Below, one piece after another: positions 1-64,000 of a stretch of 64,000 nucleotides of DNA. The stretch lies in the NCBI GenBank assembly GCA_905250025.1, contig CAJNOJ010000015.1, positions 496,001 to 560,000 of the forward strand, read 5' to 3'. Numbering within the stretch: the first letter of the stretch is position 1; the number at the start of each line of letters is the position of its first letter. Under the pieces are notes generated by a model. That model had not been told where the DNA came from. It saw nothing but the letters and a program-made list of their open reading frames with translations, and ran no database searches. The stretch is from Adineta ricciae (taxonomy: Eukaryota; Rotifera; Eurotatoria; Adinetida; Adinetidae). The position numbers and the translations under genes were made by a program.

Positions 1-222
1 TTGTCGTTTTTCTTTTGCAAAGTGTTTCACTTATACCATTCTTTAAACAAATGTCCATGACGTTCGATGAAGCACACGTTGAATAAATAAAAACTTTACT
101 CTTTGCATTTCTTGTCTTTATGTATAAGTACATGTATTATACATGGAAGAAATGTTGTTATTGTAACTTCACAAATACTTTTCTCTTCGTAATAAAACAA
201 ATTCTTACCAGTGCTTTTCATT

Positions 223-1623
223 ATGAATGACAAGATGTGGAATTGCATGCAAAATTTTCTGCAACAAATCCAAACGGAAGTTAAAACGCGCGATTGGAAA
301 CAACAGATCAATGCGAGTTTGGTCTATGCCAGACAATCATTCGAAATCAATCAAGAACAATCAATTTACAGTAAGCAGATATTGATTGGTATGAAATCGC
401 GAACTTAGTTCGTTCGTCTTCTAGCGTTAGCAACGATTCTGATTCTTGATTTGATTTTTGGTTGGAATGTTTATCTGGTCGGCGTCCTGCTTGTAGTATA
501 TTTCTCGTAAGTTCGAAAGATCGTTGTATGTGTGTAAAGGCTTTTTCGATGTAGAGTATCCGTTTTTGAATATTCCGTAACAATCAATGAACTGGATTGG
601 TTGTTTTATTGTGCGATTTATATAACGTTTAACGTAATTGAATACTCCTGTCTTCATTATCAATTTCCATTTCACGTGATCTATATGATTAATTGTATAT
701 GTCTACCGGGATTTCTCTTTCCCGACGAAATATATGATAACATAATTATTATCCAGAGAAGTGTCCGTGAATTTGTTCTGAATTACAATAAGGTAAGTTT
801 TGGCAAGTTTCTCTTGTGTTAACTGGTGTTTTTTCTTTGCTAGCAAAATCAAGAATTTTACAACGCGAAAGCTGGCCAGAGTAATATTGAAGATGCTTCC
901 ACCTACGATCAATATAACAATCCTATCGATGGAGAATATGATTTAGGTCGTGATGGTGCATTCACTGATTATCGAATATTAATTGGACAATTCTATAAAA
1001 GTGGAGATATGAAAGCACCTATTGATGCATTAGAAAAGAAAGGTTTTCACGTTGAAAGTGTCAAAACTGAACTCGAGTTTATCGCCAAACTTCGATCAGA
1101 ACAGTATGAGATAGCTTGGGTGATCAGTTCCAGTTCTATCGAACAGGTTGCCTTCATTCCAACCCTGATTGACTTCCATGCAGCAGGCGGAGCGATATTT
1201 CTCTTCGCTGATAATGTCCCGTATGTTTCTCATGCCTCGGGATTTCTCAATAAAAAGTTTGGCATTTCACTTATCGGGAATTATCCCGGGAATAAAACGC
1301 TTGTCTTCAATGAAAATGGCTATTTAGAACCAGGATACTTTGGCCAACATGAAATATTTACGGGCATTAAAAATCTCTTCGAAGGCGTCACGATTTGTCA
1401 TCCTATTCAATCCAGAATCACAGCTTCTCAAGCAATGACCACTTTAGCAACAGCAACCGATGGTCAGCCATGTATCAGTGTATTCGAGCCTCCAGCGGGC
1501 TCGTCCGAAGGACGTTTATGTCTCGATTGTGGTTTTACGAAGCTATTTATTAATTGGAATTCCGCTGGTACTGCTAGATTCGTGGTTAATGCTAGTTGTT
1601 GGCTAGCGAAAGCGATGAAATAA
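223..1623 (+). CDS. Uncharacterised protein, possible amidotransferase-like fold
   Basis: I do not recognise this gene. A 3-exon model fits: 223-370, 557-792 and 844-1623 (387 aa). The last intron (793-843, gtaagt...ctag) is clear and keeps phase; the first (371-556) is the only in-phase solution I found and is less certain. The final exon is solid: a 260-residue open frame with alternating hydrophobic strands and helices. The stretch AAGGAIFLFADN around residue 250 resembles the core of flavodoxin-like/class I glutamine-amidotransferase-like folds, but I see no convincing Cys-His-Glu triad, so function is not assigned. A short Gln/Lys-rich N-terminus precedes a hydrophobic, aromatic-rich stretch (about residues 55-115). 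It lies convergent to the next gene on the minus strand. Confidence 0.55.
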
Positions 1624-1954
1624 CATGGAACAACTGATTCAATCGCATCAATATCCGATCAATCACAAAGAACGAATAGCTATCGTTTTTTTTTGTGCAT
1701 CATTTTCGTAGTTTTAGCATTTAGAAAATCTTCCGCGAGGATACATTCCAAATTTGACTTTTATTATGACTGGTGATGAAAATTGAGCTTGCATTATAAA
1801 TACTAAACGTACAGTGTAGTACACAGTGACAATACTGAAAAAAAAATTGAGAACACATCGGTAAGAATTGAGTAAAAATCCTGAGACATAAAAAACGGAA
1901 CAACACGAATTTGAGCGGTGCGATGAGAATCAGACCTGAGAAGATGAGATTATT
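1624..1954. other. Convergent 3' intergenic region
   Basis: This 331-bp AT-rich gap separates two convergent genes and should hold both 3' UTRs. Apart from A/T runs I see no further gene or structured element. Confidence 0.5.
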
Positions 1955-3504
1955 TCAAATAAAACTATCTGATCGGCAAAGATGACGCATGAAATGATAG
2001 AGCGCAAAGATGAATCGTTCATTATCTTCATTGATTTGTATCTGCCGAAGCGATGGAAATTTCTTCCAGAAGAGATCAAGTAACTTCACTCGTTGCATGG
2101 AAATGTTCGTATCGATATCGAGAAACTGAAGAACATGATTGGATAAATACCGACAAGCAACATTCTGCAAGGCGGAGAGATTATTAAAGGTAGGCAAAGA
2201 TGCGGAATCAAACAGTTTGGAAGCTAAATTTTTGATGAATTGTTCGATCGGTTCTTGTTCATTCGTAACTGTGGACGTTGTTGTGACAATAATCGGTATA
2301 GCTGATTGATTTGCAATAAGAAAATGATCGAATGTTGTTTTTGATTGTACTGAAACCTCATCGAAGATTTGTAGAAGAAGAAAATGAACTCCTTCAGTTG
2401 ATAAAACCTTCGACGATTGATGTTGATAGAGAAAACATTTCAATGGTTGAAAGCGAGCAACTGGTAGATTATGTTTGTACTCATCCAGAATCGAATGTAG
2501 ATTATATGTAAGACGTTCAATTGTTAATTGATTGGTTTTATCAAGCATGGTTGCGAGAGACAGATTTGAATCAATAGGTGAAATTGCAGCCAAGTACGTT
2601 GAATCGTACTTCGTCACACACGTATCATAATCTGAACTTGATTGCGTAGAAGACGAGGTTGTCGAAGCGATGGACGAACCATACGTGGTTTGAGCAGTTG
2701 ACACGACAGGACTATTGCATGGTTTGCTAGCTGGTTTTGATTCACTGCTCGATAATAGATGCTGACGACGTGCGATGTTTACTGCTACAAAATCGAAAAA
2801 AAAGCCATTCAAATTAAGTCGATCCCGTATGAACTGTTACCTTCGCTCAGTGTTAGTTTATTAATCTCAGGCAAAACACGAACCCGCTGTTGTTGGTTTG
2901 GACTTGAACATACAGTTGATCGATTGGTACCATTGATCAAGTCAGGTTGATTCCCTGAAGATGTGTTGGCTTTTTTCACTTTAAACCACCATAATTTCGA
3001 AGTATAGTTATCATTGATATCGGTCTTTTTCAAACATTCATCTGCATTACTTTTGCTCTTCTTCAAAAGGTTAATCTTTTTCGATTTCTTTGTTAATGTT
3101 ACTTGTTTCGTTTGCAAATCAGGCCCCATGAGAACAATACCCTGAGTATTAATCATCGATTGATTTGAAATAAATTCAATTGTAGGTGGCTTGACTAAAT
3201 TCTGTTCTTCATCAGAAAATGAATCTTCCTCGTCTTCATCTTCGTCATCATTTGTTGTGGGTAATTGTTCAATCATTGATGTCGATTGAATCGTCTCGAC
3301 ATTCGGCGAATTGACAGTAAAATATTGTGCCATAATTTCTTCGTAGAGATGCATAGACGACGATGATGATGGCATATCTATGGATTTCTCTTGAGAATGG
3401 GCATGTTCACATTGACCCTCGATGATTTGATGGCCTGATCGATTTTGATGACAATTGGTGCACAATAATGGCTTCCATGGATTTGCTTGGAAAAGATCAC
3501 ACAT
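1955..3504 (-). CDS. Uncharacterised protein with N-terminal Cys/His motif
   Basis: Two exons (3504-2841 and 2784-1955) joined by a 56-nt intron give 497 aa. The phase is consistent (one base plus two). The N-terminus carries CTNCHQNRSGH inside a NPWKP context, a short Cys/His motif of the kind seen at the start of several animal scaffold proteins; I cannot name the family. A long acidic, Ser-rich and Lys-rich low-complexity region follows (DDEDEDEED near residue 90, then KKSKKINLLKKSKS). The C-terminal 250 residues are helical and end in YHFMRHLCRSDSFI. The start is an ATG 9 nt after a good acceptor-like site (AG at 3513-3514), which suggests trans-splicing downstream of the STK11IP gene. 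Confidence 0.65.
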
Positions 3505-3512
3505 TGTTAGAT

Positions 3513-3514
3513 CT
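3513..3514 (-). promoter_or_regulatory. Putative trans-splice acceptor before the orphan gene
   Basis: On the minus strand the sequence reads a T-rich tract, then TTTTAG, then ATCTAACA and the ATG. No upstream coding exon would join here, so it is best read as a spliced-leader acceptor. An AATAAA signal for the upstream STK11IP transcript lies about 25 nt further upstream. Confidence 0.4.
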
Positions 3515-3695
3515 AAAATTTAAAGTGAATAGAGAAAATTTTATTCTGAATCAAAAAGTACGACAAAATAATAATCTTTATTGTATCAATGTACAACAGA
3601 ATAATAATACGAAGAAAAGGTTACAACGATACGATAGACGGTCAAAAGCATGCACAGTGATTGATTGATTGATTGATTAGACAGTTGTCTAAAAT

Positions 3696-6600
3696 TCAAA
3701 GAGATTCAGTGGAAAATGTCGAGAATGATTCGGAACATACAAGTTTTTCTGGCAGAGGAACATCCATTAATGTTTGATAGGTGCGTCGAACTTTGGTTAA
3801 AAATTCGTCTTTACTTTCCGTTGTTAAACTTTGCAATGTCCATTGAAATTCCTTCGTTTCAGATTCATCAACAAAGTCGAACACAAACATTTGTGGATGA
3901 TTGGTGTAATTTGTCTAATGTGAAAGTAAACTTGATTTCAAAAGAGAAAATAAGCACGTCACTTACAACGTTAACCAAATGCATAAGATCACATTTCAAT
4001 TGAGGATTGGTATTCGATTCGGATGTTGGTTGAGCTGGTAAACGAACGTGACGCGAGTTAATGGTTGCATAAGCATCTTCGATCATTAGAATCCAATTTT
4101 GAAGAAGCAACAGAGCAATCATTTGACTATTTCCAGCTGAAAAAAATAAAGATTAGATCATCTTTCTTCGAAACATTCGTCTTCACATACCTTGATCCAT
4201 TCGAATCATAATCGAATAAAAATCTATCATATCGTCATTCGGCTCTTCGATATGGCATTCAAGTTTGATAATATCGAACAAGCGTTGTCGGTATTCATCG
4301 GAACTAATACGACTGATTTTTTGTAGTGCACCTTCACCGCTTTGGACAATGGGTGAAAGAACTTCTACAAAAACAAAATTGTCAAATACAACAAGAATTC
4401 GATAGGAAGATCTTTACCGAGGATGTGATTAACTATTTTTTGCGTTTTTTCTTGGTTTGCAAGAAGAAAGGCAAATGCTGCTGATTGCAACTCGATCGTG
4501 AATGTTTGCATTCGATAACCAACATCAAGCATAAGTACATTAGTCAACAAATCTTTCCCGACTAATATATATTCCAAATCTTCTTCATCGTTTGATCTTG
4601 AAAAGATAAAAGATGTTACGAAGTCAACGTAGCTGTTCGAAAAACATACGGTTCATATTGGAATATGTAGATACCATGGTTGGTAAGAATAGTTTGTGCG
4701 ATGAAATATTTGCTTGTTGTTGAACGAACAACAAAACACTGATTGATAAGAAGAAATTGAATGGCTTTCAATAGAAAAGTGAAAGCTTTTACTTTGAAAT
4801 GCAGTTTGATTTGTTCATCATTATGTGTAAAATGTTCAGTTGCGACATGAAAATGTAATCGATGATCAAGATTAGTATCGTCAGAGGAAACATCGATAGT
4901 TGTCCGTGATTGCACCGATGAAATGGTTCTATGGCAAACAAATGTCGAAGAACAAAAAATCGATTTGTTAGACACTTACTCAACCGGAACAGTTGGCAAC
5001 GTCGCATTCTGACAATTCAAACAAATGGGCGACGATGTATACTCTACAAAAAATGAGATTGTCAGAGAAAGTCGGATATGTTATGTCATAATTACCAGCA
5101 TTGTGCATGCTAGATAATGGTGGAAACTTTTTTCCACAGCTCGAACACTAAATGTAAAAGAAGGTTAGTTATACGCATTGAAAGACTCGGCATGGTACGA
5201 ACTTGTAGGAATACGGGCGAAACGACTGATAATTCCACAGGTACTGATGACTCTAAGTGTCGTTGGATTTCTTCAATAAATGCCTAAGATAATTTGTAGT
5301 ATGACTATTTTCTTTGTATTTATCTTTTACTATTTGATCTTGTTTTGTATCGAATAGATAAATTCGATTTTCCATTTCATTTCTTCGTTTTTCGAACGTG
5401 AATTCTACTGTTTTCGCTCGACTAAACAATCAACGAAAGATGTAGTTAACATTTCTTCAGATTTCTATCTTACCTATCTTTATTAGTCAACAAGTTAATC
5501 ATCCCATACGGCATTTTCTCCAGATAATTTTCATCGTCATTATCTTTTTCAATAAGACACATCGGGTCGATTTCGATCGTTAGCAAACGATTACTTCCAT
5601 TGGTGTTCGATGTTTGATCAGTGACGAAATATATTGTTCGAATACTATCTGAACAGCTAAATGAATATCAATATATACTTGAAAGAAAATATGTCTTCTT
5701 CTACCGCCAGTATTTTCGTCCTCATGAAAGTGATTTGTTGGTTGAAGAACCGGAATCGGTGTTTGATGTTTTGTATCGATAAGAATGTTTTTCTCTGATT
5801 TAGGTGAATCGGGTACGGGTGTATCATCAGATGAAGTGTTATTGGCGTCAAGAACTTCGAAAACGAGCTTGTTTGGAGCATCAGCTTTACGAGCACGCGG
5901 GCTTTTCCTTCGATTTGGTGACTGGAAATGAAAAGGGAGAAAAGTTTGTTTTTCTACAAAGATTAAATTTATTATCTTTACATGGGATAGGTCATTGGCC
6001 AATTTTCGTGGAACACTACTTGCGATGGGCGTTGCTGATTTCGATAGATTTTCATCTTGTTCCATGATTACTGTTTGAGCAAGATTAGAACTATTATTTT
6101 CATTACGTGATTCGTTTGTTTTGTTTGACCGACGCCGATGAGCATTAGATTCATTGTCAGATCCGGATGTTGCTGAGCAAAACTAATGAATATTCATCAA
6201 CAAAATGCCGTTTCTTACCTTGTTCAGTTGGCGTTTCATCAGCGTCCAATGGTCGTAAGTTACCATCACGAAATTTTCGGCGAGATCGCCTTCAAAAGTA
6301 ATAAAATGTTGTCGATTAATTCTCTTTCTTGCCGATAGAGCATACCGTCGAGTAACAACTGTTCCTGATGAATTTGTTACGATTGATTCTGGTTCTGTCG
6401 TCGACTCACTCGTGGTTGTATTCTGTGTTGATGGAGGTGGTGAATATAATGGAAACGACGGGATTGTTTGTTGCGGTCGAGTACGTCTCAGTGGAATACG
6501 CTGAAAGAGGAGAAGAATCTCCATATGGGACAATGGTTTTCATGAATGAAGCATTTACTTGTTTTTCTCTAGGTGTGAGTGCTTGATTATCAATTAAAAG

Positions 6601-7996
6601 CTAAAACAATCAATAGGAGCAAGTGAACGAAGTCGAAGTCAAGACGAAAGAAAATACTTCTCGAGCTTCTTGTGCGAATACAAATGGTAAATTCATGATA
6701 ATTTCTTGACGATAGTTAGAAGCATATGTAAATGGATTTCGTGCAAAATAGAGCTAAAATACAAGTCATGGAAATGATAAATTTCATGATTCTATTCGTT
6801 ACTCGTTTGAGCATTGACATATGTCGGATTTGCTCTGGGATTAATGTAATAAAATTATCACTCAAATCTAATTCATCGATGGATTTCATATTTTCAATAC
6901 CTAAATACAAACGCGAACTCTTCAGATACGTTTTGTTTTGCTCTACGAGAAAGAAGAACATACCAGTTATTTCTTCAAGGCAATTTTGCCGCATTTTAAG
7001 TGTTGCTAACCGACATTGACCTCTTTCACCGGACCAAATCGGTACAATGCGTAATTGATTCGATGAAAGATTCAAATGTCTTATATGTGGTATAATCTAG
7101 GTAAAGAGAAAAAAAAACGAAGAATCAAATGATGCGAGAGACGATGCAATCATTATGTCTACTCACGTCTAATATATTCGAACAATCCTGTAATCGATTA
7201 TGACTTAGATCAAGTACCTCAAGTGCAACTAAATATTTCTAAACGGAAACAACGATGAATTTCAATTTTTCGATGAAAGAAGTGATTGAGTGTCGTACTA
7301 ATGATTGATCTATCCGTTCAATGAAATTATGAGCAAGAAACAATGATTTCAGTCGAGGCCATGTGTCACGTCGGACGGAATCACCAGCACAGTCACCGAT
7401 CAAATCCTAAGCAGAAATTCCAATAGAGCATTCAATCATTTACCGATCTACATTCATTACTTCGATATTTGTCACCGACTGTGAGCATATCAATGTTTCC
7501 AGTTGGGGACGGAGTAAAGACAATCCATGCACCATATGCGATGAAATTTTTTTCAACTCCAAGCATGTGACATGTTGAAATGGATAGAGAAGAACATTAC
7601 CTCGAAGCGTACCAGCATGGTGAATTAACTAAAGAGATCATTATAACGATAAAGTTACCTTCAACGCTCCTCACGTACTTTTACAGTTTGAATTTTCTGT
7701 AGAAAATCATGTAGGAATAGTAAATCTTCGCGAAGTTTAGGAGTAATTTTGATATTTTGAATTGATGTTAAGACCGGTAAGGGTGGTAATGAATTCGTTC
7801 TTGGACGATCCGTTGTTACTGGTATTGTAAATTCAAGTTGAGCAGCTTGAAAGTAATTATTCAGTAGTGTTAAGGAATCCGATGTGAAACACACTTTACT
7901 ATCACCGTGCAAGACTCGATGGCCATTGGAACGAAAGAGATCAACTAAACGATGAACGACTTGATCCGAAGACGACGACGAACGATTCGTCGCCAT
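3696..7996 (-). CDS. STK11IP: STK11IP homologue (LKB1-interacting protein, LRR)
   Basis: A multi-exon gene with many introns of about 50-60 nt. Order of parts: an N-terminal helical region with FLHDFLQKIQTVKV (human: LFDVLQKTLSLKL); the diagnostic LRR entry PQLETLICSQS (human: SQLETLICSRS); leucine-rich repeats such as LEVLDLSHNRLQDC and IDELDLSDNFITLIP; an RRYALSARKR segment in the place of the human RVRRASISEP; and a C-terminal half with a zinc-binding pair CSSCGKKFPP...CLNCQN near 4990-5150. The human protein binds the tumour-suppressor kinase LKB1 and acts at the lysosome/cytoplasm; that role is known for the family, not shown here. The start is the ATG at 7996 (MATNRSSSSSDQ). Exact borders of middle exons between 4100 and 6700 are approximate. 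Confidence 0.85.
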
Positions 7997-8034
7997 CGAA
8001 AACCGTATCTAACCGAGAAGAATGTATATATCTT

Positions 8035-8059
8035 AAATAAATAAATAAATAAATAAAAA
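8035..8059. repeat. AAAT microsatellite
   Basis: About six copies of AAAT/TTTA. On the minus strand its end forms the T-rich tract of an acceptor-like site (AG at 8032-8033) 36 nt before the STK11IP ATG. Confidence 0.8.
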
Positions 8060-8190
8060 CTCTTAAAAAAGACAAAGAAAGATATTTTCTCTTCGTTCGA
8101 CGACTCGGGAGATAAAGAACGAATGAGGTAAGCAATGTGTTTCATTTTTTAAAATGATAAAGAAAAAGAAAAAGTATTTCAAGATGGTTT

Positions 8191-8583
8191 TCAATCATCA
8201 TCATCACCTTCAAAAGGAAACGAAGTTTGATGCGATGAAAAATTATGGTTCGCGTTATTACGGAAGTCAGTCAGATAGGTATGCAGAGCATTTTGGGACA
8301 ACATGAGTTTTCGCGTAGGCTTCTCAGCAATTAATTTCTTACGTCGTTCCTCGAAGAAATGCACCTAGAAAGTACAATGAGTCAGATCAGATCAATTCAT
8401 ATGCGACGCTTTTTCCTATACCAATGAAGGACTGCATGTCAAATGAAGTTGCTCGATCTGCTTTTGACAATCGGATTCTCGGTTATCGTATAAGTCCAAG
8501 CATTTCCACCAAGCATCACGTGCTTGCCAACACTCGGATGATGATTTTGGATGATTTCCACCAATCGATGAACTCGTGGTCAT
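8191..8583 (-). CDS. COA6: COA6-like cytochrome c oxidase assembly factor
   Basis: Two exons (8583-8422 and 8364-8191) with a 57-nt intron give 111 aa. The twin cysteine motif is visible: CWQARDAWWKC (CX9C) followed by CQKQIEQLHLTC (CX10C). The spacing and the W-x-A-R-D-x-x-W-K-C-L-D pattern match COA6 of the COX6B-like family, and FEERRKKL follows as expected. COA6 acts in the mitochondrial intermembrane space in maturation of the copper site of COX2. The C-terminus has an added stretch ending in four aspartates. It lies 194 bp upstream of STK11IP on the same strand and divergently to UTP6. Confidence 0.87.
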
Positions 8584-9273
8584 CTTAGAGTTAAAAGTAC
8601 ATGGAAGAGACAGACATGAGAAGAGAGATAAAAGAATGCTCTCGTGCTACTCTCGAAGTGCACCAATGGCAATTCTCTATCTGAATCATTGTCGTTACAA
8701 TCAATGTGAACTGTTTTCATTGCAGAAATACATTCAGAAGATAAAATTTTTAAAAATGTTGGAGACCAATCTACATAGACATCTATTTCTTCGTTATTCA
8801 AAGTTTTCTTTTCGGACTCTACGTTAGTACTGGCTGGCTCTAATCGATATCCATTTGTTTATTGTTGTTTTTTTTTTCTCCGACGGTAACTTTCATTTTC
8901 AATCGAGAGATTTTATTGGTAAGTGTAAATGTTGAAGCAAAACAGACAATCGAAGATCAGAGTAGATTCTATTCGTTTACCTATGGATAAAATCTTAGTA
9001 TTTTCTTCGAAGATTATCTCCAGAGATATTTTCGAACGAAGGTTTTCTTCGTTTATTTACAATATCTCTGCTGTCAATAAGATCATCTCGTGAAAGATAT
9101 ACACACCTAGAAAATGTCTACTAATTCGAAACTCTTCGGAGATCGGAGTAGGAAATAGACGTGTGTGCCATTGGATGTATGTCTTTCCGATCAGGACAGT
9201 GACATTTCTTCGAAAAAAGATTTCTAGTAATGACGAAAAGAATGAATTTCGATCTGTTTTAGAGTAAACAATC
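8584..9273. promoter_or_regulatory. Divergent intergenic region, COA6 / UTP6
   Basis: A 690-bp gap between two genes read outward (COA6 on minus, UTP6 on plus), so it should hold promoters for both gene runs. It contains T runs near 8870. I see no clear TATA box or coding exon. Confidence 0.45.
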
Positions 9274-11971
9274 ATGGCTGAGGTCGTACAACGTCATCTA
9301 GAAGATATGTTAACGGAATTTGAGCAAGCTAAACGAATTGGCTTGTTCAGTGAAGCCGAGATCAAGTATGAAAGTAGTTCTTTCGATCCGTTGATGGAGT
9401 TTGTTGAATTTAGAAAGATTATCCGAACTCGTCGACGACATGAGTACAAAATTATTCGACGAACGAAAGAAAAAGAATGTTATTTAGATTATATCAAAGT
9501 ATTACTCAGCATTTGCGTATTCATTCGAACAAAATCTTGTTTTTAGTATGAAACCCATCTTCTTAAATTAGTACAACTTCGTCGAGAGGTAAAAACAAAT
9601 TTGTCTATTGCTTTCATGAAATATATATATATATATATATATATATGATCTTCGATTCGTTTAGAAATTAAAACTTGGACGAATGCATAAGAAAAATGAA
9701 ATCGATTTAGAAATTAAGCGACGCATTGAGCGACTCTTTCGAGTAAATGTCTTTAAACTGAAATATTTTCATTCTCATTCGTTCGTCTAGAGTGTATGCC
9801 ATCGGTTTAAAAAAGACATACAACTATGGTTGACATTCATCGAATTTCTTAAGAAACAAGTAAGTGTGTAAATTTCTTCTCCTATCGCTCGTATCTGACA
9901 ATTATCCATTTCTAGCACGATTATTCGACTGCCTCAAGTGCATTTACATCTGCATTACAGACACACGGCAATAAATATTGTAAGTGACGCGAAATCTATG
10001 AATTCAGGAAAATTCGAGGTGCGCTTTTTCTAGGGTTGTGGATAATGGCGGCGAAATTCGAATTCGAAGTGATGGTGTCTCCATCGTCGGCTCGAGCACT
10101 ATTTCAACGTGCACTGCGAATGATGCCACAGGAGAAAAAGCTGTGGCTTGAAGTAGATGATGATTCGTATTGTTTTGAATCTTATCGTTGATGTGTTTAG
10201 TATTTCAAATTTGAATTGCTTTATGTTGAATTGGTGCAAAAAAGACAAGCTATACTCGATCGAGCATCGAAAGAAACGGCAAACAACGAAGAAGATGCAG
10301 TTCTACAAGGAAAAATCGTCGAAATTGTGTTTAATAATGCACAAGCAACAATCGAAAGTAAATTTTATCGACCAGAATTTTCTTCGAATAGAAATACTGT
10401 TTTAGATGATCCAAAATTTCTCTGCTCATTCGCTCAAATCCTTCACGAGTTCTCACAGTTTTCGTTTGCTGAATCATTGATTGACCAGATCTATTCGCTG
10501 TATGTAGTTTGCCTACGGAAAATCTTTTAAAACTGCCGTTTTTCTAGCTTGAGAATAAAATATTCGTCGAATGCTCTTGCTCAGTCGCTAATAGCGCAAC
10601 GTCCATTGATAAATGAACGTAAATTAGTAGAAGAAGCTGCGAAGAAGGAACAAGACGCCAGTACGTGTCATTTTTTCGACTGTGAAGTGTTAAATTCATG
10701 GAATTGATATAGGTTTTATGGTTGCTGTACTCGAACAACAAGTGAGAGAGAATTATGAAGAATTATTGAAAGATACAACTACGAATAAAGGTATTTTAAT
10801 TGAATTTGGACCTTGAAAAGTGCTGATTCGTCTGGCTTTAGACGAATTGTGGAATCTTTATTTGGATTTTTGTGTTCAAAGATTAAGTCAAACATCAGAT
10901 TCGAATAAATCTGAGGTAAACACGCCAGCGACCAATGATCATCGTCGTTATCTTCATCTATTTAGCATATCTCAATATGTGATCAAGTATTCTCATCAGC
11001 CAATGAACAGATTTCACTAACACCCGAACGTTACTTAGAATGGGTAAGCTGCAAGAGCCTCATGGAATTCTAATCTAAGCGCTATCTTCTTTTTCGTTAG
11101 ACTTCCATAGTTGATCGAGATCGTGCGAAATCTATCATTAAAAAAGCCACAGATCAATATCCAGACGATCCATCTCTCTGGGATAAACGACTTTCATTAT
11201 TCACCACTGAAGCAACTGATTCGAAAGTCATAAAAAAAGAATTCAAACTTGCTTGCCGACACCCACAAGTTAAAGTAAGATATTGCAGAAGGCAACCCTA
11301 GATTAGCCTTCACGAATCTTTCCTTAGAACTCTCCTTTGATCTGGAAGACCATTGTCGAATATGCTCGAGAACATTGCGATAAATGGACAGAGGAATTAT
11401 TTGAAGTAAGGCGAGAAATGTTCTTGATGCATATGCTGAATATTTCTTTCTAGGAATCTCAGACAGGGTCATTGGATCTTTCTGTAGCATTAGAACTGAA
11501 ATCGCAATATTTACAATGGGTTAACCAGACAAAATCAATTAAACAAGTTCGACAACTATTCGACAGGTAACAAAACTAGGCCTACCTCATTTTCACCATC
11601 AAATTTGTCTTCTTTTTCTTCAAATCTAGACTATGCAGTCGTATACCCGCTTCCTTGCCATTCTATATGGATTACATCAAAATCGAGCAATCAGCATCAA
11701 CTATTGATCGAACACGCGTTAGAACGGCTTTCGAGCAAGCCATTATCTACTTTGGCAAAACATCAGCGGGTAAATCTTCCATCTCCAGAATAACGTTAGC
11801 TCACTTGTTTTCTGTTCAGATCTTTGGCTTGCCTACATGGATCATCTGAAACAACATCAATCCCTTGATTTTGTTACTATATCTCGTATTCATTCACGTG
11901 CACTTCATACACTTGAATCCGATGAATTGAAACGTTTCAATACTGAATGTGCATTGAGAAATTTAACTTGA
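9274..11971 (+). CDS. UTP6: UTP6, SSU processome HAT-repeat protein
   Basis: About ten short exons. The start MAEVVQRHLEDMLTEFEQ, followed by KRIGLFSEAEIK and KIIRRTKEKECYLDYIK, matches the N-terminal signature of UTP6 (human MAEIIQERIEDRLPELEQ, ERIGLFSHAEIK). Later exons carry HAT-like helical repeats, e.g. WLTFIEFLKKQ, ALWIMAAKFEFE-type and LFQRALRMMPQEKKLWLEYFKFEL. UTP6 is part of the UTP-B subcomplex of the nucleolar small-subunit processome needed for 18S rRNA processing. The ATG at 9274 is the family start; the stop is at 11969-11971. It heads a chain of five same-strand genes. An AT microsatellite sits in intron 2. TBL3, another UTP-B member, is about 42 kb away. Confidence 0.88.
9620..9646. 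repeat. AT dinucleotide microsatellite
   Basis: An uninterrupted (AT)n run of about 13 units inside a short UTP6 intron. Confidence 0.85.
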
Positions 11972-12074
11972 TGCAGACCGCTTTTGTTGTTATTGCTGTT
12001 TTTGAACGTAGATAAAGAAATTTTTCTTTGTTAATCATTTGACAAACAAAACAAATGATCGTTTTTAATATTTC

Positions 12075-12076
12075 AG
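12075..12076 (+). promoter_or_regulatory. Putative trans-splice acceptor before IGBP1
   Basis: TTTTTAATATTTCAG precedes the IGBP1 ATG (12108) by 31 nt. It lies only about 100 nt after the UTP6 stop, with no coding exon left to be joined in between. Confidence 0.4.
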
Positions 12077-12107
12077 ATCGTTGAGAGGTTTCGTTTCATT
12101 GACTACG

Positions 12108-13454
12108 ATGACAGATCATCATTGTTGTGGTGGATCACATTCTCACTGTGACGAGCAGTCCACAACCAGTAAGAATGGCACCGATTTATCATCGAGTCCT
12201 CAACGAATTTCGTCCGATGATGTTCATAAACATTTCACGTCAAATGATATAGAGAATGTCAACGATGAATCACAAACTGTTTCTCAGCTGTTCGATATAG
12301 CTTGGTCAAATCAAAACGACTTGCAAAGTCCATCGGTTGATACGACAACTGATGAATACTCAAGTAAACTCCTCCATACAATCCGTTTGCTTGAATCATT
12401 GGAGAAGCGTCTCGCTTCACTGGAATTGTTTAGCGATAACGAACATATCGATGAAGTTTCGACAACAAATCTACGATATTTACTTTTAAACGCATTTCTT
12501 GCTTGGTTATATCAAACAAAACGATCAAAACCATCACAACGTTTAGTGAATGTTCAACATGCATGCGATTACTATGCGAAATTCCTGACGATGACGAAAA
12601 ATTATGAACTGCATAAATATTCCATTCCGAAAGCACCATCGAATGACGATTGTGGGAAAACCGAACCGGTGTCTAGTCGAGATGTCGACATGATGAAAAT
12701 GGCACAAGATCGAGCTTCGAAGATTCAAGGGTAAATTAGTTTGAAAGAAAAGCGAACAAGTGTGATCACTAAGTGTTGCTTGTTTAGTCATTTGAAACGA
12801 CGTGAAGCGGAAGAATCGATGCGAGCATTTGAAGAAGCGATGAAACATGACGCAACTGATGAAGAAGCTAAACGTAGCTTTTATCTAAGTAAAATCCGTT
12901 GGTGGATCAATACAGCAATGGATGACCTTGTTTACTTACATGGTAAGAGTATGAAAGATAAAGGTAATCTTATCCAAAATTCAATTTAGACGAACTTCGT
13001 GTCTTATTACAACGTCAATCGATCGAACCGAATGCAGATGAAGAGCGTCATCGACGTCCCGGTCCTCCACCATCATCACGCCCATTTAAACCATTGGTCA
13101 TCACACGCGATATGCTCCAATCAAAAGTCTTCGGTACCGGTTATCCTAGTGCATCAACGATGACAATTGATGAGTTTTATGAAAGTCTTGCTCGTCGAGG
13201 TCTAGCACCTACGCCTGAACAAGCCAAGGAAATGGCTGCTGGTATGTTGCATGTCTAATAGAGTGTCATCAATGCTATTCTTTCTTGCTCTAGGTCCGAA
13301 ATTTCCAACAGCCAGTGAAATGGAAAAGGAGGAAGTCGCTCGAGAAAATCTCACTGAAAAAGATGATTCTGATATGATAAGATATTTACGATCAAAAGAC
13401 GATTTCAAAGATGAGCATCACCGCGGCGAAGGAAATCGTCATAACCGTTCTTAG
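12108..13454 (+). CDS. IGBP1: IGBP1/TAP42 (alpha4), PP2A-family regulatory subunit
   Basis: Four exons with introns near 12731-12787, 12942-12990 and 13240-13293, all in phase. The N-terminal half is all-helical (TAP42 domain) with SVDxxxDEYSSKLLHTIRLLESLEKRL. The C-terminal signature is strong: PFKPLVITRDMLQSKVFGTGYPSASTMT (split here by motif; human [26 protein letters not shown]) and the terminal DDFKDEHHRGEGNRHN (human DDWKDTHPRGYGNRQN). IGBP1 binds and stabilises catalytic subunits of PP2A, PP4 and PP6 downstream of TOR. I use the first ATG (12108), preceding a Cys/His-rich HHCCGGSHSHCDE; the frame is open a little further upstream but without ATG. The gap from UTP6 is 136 bp. Confidence 0.9.
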
Positions 13455-13547
13455 AACAACTAAAAATTAATTTTGTATAGTGTTGCTTTTCTTTTTCTCC
13501 ACTACGAATTTGTTCTCTTCTTATTCATATGCAAATATTTCTCTTTT

Positions 13548-13549
13548 AG
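13548..13549 (+). promoter_or_regulatory. Putative trans-splice acceptor before LSM2
   Basis: A pyrimidine-rich tract ending CTCTTTTAG stands 3 nt before the LSM2 ATG, leaving almost no room for a conventional 5' UTR. This is what a spliced-leader acceptor would look like. Confidence 0.45.
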
Positions 13550-13552
13550 ATC

Positions 13553-13843
13553 ATGTTATTCTATTCATTTTTCAAATCCCTCGTTGGCAAAGAGGTGGTC
13601 ATTGAATTGAAAAACGATCTTTCCATCGCTGGAATACTACACAGCGTTGATCAATACTTAAATGTTAAATTAACAGAAGTGCAAGTGCTTGATCCGGAAA
13701 AGTATCCTCATATACAATCGGTTACATCGGCATTCGTTCGTGGTTCGGTCATTCGTTACATTCAATTACCACCGGACGACGTCGATACGCAATTGCTGCA
13801 AGAAGCAACACGAAAAGAAGTCACACAACCACGAAAAGAATAA
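13553..13843 (+). CDS. LSM2: LSM2, U6 snRNA-associated Sm-like protein
   Basis: A single exon of 96 aa, the normal family size (human 95). MLFYSFFKSLVGKEVVIELK begins the Sm fold. Sm motif 1 reads LKNDLSIAGILHSVDQYLNVKL and Sm motif 2 includes FVRGSVIRYIQLP. It is nearly identical to human LSM2 throughout. LSM2 belongs to the nuclear LSM2-8 ring on U6 snRNA and the cytoplasmic LSM1-7 ring in mRNA decay. It lies 98 bp after IGBP1. An AATAAA-like polyadenylation signal is at about 13942. Confidence 0.95.
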   Translation: MLFYSFFKSLVGKEVVIELKNDLSIAGILHSVDQYLNVKLTEVQVLDPEKYPHIQSVTSAFVRGSVIRYIQLPPDDVDTQLLQEATRKEVTQPRKE

Positions 13844-14014
13844 ACATATACCAATCATCACAACTTAGAACTCTTTTACATTTCCTCTTTTGTTATCTTT
13901 CAGATTCTGTTTATGTAAATACATGTAAGAAGAGAAAGCAAAATAAAAAAAAAACAGCTAACGGTGAAACTTTCTATCATTGACAAATGTTTCTCCTTTT
14001 CTTTTATTTAATTG

Positions 14015-14016
14015 AG
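14015..14016 (+). promoter_or_regulatory. Putative trans-splice acceptor before PPC gene
   Basis: A long pyrimidine-rich tract (13990-14010) ends in AATTGAG 11 nt before the ATG at 14028. It is weaker than the other candidates because of the purines just before AG. Confidence 0.3.
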
Positions 14017-14027
14017 ATTAATCTATT

Positions 14028-14471
14028 ATGTCAGCTACAGTTAACACACAACCAATATCAACTTCGATACGAGTGTACCCTTTACGTTTATCACCGAACA
14101 AAGATGTTCTTACCAGCATAAGATCATTGATGAATGACGCTGGACTCCGCTCCGTGTTTATTATGACTTGTGTCGGAAGTGTCAAAGCAATACTACTACG
14201 AATGGCGAATACAATTGATACAGTTGAATTGAAACAACCGCATGAAATCGTTAGTTTAGTCGGAACGATTGATCGCGATGCACAGCATATTCATGGTTCA
14301 TTTTCCGATGGCAAAGGCAACGTGATCGGTGGACACGTTTTGGATGGCCATCCAATGACTGTTTACACAACAGTAGAAATTATGTTAGCAGAATGCGAAG
14401 ATGTGACTTTTTCTCGAGAAATGGATGAAGAAAGTGGCTATCCTGAATTAGTCATTAAAAAGAATGCTTGA
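14028..14471 (+). CDS. PPC/DUF296 domain protein
   Basis: An intronless gene of 147 aa consisting of one PPC (plants and prokaryotes conserved, DUF296) domain. Visible family features: RVYPLRLSPNKDVLTSI at the start, FIMTCVGSVKAILLRMAN, and the hallmark HIHGSFSDGKGNVIGGHVLDG-type strand with YTTVEIMLAECEDVTFSREMD at the end. Bacterial and archaeal members are stand-alone trimers; in plants the domain is fused to AT-hooks. No AT-hook is present here. Biochemical function of single-domain members is poorly known. It sits between LSM2 (184 bp upstream) and SAAL1 (54 bp downstream). Its codon use looks like its neighbours, so if acquired by transfer it is well adapted. Confidence 0.88.
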   Translation: MSATVNTQPISTSIRVYPLRLSPNKDVLTSIRSLMNDAGLRSVFIMTCVGSVKAILLRMANTIDTVELKQPHEIVSLVGTIDRDAQHIHGSFSDGKGNVIGGHVLDGHPMTVYTTVEIMLAECEDVTFSREMDEESGYPELVIKKNA

Positions 14472-14511
14472 CTAGATAAAGCAATGTTTCTTTCAAAGAC
14501 TTATTTCTTTT

Positions 14512-14513
14512 AG
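14512..14513 (+). promoter_or_regulatory. Putative trans-splice acceptor before SAAL1
   Basis: TTATTTCTTTTAG lies in the 54-bp gap between the PPC gene stop and the SAAL1 ATG. A conventional promoter plus terminator could hardly fit here. Confidence 0.5.
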
Positions 14514-14525
14514 ATACATGTTAAA

Positions 14526-16260
14526 ATGACATCGACAGAAAAAATTTCAACAACACATAACGAAACAGGAGCATTCCCTGTAAGTAGACATTCATTTAGT
14601 TCTACTACTACTATCATTCAACCTTTTGTCTAATCATAGTCATTTCGTTCGATGAATGATGGTGATACACCGAATGAACAGTATCGATTTGATTCAACTC
14701 CACCTATACATTCTTCTCATTTTCAAAACGTACTTTTATCTTCATCCTCATCGCCAAGCGTTCTTCGAAATCCGTCACCACCGCCTGCTGATGATCTCAC
14801 TCGAGCAGATATGGTGGGAGATGAAATGTACTCTAAATCGTGGTTCTGTCAAGTACTTCTCAAATTAATCAACGTAAGAGTCGCATTCCGATTTCATTGA
14901 AATCAATCTCGTATTTTAGTTCGTTGCACCTGAACAATTACAAGATGAAATCTTTGCAAACATTCGACAACAAGGTGATAATTTTCTAACGACTAATTCT
15001 CATAAGAAACAAGAATTAGATGAAGCATTCGAGTCTGAACTATGCGAATTATGGGATGTTAGTATGAGTGCTGATGTTGCACATCTGTTAATTGAATTCA
15101 ATTCACTCGATTTGTTCAATGTTGTTCTCATCGAATGCAAAGACAAACGCTGTACGGAGATTGTTCTTGGCATTCTATCCAATCTGGCATGTTGTAAACG
15201 TAATCTCTCATCGACGAATCAAATGAAAAGTGTTGCTCAATGTATTATCGAACATTCGAATCTATTTTCAACGATTCTCTCTATTTTAACAAGCGATGAT
15301 TATTCCGATTGTCCAACGCTCGTTCAACTATTTCGGTTAATCTACACGCTCTTAGTTCGACAGGATACGCGTTACTTTATGATCGAGCATATTCAATTAA
15401 CCTTTGAACCTTTATGTTTCATTTTACAATCGTGTTGTAATAAAGAATTATTAGAACAATGTAGCTGTTTACTACGTGTTTTATTAGATGAATGTAATTT
15501 ATTCGATACTAATGAACAAAATGAAGCTGCTTATCTAGTCTTAACATCGATGACGACGGCAATTAGCGCTTCACTGGAAAATGAAACGTTCACAATCAAT
15601 TCTATCCTAGAAAATCTTTTCAACTGTTTACAAATCTATACCACACATGAACATTGCTCACAAATGTTAAACGATCACTGTCAAATAATTATGAAATTAG
15701 TTGAAACAACGTTGAAATTCTTAGTTCATGATGATATTGTACAAATTCACGGCGTGTTGTTACTATCATGTATATCGATATGTAACTTTTTCATTTATAA
15801 AACGGGATTGAAGATGGTTACTAAAGAACTATTGGAATATTTCCTCATCATCGGACATGCGTGTTACAAAGAAAAACAAAGAGACGATCATCGTAAACAC
15901 GCTATGCGTCGTCAACGGTCGCGAACCCATTCGCATTCATCGAATAAGAGAAAGGACATGGATATCACTGGCAAGGCAAGTTCGAATAATGACAATGAAG
16001 TTTTATCAAAAAGTGACAATCCATTAACCAATATTGAGTGGGAAGAAGATGCTGATATCGAGCAAACAAATAATGAAGATTTGACTGGTGCGTCTTATGC
16101 ACTTGTCGACGAAATATTTCTCATACTTTTTCATCATGGTCTTCGGCAAGAAACATCAGTATTTACACAATTGAATCAAGATCAACGTGAACTTTTTCGA
16201 AAATTAATCAAACATTTCTGTAATATAGAAAAACGACTCGATCAAATGTTGAATTTGTAA
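14526..16260 (+). CDS. SAAL1: SAAL1-like protein (armadillo-type)
   Basis: Three exons (14526-14579, 14640-14873, 14920-16260), all in phase. After a low-complexity Ser/Pro start comes the family core: ELCELWDVSMSADVAHLLIEFNS, LFNVVLIECKDKRCTEIVLGILSNLACC, matching SAAL1 (human LWDMSMDEDVALFLQEFN, ICVGILGNMACF). The remainder is a helical repeat array, with a charged insert near residues 375-425 (RRQRSRTHSHSSNKRKDM, then an acidic stretch). In vertebrates SAAL1 is linked to synovial fibroblast proliferation and its molecular role is unclear. A very short ORF (ATG TTA AAA TGA) lies just upstream of the chosen start at 14518. It ends the five-gene run; AATAAA at about 16311. Confidence 0.85.
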
Positions 16261-16372
16261 ACGACATGAATCATTCCTCTTGTGCGTATTTGTCATTTGA
16301 CTTATTGTAAAAATAAAGTAAAACATGTCATTTCTTCTTTTCTAAAAAAACCACACTATCCTCGTTTTTTGC

Positions 16373-17419
16373 CTATTTTATTTCACGATTTGAAATCACA
16401 GAAAATCGTCGAGTACCAAAAATCGGTGCTATAGATATACGTGGATTGTCATTGTCCACGGTATCAATATCAACGTCAGTTTCTTCGTTATATTCTTTTA
16501 ACATTCGCCGTAGTTTTCCTTCTCGCAAATGTCTCGCATATTCAGCATTCATTTTCGTAATTGAATCTAGGATTAACTTCCAGCCAGTAACAAATAAAAA
16601 CAAAGCCATCAAAACTTGAACAAGATCATCCAAATGTGCGAACTTATTCAAAAACGTCACACGATCCCAAAACAACAATGGAAAAGCCATAATTAACCCG
16701 ATCAACGAGTTCAATGCATCAGCCATCAACGCTGTTGATTTAATTTGTTTACTAAGAAAAATTTTTATAATCGATAATAATGTAAAGACAACAATGTGAA
16801 CTAATGAGTAGGTAAAGACAACAAGATCAGGACGAACGGATTTAGCTAGGATCATATTTTGAATTGATCGTGATTCAATAGCAAGAAATGAACCAATGAA
16901 CAATGCTCCGATAACACAACAAGCTAATCGATCACGACGATGCATATCGGCAACCTTCTGTGCTGTTAAATGCCATCCAACGAAAGCTGTGCATATCGAA
17001 TCCATCAATGTATCTACTGAATACGAAAAGCCGACGAATGTTTTCGATCGAATACAATTAATGAATGCTGTTAGACCAAGACCAATATCTAAAAGGAATG
17101 AAACTACGCAGCACCAAAAGGCGACACGACGAAACCGTTGGAAATGAATAAAACTGTGCGAATCGGTATGCAACATCCGACCACCTTGAGCACTATACTG
17201 CCGTGATGCTTTCTGTGGTGCAGCCAGAACAGTTAAAATTTCATTGTAATTCGATGATGTTGATGGACTATGTACACGACTTCTGAAAGCTAACGATTCA
17301 TTTCCTACTGATTGTCTTAGTGAATTTGAAACAGACGGCGTCAATAAAGAATTTTGAACGTTTCTATTCGAACATCCACTATCACTAATTCCTGGTTCAG
17401 TGCCATTTTCTGATGCCAT
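16373..17419 (-). CDS. TMEM163: TMEM163-like zinc transporter
   Basis: An intronless gene of 348 aa starting at the ATG at 17419 (MASENGTEPG). The disordered N-terminus of about 100 residues is followed by six hydrophobic segments. The cation-diffusion-facilitator-like pattern is visible: YSVDTLMDSICTAFVGWHL (Asp-x3-Asp pair) in the second membrane segment and STALMADALNSLIGL (ADALN) later. The layout matches TMEM163, a vesicular/plasma membrane zinc transporter related to the CDF family. C-terminal tail: KLRRMLKEYNEETDVDID. The stop overlaps an AATAAA-like sequence. It faces SAAL1 tail to tail with 112 bp between stops, so the 3' UTRs probably overlap. Another CDF-like protein is possible. 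Confidence 0.75.
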   Translation of the reverse strand: MASENGTEPGISDSGCSNRNVQNSLLTPSVSNSLRQSVGNESLAFRSRVHSPSTSSNYNEILTVLAAPQKASRQYSAQGGRMLHTDSHSFIHFQRFRRVAFWCCVVSFLLDIGLGLTAFINCIRSKTFVGFSYSVDTLMDSICTAFVGWHLTAQKVADMHRRDRLACCVIGALFIGSFLAIESRSIQNMILAKSVRPDLVVFTYSLVHIVVFTLLSIIKIFLSKQIKSTALMADALNSLIGLIMAFPLLFWDRVTFLNKFAHLDDLVQVLMALFLFVTGWKLILDSITKMNAEYARHLREGKLRRMLKEYNEETDVDIDTVDNDNPRISIAPIFGTRRFSVISNREIK

Positions 17420-17702
17420 GCAATACACTGCTCACTAATGATTGTTTCAGATTTTGATGTTTCGTATGCGTGCATAACCGTACATTTATCTTTCAGATTC
17501 TAATCGAGCAAATCGATGAACCGAAACCCACTCTTCTCGTTCGTCCTCCCATGCTTACATACATTCACAAATACACATCACTATACATTAAATGCATATA
17601 TTAAGATAAACAGAAGAAAAAAATTGCGGACAGATTTTTCGCTTCAGTCCGCGTTATGACATCGAGATGAAATATGGAAAACGAAAGCAAAGATACTTGT
17701 TT

Positions 17703-18488
17703 TTACAAAGTTTTAGCCAATAGTTGACAACGATCATGTTCGCCAGCTAAACTCGCTAAACGCTTTTGGTCGTATTTTGCATAGATGATTTCATCATAGA
17801 TTTGAAAGCCTTGTTTACGAAATGCTTTCGAAGAATAGAGACTTGTCGCTTCGGAAAACGCACCGGTTAAATGCAATACTGTTTTAGCATGTTGTATACT
17901 CGCATGAATCAATTTCTCTGTTAAACGCAAACCACGATAGTGTGCATTGATAGCAATAATGACGACATGTAATAAACGATTAGTTTTCAGTTGATCGAAT
18001 AAATCGATGTTTTGATGTACATCTTTGAGAACAGTCAAGATATAACGTAACTTTTCCGAATGGAATTTCTCAATATTGAATTGATCGTTGTCTTCCGAGC
18101 TCGAGTATGGTAATCGTTGCTTGATGATGTTTAGTATGACACCAATGACTTTCTCTGTTTGAACATCGACGGCAACGAATGAGCATTGATCTTGTATGGC
18201 AAGAGATACGATTAATTCAGTGAATTGAATGGGTTCGTGAGGTATCTCGAATGCTAAGCACTTGTTTAATGGCTCATCACGGAAAAACGTATCGACAACT
18301 AAATCGTATACCTCTTTTCGATGTGCATCAGTCATGAGACACAGCGCAATCTCTGGAGGTTTCATCCATGTTGCTGACATCGGTGGCGTTGACGGACATG
18401 ATGATGATGACGATGAGAAATCAATATCATCAGTTGGCAAAGTAAAATATCGTTCATTGAAATGCTTTTTAAATAACGAAGAATGCAT
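17703..18488 (-). CDS. Arylalkylamine N-acetyltransferase-like (GNAT)
   Basis: An intronless gene of 261 aa from the first ATG (18488). The frame is open upstream to 18563 but without ATG, so an upstream exon is possible. The GNAT fold is recognisable: substrate-side motif FFRDEPLNKCL (insect aaNAT FFxDEPLN), the strand CSFVAVDVQTEKVIGVILN, and motif A at INAHYRGLRLTEKLIHASI. The usual Q/RxxGxG/A loop reads YRGLRL here, lacking the second glycine. Insect-type enzymes of this family acetylate dopamine, serotonin, octopamine and similar amines using acetyl-CoA. The substrate cannot be told from sequence. It lies 283 bp upstream of the TMEM163-like gene on the same strand. Confidence 0.75.
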   Translation of the reverse strand: MHSSLFKKHFNERYFTLPTDDIDFSSSSSSCPSTPPMSATWMKPPEIALCLMTDAHRKEVYDLVVDTFFRDEPLNKCLAFEIPHEPIQFTELIVSLAIQDQCSFVAVDVQTEKVIGVILNIIKQRLPYSSSEDNDQFNIEKFHSEKLRYILTVLKDVHQNIDLFDQLKTNRLLHVVIIAINAHYRGLRLTEKLIHASIQHAKTVLHLTGAFSEATSLYSSKAFRKQGFQIYDEIIYAKYDQKRLASLAGEHDRCQLLAKTL

Positions 18489-19622
18489 TGCTCCGGCCGC
18501 TGTCGAGAACTTCAACTGAAAATAATGCTCTTTATATATGGAGAAAAGCGTGTGTTCTATCAAATGAAGAGAATCAATAGAATCTCCAGGCTCTCTATTT
18601 TCCTAGATAGGGAGGAAAGAGTAATCGTAATTTTCTCAACGGAAATCAACTGAAGAGATAGCGCAACAAACATGCGTATCGCACTGTGATTTCTTTGCGT
18701 CGATTAAGTATATGACGAGAAGGAAACAAAGGCAATGTCGCATATCTATTCTTTGTCTCGCATTCAAACAGTTAATATTGCATTTCTATGCCTAGATTAT
18801 GAATAGAATAAAAGACTTCGTTGGTTTGATTCGATCGAGGACTAGAAGTATAAATATACTTTTCCAAGGAAAATAATAACATCCTAAACAATCACAGTAC
18901 TGTTCAAATAGAGAGCGACGGCGTGATGGCTTTGTTGGTACCGAAAGGGAAAGAATGTAATTTCTTTTTTTTTCTCGACATGTTCATAAAAATCTTTTCT
19001 ATAGAAAAAAAAATACATAAGAAAAACGAACATGAGAAAAAAGATAAAGCAAATCGAAAGAAAAGAAAACAGAAAAGAAGAAGAAGAAGAAGCAGCGTTT
19101 TATTTATTCAGAACTATGAAATAAGAAGGAAATAAACGAATAGTGGATAGATAATGTTCGAATAGCACAGATCGTTTTTCTCTTTCTGCAATGAATATAT
19201 ATATATGTATAGAGAGGGAAAGGTGGACACTTGCCTAGAAACTATTTGTAAACAAATGTACTCAAATCAACTATGAAAAGGACAGGGGAATGAATATGTA
19301 TGTAGATGTAGGAAACAGTACCACTTCTGATTTGTTTTTTTTTCTCTTCTCAAGTTCATTTCGCACGTCCAAAGCACCTTGACTAATCATAAGAGAGAAC
19401 AACACGAGTAGTTGAGCATGCGTATACACACACAGACAATATAACAAAGCTACTCAGTTGAATGATAATTCAAAACAAGGCAAAAAGAAAGAAAATATAA
19501 AAAAAAAGAGAGAAAGAAAAGACAGAAGAAAGAATTCTCTAGCATATATGCATATAAATAAGAGAAGATTGTTCGATGGTTTTGTTCTCAAGAGAAATAC
19601 AGTTTCGATTTGCGTTTTTGAT
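18489..19622. other. Intergenic: filamin 3' UTR and NAT upstream region
   Basis: 1.1 kb with no credible gene. The part next to filamin (about 19100-19622) should be its 3' UTR: two overlapping minus-strand AATAAA signals lie at 19099-19108. Purine-rich A/G tracts fill 18990-19090 and 19470-19540. The remainder is the likely promoter of the N-acetyltransferase gene. Confidence 0.5.
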
Positions 19623-22600
19623 TTAGACAACTTCGATATGCCATGGAGAACCTGGAATATGTTGATCACCCCACTTTACAATCAACATATATTCGCCCTT
19701 TTCTCGGACAGTCTAAATTACCGAAAAGCAAATCTAGACAACGAATAAAATATGAATATCAGCTTACATATTGAACATTATATTGATTATTCCCAATGTG
19801 TTTAATGAACACTTCTTCGCAGGGAGCTTTCGGGCCGAATACACCGACCATTAACATTGCATTACCTTAATGAAAATCAAATAGAACTCGATATTCGACT
19901 GTAAGATTAATTGGAAGGAACTTACCACCATCACGTGTGTCAACTGTGAATGTTGCTTTTTCATTTCGATATGCACGTGATAGACCATCTCCGGCTGCTC
20001 GCACACGACTGGCGTCAACGACTGCATAGTTATTATTTCGTGAACTTGATGAATAAGATGTCGTTTTTTCGATAGTATCGTATTTTGTATGAGAAGTAAT
20101 GTTTCCTTGAGATCGTTGAACGTACGATGACGAAGATGTTGTCATTGTAGTCAAGCCACCATCTACACCAGCATTTCCACTACTGCGAATTGTACTCGTA
20201 CCACCACCTGAATCAAAATTCAATAAGTTTCTACAGAAATATATTGTTGATAATTTTCTTTACCTCCAACTGTACATTTGAATGGACTACCAGCAATGTT
20301 AGTACCAGCAAATTTAATTGAAATAAGATAATCACCCGGTGCGGTCGGCGTAAACGTGACACGATAGCCTGAAAAGATATGAATTGATTTAGAATGACGA
20401 AGACGAATTCTTTGCACACAATCATCTACCTTCAGCTACTTCTCGACAATCGAGTTGAACTTTTGATGGTCCATCCACTGTCACAGCTAACGCTCCAGCA
20501 CCAGCATTAGTTGTGTCAATCAAAAACTCACAAGGTTCACCTAAATGACATATCTCAGCAATCAAATAGCACATATCGATGAATAACATACCAGTTTCTC
20601 CTTGATATAAACCGGAGCCAGAAGCAAATACTCGACCTGGATCAGCATTGGCTTGGCCGACAACAACACGAAACGGTGAATCCGGTATGTCGCGTCCGTT
20701 AAAACGCACGTGTATCCAATGAATACCGTTTTCTTTTGGAATAAATTGAATAGCATAGTGATCGTGTTCGATTTCTTGAACAACACACGATTCTTCAGCT
20801 CCGCTGGGCGCAGTGACGCGTGCATCAACACGACCGCGTGCACCATTGACATTTACTGAAAACGTATATTGACGATTGATTTCTAATCCTTTGGTTTTGA
20901 GACTATGTATGGTTAATTTTCTTGCGTCACCAAATGGTGGGACGATCGATACATTGAACGGTGAATCAGGAATATGCTGATCATTGAATTTAATTGAAAT
21001 TTGATATTCGCCTGCTTCGGGACATACATAGGAAACTCCACATGAGCCGTCTTTACGGTCGAAGAAGTCGATTTCAGCTTTGGCTGGACCTTCAACAGCA
21101 ATAGCTAAACCACCCGCACCCGCTTCACGCGTGTAAATATTGAATTCATCTGAAATGAATTCACGTCGATGAAGCATATCATGTTAACAAAAAACGAACG
21201 TACTTGTAGCGTTGACTTCGCCACGTTGTAGACCACTACCACTAGCACGAACTTTGTGAGCACCACCACCTTGAAGTGGACCAACAGTGAATTCTGAAGA
21301 AAAATAAATTATATGATTAGTATTAAATGAGCTTTGATCTTTGTGATTTGCTATTTACCAAAAGGACTACCAGGAATATGAATATCTTTGTGCTTCACAC
21401 TAACTGTATGAACACCCATTTCTTTCGGAACAAATCTGATTGAATAGTTATAATCTCCAACATCGCTAGAATAAATTAGCTCATGTTTGATAGAGTGACC
21501 ATTTACTATAAAGACTTACTTAATTTCACAGTTTTCTAAACGTCCAGATGGGCTTGTTACATAGGCGCTCATATCAAACGGTGATGTACCTAACAAATTG
21601 ATAAACAATTCAAATCTTGTACAATCAAAGTATAAAAATTGTACCAGGAATCTTCAATGACAATTCACATTGACTTCCGATATGTGTAATATCGGCAGCA
21701 CGACGTTCGCGTGTGATACTTTCACGTAATCGATTTGAACTTTGACCGCCAACATTGACTGTGAATGGACTTCCTAAAGTAGAAAATGATCGTTTTTATA
21801 TACAAAATATTTACTATTCATTCGCACGAACTAACCAGGGACGTGTTTATCAGCAAATTTGACATTGACAATATAAATTCCAGGTTCGGTTGGTTTGAAC
21901 GTGACGAGACATGAACCATCTTCATTATCGTGACATTCAATATCCGCTTTGGATGGCCCTTCGATCGAAAGCGATAATCCACCGTAACCTATGCGAATAG
22001 ACGAAAATAACTTTCCCGATTTTCAATGTACTTCGCTATGCTACTAACCAGCATCACGTGTAATAACAGTAAATTCATTTGTTTGATTAGCATAACCTAA
22101 ATGATAGTTTTTTTTAATCATCAATCTATTCTTCGAACTATACCATTACCTTCTTGTAAACCTCGTCCAAATACTTTAACTTTACTAGCATCTCCAATTT
22201 CGGATGAGCCAACATGAATACGAAACGGGCTGTTTTTAATATGCTTTCCTTCTCGGTAGACATTCACTAAATGGTCACCAACTTCTCTTGGGATAAACGA
22301 TATTCCAAGACTTCCATTGGGCAGTTTTTTCAATAGGCATGGTTCTTCTACCCCACTGGGCGATCGAATCGTAGCAGTTAAGTCATGTATATCATATTCA
22401 GTGACGCGTAAACTAATTTCACTTTGGCTGCCAACCATAACTTGTGATTGTCGTTGTTTTTCGACTGCCGGTGGAACGCCAGTGACTTTCGCAGTGAACG
22501 GCGAACCAACGATATGTTTGTCAGCGAATTTAACTGTAATGGTATATTCGCCTGGTGCAGTCTTCAAAGTAACGTTAATATTAAGAAGATCTCTTGAATC

Positions 22601-25600
22601 TATTAAACTATTTCAACTTACCGGCCAGTATGTGACATCACATGTTCCATCTTTGTTATCTTTACATTGGATTTCCGCTTTCGAACTGCCTTCCACAGCA
22701 ACGGAAAGACCACCAGAACCAGCATCTTTAGTCACAATACGAAAGTTACATGGTTCATCGCAGACACCATGACTAAGACCGGGCCCGTATGCAGTAACAT
22801 AACCAGTTTGGACTTTGTCGACATGAAATTTGAATGGAGAGCCGGCAATTGGCTGTCCTTGATAGAAAACATCGAGTTCATGCAAACCAATCTCCGATGG
22901 TTGATATTTGATCGAAACAGTTCCATCTTGATTGTCATCAATAATTGGGGTATGAAATTTGCCGTTGGGTGTTCGAATTAATGCTAAAAAAACAGGTTTT
23001 CAAACATATATTTACATATGACAATCTAATAGTTATGTGATAAAATTTCTTTCAAATCTACTTGTGAATAGTACTTCTCATCCCATTATTCCATAAAATA
23101 AAATTCTTCTCATAGCGAGCGAGTGTCAAGAGAGAGTCAGAAAAGGAAAGCAAGATTTGTTTTGTAACATCATACCGGTTATATCACCAATCTGACCTCC
23201 ACCAACTGGTAGGCGAAAATCAACGGGACGATATTGAGTTGTTGTCGTTGTCGTCGTGGTTGTTACAGTTTCTGTTGTTTGAGTACGGTTGTATTTACTA
23301 GAATCACCAGCCTTTTGAGGAAAAAAAAAGAAAAGAATCGTAAACAAATGAATTCTATTCAAAGATCGTTTTGGGTGATCAAGAAGAAGCAGAATGGTGC
23401 TTGAAATGTGAAGTGAAAGACAATAACTATATTGAACTCGCAATTGTTTCTAGATACGATCGATATTCCTTTTCTTCTCTCTCGCTAATCTTTTTTTTAT
23501 CGATACTTTCATTCTGTAATCTTAAACGATTTATGAATTTGCTTGACACATATGTGAGATAATTGAATTTAAATATTCGCATACCTCGAGATCGTCTGCA
23601 CCCTAGAAGAAGGCGAAAAAGAAGGATCATATAAATCAAATAATGAACCATAGTTCGGCATGGATGTATGCACGTACACTTCGCTAAACTATGTTCATCG
23701 AGGACGAAGAAATCAAAATTGGAGAATAGATTTCATTACAAACATTCATATTCATAGGGAAAGTATTTTTTAAGTAGGAAGAGAAAGATCGATTTGGATG
23801 TCAACATACCGTGACGATGAAATCACCACCTGGAACATCTTGTCCACCAAATTTAATTTTGACAACATAATTTCCGGGATTATGTGGAGTGTAGTATACA
23901 TTGAATGTTCCATCTTCGTTATCGACAATATCAATATCAAGATCACTGCCGGCAGTCGAACGAATACGACATGTTACCGCGCCTGGACCAGCGTCATGCG
24001 TATCGACAGTAATCGTATATTCTTCACCCACTTGGACACTAGAATTGGTGCCACTGCCTGTAAGAAAGAGCAAAACTAATGATCGACAAAAAAAACAGCT
24101 AATCTCTTTACCAGAAAGGTGGCATTTAGTTGGATCTCCAGTCGGCTCCACTTTTACGTTGAACGGAGAATTAAGAACCGGAATACCGCCATAATTGACA
24201 TTAATTATATATCGACCGACATCATTTGGTTTATAGATAACTTTGTATGTGCCGTCTTTATTATCGATTAATTTCGAAGAAACTAAAACGCCTTCGGGAT
24301 TCTAAAAGCAGAAGTGAAATCATGAGTAAGTATGATGGCTATTCTCTTTACCTTTATCGAAACTTCGGGTTGTTCGAGACCAGCTTCACTTGTGTCAATA
24401 CGAAAAGAAGTTTCAAGTGAAGCAGGAATACCGTTACGAATACCGGGTCCGTCAACAACGACTTTCTGTGGTTCAAAACTCGGCAGAACTTGAACGTTAA
24501 ATGGACTAGTGAAATTTAAAGCACAGTTAATTCCCACTGTTTCTTGAAAGTCAATCAATATACATACCTTTGACGTACTGGTTTATCACTCCAGTTGATA
24601 TCAATACGATGTGGACCTTCGGTTTGAGGAGTAAACTCAGCTACGTAGACACCTTCCCCTCTTGGTCGAATGCTAGCTGGTTTGCGTCGGCCTGTAGTAC
24701 AAAACAAAAGAGAATTGTGTGTGCCCTTATCGAATGGAACAGGTTGGAAGAGGGGAGGAGAAGAGCGAGAGAGAAAGAAAGGAGAAAGTGGAAGAAAAAA
24801 GAAAAGATGTTATGTTTGCTGCTTAGATCGAAAATCAACTTCATATGTGAAAATGAAGAAGAGAAGAAATAAAAATACTATATGTGATATTGTTCATTTG
24901 AATCGCGAGAAGAGATGAATAGCAATTTAAGCTTCTCAAGTTGTTCTCATATGTCGAATTACCTTATCAGAGAATATAAAAAGCGAGTCAGAGAGGAAAG
25001 ATTTATCATCGTTTCAATTGAACAAAAATCGATGAAGGTTGAGAACCTTTTTGGCACGCGCACACGTACTTCTCAATACATATATGTATATATAGATGAA
25101 ATATAAAAGCAAACNACCGTGCCATCTTGATTGTCGTCAATAATTGGAGTATGAAATTTGCCGTTGGGTGTTCGAATTAATGCTAAAAAAAAGAGGTATT
25201 CAAACGTATAGTTACATATGACAATCTAATAGTTATATGATAAAATTTCTTTCGAATCTACTTGTGAATAGTACTTCTCATTCCATTATTCCATAAAATG
25301 AAATTCTTCTTATAGCGAGCAAGTGTCAAGATAGAGAAACAAAAGTTTGTTTTGTAACATCATACCGGTTATATCACCAATTTGACCTCCACCAACTGGT
25401 AGACGAAAATCAACGGGACGATATTGAGTTGTTGTCGTTGTCGTCGTGCTTGTTACAGTTTCTGTTGTTTGAGTACGATTGTATTTACTGGAATCGCCAG
25501 CCTTTTCAGAAAAAAAAAGACAAGAATCGTAAATAAATGAATTCTATTCAAAGATCGTTTGGGTGATCAAGAAGAAGCAGAATGGTGCTTGAAATGTGAA

Positions 25601-28600
25601 GTGAAAGACAATAACTATATTGAACTCGCAATTGTTTCTAGATACGATCGATATTCCTTTTCTTCTCTCTCGTTAATCTTTTTTTTATCGATACTTTCAT
25701 TCTGTAATCTTAAACGATTTATGAATTTGCTTGACATATATGTGAGATAATTGAATTTAAATATTCGCATACCCCGAAATCGTCTGCACCCTAGAAGAAG
25801 GCGAAAAAGAAGGATCATATAAATCAAATAATGAACCATAATTCGGCATGGATATATGCACGTACACTTCGCTAATCTATGTTCATCGAGGACGAAGAAA
25901 TCAAAATCGAAGCATAGCTTTCATTACAAACATTCATATTCATAGGGAGCGGTTTTTTGAGAAGGAAAGAAAAGATCGATTTGGATGTTCACATACCGTG
26001 ACGATGAAATCACCGCCTGGAACATCTTGTCCACCGAATTTGATTTTGACAACATAATTTCCTGGATTATGTGGAGTGTAGTATACATTGAATGTTCCAT
26101 CTTCGTTATCGACAATATCGATATCAAGATCGCTGCCGGCAGTCGAACGAATACGACATGTTACCGCACCTGGGCCAGCGTCATGTGTATCGACAGTAAT
26201 CGTATATTCTTCACCCACTTGGACGCTAGAATTGGTGCCACTGCCTGTAGGAAAGAGCAAAACTAATGATCGGCAAAAAGAGAATAGCTGATTTCTTTAC
26301 CAGAAAGGTGGCATTTAGTTGGATCTCCAGTTGGCTCCACTTTTACGTTGAACGGAGAATTAAGAACCGGAATACCGCCATAATTGACATTGATTATATA
26401 TCGACCGACATCATTTGGTTTGTAGATAACTTTATATGTACCGTCTTTGTTATCGATTAATTTCGAAGAAACTAATACGCCTTCGGGATTCTAAAAGCAG
26501 AAGCGAAATCATGGATAAACATGATGATTATTCTCTTTACCTTGATCGAAACGTCAGGTTGTTCGAGACCAGCTTCACGTGTGTTAATACGAAAAGAAGT
26601 TTCAAGTGAAGCAGGAATACCGTTACGAATACCGGGTCCGTCAACAATAACTTTCTGTGGTTCAAAACTCGGCAGAACTTGAACGTTAAATGGACTAGAG
26701 AAATTCAAAGCACAGTTAATTCCCACCGTTTCTCGCAATGCAATCAATACACATACCTTTCACGTACTGGTTTATCACTCCAGTTGATATCAATACGATG
26801 TGGACCTTCGGTTTGAGGAGTAAACTCGGCTACGTAAACACCTTCTCCTCTTGGTCGAATGCTAGCTGGTTTGCGTCGGCCTGTTGTACAAAACAAGAGA
26901 GAATTGTGTATGCCCTTATCGAATGGAACAGGTTGGAAGAGAGGAGGGGAAGAGCGATAGAGAAAGAAAGGAGAAAGTGAAAGAAAAAAAAGAAAAGATG
27001 TTATGTTTGCTGCTTAGATCGAAAATCAACTTCATATGTGAAAATGAAGAAGAGAAGAAATAAAAATACTATATATGATATTGCTCATTTGAATCGCGAG
27101 AAGAGATGAATAGCAATTTAAGCTTCTCAAGTTGTTCTCATATGTCGAATTACCTTATCAGAGAATATAAAAAGCGAGTCAGAGAGGAAAGATTTATCAT
27201 CGTTTCAATTGAACAAAAATCGATGAAGGTTGAGAACCTTTTTGGCACGCGCACACGTACTTCTCAATACATATATGTATATATAGATGAAATATAAAAG
27301 CAAACGATGAAGAAGAAAAGGTTAATGAAACTCGATTAGATTGTAATGGTAGCACTGTCCGTCCTTCATTGCCTTGGCATTGCTTTTGCCTTCCTTTGCA
27401 CTTTTTCTGGCTTCAATACATATATGTATACACACTCACATCGATGTTCTTTACATCTTTACCTTTCAATCAATCGATTTTTTAACAATGTTGTTTTCCT
27501 TTATCGTCTTCATTCGATTACTTTCTTTTTCTTTTCGATTCAAAATCGATATAAACGTTAAATTGATTCAAATATGCAATTCTATAAATAGCTTCTCTTC
27601 GTCATAAATAAATACATTTTTAAATAAATATACATATGCATTTATGACTGTTAATGAGCAAGGTAAACTAGAGTTCTTCTGCTCTCGAAAAGAAGAAGAA
27701 TTTGGAATGGTGAAGGCTTACCGTGCGAATCAGTGATGTCAATGGATGGATTACCAGGTCCGGCTGTTTGACCATCGATAACGATTTCTTGTAAGGTGTT
27801 CGCACGCATAGTGGAACTCATTTTCACATTAACATGACTAGCATCAAGTCGATCACGTACATTGACATGAAACGGTGAGCCTGTATAATTAAAAAAGATG
27901 AGAAGTTTGATAAACACTGAGCACTTTTATCATGTGCAAACAAATGACACTTACCTGGTACATGTTGTTCAGCAAATTTAATTGCTATATCATATTGACC
28001 GGCTTTTGTCTAGATTAAAAATAGAAAGTCAAAACATGAAAAAACCTTGCATTTGTTTGTCTTCATCTCTTACAGGTAAATATTCCATAATGCATGTACC
28101 GTCTTGATTATCTTTGCAGATCATTTTCGCTTCCGATGGCCCTTCGATAGCTAGGCCGAGACTTCCTTGACCAGCGCCTTTGGTTTCAATTGTAAATGTT
28201 GTCGGTTCGTTTGTTGTTGCACCTTCGAGGCCCGGTCCATAGGCACGTACACGTGCGGCATCATAACCGGATGCAGCATTGACACGAAATGGACTGCCTG
28301 GAACAGGAACATTCTCGTACGTTACATCCAATTGATGCATGCCTACGAGATAATATATAAATGAATGACAGGGAATTTCTCTGGCTGAATGGCTAACCTG
28401 GTTCATATGGGGCATACTGTACTTGATAAGTTCCATTTGACATGTTTTTCACTGGACATCGAACAGGTCGACCACTGGGTGATGTTAATAGACATTCAAC
28501 ACGACCTGTACCACTGCTAGTCACGGATTTAGCATCAACAGTAAACTCCGTTGGACTTTCGAGAAAAACGCCTAAAGGAAAATCAAGAATGTATATCATC

Positions 28601-31600
28601 ATTGAAAACAAGTCTAATTCAGAAAGAAATAAATAAAATACGAAGCGTCCCAACATGCACCTATTTCCGAAATACAGTCCATCACCGAATAGAATATGAT
28701 ATATTCTTACAAGGATTTTTGAATAATATCGATTAGTAGTAATTTTAAAAAGATCTAAAAGGGTTTTCTGAGGGTCATATATACATCGATCTAGAAGAAT
28801 ATTGTTTTTCCTTGTTCATTAGGTTTCAACGTGCAGGTCTTTCGAATAAAACCACGTCACATAAATCGTACAAGAGAGAGAGAGGCAGAGAAAGTAAAAG
28901 CAATGATAGTTCATGCAGGCGAGATAAGACAAGACATGCGGGTTTTGATGGTTAAATATATGGTTGTTGTACTCGTTAAGTACACACCGTTTGTATCAAG
29001 ACCAGGACCATAACAGCGTATGCTACGCGTATCAAGATCCGGTCGTACAGCAGCATGAAATGGTGAACCAGCGATGTGTTTTCCTTCGTATAAGATATTG
29101 ATATTGTAATTACCAGGGGCTGTATTTCATAAGATACGATGAAAAGTCATTAAAATAAGACGATTGAAAAAAAAAGCTACCTGTCGGATGGTACGTAACA
29201 CGACAACTACCATCGTTATTATCTTGATAGTCAATTTTGGATTCTGAAGGCCCTTCAACTGTGACGCCAAGCTGACCGTTACCGGCACCACGTGTGTCAA
29301 CAGTAAAATCAGCTGGTTTATTGACAGTACCTTGGGATAGACCGGGCCCATAGGCACGTACTTTACTTGCATCAAGCGGCTCAATAGCTGTAACTTGTGC
29401 TGGACGTACCGGTATTGTATACACATCTGGTTCAATGACGTAAGTGCCCGGTTCAGGCACATTGAAACGAAGATTATAACCTTGTGGAGCTGGTGTAATA
29501 ATTGCATCCTGAGCGTTGCCGGAAGGTCCGACTACGCGCGCACGAATAGCATTTGCTGGTATTGGACCAGCTGCTATCGTATTCAATGTTACCTGCGCAG
29601 GCTGTCCAACGGTGGGTGCTATGATTGGGGAAAAGAGAGATAGAACGTTTGTAAGAGGAAAAAAATGCTTGAAAAAAACAGATGCAGCTACATAGAGCGA
29701 AGGCAACTCGATCTAATCAACTTTTAAACTTCGAAGAACATGAAGAACTTACGTGTTTCGAGGCCTTCGATACGTATTTTACTGACATCAACGGTTGGTT
29801 CGACATTAACTTTGAGTGGTGATATAGGTATTTCATTATCGCTGAATAGAACACTAATGCAATGAACTCCAGGTGATTTTGGCGTATAGTCTATTTTAAA
29901 TGTTCCATCTTGTCTGTCATCGATTGTAAATGGAAGATCTTGATTTTTAGCATCGGTTAAAGCAATTGAGATATCTCCTGAAACGAAGAAATCAATTAGA
30001 CGATTAGTTCTACGCATTCATTTTCCTATAGCATGAAAATCTAATCGAAAAAGTTTATTAATCAAATACGCAAGCAAGCAAGCAGTTAAACTAGGACAAG
30101 CAAAATGCATCTACCAAACAACAGCAACATTCACAAGTGTTACGCGTGCTTTCGGTCTGTATGTAGCATGTAATCCATGATGTTTATCATCATTTTGTAT
30201 CGCTAATGCATACTGTTGTTGATTATCTAGATCTTGAATATTGATCTTGTATGGAATGATATCGTTGTCACACGTGTCAATATCGAGAGAATCAAGTGAG
30301 CGAAAACGATGGTTGAATTTAGTAGGAATGACTAAGAAGAGCATGCAAAGAAGAGTTTATTAATCATGCATTTGTTAGTAAGTGACAAAGAAAGAGCATG
30401 AAAAGCAGAATCAAAACGAAAAAATGCAATCCTGTTACTAACCTGGTCCAGCTTCCTTACAGTCAACAGTAAAATGAGTTGGATTATTCATTTTTACGCC
30501 ACGCTCAACACCTGGACCATAAACACGTACCTTCGATGGATTCGAAGGTTCAGTAGGCCAAACCTATATGATATATAAATTAGCAATAACAAAAGAAATG
30601 GGAAAAGGAGTTCTGTACTCTAAATGGACTGTTTGGAATAGCTACACCACCATAATCAATAAGAATACAATGACGATTGGGATTTGTCGGTGTATAGCGA
30701 CATGTATAAGTGCCGTTACCATTATCGCGTACATGAACATCAACTGGCTGATAGTCTTGATCGATAGCTTGTACATGTAAAGGAGCATCGCCGGCATTGT
30801 GTGTATCAACAGTAAACTCTGTTGGCTTATTGATTATCTGTCCGGCTGGTTCAAGACCAGGACCGTAAGCTTTGACCTAAGCAACAATTAGTATTTAGTG
30901 ATATTTTCATTGGCTAGTGCTACTTTATTCGAATCGAAGCTTCCAGGTGGTTCAATCCAAGCCATGAATGGTGAATGTGGTATATCTTCATCATTACATA
31001 AAATATGTACTGCATATTCACCTGGAATGGTTGGCCAATAACGAACGTTTGCTGAACCATCACCATTATCATTACATTCAATACGTGCTTGAGATGGTCC
31101 TTCGATTGAAAAACCTGGCAAAAAAAGGAAAAATCAACAGTCGAATATGCTGATGAAAACAGAAGAAAATGAAAGTCAAATGCAATCCGTGCATCATTCT
31201 CTGAGACCATGGGTAATATTCATGTCAAACACACACTTACTAATATCGCCTAAGAAATTAGTTTAAAAATGAATTTCAATAAAGATCACTGTCAATGATC
31301 GAACATTTATCTTACATACCTAATGAACCTGTTTCACCATTCGTTTCAACAACGAAATCTGCTGCACAACCGACAATACCACCTTCGAGACCTGGTCCGA
31401 ATGCTTTAATTCGTGTATCTTTAAATGGTGCGACCGATACAGGAAACGGACTCTTAGGTATATGAGCACCACCATATGTAATATTCACTGTATGAGGCCC
31501 TGCACGATTTGGTACATAACCGCACTCGTACGTTGTACTATTTACTTTAGTAACACGACAGGGTATTTCCGAACCATCTAGATAAAATTCGTCGTTTATT

Positions 31601-34600
31601 AATCAATTCGGCGGCACATGACTATTACCTGGTCCAGTGACAGTTGCTTTCATAACGCCTTCTCCAGCATCTTTGGTAATAACACGAAATTCTGCTACAT
31701 CACCAGTGCGAACACCTTTTGGTTGAATACCTCTTCCATAGGCCCGACATTTCTTGGCATCAGATGCTGTAGAACGAGGAAGAAAAGAGAAACGAATATT
31801 AACATACATGCTTATGATATTCAAAAAACTACTATCCAATCACCATTTTAAGAGAAAAAAAATATCAGTAAAACATTCCGACTGAATCCCCAACTACAAA
31901 AAAAAAATTGCACACAAACCCTTCTGATATTTATACGTCGATGCAATATCGAAATTCATAGAACTCTTTGGTTTTTTAAATTCCATAGACGAATGGTAGC
32001 TCTCATCGTTTCTTGAATATTTTTCTCCTCTCTCAATCGATGAGAAACGTGATTTTACTAGAGACAAGTTATTTCGACGTTTTCGCGAATGTTTCATACA
32101 TAACGAATCGAGAAGTTCTACTTACATGGGGAGACGTTGACACCAAATGGACTACGTGGTATAGGCCGGTCAGCAAAGAATACATTGACTGAATGAAGAC
32201 CAGGCTCGCGTGGTACATATTCGCAACGGAATTTGCCTGGACTTGTTTGTTTGACTGATACAGGAACGGCGTTCTCTCGATTATGTGGATCGACAACAGC
32301 CACTTCTGCAAGACCATTACCAGCATCTGGGAATCAGTGATACATTGATAGAATTCTTTTCAAGATAGAAAAATTATGGTAACTTACTTGTAGCATCAAT
32401 TTCAAACCAGGTTGGCTTATCGACCATCACACCGTTGGGCTCCAAACCAGGTCCGCTTGCTCGACATTGACTGGCATCACCTGATTTGCCCTCGATAAAG
32501 GGTGAAAACGGAGACTTAGGTACTTCTTGTCCGGCAAACTTTACGATAACCTATTGCAAATTCGAACGATATAAACACTTTTCCCGTTATTTTCTTTGAA
32601 ATATCAATTACTTTATATTGTCCTTCCAACGTTGGATAATATGTGCAATCATATGTTTGATTTTTATCATTTCGAGGAATCACATCGCACTAAACGGAAG
32701 AATATATGTTGACTAGTTTGTAACAAAAACACTAATTTACTTTTTCTTTTTGTCCTCTTGGATTGAGCACGATCACATCGACAGTACCCTTACCAGCAGC
32801 AAACGTTTCGATATGAAACTTAGCTGGTGCATCAACATGATTACCAGTTGGTTCAATACCTAATGAGAAGACAAATGAAATAATTATTCGGAATCAGCTA
32901 GTTAGACGAACGCGAACGACAATGTATTCGTTTAATCCACTGTTCTTCAATCGTATCTTTCGATTTCTTTATATGACGCTTAAACGTATAAGATTTTGTA
33001 TTACCAGCTACATCCGATGAACTCATTATTTAAAATGACTTTTCGAAAGAAGAAGAAGAAGAAGAAGGAAAAAAGGCGGTGACCATGAATGAAGAACAAT
33101 GGCTAATGAAAGAGACAGAAGAAAATGGCATCAGCTGTCGGCGCTCGTCTTCTCTCTCTCTCTCGCATTCCCCTAAAGATACAAATCGTTCGATTGTACA
33201 AACCTTTGCCATAACATCGAACACGTGCTGAATTTGTTTTTGGCCGAATAGGTGCTCCTGGTTTCAGTTTAGCATTTGGATATTGTGATAAGTAAGTCAT
33301 CATTGATTGTTCATCAACTTTCGGATTAATCATTTCATGTGGTTCAACTAATTGTGGCACACCTAACCATCGTTCGGCTAAATCCATCGCTTCTTTCGCA
33401 TTTTCCAATGCATTCTTTGGATCACGATCATTCCAATCCGGATAAAGTCCTTTTAAAAGAAAATTTTGTCAATGCACTCAAACAGGATTATTTCTTTTTT
33501 TTCCGTTCTAATGAGGATTACGAAAGTGTATATGTGTGTACATACCGGGTGCGCATGCGTCAACGAGTGCACCAATAGCACGACCATCATTCCAGTCCGA
33601 TGTAAAATTTGAAACAGGTAATTCTGGTGGTAGTTTTTCTTGCACCCAATTCATCAACTTTTGTTTGGGTGTGACATCTTTGCCCGAACCAGGTGCATCG
33701 GGTTGTTCGAATTCCCACATTGGTAACGAAATCGAATAATGTAAAATCAATGTCCATATTAAACCAAGAATAAGTTTTAATTTTCCATCAACAATATGTG
33801 AAGCATCTAAACAGACATTTTCGTTTTGAATAACAGATCGACAACATCGAGACGACCTTGCCGTTAGAAAGCTAATCTATGAGTCAGAAAATGATTGAGT
33901 AATAAAAAGTTATACGATGAACAGCTTCACGTGACGCTTCTCACAAAAGGTTTGAAAGAAAAATCGATATCAAAATGCATTTTGACGTTAATTGCATAGT
34001 CAACCACACCTTGAGGATATGTCAATTCAATCTTCGCAATAATCACTCACTTCTACACTCAATTCTGAACAATATCAATCGTGTAGTAAATAACTGCTAA
34101 GATAAAAAATTTCAAAGAACAATCGCAGGAAAGTAAGTTTTATTGCGCAGATAGTTATCTGTAGACAAATTCTGCTCTTCAAATCCTTGAGTTTTGTTGA
34201 ATCGCTCGAAATCAGAACAAGAGGGTTAAGGACGATATTTTCTTGACTTTTTTTTTCTCGATCAATTTCTATCCCGAACTGATAATTATATCGCTTGTTT
34301 TTTTTTTCGTCTATTTGATTTGGTGAAACCTGAAACGTTGTGTTTTCGAACTAATGTTTCTCTTTCTTAAAATAGGTCACTATCAAACAACGAAAAACAC
34401 TGATGGAAGAAAATCCAACTTACCAATATTAACAAGACGTATACGTTCAGTATTTTCCAAGAAATCTAAGACGATAGAAACATTTTCTAATTTGTGAGGA
34501 CGTAAAGTTGGCCTTTTGTTATAACGTGGAACTTTCTTCTGTGATAAAACTTCAATTAATGAAATCAGATTCAATCCATCTCCTAATTCAAGCTGTAGAT

Positions 34601-34936
34601 CATCTATATGTCGATTGAGCAATTTGAGATGTTCGTTTGCCCAACGTGTAAATGTATTTTGCTGTATTCTTTTCCATGGAGCATCATCTGCTAATTCTCG
34701 CTGCATATCTTCATAAAACTCTGTTGAGAAGAAAAATAAATGAATTCAATGTCATTGGTATTGATTGAAGATAAGATGAAATAATATGTGTTTTTCTCGT
34801 ATCTCTGTTTACCTTCTTCTGTGCGTCCGAATTCGTCTTCTTCAGTAGGTTCACTGTGTTCGTTACGTTGAGGATTTTCAGGTCCGCCTCCTCCACCTGA
34901 ATAGCCGTTTGCCGACTGGTTGTTCGTCGTTGACAT
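19623..34936 (-). CDS. FLN: Filamin, actin-crosslinking protein
   Basis: A large gene with about 45 exons. The N-terminal actin-binding domain has two calponin-homology domains: CH1 at 34720-34424 ([29 protein letters not shown]) and CH2 at 33806-33204 ([61 protein letters not shown]). About 22 filamin Ig repeats follow, each with the YGPGL... / AGxG...EGPS / DNxDGT / HIPGSPF pattern. The last nine match vertebrate repeats 16-24 in order, including the repeat-16-type [19 protein letters not shown] after a poly-Thr hinge, a Ser-rich hinge before the end, and the dimerisation repeat ending [13 protein letters not shown]. Repeat 7 (about 29400-29760) is degenerate. The 22917-27305 part is present twice (see repeat entries), so the assembled frame is broken there. 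Filamin crosslinks F-actin and anchors membrane receptors. Confidence 0.93.
22917..25114. repeat. Tandem segment, copy A (filamin exons and introns)
   Basis: A 2198-bp segment that recurs almost base for base as copy B. On the minus strand it holds the second half of one Ig repeat ([13 protein letters not shown]), two complete repeats, the poly-Thr hinge and the first half of the repeat-16-like domain. It differs from copy B by scattered substitutions and small indels, more in introns than exons, with some amino-acid changes ([16 protein letters not shown] against [16 protein letters not shown]). It ends exactly at the N. Confidence 0.92.
25115..25115. other. Single N at segment junction
   Basis: The only ambiguous base in the window, located exactly between copy A and copy B. 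Scaffolding programs commonly insert a one-base gap when two contigs are predicted to overlap but could not be merged, so it probably marks a contig join rather than a real base. Confidence 0.85.
25116..27305. repeat. Tandem segment, copy B (filamin exons and introns)
   Basis: A 2190-bp segment matching copy A at an offset of 2191-2199 bp. At its left end it begins in the middle of the exon coding DDNQDGTV, directly after intron sequence of copy A. The exon therefore has no in-phase splice donor on the minus strand. At its right end it runs smoothly into unique sequence (GATGAAGAAG...), so this copy carries the authentic upstream flank, while copy A carries the authentic downstream flank. Confidence 0.92.
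30115..30331 (-). other. Filamin-like half repeat inside a filamin intron
   Basis: Within the intron 29980-30442, between exons that already join into a complete Ig repeat ([16 protein letters not shown]), there is a 217-nt open block with an acceptor (TTCTTAG) and a donor (TTTG/GTAGAT). Its translation includes [20 protein letters not shown] and [21 protein letters not shown], resembling strands C-G of a filamin repeat. The donor phase does not match the next exon, and reading on gives TAG at once. It may be a relic exon or an alternative terminal exon. Confidence 0.4.
33047..33067. repeat. GAA trinucleotide microsatellite
   Basis: About six to seven GAA units in a filamin intron. Confidence 0.75.
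33807..34423 (-). other. Long filamin intron between CH-domain exons
   Basis: 617 nt, with donor GTAAGTT after VNI and acceptor TGTTTAG before ASHIVDGKL. Both flanks are in phase 1. I see no coding or RNA element inside. It is ten times the usual intron length here, so it might hold regulatory sequence. Confidence 0.55.
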
Positions 34937-35165
34937 TTTTTTTCTTTTTCTTTCTGTTCAAAAGCTTTTTTTTTCTTTTCTTCTTTAGCGACGACCCGCA
35001 ATAGTAGTTGAGATGGTTGTACGTTTTCGAATCGTAGATATATGATTCACCTAGTCAATGAGAAGAAAAGGAAGAAAAACAGAACAAATGAAAATTTTTC
35101 AAAAAAAAAATTCGTTTATATGTCTCTTATTCGTGTACATGTACGTGTATGAATATGTATATTTA

Positions 35166-35188
35166 TACACACATACACACACACACAC
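35166..35188. repeat. CA dinucleotide microsatellite
   Basis: About 11 AC/CA units with one interruption. Confidence 0.8.
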
Positions 35189-37785
35189 GAAAGAAACGAA
35201 CAGAATAAAAATCTTCATCACAAGCCTCTATTAAAGAAGTAGTCAACATACGTGAAACAGAGAAGAAATGAAGAGCGGAGAAACAAAGGCACTTGTGTTA
35301 AATGTGTGCACGCGGTGAAATATTTTTGATAAAAACAAAAGAGAATGACTTAAAATACGGACAAACATAAACTCATGCAATCGACAAAAATGCCATTACA
35401 ATCAAGATTTCGATCGAATTCTTATGCCAATGAAGACAATGGAAAAGAAATCAAGTGACTCAAATAATCTCATTAGATTTGATCTTTTCGTCTTCTAATC
35501 AAATAACAAAAGATTAATTTGTCTTTGTGGGAATAACTATAGAAACATGACCAATGAAATAACTCATCAGGAACTACATATTTCCAAGCAAGCGACATCT
35601 CGCTATTGATTCGTACCGTATTTATCAAACGAAAACGTGACTAGTCGCCACTACAGACAAGGATCTAAGTACATGAATGTTAACTGCTCGATCAAGAAAA
35701 GGGAAATCTGACTATACGTATAATTACTAGTGTATGCTATGCTTGCAAAAATAACTATTGTAATTGCATATTCAAACTAACAGACAATTTGAATACTTTG
35801 ACAATCTAAAAGAATCTACATACAATACAAAACCAAAACAACGAATCAATCTTGTTCCTCCCTTTATATGACACAGCGGAGTACTGACTCACACCTTTCT
35901 TATTCATTTTTGTAAAGATGAATTCTAATAGGTAAAACAAGTAGGTGTATTGATTCATCATTCTTATTAACTTAAACGATTTTCTTGTTAATCACGAACA
36001 ACTTAAGTAAAAACGATTTATCTGATCAGTCTATAGTTATTCTCAACTAAATATCAAATGATTATGCCTTTCATCTCAATACATTCGATTCTTCCTTTGA
36101 CATGGACAAATATATAATGAGCGACATTTCATCGCACGATAGTATATCAATGGTCGTTCTCCTCTCGACTTTCGACATGGCATTGTGTTGAGCACTCGAT
36201 GAGTGGCATCACTAAGCTTCGATAGATTGACAATGTCAAAAAAATTAAGAGACTCAATGCAAAACTATACCTCATAAGCCAAAAATGCTGCCATCCGAAC
36301 GTCATGGATATTTGTGCTAACGGTGAATTAATATAGGACAGCTGTAAAACGGTTTCATATATGTACGTATAGATGAAATTTCTTTTACTATAATATGATT
36401 AAAGATCGTATTTACTGTCTTTAGTTTTTTCTCTTTTTACCTAAGATACTCTCAAGTGTGTGCTAGTATACGAAAGATTATTCCACTTCAACTTCAAGTA
36501 CACTTTTTAACCTTTTCGTCTTCTTTATGCCGACAGAGGAGGGTAGGGGGCAAGAGACACAGAAGGGAATTCCTCCTATTCATGTGTTTATACTTGCAGC
36601 ATAAGTTCTCATGTGTAGTAATGTTACCTTTTTCTGTCTCGAACCGTTTGTGAATTGAACAAACGCTCTACTATGAAGTTACAATTGACGTGAAAACAAA
36701 CAATAAATGTGTATTAACGCACTTAGATAAGACGAATATATGTATTTGTATGCATAGAAGATAGAATATATATTTCAAATATAGAAATATCTATGACGTG
36801 GGCAGTCTATCTGTCGCAAGAGGAGGACAAATGCCTAAAAAGAAAAACATTGAGTAGAAAAGGGCTATTTCTATGTTTTTTTTCTCTTCATTTCTAGAGA
36901 TGAAAATAGAATAAGAAAAAGGAAACACCATTCCAAATAAATATGTTTCTATGCTTCGGATATCGAAGTAGAGAAGTTTCTTTTTCTCTTCTTCGTCTTT
37001 CTACTTAGCATCAGTCATTAACCTAAGGAAGAGGATCACAGAGAGACAGCGTGTAACCGAAAAGATAACCCGAGAGGCAAAACGCGCTATGTGCACGTAT
37101 GGTTAAGACAAAGACAAAGACAACAACAATAACACGAACAGATAAAATACCAGTAATATCCAAGCATCGCAAGAAATTCTTCTTTTTCTTGTCTATACGT
37201 ACATTATATATACAACCAAACATATGTAATAGAGAAAAAGAGAGAAGAAGAAAGATATTACATTGCTTCTACTATATACATGTGTGTGTATATATTGCTC
37301 TCTTTGTTGCGCCTACTGTACATATCTCATATTTTACAGCGGATGACTAACTGCAAATATATTACAAGAATACTAATATTTCAGCACGAGGATTGAAATG
37401 CATCTGAAAAAAAGAAACATAGACTAGAATGAAATTCGTTTTTGCTTTGAAATATTCGATGCTCCCACGAGTATGTGACATTGCTATAAGATGAAATTGG
37501 AGAGTGTGTCTATATGAATGATTATAAATTTACATATTTCTCTTCGAACAGGTGTGTATATGTTTAATAGAAATACATTGGACATGTAAGTTCTATCTGA
37601 TTAGCCTGTTCTCTTCCTTTGCTTTGATCGAGTTGTTATTTCTGTTTTTTTTCTATTTATCGGACAACTTTTATTACATTAATAGTACAAGCAAACTTAC
37701 AAAAAACGAATGTAATTGATATTACATAGTAAATACCATCATTAGATTCATTTATATTTCATTGATATACTTAGACGTCGAAAAC

Positions 37786-37805
37786 GAGAGAGAGAGAGAG
37801 AGAGA
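37786..37805. repeat. GA dinucleotide microsatellite
   Basis: Ten uninterrupted GA units. Confidence 0.85.
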
Positions 37806-38010
37806 CGCACTGCAGGTGACACGCTGTCTTTCTTCTCGCCAATGAGATGTACATATATAGATACGTTGTTATCATTTTTGCTAATTCAATAGAAAGTTTT
37901 CTGGGGGAAAACATCTAAACAAAACTAGATACAAGAGATGATTATTGTTTTATTAGTATACCAGAAAAAGAACAAAAGTACACAAATATAGAATGAGAAG
38001 GTAATTTCAA

Positions 38011-41000
38011 TTAATCGTCGTCTTCACTTGATGATGCTAATTGACGACGTGCCTTCTTGATTGGCCGTGATGACAATATTTCATCATCGTTGTCATCGTC
38101 ATCGTCGTCGTTAAACATTGTAGAAGAATCATATTTACGACTTTGTTTTGTTAATACTGGTAACGATTCTTCTCCGTCTCCGTCATCGTCTGGTTCACCT
38201 TGTTTTTCTATGAGTTTAGGAGAGTCTTCAGCACGAGGTTTCGCTGATTTCGCATTTGAATCATTGGATTTTTCATCATGCTGTGCCGATACACTTGATT
38301 TACTACTAATCGAACGATCGTCCTTCTCCTCCTCCTCCTCTTCATCGTTGTGATCCTCATCAATATTGGGAGCATCGGAATCAGATCCAAAATGGTTTGA
38401 ATCGTTGAGAAAATCTTTTTTCTTCGATCGACGGCTCGGCGCTTTTTTCCTGAAACAGGTACTTTAAAGATCGTTCAAAAATCAAATTAAAAATTTTACA
38501 ATTTTAATTCTCTTGTCGATTTAATCAAATCTTGATTTTTCAATTCTTTGATAATTTGCCGTCGGGATTTGGTTTTATCTGTTAATTCCAACATAATTTG
38601 ATCAACAATATCAGTTTTGTCACGACCTAAAAAGAAATTCAGAACCAGCATAATAAGAAATCATCCAACCATTGCTGTGCATACCCAGGTTTTCGGTCTG
38701 TTCGTCCTTAATCTTTCGAAACAGATCTCGTAATTCAATTTGATGTTCTACCGACCATGCAGCTGCTTTTGTTTTACTAAATTAAACACAACAATAGAGA
38801 AGATTCCTATCGAAAAAGTCTTCTCTCACGTTTCGCCACCATCTTCACGAGTTGGCTGTCGATATCCTTCGAGCATTTCTTCAACAATACTTCGATCTTT
38901 CCAGAAAAGTAATTCAGCATAGATATAGGGATTCTTTTGTGCAGCTTGAAAGAATTTACGTAACAGCCATGTACCAAATTGTGACAATTCCTACAATAAC
39001 AACACTCACGTTCGCAATTGAAATCAAATGAAAAGAAAATGACCGAAAATTGTTGCGATTTGGCCATTGGATCGAGATGAAATTTTTGCAGAATACGAAA
39101 TAACGACATTTGAAAAAGTATGCCAGGATAGTTACAATCGATTGTTATACGATAGAGCATACGAATCAGGCAGTGATTCAGATACGGAGTATTGCTTTTA
39201 TATGTCCGAAGTACATCAATATAGGCTGACAAGATGCTTGAATGTGCAAAACTAAAATGAAAGTGTAAACTTCGTTCGAAATATGAACAATCAGTTTTTG
39301 AGAACTAATGATGTGTTGAATGTTCCGTATATGGACATTGTTTTCGTTCTTAAGAATGTTTGTTAGAGAAAAATATTCTCCGAAAGTAAACAGATAAGAT
39401 ATTGACAGACAAATAGTCGGAGTAACTATTCGCGATGGATCATATCAGAACTATTTTGTTTATAATATGAGAGTAATGTTTATCGAATGCTGTTTTTCTA
39501 CATCTACGCTTGATTATGTCAATCAAATGATTGTTATTCTATCATTTTTATACGTACCGCATAATGAATTTTTTAAAATCGAATTCTTCTTCTCGTTCGA
39601 CGGTATGCATGCATTCTTGATCATCTAAAATAAATAGATCGAGTTATATTTGAATGTTCCTGTGACCCGAGAGATAGACTTCTTTTCACCTACCCTCTTC
39701 GTGTTCACCGCCTGCCTCTTCGTTGTCATGTTCATCTTCGTCGTTTTCATCGTCCTCATCCGCATTTTTCGGTAGAAGACTCTCCATTTTCGTTGTCATG
39801 AAAATTTCTCGCAGTAAATTAAATTCTTCCTCAGCTCCAATATCTTCGTAACCGAAGGTTTTCTCCGTCGGCCAAACTTCTCTAAATATAAGATCGAAGA
39901 TAATCAATTCCGTGTTCAATCCATCGAAATCAACCTTGATGCACGAAAAAGTGCGATCGCTTCGTCAATTTTATTGGTGCGTAGTGCATGTTGAATACGA
40001 GCCACAGCCGTAATACTAAATATTCGATGATTTGCTCAACGACAATCAAGAGAATCGATAACTGTCTAACCTTTGATCATCGACCGGAACATCCGAAAGT
40101 GCATCGAATGGACATATATCCGTTTTGTTTACTGTTGGTTCATCTAAACCTTGTAGTAAACGCGATAACTGTTCAGAGACTTGATTTTGCCATTCTTCTT
40201 CCAGTTGCTCATTTGGTGGTTCAGTAATTTCTAAAGCAAAGTGATTTCTGTGGCGTGTTTACATTGATCTCCTAGTTCAGTCACCATCAACTGGTACTTT
40301 CTTCTTCTTCGAACTCTTCTTTGTTGTTGGTTTGCGAGCTGTTCGACGGCGTTGAACGAAGACATGCTTTAATTTATTCGTATGCTCTTCCAATAGTTTC
40401 AGAAACTCATGAGTGCTTTCAACCAGATCATGCAGATATATGCTATACACAAAAAATAAAGGGAAATCATATAAGATGCACAGCAGATATCTTCATCGTA
40501 CCTGCTCATCTTTGTATTGTCAAAATCACGGAGTAGCTGATAGATTTGTTCACGATATTCTTGCATGTAGAATATATTATCTAACAGAAGAAACGAGATC
40601 TATTTCTTCCAGCGAAATGTTTTTATGTTACTTTTGATAATCGTTGCAGCGCGCGTAACCAACTCGTCGGTACTTGCTAACATTGATTTCACACAGAGAA
40701 TATATTGTTTAAAAGCTGCAAATCCGATTTGAAGTCTTAATAAACATTTGTCTGCCAGGATTTTTGTTCTAGAAAAGATTTCTACCTTTTCGCCCATAGT
40801 TTAGCTTCGGGCTTGTCGATCTTGATCATTTCCCGATAATGATCCATTTTCGTATGAAGTAAATGAAATGTACTCATTTGCAGTGTTTCACTGGAAAGAA
40901 AAAACTCAAAATATTTATCCCAGCGAAATACGAAGCGAATTCAACCTAATACGATCAATCGACGAATGTGCGTGTCGATTAAATTCTGTAAAAAATCGAA

Positions 41001-42610
41001 CTGCCCAGAAGAAATTTGTTTCATCGCTAAGCAAACAAGTCGATTTTACGATCATTTCCTAAACAAAGATTTTTTCAAATTTCCATCATATATGAACATA
41101 AGTAGAAAGATGAATACCCTAGCACGAGGCATAAGTATATTATAGCAATTGTCTAAGAATGCCAAACAGAATTCTCGAAGAAATAATCGAATGCCTAGTG
41201 CCGAATGGTGGTGTTGAGAATCATCGAGATCATTTTTAACGGGTGCACGATGTTTCGGTCGGCGTGAACGGCGTTTCTCGCGATCGAATTCCATAGCATT
41301 CAAATTTTGTAATGGTCGATGGCAAATCAATTGATTTTCGCCAATGCCTTTCGCATTACACATAACATATGTAGCTCCACCAAATGCTGATCGACTAATG
41401 TAAAAAAGTACGATATGAAAGTATCCATGTACAACAATCTGTCGCTCACCCAGTAGTTAGTTTATTTAATTGTTGTTTCTCCGCTACTTCACGTTCATAG
41501 AGAAGATCGAGCGTTCTAAATGTATTAGTAAACATGAAACCTTTCTTCTGATCACTATGCAAACTTACTCATTGTTTTTCTGGCGTTTATTTTTCGTTTG
41601 TTGTTCGCCTGTACAAGCCAATTCTTCTGCAGACTAGACAAGGAAATTCAATTATAGCACGCAACTTTCAAACTTACTTGTTCTCGTAACATTAAAACAA
41701 CAATTTCAAGAATATTCATAATACGTTCATCCCCTTGCGCTTTGTTACCACAGTACAGGATTAAATTTTCCATATTACTCTTGTGAATCGACCTGTAAAT
41801 TCCCGATGATTTGCCATTCGATCAAAAGCGTCTTTTCACTTACCATAAGACAAGATCATGTGCATTGATATCACTTTCTTCTGATATTTGTCTTTCCGAC
41901 TTAATCGATAGAATATTTCGCACGAGTATAAAAACGGCATGTACAATAAAATCATCGTCATCCGAGCGATCCAACCAGTCCTGAATAAAATATTCAATAA
42001 TGAACAGTTACAACAGTTTCAGATCTTCGCCAACTAACTTTGTCAAGTACAGGCTGAACTTTGTCGACCAGAAATGTAAACAGTTTCTCATTGGCTAAAC
42101 TCTACGAAGAGAAAATTTCGAAATCGAAATCAATTTCGTCGACAAACCGTTTTAGTTTTTTGTAAATGTGCTTCAATATTCAGATAAACATTTGTTAATG
42201 CCACATCTTTCGGTAGTTTCCCATCGAAACATACCAATGGTGGTTTGGTTAAATTCACAAGTAATCTAAATAGATTATCTGTTGAAAACCGAACGTTATG
42301 AAACTAAAAGTACTTCAAGGCATGATGCACAATTTTCAGATCATGTTTACTATTCAAATGTATCAGAATAGGTATGAGATCGTTTTCGATGATTTTTGAA
42401 TCTAACATTTGTACTCGCGCATCTTTACGTTCGTTTTCGTATTTAAGACAACGAAGGAGAATGCGTAGTGCATCTAAATGCACAAAAAAATGAGATGAGA
42501 ACAACAGAAATTGGTCACTCACCTTCGCAATCATCGTCTTTTAAATAAGTTTTTCCATCGAAATAACCAAGTGCACCGCACGCTGTCTGGATTTGATTGA
42601 AAGACGACAT
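38011..42610 (-). CDS. TIMELESS: TIMELESS, replication fork-protection protein
   Basis: A gene of about 20 short exons starting at the ATG at 42610 (MSSFNQIQTACGALGYFDGKTY). Family signatures in order: DCEDALRILLRCLKYEN-type helices, LLVNLTKPPLVCF region, GRSAFGGATYVMCNAKGIGENQL (human SRSAFGGTYIVQGLKSIGEKDL), ALGIRLFLREFCLAFLDNCYN (human [20 protein letters not shown]), TRAATIIKSNIFYMQEYRE, and in the C-terminal half YIDVLRTYKSNTPYLNHCLIRML and YAELLFWKDRS. The tail is strongly acidic with Lys/Arg islands and ends in SSSEDDD. TIMELESS with TIPIN stabilises stalled forks, couples helicase to polymerase and supports the S-phase checkpoint. An acceptor-like AG (42631) lies 20 nt before the ATG. 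Confidence 0.9.
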
Positions 42611-42630
42611 ATCTTTCGGTGGGTAGACTA

Positions 42631-42632
42631 CT
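42631..42632 (-). promoter_or_regulatory. Putative trans-splice acceptor before TIMELESS
   Basis: On the minus strand TTCTTCGTCTTCAG is followed by 20 nt and the TIMELESS ATG. The upstream same-strand gene stops only 211 bp away. Confidence 0.35.
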
Positions 42633-42821
42633 GAAGACGAAGAATTTTCGATTTTGAAGTAAAGAAAGGATGATGATTCTAAAAGATTATCATCGATTGG
42701 TACTATTTCAATGTCGCCGATTGAACAGAAAAAGATGTCACTACATATATAGTGGTAAGGAATACGATGAACTTAGAGTTTATTAAACTTTTTCGTTAGT
42801 TCACACCTCTACGAACGCATG

Positions 42822-44460
42822 TTAGTCAAAGTCAGCTAACATATTCGGATAGTGATTAATTCGAGAGATTTTCGTTTTTGCTCTTGATTGAATGTCTTGC
42901 TCTGTATTGTTATTTGGTGGGTGTAGTTCAAACGTCGGGCTCTCAGTATGATTGTCCGTTGTTACCATCGAATTTGAGTTCACTTCTCGACTAAAATCTG
43001 GTGAAGCGTTGAGGGATATTTGTTTATCGTTAGGAACTGATATGTTAGATGAAGGTGCATCGAAACTCGTGACATTATCACTGTGTTTCCGATGTTGATG
43101 ATGTCGACAATCGCCGCTTTTTCGGTGCTTATGTTTATGTTGAATTGTCAGTATACAATCATTCGAGGACGAAGACGAGCGATCAACACGCTTATCCTAT
43201 CGTGAGTCACAATTCAGTGAAACAAGATGGATGTCAAGTTATTTTTACGGGCTGATGAATATTTGAAGAAGATTGGTGCTCAAATAGCGTTGATCGATGA
43301 TTTGCTTTCTCATCGAATGGGATGGAATCACTTCGAATAGAAAATGTAGGTGATGTTCGTAAACGAGCAGTTTTCTTCGCACGATTTACCTTGTTTTCGA
43401 GCGATATTTAGCACCGATGGGTGTGTACGTCTCCTTTTCAGTCGTGCTCATGGAAGTTTCTGGATTCAAATTCGTTCTTGGGGTGTTAACACTTTCGAAG
43501 ATGGTACTTCCGGACGAGTGTTTCTTCTCCACAGGTGTGGAATCGAAGATTGATTTGATCTGACCGGTTCGTATTCGATCAGAAGTCTTTTTTTCTGAAG
43601 GTGACTTTTTCGGTTTCGGTGTCATTTGAAGTTCACGTGTTGTAACTATTGGCGAAGGAGCAGAATACTGCAAATAATCATTGATTTCATTTTTTAAGAA
43701 TGTCTGATCTTATACAACAAACCTGAATTGAATTGGCAAAGGCATACCAGTCAGTGACTTGGCCGGCATCATCCCCGCATGACTGAAGAACTTCAGTGAC
43801 CAACATACGAACTAGCCGATCAGAATCCATATCGGTCTTCATTGCAAAGAATCTTTAGCAAGTCGCGAACGAGAAAAAATAGCTTACGACATTTCGAAGA
43901 ATATCCTCAATTTGTTCTGGTAAACAACATGATAACCGATGCAACTATTCACGCATAAACATAGGGAAAGGGTCTTCGATAGAGTAATAACTCTCACCGA
44001 TTCAAACGGTACATGATTAACAACTTGACGAAGAACATTCGTAACAACGTAATCGATATATTTCCGTTTATTATCGAATATTTTTGACAATGTCTAAAAG
44101 AAATCACTGTTTTCTCTTAAGCTTTTCGAATGTCTCATAAATTTACCTACAAACTGATGTCGATTGAAATCAGGACATTGCTTCATAGCATCACAATCGT
44201 TTATAATACGATCTGGAATATCTAACGAATCGTACCTTGTTTGACATACTTCAACACAACGTTCTTGCCCAACGGGATCTTTTATTTGATAAAAGCTGTG
44301 GAAAATTTGAAAGAAAACTCCTCTAACTATCACCAAATCACCCTACGTTCTCTCGATACATGATGGAATTCTAGCCGATGGATTTTGTTCTCTCTGAATT
44401 CTAGAACTAAGTCGATGTATAACATCAGCACATGGATCTATTGCAACAGCAAGTGTTTCA
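42822..44460 (-). CDS. Uncharacterised helical protein with basic/Ser-rich tail
   Basis: I do not recognise this gene. Exons can be chained in phase: a first resolved exon with PCADVIHRLSSRIQREQNPS, then FYQIKDPVGQERCVEVCQTRYDSL (to about 44150), TLSKIFDNKRKYIDYVVTNVLRQVV, LHRLSCCLPEQIEDILRNV, TDMDSDRLVRMLVTEVLQSCGDDAGQVTDWYAFANSIQ (shown as two motifs: DSDRLVRMLVTEVLQSCG and QVTDWYAFANSIQ), then a long disordered Lys/Ser/Thr-rich region with His-rich KHKHRKSGDCRHHQHRKH, ending NHYPNMLADFD. The N-terminal half is compact and helical. The true start was not resolved: no in-frame ATG lies in the first exon, so the upper border is approximate. It lies between the RING protein gene and TIMELESS on the same strand. 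Confidence 0.5.
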
Positions 44461-44616
44461 CATCAATTCGAACTGAAAGAATCCATTACCGATAGTGTTA
44501 TTACAATTCATTCAACAAAATGAAGAAAAGCAAAGGAAAAAAACTAACTGTGCGCCAAGGAATTTCTCGAGTCAATTTCAAAAATGATACTATTTTTATT
44601 TTACTAATAAGTTATG

Positions 44617-44632
44617 ATATATATATATATAT
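44617..44632. repeat. AT dinucleotide microsatellite
   Basis: About eight AT units between the RING gene stop and the orphan gene. Confidence 0.7.
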
Positions 44633-44724
44633 GTGAATAGATATAAATTGATAGGATATACAATTTACAACACACATAAATAAAATCTATTTTGACACAA
44701 ATCAAATCTCTGCTTATAATGTGA

Positions 44725-45378
44725 TCATTTTTTTGGCCATCGATCGTGTAATCCGTCCGTATGTACGACGAAACTAAAATCAAGAGAGAGTTGAAGTGGT
44801 TGCAAAGAGCCTTTGTATTTTACTTCTTTCATTTGTTCATTGTGAAGCTGTTTAGCTAATAAGCGATCGGCATAGATATAAGCATCTTCATTATATTCAA
44901 AATCCAAAGTAATAGTTAGAATTTCTTGATTGATTTATTCGACTTACCTCCCAACTGTGATTTTGATGTTCGACGATGATATTTAAATTGCTCCTGTTGT
45001 TCAATGATCGATCGTTTTGGAGGTCGTCCTGGTCGTTTTCGTTTAGGCACAACATCAACTGTTGCTACGATGTCTCGCTGGATAATCAATTTCGAATAAT
45101 CAGGATTGTGACGAAGCCATGTCGACAATCGGCAACGACAAAATGGACATGACAATGCTGAATGAGCACAGATCATATGAAGACATGACAAACATAGCTA
45201 AACCAAACAGAGCAATTTTCAATCGAACGAAAAACGCTCTTTGCTTTACATTATGACCACATGGTAGTTCTAACAATTCGTTCGTATTATCAGTCATACA
45301 TATTGAACAATCGTATGCCATTAATGATTTGTTTTCCCACTTAGCTTTACCTTGACTACGAATCGAAGATTGGGACAT
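44725..45378 (-). CDS. RNF168/RNF169-like RING E3 ubiquitin ligase
   Basis: Three exons (45378-45250, 45197-44948, 44885-44725) give 179 aa in phase. The last intron uses CTAAC as a fitting branch point and acceptor GAAG. The RING finger reads CSICMTDNTNELLELPCGH-NLCLSCL...CPFCRCRLSTWLR, all eight ligands present, and the CPFCRxRxSxWxR ending is typical of RNF168/169. A basic KRKRPGRPPKR follows, close to an AT-hook core. A helical segment DAYIYADRLLAKQLHNEQ near residue 125 resembles an inverted ubiquitin-interacting (MIU) helix of those proteins. RNF168 ubiquitinates H2A at DNA breaks. It is much shorter than human RNF168 (571 aa), so it may be only a distant relative. Confidence 0.7.
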
Positions 45379-45884
45379 GATTTTGATGAAACAAAAGATG
45401 AATTAATCGTTTCTATCAGAAAGATGTGAATGAATGAACGAATTCGTTTAAAGATCGTTGATCCCTCGATGGAGGAAAAGAATAATTAGTTTTAACGCTG
45501 TCTACAATTCAAATTTTCTAACGGTTGAAGCACTTAGGTTTTCTAATGAACTCTTTTCTTTGTTGTCGGCTCAGATTAGATATATATTCTTTTCGACATC
45601 ACAATGGTCAGTCGGGGAAAGAAGTGTTCTCATCATTGCCTTTAAGTGTTAAGCGTAAAGATATCCCATGCATAGACTAGTTCTTTTATATACTAGACAA
45701 AGGCGAAACACGGTGGTGATTGTGTGGTGTGTGACTTTTTTTCTTTCGTTCTTCGTTCTCTGTCTTCCTTATTGATGAAAAAAAAGCTTTCGTTTTGTGA
45801 TTTTATTTCTATCTGACCATCAGTGTTTTAATAGAAGAGAAAAAATATTCATTACATAGACAATATACATAAGACTAGAGGAGA
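45379..45884. other. Intergenic, CHTF18 3' UTR and RING gene 5' region
   Basis: 506 bp between two minus-strand genes. A minus-strand AATAAA at 45803-45808, about 80 nt after the CHTF18 stop, is its likely polyadenylation signal. I see no coding exon. Confidence 0.5.
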
Positions 45885-48800
45885 TCAAAGTAGATCTCGA
45901 ATTTTCACCTTACAGCGTACAGCATCTGAGAAGCCTTCGTTATATGCAAAGGAAATCAATGCCTTTCGTTCACTTGGCTTGTTCGTTGAATCGCCCTGAT
46001 CCGATGACTCCGACGCTGTACGCGGTTTCTTTGGGCCGAGTTTGAATTTTGCAAAGAAATCTCGTGGAGCCTACAAATAAACTTGAGTTTAGTCAAATCA
46101 GTCGATCGGAAAAATATTTACATTTGTCGCATTTGGAACAACTGCTTTTGGTAACAATTTCGTTACGGCTGCAACAGGTTTTCTAGAAGTGTAAGAAAAG
46201 AACTTTGATTTGTTTTCGGAATGGAAACGATGTAAATGAAAACACACGGTTTAGGAATCGAATCAGCGGGACGATTGACCGCAACGGGCATCTGTTGTTT
46301 ATCTGATTTCACACGAATGTTGCGCTTCACACGTTCTTTCAACAATTCTTTGAAGATCATCTGCCGAGTGCCGAATGACAAACCACGTTTGTCCGACATG
46401 CCAGGAAAGTAAGCTACTGCATCAACCGGTCTATAACAATCAAAAAAAGAGTCGAAGATCACTACGATGCATTTCACTTACGGTTCGAGTGCAAGAATAT
46501 TTTCACCATTGGGTGATCGTTGTTGAATATATGATAAATTGAATGTAATCATCACATCAATTAATGTTCGTATATCTCGCATTTCTTTATTTGTGAACAG
46601 CGCTATATTGGTCTAAAATATTCAATTATATACGAAGTGATCATTTCAAATGAATAGATTTACTTGTCGAAGGCGAGGTTGAAGAATTTCGAGCATAAAT
46701 GGAAGTATGTCGAGTACAAGAATGTCTTTATAAACGAATTGACGAAGGGTAGGGATGATATCATTTAACATTGTTTCGATAGTTGTTATATTTGTACGTA
46801 ATTTGTTTTGCATCTAAGTTTGAAAGAGTTTCGGGTAAAAGGAAGAAAAGTATGAATTTCGTTTTGAAATACTTCAAGTTGTTTTTGAGGATATTTCATT
46901 TGAATCGGTCGATGAGTGATGAACAAAAGATGAAATACAATGGCTGGATAGGGTGCATATTGCCAAAATGAATAGTTCTGTTGGGAATACATCTCTTTAT
47001 TCAATACGTCATAGAATAGTAACCAATCATTAGCATAATCAATCTAATAAGAAGTAAAAATAGAGTGAAGGCCGAAGAAGTTTCATTCCTTACAGATTTC
47101 AGTTTCGGATCATGAAAATGAAGAGTCAAATAGTGTTCGAACAGTCCGTCATACAGCCGATCATATGCACCGATGCTCGATACTAAGTCAACCAATTGTA
47201 AACGTCTAGAAATGACGATATTTTGGCAAACTTCCGGTAAGACAACATCATACCTTTCTAATGATACTTTGCCAGATCGTTTTAACGGATCATCCAGTTG
47301 TAGGGTCAATTGTGTTCTAAGAGAAATACGAATTTTTCGACTGAGATCATTCTCCGTGACAATCAAACAAACTTTCTCGATGCTGGCACTTGCAAAATCT
47401 CTGTCCAAATTTCAAATAAACTTTTTTGAGCATCTTTCACACCCAGCACTGCCGTACTTTCCACCAATTTTTTCGTTATTGTTCGATTTCGTTGTGTAAC
47501 AACAAACTAATGGCACATATAGACAAAACTTCACATTAATACTTTTGCACGTACTTGCATAAAATGCAGACAGGACCGAATGTCACATGCTGCTTTGCTA
47601 CATAAACTAGTCAATGTGATTAAGTCGCTTTGAATGTTCAGTTGCTCGGAAATCTAGATGAAACGATATAGTTATTTTTCATTGTAGAAATATGCAACTC
47701 GTACGGTTAGTAAACGCTTGGCGAGAACAGTTTGTTCTATGCGTGGGAAATTGAGAATGAGAGCAATTTGACGAAGGGGTTTCAGCGCAGGTACATATCT
47801 ATCGACATGAGAGAAAATCAGTCATTATTGTAAGAAAATAGATAATGGTTGACATACAGATCGTTACAAATACAGATAACTGGTCGTAGAAGAACAAATG
47901 AATTATTCCTTTTGGTTTTTCCACTTGCTTGTTGTTGATCGACTGGCATACGAGTTACTAAATCGACTAATAACTGGACTGAGGGCTGAAAAACAAGGAT
48001 ATTCGTATTGAACTAAGAAATGCCTCAAACTTACTGCTGGTGCTCCATCAATTTCATCAATCAGCAGACAGTTTGGTTTGTAGTCTTTACTTAATACTTC
48101 TTGCATCTGAGTTGCTGTTTCGAGACGAGTACGAAACAATTCGATACTTCGATCATCACTACGTACCGAACAATAAAAACTATCGCTAATCTCAAGTTCA
48201 ACTCGAACACAAACCTTGCGTTCATTTCAATTACATTATATCCTGCATGTCTTGCTACGACATGTGCTAAAGTCGTTTTCTAAATAACAATAGTTGAGTG
48301 TACATCTCGCCCTATTAAGATAGACACGTACTCCTGCACCTGGTGATCCACAAAGCAAGGCAATCTTTTGTATCGGTCGTTTATAAGCATCTAATTCGAA
48401 CTGAATATCCGATGGCATCGGTTTTTTCGTCACATTCGCTTTTGAACCAATTTTATCTTTATTCGCTTCATTGGCAGCTATTTGTTGATGACGCGTCAAT
48501 ATTGCCAAAGATTGAGCCATTCTAATAGCGTTCGATTGATGCCCTAGAAGAGAAGAAATACTAGACGTTATCAGTTGAGATGGTTGATCATTTGCGAACG
48601 AACGATGTCACTGAGTAGATCGCAGAAGGCACGCGGTGCAAACTTTTCAACCCATAATTCATCTGTGTATCCATCAATCATTGGCAAATTGCTTTCCATT
48701 CTGAAACAAACAACAATCACATAAACAAGAAATTGTATTCTCTCTGTGTAGTTACTCTTTTTCGACTAGCGCAATTGAAGGATCATCTATCGATTTGGTA

Positions 48801-49371
48801 ATTTCCTCCAATTCCTAAGAATAGTGCAACTTAACACAATTTGCTTTGAAAATGAATGCCTTTCTCACCCGCCGAACACTTTTTTCAATCATTTCATCAA
48901 CTGACACTTTGAGTAAACTAGTCTTCTTCCCATTATTCGACGAAAACTAATTGAAACTCAGGTTATGATAAAGAAAACGTTTCTCTTCAATTACTTTGAA
49001 ACAATCGTCATCGTCATCTCGCACTAACAGATAATATCGTTCGTTCTGATGACTGGTCAATACGACGAACGGTTGATTTGGTATTTGCGAATGGTAACGC
49101 GTGGCTACAACAAGGAAAAAACTTTTCGGGTGAAATTTTCACATTACCAATATACGTACAGACAACTTTGCGTTTTTTGACTGAATGTCTTTGTTTGATT
49201 GCGACAATTTCATCATCATTTTGATCATTTCCGTCATTGTCGTCCTCGAATAAGCGTTTTTTAAAACCCACTAAATGAAATCGAAGCCAAAACGAAATTT
49301 TCATCCCACTGGCTAACACATTCTCATTTACCTTGAATCGATGATCCGTTTTCTGTAGTTCCCAACATCAT
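45885..49371 (-). CDS. CHTF18: CHTF18, alternative clamp-loader large subunit
   Basis: A multi-exon AAA+ protein. Walker A is split by an intron: CGSPGAG/KTTLAHVVARHAGYNVIEMNASDDRS (motifs GSPGAGKTT and MNASDDRS). Walker B is CLLIDEIDGAPA; RPVICICNDLYVPAL follows. These match CHTF18/CTF18 closely (human PICICNDQFAPSLR, EMNASDDRSPEVFRTRI). The C-terminus FAYNEGFSDAVRCKVKIRDLL matches human FNEGVSNAVRRSLYIRDLL, the segment that binds DCC1 and CTF8. The N-terminus is acidic with a KKRLFEDDNDG stretch. CTF18-RFC loads PCNA on the leading strand and supports sister-chromatid cohesion and checkpoint signalling. The start is the first of two ATGs (49371). It is divergent to the MMP gene. Confidence 0.92.
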
Positions 49372-49524
49372 CTAGAAGTAAAAAGAAAAGGCTGATCTAT
49401 GACTCATGATTATTCAAGGTGAAATTCGATCGGACATTTCCTAATCAGAAGCGCAAAGATAAGACAATAAACCTGTTGAATATAAAAACACTCCCTTGAC
49501 AGGTAACATTTCATAATCGAAACA
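49372..49524. promoter_or_regulatory. Short divergent promoter, CHTF18 / MMP
   Basis: Only 153 bp separate the two outward-facing ATGs, so both genes must start from this region or use overlapping promoters. No TATA box stands out. Confidence 0.45.
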
Positions 49525-51358
49525 ATGAAAGAATTTGGCCCTCTTCTTCTAATCTTATTTTCTATCACGACTCTCTTCCATCCAGTATTCTGTGCGAAGA
49601 CCCGTGATAAACAACCAGTCAAATCTCAAGACGATGCGTATGCTTATTTAAACAAATTCGGTTATAACCCATGCAAAGATGCCAAAGTTCAATGTAGTCT
49701 AAGTTTGAAAAGTTTATTACAAACTTATCAAAAACTGTTTCATCTGAAAGTAACGGGAAAACTAGATGATTCAACAAAACAACATATGAATCGACCACGG
49801 TGTGGACTTCCGGATAAGCCACTTGCACAATCAAAAGCTCCGAGTCAATTGAGTAACTACATATGGAAGCGTTCGTCATTAACGTATTCGTTACGTAATT
49901 TTCCATCGCAAATTACTCAAGTCAACACCGATCGAATCATTCGCGAAGCATTCGATGCTTGGCTGATTCATATTCCTTTGGAAATCCAACAAGTTTGTTC
50001 GACATGCAATGCAGATTTTGTACTGGAATTCGCTCAATCTGACCATCGAGATAATTATGCATTCGATGGTGTTGGCGGAACTTTGGCGCATGCTTTCTTC
50101 CCCGAAGACGGTCGAGTGCATTTTGACGCCGATGAAGAATGGACGGAATTGTAAGGACAGTTCTCTTTTTCCAGGGTTCGAATACTATCGAAATCTAATC
50201 TCTAGACGTTATGTGCTTTGAGTACTTCTCCAATGACCTTAATCGGATCATCCAGGTATCAGAAAAATGAGTCATTCACTAATAGGTTAATTTCAATTTT
50301 TACTGAGAGATCAAGATAAACTAGTTATCTATATTAGAGAAAAACATCATCCTAACCTTAAACTGTTTTCTTATAGGTTCAATGGAGTCGGTAACAACTT
50401 ATACCTAGTAGCTGTGCATGAAATTGGCCATGCGCTTGGTTTAGATCATGTCTACAATACCGAGTCGATTATGTATCCATCCTATCAACTTATGAAGAAA
50501 AGTAATGTCGTACCTTCGATCGATCGTCGACAAATTCAAACTTTATACGGTCAAAAACAATCTTCGCCGACGACAGCAACTAGGAAACCGACAATTACGA
50601 CTACAACAACGACAAGGCGAAGTATCATAACAACAAAACCATCCGTTACAGTGCCTTCAGGAGGTTTACATCCTCGTTGCCGTCGTTTTCTTGATGTTGC
50701 CTTCGGTCATCCCGATGGAACATTACACACATTTGATGCTGGGGTACTTTGGCGTTATTTGCCAAATGAACATCGATGGGATGGCCGAACGCAAACTTTT
50801 CAACAGGTCTATGCGCGTTTACCAAAACGACTCTCCGCAGGTGTTTATGACCCAAATCGACAGAAAGTGATGATTTTTGCCGGTCGTAATATTTATCAAT
50901 ATGATATCGATCATCAACATCGTGCGCAGTATCGAAGTGGAGGAGTTCTTCCACGAAACCTACAAAATTCTGTGGTGGGGGCTATATACTACAAAAGGGC
51001 CATTTATATCATCACAGCGCAGACTATACGTTTGTTCGAACCGGACTCGAACTATCGATCATCAAGTGAACGAGATCTTAGTGAGGAATTTCCTGATTTC
51101 GCTGGTACAGTTACAACTGCATTCAGTTACCAGAATTTACATCACTTCTTTACGAGTGATCGACTTGTTTACGTTTGGGATGAAAATATGGGGACTTGGA
51201 GAACATTTGGTAAGCCTATGGAAACGGGTTGGTTTGCTTGCTCAAATTCAGCGAATTCTTATGCGCATGGAACACCACCTGATAAATCGGGTTTTAGATC
51301 CCCTTCTGGTGTTTCTCATCGTCACCACCACCACCATCGTCATCAGGATTACGATTAA
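49525..51358 (+). CDS. Secreted matrix metalloproteinase
   Basis: Two exons (49525-50150, 50377-51358) give 535 aa in phase. Order: signal peptide (residues 1-23, LLLILFSITTLFHPVFC); peptidoglycan-binding-like prodomain (DAYAYLNKFGY); cysteine switch PRCGLPD; catalytic domain with HEIGHALGLDH (three zinc His and catalytic Glu) and Met-turn SIMYPSY; a Thr-rich hinge (TRKPTITTTTTTRR); and a hemopexin-like propeller starting at CRRFLDVAFGHPDGTLHTFD and closing with WFACSN, whose two Cys would form the usual disulfide. The zinc motif lies just after the intron. The C-terminus is unusual: HRHHHHHRHQDYD. No furin site RXKR is evident before the catalytic domain. It cleaves extracellular matrix after the switch opens; the subfamily cannot be set. 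Confidence 0.92.
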
Positions 51359-51635
51359 TCATCACTGTAAAAAAAATAACCACCGAAAAAGAAACAAAAA
51401 ACAAAACCTATACGCAATGTGTTTGTTGTTGTCTTTTTTTTTATATAAAATAAAGCTAACAAACCAATTCAAATGAACGTTGAGTGTGGAATAGAGACAA
51501 AATATAGACCAAAGAATACCATTGAAGGATAGACCAAAAAGAAGAGAATCGAGCGATTTGTAATTATTTGAATAATCTCGGAATGGTGTATATTGTAAAA
51601 AGAAATATACCATAATACCATCATAATTATTGCCA

Positions 51636-52529
51636 TTATTGACTCCCCACTGATATAGACTCATAGGACGGCGGCATAAGAACAGATGTTTGTTCACCGG
51701 TTGAACCAAGGACAGGATCCGTTTCTTGTGGACTAGTAATGATCACTGTTGGTGATGTACCATTCACATTTCGCTGAGTATATATACCAGGTATATCATC
51801 GTTTTCCTATAGAAGATGGGAAAAGTATGGTTCGTTGTAATCCATTGTTTGGTATCTTACCTGGAATGAGGAAAAGACATCGTCTTCTTCACGTTTGTAT
51901 TTACCACAGCAATGATTGCAGCAGAAATTACAACAACAACCGCAACCACAAAGGCAGCAGCAACCAGCGCCGAAACAACAGCAAGTGCTGATACATAAAA
52001 ATGCAAACAGAATTTTTTTCCATCGAGGCATCTGCGCCAATGCTTCAGAATATTCTACAAAAATTTTCTTTTATGATTATTCGAAATGGTTCTAAGCGGT
52101 ATTGAACTACCTTCGTTCATTCGACGCATAGCATCGGCCGCTAAAAACCATAAACACAAATCATTGCACAGAATTTAACCGTGTAATCAGAAAACTATGG
52201 TACTGTTACTTACCTTTTGGACCTAGTTGATCATAGGTCGATCTCAATTTTGGATCGATGAGAATTTTATATGCCTTGTCAACCGCATGAAATTGAGCAG
52301 CTGCTTCAGGATCAGGATTTTTGTCGGGATCTACAAGGAAAATCAAAGCATATCATAGGTTATTCAGTCAAACACAGAACTCACGCAGACGTAAAGCTGT
52401 TTTTCTATAAGCACGTCTTATTTCTTCATCAGTCGCTTGTGGTGTTATGCCTAGTAAGTCATAGTAATTTTGCGATGAAGAGACGCCTGTTCTGGTTTGG
52501 TCTGGAGATGGTTGAGTATTCGTAGCCAT
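51636..52529 (-). CDS. DNAJC5: Cysteine string protein (DNAJC5-like)
   Basis: A multi-exon gene giving about 216 aa (human 198). The J domain runs from NYYDLLGITPQATDEEIRRAY with the HPD tripeptide in RLHPDKNPDPEAA; an intron splits the His codon. A linker leads to the cysteine string at about residues 120-148, with about 17 Cys in CCCFGAGCCCLCGCGCCC and CCNHCCG, the palmitoylation region that anchors the protein to synaptic vesicles. The C-terminus is Ser/Pro-rich (PPSYESISVGSQ). The protein works with Hsc70 as a vesicle-associated co-chaperone for SNARE proteins. Convergent to the MMP gene, 277 bp between stops. Confidence 0.92.
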
Positions 52530-52674
52530 ATGAGAAAATATCGTTATTTAAATAGAAAAAAGATATAATACGACTAACGATCACTTTCTAGTTCATGAAC
52601 AAAGAATTTCGAAGAAGATTCATCTGAAAAAGTAAGATTCTAGTTTAAGTAGACAGCTGTAGATCTACATTTTA

Positions 52675-53019
52675 TTAATCAAGATCAAGTTCAGTCCGAT
52701 TAATAGTATCAACATCAAAACTATGTACAGGAAGGGTACAAAACCGTTTTCGATTATTTGTGAATAAATCTTCTGGTGTATTATTGACTGACGAAACGGT
52801 AATCGTTGATTGTACACGTTTGGTTTGTTCGTTTTTCAAAGCCAATTTCTGTAGGCAAGCTTCTTCGATTTTCAATCGACCTAATTGATCGATAATTGAT
52901 CGACGTATTGTTTGTAATCGTCCATTCCAATCGATGGCTTCAGGTTTTACCGCTGAGCTATTCGCCAGAGAATTTAACGGTTTATTGGCGTAAAGTTTGA
53001 CACATTCCAGAAACTCCAT
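52675..53019 (-). CDS. Small uncharacterised coiled-coil protein
   Basis: An intronless open frame of 114 aa beginning MEFLECVKLYANKPLNSLAN. A predicted helix spans roughly residues 30-75 (RLQTIRRSIIDQLGRLKIEEACLQKL), followed by a polar region and an acidic end (TELDLD). I do not recognise the family. It lies 145 bp upstream of the cysteine string gene on the same strand with an acceptor-like CTTTTTCAG in between, so it may be the first cistron of a pair. It seems real because it is compact, ATG-initiated and in a position where a transcript must start. Confidence 0.5.
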   Translation of the reverse strand: MEFLECVKLYANKPLNSLANSSAVKPEAIDWNGRLQTIRRSIIDQLGRLKIEEACLQKLALKNEQTKRVQSTITVSSVNNTPEDLFTNNRKRFCTLPVHSFDVDTINRTELDLD

Positions 53020-53724
53020 TCAAATTATACTGAAATGTGATGATGATGATTGTATCGATGCTTTTTCCATTGTCTGTTCCCATTCGTTTTCATTTGAAGA
53101 AAAATAATGCGTGCAAGTTTTTTTCTTCCTAGGTGGCGCACTAACTCGACGAGATAATCAAACGAATAGTTACAGTGTCAATTGCTAAGATAATATAACA
53201 CATCGATTCGTTAGCTCAACCTGACAAATTCATCCGTTTGTCAAATGTTTCCTGCTTCGATTCATTCGACATTTCATCGATCTTTCTCAAGAACTCGACT
53301 GGTGAAAATGAACTAAAATATTTGACATGCGACAACCTTGGCATTTTCTAGCACGGAAATACATTTTGTTAAAATAAATTCCTACCTTTCGAAATAAATT
53401 AGATATTAAGAATGAGAACAAAAAGATTGTTCAACTATGAATTTCACAAGCTCTTACCAGAAGAAAATCATTTCTCTTGAGATGTTTGACATACATGTTC
53501 CATATATTCTCATCTATATGCTTCGGAAACCTCAATAGTATTCTGAGAAAAGTGTGACATACTGAATTTTAATTAAAGTTCTTTAGACAATGGTAACTCG
53601 GCAGAAGAAACTACTAAGACCAATTAACGCCCTCTACAATAGTGTCGTTTGGTTGATGCAAATATTTTCACCAATATTACAATGAGAAAAGTTTCATGGC
53701 ATTCGAGAGATTTTCGTTCGCGAC
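53020..53724. promoter_or_regulatory. Divergent intergenic region
   Basis: 705 bp between outward-facing genes (small orphan on minus, orphan/TBL3 on plus). I see no open frame of note. It is expected to contain promoters for both directions. Confidence 0.4.
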
Positions 53725-53994
53725 ATGAGTACGACAAATACGAATTTTATCGATTTTCTACATGATCATTATTCGAATGGATCTACTGACGACATATCGC
53801 AGACATTGGCTCGACTTCAGCAACGTCTTGAACAACAGCGGAAACTTGTTTTGAATGAAATAGCAACTGTAAAAAAGGAAGAAGAAGAAATGAAAGCTTT
53901 TGTACAGACAAATCAACAACAATCATTTGATAATTCTTGTAAAAAAGATTCTTTAGATATTGAAGAATTAAATAAATTACCATTAGATCTCTAA
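53725..53994 (+). CDS. Small coiled-coil orphan upstream of TBL3
   Basis: An 89-aa open frame with a good heptad pattern (QTLARLQQRLEQQRKLVLNEIATVKKEEEEMK, about residues 26-57), a polar Gln/Asn stretch and the C-terminus LNKLPLDL. It is not recognised. It ends 33 bp before the TBL3 ATG. It is not a missing N-terminus of TBL3, because TBL3 aligns from its own first Met and this frame ends in a stop. An intron could skip this stop only by an unseen donor. The most likely reading is a first cistron. Confidence 0.5.
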   Translation: MSTTNTNFIDFLHDHYSNGSTDDISQTLARLQQRLEQQRKLVLNEIATVKKEEEEMKAFVQTNQQQSFDNSCKKDSLDIEELNKLPLDL

Positions 53995-54025
53995 AGTCTA
54001 TTTACTTCTCATTCTCTCGTGTTTC

Positions 54026-54027
54026 AG
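54026..54027 (+). promoter_or_regulatory. Putative trans-splice acceptor abutting the TBL3 ATG
   Basis: A CT-rich tract (TTTACTTCTCATTCTCTCG) ends TTTCAG directly followed by ATG at 54028. With the upstream stop 33 bp away this fits leader trans-splicing onto a zero-length 5' UTR. Confidence 0.5.
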
Positions 54028-57000
54028 ATGGTTCAAGAAAAGGAAAACTTTGTTGAACAATCGAAGCATGCATCATTCTATACTGGTGGAGACTTTTACG
54101 TCTCCCATGATGGTCGATACTTATTATGCACTTTTAATGCACTAATTCATGTTCTTGATATTCAAACACAACATATCGTTCGTTCGATCGGACAAGATGA
54201 TACATCATCTGAAGTAGCATCGTTTGCCTTATTCAACGATCTAATCGTCGTGGCGTATCGTAATCAACTGTTACGGCAGTTCAATTGGACAATAGGAACA
54301 TGTCTACGCACATGGAAATCCGTGCATAAAAGTGCAATTGTATGCATGACATTCGATCCGAATGGAACATTATTAGCAACAGGTGGAGCAGATTTCACGG
54401 TGAAAATCTGGGATGTCGAACATCTCTATTATACACATAATCTGAAGGGATCAACATCGATTATAGGGTGAGTAAATCTTACGTAGTGAAGTGAAATAAA
54501 TGATAACATGACGTGTGCTGTTATTTCTTTAGTGCGGTGCTTTTCTACACAGCAGAATCGCAGAAAATTCATGTTATTAGTGGTTCTCATGATGGTCGAA
54601 TTTTCTTACATAATCTACATGTGTCGGGTGCTAAACCAACTGTGTTAGAAGGGCATATGAGTGCAGTTACTTCATTGGTTCTTCACAGTGATCATACATT
54701 AATCAGGTAATGGAATGCGAGAGATGAGATCGATTTTATCTTTGTGTATGTTGTTGTTAGTTCTGGTCGCGATCGTGTTGTCATCGTTTGGGATCTTCAA
54801 ACTTTATCATCAATTCGTACTATTCCTGTTATGGAAGTATGTGAGATGCTTTTGTTGCTTATTTACAAAAAAAACGAACTTTTCAGACAGTGGAAGCACT
54901 CGTCTCTCTGCCATCTCACGATTTTCTCAAGCCGTTAAAACTGAAACATACATTTTCATCTGACGAGCCTTTGTTCTTTACATTCGGCAATTCCGGTTTA
55001 GTTAAATTATGGTCAGGAACAACGGGTCGTTGTCTATTAATTCAAGAAGATAAGACTTACGAAAAAGTGGCGAATAACTCGTCATTCAGTAAAGATATCG
55101 AACATCAACAAGTATTTCTCAATGCTTATTTCAACGAAGCAACACGGATGTTCTATACAAACACAGTCGATCATACGATCGTTGCATTTAACATCAAAAA
55201 GTTAAAATTAGAGAAACAAGTAAGCTACGACAAATACTAAAATGATAAAGTGGCTATTGATATACCCGTCGCTTTTTTAGTTTATTGGTGAATTGGGTGA
55301 TGTTCTCGATGTTCGTTTTTTGAATGGAGATGAAAATACTCCAACTCATGTAGTCGTGGCTAGCAACGATGACAAAGTGAAGATTTTCAATTTGAACACA
55401 TGGAATTGCCAACTATTGAAAGGTCATACCGACATTGTCATTGGCTTAGACATTAGTCATGATCATAGGCTAATTGCAACGTGTTCTAAAGTTCGTCGAA
55501 CAAAATAGTTTCTACTGAATTTTTTGTCAATAATCATGTACATGTAGGATGATGTCGTACGAATTTGGTCGTTTAATGCTGATAGATCATCATTTATATG
55601 TACGGCCACGGCTGAAGGACATACTGGCGATGTTGCAGCTATAGCATTTGCAAAGTTTGTTGACACATTCTAGAAACGGATATTAATTTAGTTTACAAAA
55701 AAAATGAATTTTCTTCTAGAACTTCCAATTCTTTTATTGTATCGGGTAGTCAAGATACAACAGCTAAAGTATGGTCCTTAGAAAATTTGGTATTAGATGC
55801 TGAACAACCACAGAGTCTGTCGTCGCTGTTTACATTAAAAACGCACGATAAAGAAGTCAATAGTGTCGCCGTTTCTTTCAACGATAAACAATTTGCAACG
55901 GGTTCGGCAGATAAAACAGCAAAAGTCAGTGAATAAAATCGTCTCTTTACACCATTAAACTTCATGTGCACTATCAATTAGATCTGGGATTTTCGAAATC
56001 AGAAACTATTAGCAGTTTTATCTGGGCATCGACGAGGAATTTGGTGTGTCCAATACTCACCAGCCAATCCGGTAATTAAACATTGCTTTGCTCCTATGCC
56101 CATCGTTGGCTTTTTTCGCTTATTAGGAATTGGCGACTGCTTCTGCCGATGGATTGATTAAAATCTGGTCAACAAAAGACTATAATTGTTTGCAAGTAAG
56201 ATATATCTTGTCTAAAGAGAATATTTGTGCTATAATAATTTTCAGACCATTGAAGGGCACGATGCATCAGTTCTTCGAATCACTTATCTATCTATGGGCA
56301 CGCAAATCATTAGCAGGTAGGTCATGAGTTGCCTTGTTTTGATATCTGAAATTGAAATGTTTTAGCGGCTCCGATGGTCTTTTGAAATTATGGGATTTGA
56401 AGAGTAGTACTTGTGTGAAAAGTATTGACGCTCATGATGGAAAAATTTGGGGAATGACCGCTTCGACGGATGAAAGTCTCCTTGTTACTTGTGCAAGTGA
56501 TTCGACAGTTACGATCTGGCGTGTATGTTAGAAGAAATTCGCTAGTCTTTCATTGATATTCAATAATCGTTTAATCTCTACCTTAGGATTCCACGGAAGA
56601 AGATCGCCAAGACAAACGAGAAAAAGTCGAAGAAATTTTGCTTATGTAAGTCGAAAGAGTTCTCTTTTCTTATCGAATGAATTACTGTTTATGATTAGGG
56701 AACAAGAAGTATCAAATCTATTGGTGAATAAAAAGTTCCATGAAGCATTGAAAATAGCCTTAAACCTCAATCAACCATACCGAACACTAATCATAATTAA
56801 AGGTAATAGGAAAATTTTGTTTTTTTTGACTGTGATTCGACTATTGTTGTATTGAATAGAAATTCTCAATGAAATGAATGGAACAGACCAATTGAAAGCT
56901 ACTCTATTACAATTTTCCGAAGATCATCTGAGTAAGTTTGACAATATGTTCATCAGTTCTGTAACTATTTCTCCTTTAGATCTACTTCTCACATATGCGA

Positions 57001-57283
57001 TCGATTGGAACGCAAATACAAGACACTCGACTGAAGCTCAAACAATTGTTAAAATGCTATTAAGTATCCTAACACCGGATCAAATCATGAAACTTCCCAA
57101 TGGACAAAAATGCGTTGAAAGTTTATTACCGTATACTGGTAAAGCGAAGATCTTAGTATAATCTGATGATTACATGTGTTACTTTTAGAACGACATATGT
57201 CACGTATTGAGCGACTTTCACAACAAGTACTTTTTCTCGATTTTAGTTGGCATTCAATGAAATATCTTGAGCAATCAAAGTAA
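54028..57283 (+). CDS. TBL3: TBL3 (UTP13), SSU processome WD-repeat protein
   Basis: About 14 exons with ~50-nt introns. Two tandem WD40 propellers are visible, with repeats such as LLATGGADFTVKIWDVE, SSGRDRVVIVWDLQ, LKGHTDIVIGLDISHD, SGSQDTTAKVWSLE, ATGSADKTAKIWDFR and LSGHRRGIWCVQYSPA, the last two almost identical to human TBL3. The C-terminal UTP13 domain follows: EQEVSNLLVNKKFHEALKIALNLNQPYRTL and LLTYAIDWNANTRHSTEAQ (human FCVTWNTNSRHCHEAQ), ending LPYTERHMSRIERL...FLDFSWHSMKYLEQSK. With UTP6 and others it forms the UTP-B complex binding nascent pre-rRNA. An AATAAA lies at 57458-57463, about 175 nt after the stop. Confidence 0.92.
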
Positions 57284-57875
57284 AAGTTTGATATTTCTTG
57301 ATTCAGGTGGTTCGATGTATTTCTATTTTCAGTCCGCTATCTTCCGACGAACTTCAAACAACGTGATTAATACATTCGGTTGTTTGTTTTCGTTTCGTAA
57401 TTGCCATGCAATGATTGTTCTCTTTTTTTTTTGTTATCTTTTTTGAAAGACAAACAAAATAAAAACAGTTTTGTTTTTGTTCCAAGAAGACATGAGAAAG
57501 AGGTGATTTCTCAGCGAATTTATCGCATGTTAATTCAATCGAATGTTTCCAATGTATGACAAGATCAATGACTCAGCGTAGAATTAGATTTTATAAAGCC
57601 AAAAGTCAGGTATTCGCTGAGAAATTTCATCTATTAAAGAGAAAGTTACGTAGTGTACGTGGAATCATAAAATAATCTGATTGACCAATGGAAAATGAAC
57701 TAAGGACTGTTAATAGCGGCATCTATGAACCTTTGACAAATAGAAAAAAATAAACAATTTGTTTATGTCGTGTTTTGAGATTTATTTCCAAGTAATTCAT
57801 AGTTACTTATCGGAAGCTTTTCCATTGTTCTGCCGACTCGATTTTTGAAAACCCATAAAACAATATTCTCTTCTG
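57284..57875. other. Intergenic, TBL3 3' UTR and CYLD upstream
   Basis: 592 bp holding the TBL3 polyadenylation signal (57458-57463), T runs, and a perfect 14-bp inverted repeat (57506-57519 and 57612-57625). No coding exon seen before the CYLD-like ATG. Confidence 0.5.
57506..57625. repeat. 120-bp unit bounded by 14-bp inverted repeats
   Basis: ATTTCTCAGCGAAT at 57506-57519 and its exact reverse complement at 57612-57625, 92 nt apart. It could be a hairpin-forming element or a small MITE-like remnant; no target-site duplication is obvious. Confidence 0.5.
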
Positions 57876-59799
57876 ATGCATCACAATGGGCAGAGTCCTG
57901 CTTTTTCCACTTCACACCTTCCAGATGATCAGCAGAACCCAAAAGTACATAATACGATCGGTAAGACGATATTTCTCAATTAACAACTTTTTTTTGTTTT
58001 CCATTTAACTTGATTTAATTTCAAATAATCTGTTAAGTTAAACTGCCACGGTACTATGATGACCAAAATGCGAACGCGGAAAAACCAAAATCACCAGGTA
58101 GCCTAATCAGATTTTTCAATTGCAACTTGAATTTTTTATTTCACAACTTTCGTTAAAGATCCCAGCGACGAGAGAAGCACTGGTAATATACATGATTCAA
58201 TGAAGATAATGACAGGAGAAACGCTTATATACAACCAGCAGCAATGCATCTTCAAAGGAATACATTCGTGTAGGAACAAGACATTCTATGCATTAGAAAA
58301 TGAGAGGCCAATGACTGGATATAATGGAACTTGTCCTGAGTGTCATCGGACTTTCTCAGATTTCACCGATCCAAGAAAAGGCTTCTTTATTTCAGACAAG
58401 AGTTTTAATGATGCTATAAGAAAACATAAGTTAGGCATGGAGCAGTCTAGAGGTCGCAATCCCGTTAATGAATTAAAAACTATAACACAAAAACTACCTC
58501 CGCTGGAACATCCAATACTAGGCAGAAACAAAGGCATTGCGGGTGATTCGAATTCATGTTACATCGATGCCACTATTTTCTGCATGTTTGCTTATAATGG
58601 TACATTTGATAATTTACTCAACATGGATGTTCAATCAGAGCCTTTAAAACAATTACAAAGTGTATTACGTGACAACATTGTTCATGTCCTTCGCGATGAG
58701 AAAAGCGGTTTTGTTGAACGTATAATTTTTTCGAGATCTGTCTCCTTTTAAAGAATTTTGTTGTATCGAATAGGCGATGCTGTTTTCCAACTTCGCGTTC
58801 GACTAAGCGAGGCTACGCAAGATCGAACATTTAAAGAAGTAGAAAAAGATCCAAGTGAGTTTTTACGAGTGTTTGAAGAGCTCTTCAAGTACGCGCCGAT
58901 CAAAACTATCCCACGCGGTCAAGTACCGAAACCAGACGAATCAAATGTGACCATAAATATCATCTGTACGTTTCTTTTATTTTTAACTCTATGTCTGATG
59001 CTTATTCTTCTGAATTTTGCCAACGACAGGGGAAATGTTCGATGCTAATCCACAAAATCTTCTATCTACAAGTATTGCAAGTATTTTTCGAAATTCTCTT
59101 TCGGAAATTCCAGCAAAACTAGCAACAGTCCCACCTTTCCTCATTTTGGTCGCACCACGTCATCAACGTTCAGAACGTTCATATCGTTACATTATACCTG
59201 ATCGACAAATTACACTTGACCATGATATTGTACAAGTAGTGTGTTCGAAATGCAACAGAACAAACCATGATCCAGTAATGCCATCTGATTTCTTTTATTG
59301 CAATAAATGCCAACCGCAAGAATTAACGACCCCATTGTCAACTGATGCCGTCATTAAAGCTCAGTGCGCAGAATGCTTACACAAAATGCATGCAAATTTA
59401 TCGTCTGAAATTGAAAACCATTGCACAAAAAAAGTTGAACTTAAGAAGCACAAACTTAATCTGTTTGCCGTATTATGTATCGAAACGTGCCATTATGTTG
59501 CTTTCGTCAAATGCCAAAATCGTAATATACAAAAGTCTACTTGGGTATTTTTTGACAGTATGAGTGATCGAATCAACGATGAACAGAATATACCACTTGT
59601 CGACGAGGTTCCAAACTTCGATCGATGGATTGATGAAGCTGAAGATACGTCACAAAATTTCTTTGATCATTTGGACAAACTTCGAAGGAAGACTGGACCT
59701 TTGTCACAAAAATTTAGTCCGGATGATATGCGTCGACTACGTTTATTCCGTGATGGCGCTTTTTTCTTCTACGAAAATGCCAATATGAGCTACCATTGA
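57876..59799 (+). CDS. CYLD: CYLD-like deubiquitinase (catalytic domain only)
   Basis: Five exons (57876-57960, 58038-58097, 58159-58719, 58774-58965, 59030-59799), all in phase, give 555 aa. After a disordered N-terminus and a small CPEC-containing region comes the USP domain: Cys box GDSNSCYIDATIFCMFAYNG (human [20 protein letters not shown]), the conserved EKDPSEFLRVFEELF, zinc-binding Cys pairs (CSKCNRTNH, CNKC, CAECLHKMH) in the place of the B-box-like insertion, and the His box LFAVLCIETCHYVAFVK with FFDSMSDR. The catalytic Cys and His are present. CYLD removes Lys63- and Met1-linked ubiquitin in NF-kB and Wnt signalling. The three CAP-Gly domains of human CYLD (956 aa) are absent. Confidence 0.88.
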
Positions 59800-59950
59800 A
59801 AAGACAACATTTGATTTGCTTTTTATAATCAAGATATGACTGTTTATTTTCTTGTTACGTTTTTACGATTGAAGTATATCGGTTTTTATTTTCCAATTGT
59901 GGTGCCATTATTATACATTTGAACATCCGAAAAATACTGTTCGGTACGCG

Positions 59951-59969
59951 TATATATATATATATATAT
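59951..59969. repeat. TA dinucleotide microsatellite
   Basis: About nine TA units in the gap between the CYLD-like gene and QDPR. Confidence 0.75.
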
Positions 59970-59982
59970 TTCTATTTTTTCC

Positions 59983-59984
59983 AG
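59983..59984 (+). promoter_or_regulatory. Putative trans-splice acceptor before QDPR
   Basis: TTTCTATTTTTTCCAG precedes the QDPR ATG by 30 nt, with no upstream QDPR exon to join. Confidence 0.4.
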
Positions 59985-60014
59985 ATTGACATTTGAAACA
60001 AGCGATTCCAAAAC

Positions 60015-61197
60015 ATGACAAAGCAAATTATTATCTATGGAGGTATGCATTTCTTTTAGTGCAGAGAAGACCGAAGTTTGTTGTTGAATTGTAGGTCGTG
60101 GAGCATTGGGTGATTGTTTAGTTCGTTATTTTAGAAGTAAAGATTTCGTACGTAGACTCCTTTGTTCGTTTGGTGTGCTTACAATATTCGTTTGATTTTT
60201 TGTATTAGAAAGTAACTTCGATTGATTTGAAACAAAACGAACAAGCTGATGTTAATGTCACTCTGGCTGATGTTCAAGATTTGGAAAAGCAAGCTGAGTT
60301 CATTAAAGAAAGTAAAGGATCATTGTTGAAAAAGATCTGCTTGACTGGTTTGCGTAGAACTTCAATCATCATTGAATGGCGAGCCTGTTGAAGCTATTTT
60401 GAATGTTGCCGGTGGCTGGGCTGGAGGCAATGCTGGTGATAAGGGTAATAACGTTTTTTTCTTTTCTTCAAACGTGTTGATTTGTTCGTTCGAACAGATT
60501 TCATCAAGAACTCGGATCTAATGTTCAAACAAAGTGTTCATTCATCATTAATAGCGGCATCATTAGCTAGTACATTTCTCAAGGAAAGCGGGTTATTAGT
60601 TCTGACTGGTGCTGCCGCCGCTCTTGATGCCACACCAGGTTATATTTTTCAAATATGATAAATCTCACCATGCATCTATTTTTTACATTTTTCTGCAGGT
60701 ATGATTGGATATGGTGCGGCTAAAGCAGCGACAATTCACATTGGTAGAAGTCTTGCGGCATCTGACAGTGGCATGCCAAAAAGCTCATCCGTACTTACCA
60801 TTGCACCGTATGTTGACTTGATAAGTAGATTCGTGAGGCAGATTCGATTGAATATAAGAAGAGAAAAAGGAAGAGAGACGGATTAACGTCACACTCGAGT
60901 AATCTCGTGTATAGAAACATAATTGCTAAACATTCTTTTTCCATTTCTATTTAGAATTACATTAGACACGCCGATGAATCGAAAATGGATGCCAAAAGCT
61001 GATACTAGCACATGGACACCGTTAGAGTATATTGCTGAGTAAGTCAGCTGATCCGAATACCGAAAATTCCATCAGCAAAAATGTCGTTTTTCAGATTATT
61101 CCATAAATGGATCAATGATCCATCATCACGTCCAACGAACGGTTCTGTTGTTAAACTAACAACTAAAGGTGGCAATACAGAATTAAGCTATCATTGA
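60015..61197 (+). CDS. QDPR: Quinoid dihydropteridine reductase
   Basis: About seven exons. The Rossmann motif is split by the first intron: [18 protein letters not shown] (GxxGxxG type). Further signatures: [31 protein letters not shown] (human [12 protein letters not shown]); the exon [53 protein letters not shown] with the catalytic YxxxK (YGAAK); and [15 protein letters not shown] 45-nt intron (60314-60358) is needed to keep the frame before [17 protein letters not shown] regenerates tetrahydrobiopterin from quinoid dihydrobiopterin with NADH, supporting Phe, Tyr and Trp hydroxylases. It lies 215 bp after the CYLD-like gene on the same strand. Confidence 0.92.
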
Positions 61198-61394
61198 TAA
61201 TCTTCACTAAAACGAAAGCAATGTTTATCTAGTCGATAAAACGATAACAATTGAACAAACATTCCTCTTTATATTTTTGGTGATAGTCTTCTATGTTTCC
61301 TTATTGTGCACCGCTCATGCTATGGTTCACTGCGTTACCTTCCTTTTTTAACCATTGGTGATTGTTTGTCAGTTTACTATTGTAGTATCTTTTT

Positions 61395-61396
61395 AG
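61395..61396 (+). promoter_or_regulatory. Putative trans-splice acceptor before ZER1-like gene
   Basis: GTATCTTTTTAG lies 23 nt before the ATG at 61420 and 198 bp after the QDPR stop. Confidence 0.35.
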
Positions 61397-61419
61397 ATTT
61401 GAAAAACTGAACAAATATT

Positions 61420-64000
61420 ATGAATGAACCATCGACTTTATCTGAGATCGGCATTCGCTGTCTGTCCAAATATTTATTACCTTTAGTTACTGATGAACCT
61501 ATTTACATCTCGGAATTATCGTATTTAACACCGCGTCTGGGCAATTTATTACTAAAAACACTTCTTGAATTGAAACAAGCCGATTCATTCAATACAACTG
61601 ACTATTTCCTTTCTCTATTCAGTAAAGCTTCCCAAAAATCGGAATCTAAGTGAGTCGAACTAACATGTCATCGTATCAATCGCTTTTCCCTTCTATCAAT
61701 TAGGTCTAACGTGCTCATTCAACTGACAACACTACCATTTCGTTCGTGTTCATTCATAACAAACCAATCCATATCTCACTACTTATCATCCCATGAATTC
61801 ATTGAAACGATCGATTTGCGCGATTGTCGTGTAAACTACAAAATCTTTCATCTATTAACCAAATACTTTCCTCGTTTGACTACATTGTACATCGGTATGA
61901 CTGAAAGTCCGTTAGATCGTCAGTTTACCTCATACGAATTCTTTCCAAGAAACCCGCCCGATCCGAAATGTTTTCTAAAAATATCCAAATTGAAATATCT
62001 CTCCATCGAAGGTATTTACAGATCTGCACAACATGATTCAATCGAAGATTTTTTCCATAATTCATTGACACAATCAAGTGAACAGCTTCGTGTGCTGGAT
62101 CTATCAAGAAACTCTTCCCTGAAACAATTGTCATACATCGATTGCTTTAAACACATTCGTTCATTGATTCTCTACGATATTTTACCAGATACGATCGAAC
62201 TGTCCATTGATTCGATATGTCGTTTGCGAACACTAGTTCTCCTCGATCTGTCGTTCAGTCGACGTGACCAAGAACCACCAAATTATTCGAAACCGACGAT
62301 TATTTTAGCTAAATTGATACGATCGCTGCCGAAGTTACTTTCACTAGATATTAGTGGAACAAATCTCGCTGGTGCTTTTTCATTTGATCGAAGTGAGGAG
62401 CTAGCTTACATAAGAAAGGAACTTAACATCGATGAATCTGAGTATGTTAAACAAAAAGGCATCAGAATACTTCTATTAAGAAAATCTTTCTCTCTCTCTC
62501 TTTCTTAGAACGTTCACTGTGCAATCGGGTATAGCTGGTTTATTAGTGTTAAAAAATGAATTAGATTTCTTGGGTCTCTTCGATGTCGATGAGAAAGGTT
62601 CAGCACGGCAATGTTTACCAGCGAAGAAGGTAAAAAGAATAGACAAAGATCAGATGTACTGTCGCTTGCAACAGATTATCTGTTAAGAAAATGTAAATTT
62701 CATACAAATGAATTTAGATCACCGGTGAACACACAGAAGAAATGATGATCACCTCGCTGATACACTATATAGAACGGCCGACTGTGTTAACACATGTCAT
62801 GGCACATTTATTTCGTCTATATAAACACTATACTATTCACAACCCTTTTGATGCCGGAAAGGTTTGAAAAATGTCTTTGTCTTCAGGATTAACTCACAAT
62901 GGTTTTCTATCGGATGTTTAGCTGGTCATGGATGCGATGGAGAGACATTTGTATGACCGTAGTCTTCAAACGTCTGGTAGTGCCTGTTTATATTATGTGG
63001 TAGAAATGTTTCAAAATGAATCGGATACAATGTTAGCGAAATATAATGATTATCTAAAACGATTGTTGATAGTCATCCTCGCTGCAATGAACACACATTT
63101 GCAACATCCAGCAGTAAGGAGAAAAATGAGAATTTTGTCGAGAGATTATGAGTGCATCTGTTTAGATGATTCGAAATGGTCTGTTGACAATCTCTCGAAT
63201 ACAAATGCATTTACCAAACCATATTGTAAGTTACCATACTATCACGTATGGAAAGTATATTTTCATGAATCCTTTAGATGAGCGCCTTTGAAGAAACAGT
63301 GAATGTTTTAATAAAATTTATTCAATTATTTCTGTACGAAGCAGTTGCTCATGATCAAATCTTGCTTCATAATGCTCTTTCCGTGCTCAATCACGTAGCG
63401 TGTAGTGTTGATGGACAAGAAAAACTCTACATCGGTCGAGTTGGAGTTATTGAAGTAAGAAAATCTCTTCTCGATTCCATAAAGTTAGCCGTATATACAT
63501 TGATGTTAGACTGCAGTGGGAATTATTCGTCGTTACTGGACGAAAAAATCGAACTGTGAAACAGTTGAAGTAGCTTGGACATTATTGTGGAATATAACAG
63601 ACGAAACAGCCGAGAATTGTCGACGATTTATCGAAGATAACAATGGTTTACAGGCGTACTATGATTGTTTAGAGTTATGGTCGGATAAACGCGACCTCGT
63701 AAGAAACATGTTAGGTCTATTGGGAAATGTCGCCGAAGTTAAGGAATTACGTCATTATTTAGTTACACCTATGCATATGGATAAGTTTAGGTGAAAAAAA
63801 AACAGACTAGGAGTTTTGTTGTAGGAAAGATTATTTTTACTTTATAAATTAGGATGCTATTGACTCGATCGATACAAAATGACATCGAAATTCCGTATAA
63901 TTGTGGTGGAATTCTTGCAAATATTCTTTCTGATGGTCTTGAAGCATGGACCATAGGTTCGAAGATAGAGCAATATGTCGTTAATCAAGATATGTACGAT
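61420..64000 (+). CDS. ZER1/ZYG11-family protein, partial (3' end outside window)
   Basis: Multi-exon gene cut by the window end. N-terminal helical region (SEIGIRCLSKYLLPLV), then leucine-rich repeats (IETIDLRDCRVNYK, LRVLDLSRNSSLKQL, LRTLVLLDLSFSR, LPKLLSLDISGTNLAG), the last a hallmark of ZYG11/ZER1. Then an armadillo-like array: FLGLFDVDEKG, IERPTVLTHVMAHLFRLYKHY, MDAMERHLYDRSLQTSGSACLYYVVEM, VEVAWTLLWNITDETAENCRRFI, MLGLLGNVAEVKELRHYL. These proteins are substrate receptors of CUL2 ubiquitin ligases that recognise N-terminal glycine degrons. The final visible exon is 63854-64000. Choice between ZER1 and ZYG11B is not possible here. Confidence 0.85.

What the first reader, a model, noticed from the sequence alone, without database searches (positions are those of the whole stretch)
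22917..27305. Filamin tandem duplication meeting at a single N is probably two alleles joined end to end
Seen: two 2.19-kb copies in tandem, including introns, with the only N of the window exactly at the junction. Copy B starts mid-exon directly after copy A's intron sequence, leaving a filamin repeat cut after DDNQDGTV with no in-phase donor. Copy A keeps the correct 3' neighbour and copy B the correct 5' neighbour. Differences are scattered and denser in introns. This is what happens when two overlapping contigs from divergent homologous copies fail to merge. If so, removing one copy restores a normal filamin of about 22 repeats, and the differences measure allelic divergence.
Basis: partly seen in the sequence, partly recalled or inferred. 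Interest (0 to 1): 0.75.

Follow-up and report, generated by a model that had tools for sequence, protein, structure and literature searches.

The report
Two filamin alleles joined in tandem
A stretch of a cytoskeleton gene appears twice in a row in this animal genome, most likely because the assembly placed the two versions of one stretch end to end; it looks like an ordinary assembly error rather than a real duplication.

Summary
Copy A (22917-25114) and copy B (25116-27305) align end to end at 94.4% identity and meet exactly at the window's only N (25115), 0 bases from it on both sides. Evidence: (1) the copies differ like alleles (Ks 0.159, Ka/Ks 0.07; published homolog mean Ks 0.135 in the bdelloid Adineta ricciae, the probable source); (2) the ohnolog on contig C30 has the block once, same exon structure, Ks about 1.1; (3) own-genome searches found no further copy of the block, or of 19.4 kb of flanks, at allelic identity; (4) the last 221 bp of both copies are identical, as at a heterozygous/homozygous boundary; (5) one copy alone gives an open filamin of 22 repeats (rough model). 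Three other single Ns sampled had no abutting duplication. Read depth and spanning reads could not be examined. Interest is low.

The parts
22917..25114 (-). Copy A: filamin exons 1-6 and part of exon 7 of the block, with introns; continuous with the left flank
25115..25115 (.). The only N of the window: scaffold join between the two contigs (inferred)
25116..27305 (-). Copy B: the same block, second haplotype (inferred); continuous with the right flank
24894..25114 (-). Last 221 bp of copy A, identical to 27085-27305
27085..27305 (-). Last 221 bp of copy B, identical to 24894-25114
22622..22983 (-). Exon 7, complete in the copy A path; the left edge of the repeat (22917) lies inside it
   Evidence: same length, 362 nt, in the C30 ohnolog
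25116..25182 (-). Exon 7 in copy B, cut to 67 nt by the junction; frame runs to a stop 13 codons on
24568..24691 (-). Copy A exon 1 (124 nt)
26757..26880 (-). Copy B exon 1 (124 nt)
23585..23602 (-). Copy A micro-exon 5 (18 nt); copy B counterpart 25773-25790; also 18 nt in the C30 ohnolog
27722..27880 (-). Filamin exon upstream of the block, present once
19629..34949 (-). Approximate extent of the filamin gene (two CH domains plus 22 repeats in the single-copy reading); both ends uncertain

Best explanation
This is a false tandem duplication. The animal carries two divergent haplotypes of one filamin locus. The assembler built one contig from the left that followed haplotype A and ended in an intron, and another from the right that began in exon 7 of haplotype B. 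They overlap by about 2.19 kb at 94.4% identity, too divergent to be merged. The scaffolder linked them by read pairs, found a negative gap and set one N between them instead of merging them. Shown: the copies, the N, allele-like divergence, a single-copy ohnolog, no further allelic copy found in the assembly. Inferred: haplotype identity of the copies, read-pair linkage, the scaffolder's behaviour, the species.
For: End-to-end match abutting the only N with 0 bases left over on both sides. A/B Ks 0.159, Ka 0.0114, Ka/Ks 0.07; the 40 coding differences polarised by the ohnolog fall 16 in A, 14 in B, 10 unplaced. Published A. ricciae homolog mean Ks 0.135, median homolog divergence 4.55%, ohnolog mean Ks 1.267 (PMC5916493, passages); here A and B against the C30 ohnolog give 1.149 and 1.085. 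C30 has the block once, in order: exon lengths equal for exons 1-5 and 7, and 133 against 136 nt for exon 6, and a self-comparison of C30:405001-435000 shows no internal repeat of 150 bp or more at E<=1e-20. Own-genome search with 22917-25100 finds only A, B and C30; the flanks 16000-22900, 27400-33000 and 33000-39900 each find themselves but otherwise no match over 200 bp above 78%. Identical 221-bp tract at the right edge. Either copy alone gives an open, normally spliced frame. A rough single-copy model has 22 repeats. [quoted passage not shown]
Against: No reads were available, so halved depth and discordant pairs are untested. Of 3 other single Ns in 250 kb sampled elsewhere, 0 had an abutting tandem copy, so a lone N in this assembly does not by itself mean an unmerged overlap. 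Skipping the cut exon would leave an in-frame transcript carrying both copies. Identity (94.4%) lies below the 95% search threshold of Kelley and Salzberg. The species, on which the Ks yardstick rests, is inferred; an allelic yardstick from within this assembly was not clean. The published gap total of 65 kb for A. ricciae ARIC003 is more than single Ns at the sampled rate would give.
Confidence: 0.94

Rival explanations
1. A genuine tandem duplication of a filamin exon block, fixed in the genome. The cut copy of exon 7 has no usable donor and is skipped, so exon 6 of copy B splices to exon 1 of copy A and the rod gains about three repeats.
For: The B exon 6 to A exon 1 join is in phase and open over 753 aa; the copies are under strong constraint (Ka/Ks 0.07); the outer-neighbour topology fits.
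Against: The junction coincides with the only N; divergence is close to published allelic divergence; the ohnolog has one copy; no further allele of either copy was found in the assembly; a fixed old duplication needs a separate reason for the identical 221-bp edge.
Confidence: 0.04
2. A duplication present on one haplotype only, correctly assembled.
For: Not excluded without reads; one allele-specific tandem duplication is mentioned among true duplications in PMC9516828 (passage).
Against: Needs a duplication about as old as the haplotype split and the N placed at its junction by chance.
Confidence: 0.01
3. A chimera made by whole-genome amplification, or a mis-scaffolded paralog rather than the allele.
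For: If the source is A. ricciae ARIC003, the DNA was whole-genome amplified (PMC7943196, passage).
Against: The only paralog found is on C30 at 70-80% nucleotide identity in pieces, far from the 94.4% between A and B; both copies sit in collinear context with C30.
Confidence: 0.01

Closest known systems
Duplicated overlapping contigs (DOC), Kelley and Salzberg 2010 (PMC2864568)
   Different: 94.4% identity, below their 95% search cut-off; mate pairs not examined here.
False heterotype duplication / false exon gain, Ko et al. 2022 (PMC9516828)
   Same: Alleles assembled as neighbouring paralogs, gap between the copies, exons gained within one gene, favoured at boundaries of homozygous and heterozygous sequence (passages).
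   Different: Their read-depth, read-pair and k-mer criteria could not be tested here.
Allelic (homolog) pairs of Adineta ricciae, Nowell et al. 2018 (PMC5916493)
   Same: Ks 0.159 against a published mean of 0.135; ohnolog Ks about 1.1 against 1.267 (passages).
   Different: Here the two presumed alleles lie end to end on one scaffold. In the 2018 assembly only 2 homologous blocks on one scaffold are reported, both tandem (passage).
Animal filamin
   Same: CH domains and PF00630 repeats in the two sections scanned; the block matches filamin-C and filamin-A chains of the PDB in one linear series (7ouu at 101-291, 2k7p at 321-463 of the query; that these are human is recalled).
   Different: 22 repeats in a rough model; 24 in human FLNA is recalled.

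Membership tests
False heterotype duplication (incl. duplicated overlapping contigs) | Duplicated pair lies adjacent on one scaffold with an assembly gap between the copies | tested here: met
   Single N at 25115 exactly between the copies
False heterotype duplication (incl. duplicated overlapping contigs) | Alignment reaches both contig ends and exceeds 300 bp | tested here: met
   2.2 kb, 0 bases from the N on both sides; that the N marks contig ends is inferred
False heterotype duplication (incl. duplicated overlapping contigs) | Divergence in the range of alleles of the organism | tested here: met
   Ks 0.159 against a published homolog mean of 0.135 in A. ricciae; rests on the inferred species
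False heterotype duplication (incl. duplicated overlapping contigs) | Over 95% identity (search threshold of one vertebrate pipeline, not a defining property) | tested here: not met
   94.4%; threshold. Their false duplications had a median identity of 98.1%, while published A. ricciae homologs differ by a median of 4.55%
False heterotype duplication (incl. duplicated overlapping contigs) | Haploid (half) read depth over each copy | not testable with these tools
   No reads available
False heterotype duplication (incl. duplicated overlapping contigs) | Discordant read pairs and 1-copy k-mers | not testable with these tools
   No reads available
Genuine tandem duplication | Continuous sequence across the junction | tested here: inconclusive
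   An N stands at the junction; spanning reads, the real test, are not available
Filamin | Actin-binding CH domains followed by filamin/ABP280 repeats | tested here: met
   PF00307 (2 stretches) and PF00630 above cut-off in the two sections of the model scanned; 22 repeats by an HMM built from 14 of the model's own repeats

The most novel reading that the evidence does not exclude
The duplication is real: an in-frame tandem duplication of filamin exons adds 290 aa, about three repeats, to the rod (22 to about 25). The truncated exon 7 is skipped, which keeps the frame because exons 1 and 7 both start in phase 1.
Probability: 0.04. Interest if true: 0.3.

Novelty: not a real feature. Interest (0 to 1): 0.08.

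Why it matters
It matters as a correction. Annotation of this scaffold would give a broken or over-long filamin and a false exon gain. It also illustrates how haplotype divergence of about 5% can leave a local false duplication where an assembly otherwise shows a locus once. If the reading is right, the A/B pair is a small sample of allelic divergence at one locus.

Tried and rejected
Rejected as evidence: the 'correct neighbours' topology, which a true tandem duplication shares. Rejected as decisive: the cut exon, because skipping it keeps the frame. A lone N as a general mark of unmerged overlaps was tested on the 3 other Ns found in the 250 kb of L007-L031 and did not hold: 0 of 3 have an abutting copy. 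One of the three (C1:113402) stands right after the end of a 982-bp near-copy, but both members of that pair lie on its left, more than 5 kb apart. L033-L038 hold no N, nor does L032; they were fetched for other reasons and are not in the count.

Internal allelic benchmark: of 4 other 10-kb loci searched in the own genome (L014, L023, L028, L029), 1 (L014) had a long partner at 92-93% (C254). That region also has a further 90% copy on C1, so I did not use it as a yardstick. These four searches, and the 15-kb search, did not list even the query's own place, so long partners may be missing from them and they are no evidence of absence. Queries up to 6.9 kb did list their own place, so I repeated part as with 33000-39900; it found itself and no allelic copy. 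The part 39901-48000 is thus not cleanly tested.

The telomere-repeat pattern search found TGTGGG arrays, but its backward control is the same cyclic repeat and says nothing. The prokaryotic promoter scan at the junction is irrelevant to an animal gene. Paper searches for a statement that SSPACE writes a single n at a negative gap: I looked at passages of two papers and did not find it; other papers listed were not read, and that behaviour is recalled. A search for Adineta ricciae with filamin gave 0 papers. A search on bdelloid palindromes and assembly artefacts listed one nematode paper that I did not read.

The gene model is rough: it missed the 18-nt micro-exon, kept one 54-nt intron in the reading, its first exons are doubtful, and its last four exons (19382 leftwards) are taken not to be filamin.

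Full report
What is there. The window lies at C15:496001-560000 of a 130.46-Mb assembly in 1033 contigs. It has one N, at 25115, and one self-match at E<=1e-10: 22917-25114 against 25116-27305, 94.4% identity, with no base between either copy and the N. A global alignment of 2203 columns has 107 mismatches (78 transitions) and 7 indel events, unevenly spread over the block and absent from the last 221 columns at the right edge. With 114 differences placed at random, such an edge run arose in 1 of 100,000 trials.

What it encodes. On the minus strand the block holds six complete exons and part of a seventh of a filamin gene. Exon lengths match between the copies (124, 154, 190, 248, 18 and 136 nt); exon 7 is 362 nt in the copy A path and cut to 67 nt in copy B. 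Using either copy once gives one open frame through the upstream exon, the block and exon 7. A rough single-copy model has CH domains and PF00630 repeats in the two sections scanned. An HMM built from 14 of its own repeats finds 22 in it.

How different the copies are. Over 933 coding bases there are 40 differences: Ks 0.159, Ka 0.0114, Ka/Ks 0.07. Introns 1-6 differ at 7.4% (3.0 to 14.0% one by one), the partial first intron at 2.1%. Polarised by the ohnolog, 16 coding differences fall on A, 14 on B and 10 cannot be placed. So the copies diverged evenly and under strong constraint, as two working alleles would.

The ohnolog. Contig C30 (405001-435000 fetched) carries a collinear filamin; the longer pieces match at 70-78% nucleotide identity. 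In a comparison of C30 reading frames of 25 aa or more (E<=1e-8, best three hits each, 60% identity or more), the four frames of exons 1-4 match the window at both A and B; exons 5 and 6 gave no hit under that filter and exon 7 only its complete place in the A path; the other frames of the gene show no second copy. C30 has exons 1-7 with the same lengths except exon 6 (133 nt), and no internal repeat of 150 bp or more in the 30 kb at E<=1e-20. Ks to A and B is 1.149 and 1.085. The sister locus therefore has the block once.

Where the other allele is. Searching the whole assembly with 22917-25100 returned A, B and the C30 ohnolog (the tool scores only the best candidates). Flank pieces 16000-22900, 27400-33000 and 33000-39900 returned themselves and otherwise nothing over 200 bp above 78%; the highest short match is 85% over 115 bp. 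So this locus is otherwise represented once as far as searched, and the second haplotype shows up only in the 2.2-kb overlap. A 15-kb query and four 10-kb loci from elsewhere did not list even their own place, so I draw nothing from absences there; among those four, one has a long partner at 92-93%.

Which organism. Assembly size, GC of 34.5-38.1% in L007-L031 and 36.6% in the window, and the divergence pattern fit Adineta ricciae ARIC003 (135.6 Mb, 4302 sequences, GC 35.5%, gaps 65 kb; PMC7943196, Table 1 passage; SPAdes start, section 17). The held genome has fewer contigs than that, and the 65 kb of gaps are more than single Ns at the sampled rate would give. A glutamate receptor from this assembly has the chain labelled AvGluR1 as its best PDB match, E 2.1e-74 against 1.6e-41 for the next; that AvGluR1 is from Adineta vaga is recalled. 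The species is an inference. The assembly section names SSPACE and GapCloser for two Rotaria species and does not say which scaffolder ARIC003 had. Published figures for A. ricciae (homolog mean Ks 0.135, median homolog divergence 4.55%, ohnolog mean Ks 1.267) are from passages of PMC5916493.

Mechanism. Kelley and Salzberg describe this layout: two haplotype contigs with homozygous sequence on opposite ends, placed side by side, whose adjoining ends match; 82% of such candidate cases in chimpanzee align within 10 bp of the contig ends (PMC2864568, passages, section 14). Ko et al. name gaps between the copies, half read depth, discordant pairs and 1-copy k-mers as marks, and say boundaries of homozygous and heterozygous sequence are prone (PMC9516828, passages). 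The identical 221-bp edge fits such a boundary. [quoted passage not shown] That SSPACE writes a single n when the estimated gap is negative is recalled; searches, with passages of two papers, did not show it.

What speaks against, and what does not help. Of 3 other single Ns in 250 kb of this assembly, none has an abutting tandem copy, so a lone N is not enough by itself. The argument from correct outer neighbours fits a true tandem duplication equally. The cut exon runs into a stop 13 codons past the junction and has no GT donor in the required phase, whichever base the N is. But exon 6 of copy B ends in the phase that exon 1 of copy A requires, so skipping the cut exon gives an open frame of 753 aa with both copies in series. 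A true duplication could therefore be tolerated, and the case rests on the N, the divergence, the ohnolog, the missing further allele and the identical edge. Reads were not available.

Verdict. Assembly artefact, confidence 0.94; not a real biological feature; interest 0.08.

Noticed in passing
G000:C1:105890-106846 and 112423-113401 (loci L014-L015): A 982-bp near-copy (89.5%) in a Sec8-like exocyst gene (PF04048, PF20652) ends one base before a single N at C1:113402; a longer partner of the first copy at 92% lies on C254. Possibly another assembly artefact or a gene broken at a contig end.
   Followed up: partly
G000:C55:469313-469894 (L032): An ATP synthase A (atp6-like) match with 3 TGA inside by the standard code, open under the invertebrate mitochondrial code; GC of the 3.6-kb locus 21.5%, within a contig at least 469 kb long: a mitochondrial insert or a chimeric scaffold.
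   Followed up: partly
G000:C15:574177-574360 and 575447-575613 (L013): A 184-bp inverted repeat (89%) whose right arm holds the single N at C15:575611.
   Followed up: no
window 23585-23602 and 25773-25790: An 18-nt filamin micro-exon kept in both copies and in the C30 ohnolog although its sequence varies (GADDLE, GADDFG, GDMDVW).
   Followed up: partly
G000, several contigs (C124, C202, C256, C286, C536 and others): The ionotropic glutamate receptor family (PF00060) gives 73 matches in the assembly; 26 of the 73 rows lie in open frames of 700 aa or more, with several rows on the same contig.
   Followed up: no
The genome search, own genome, queries of 10 kb and more: Queries of 10 and 15 kb did not list their own place while queries up to 6.9 kb did; absences in such long searches should not be trusted.
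   Followed up: partly
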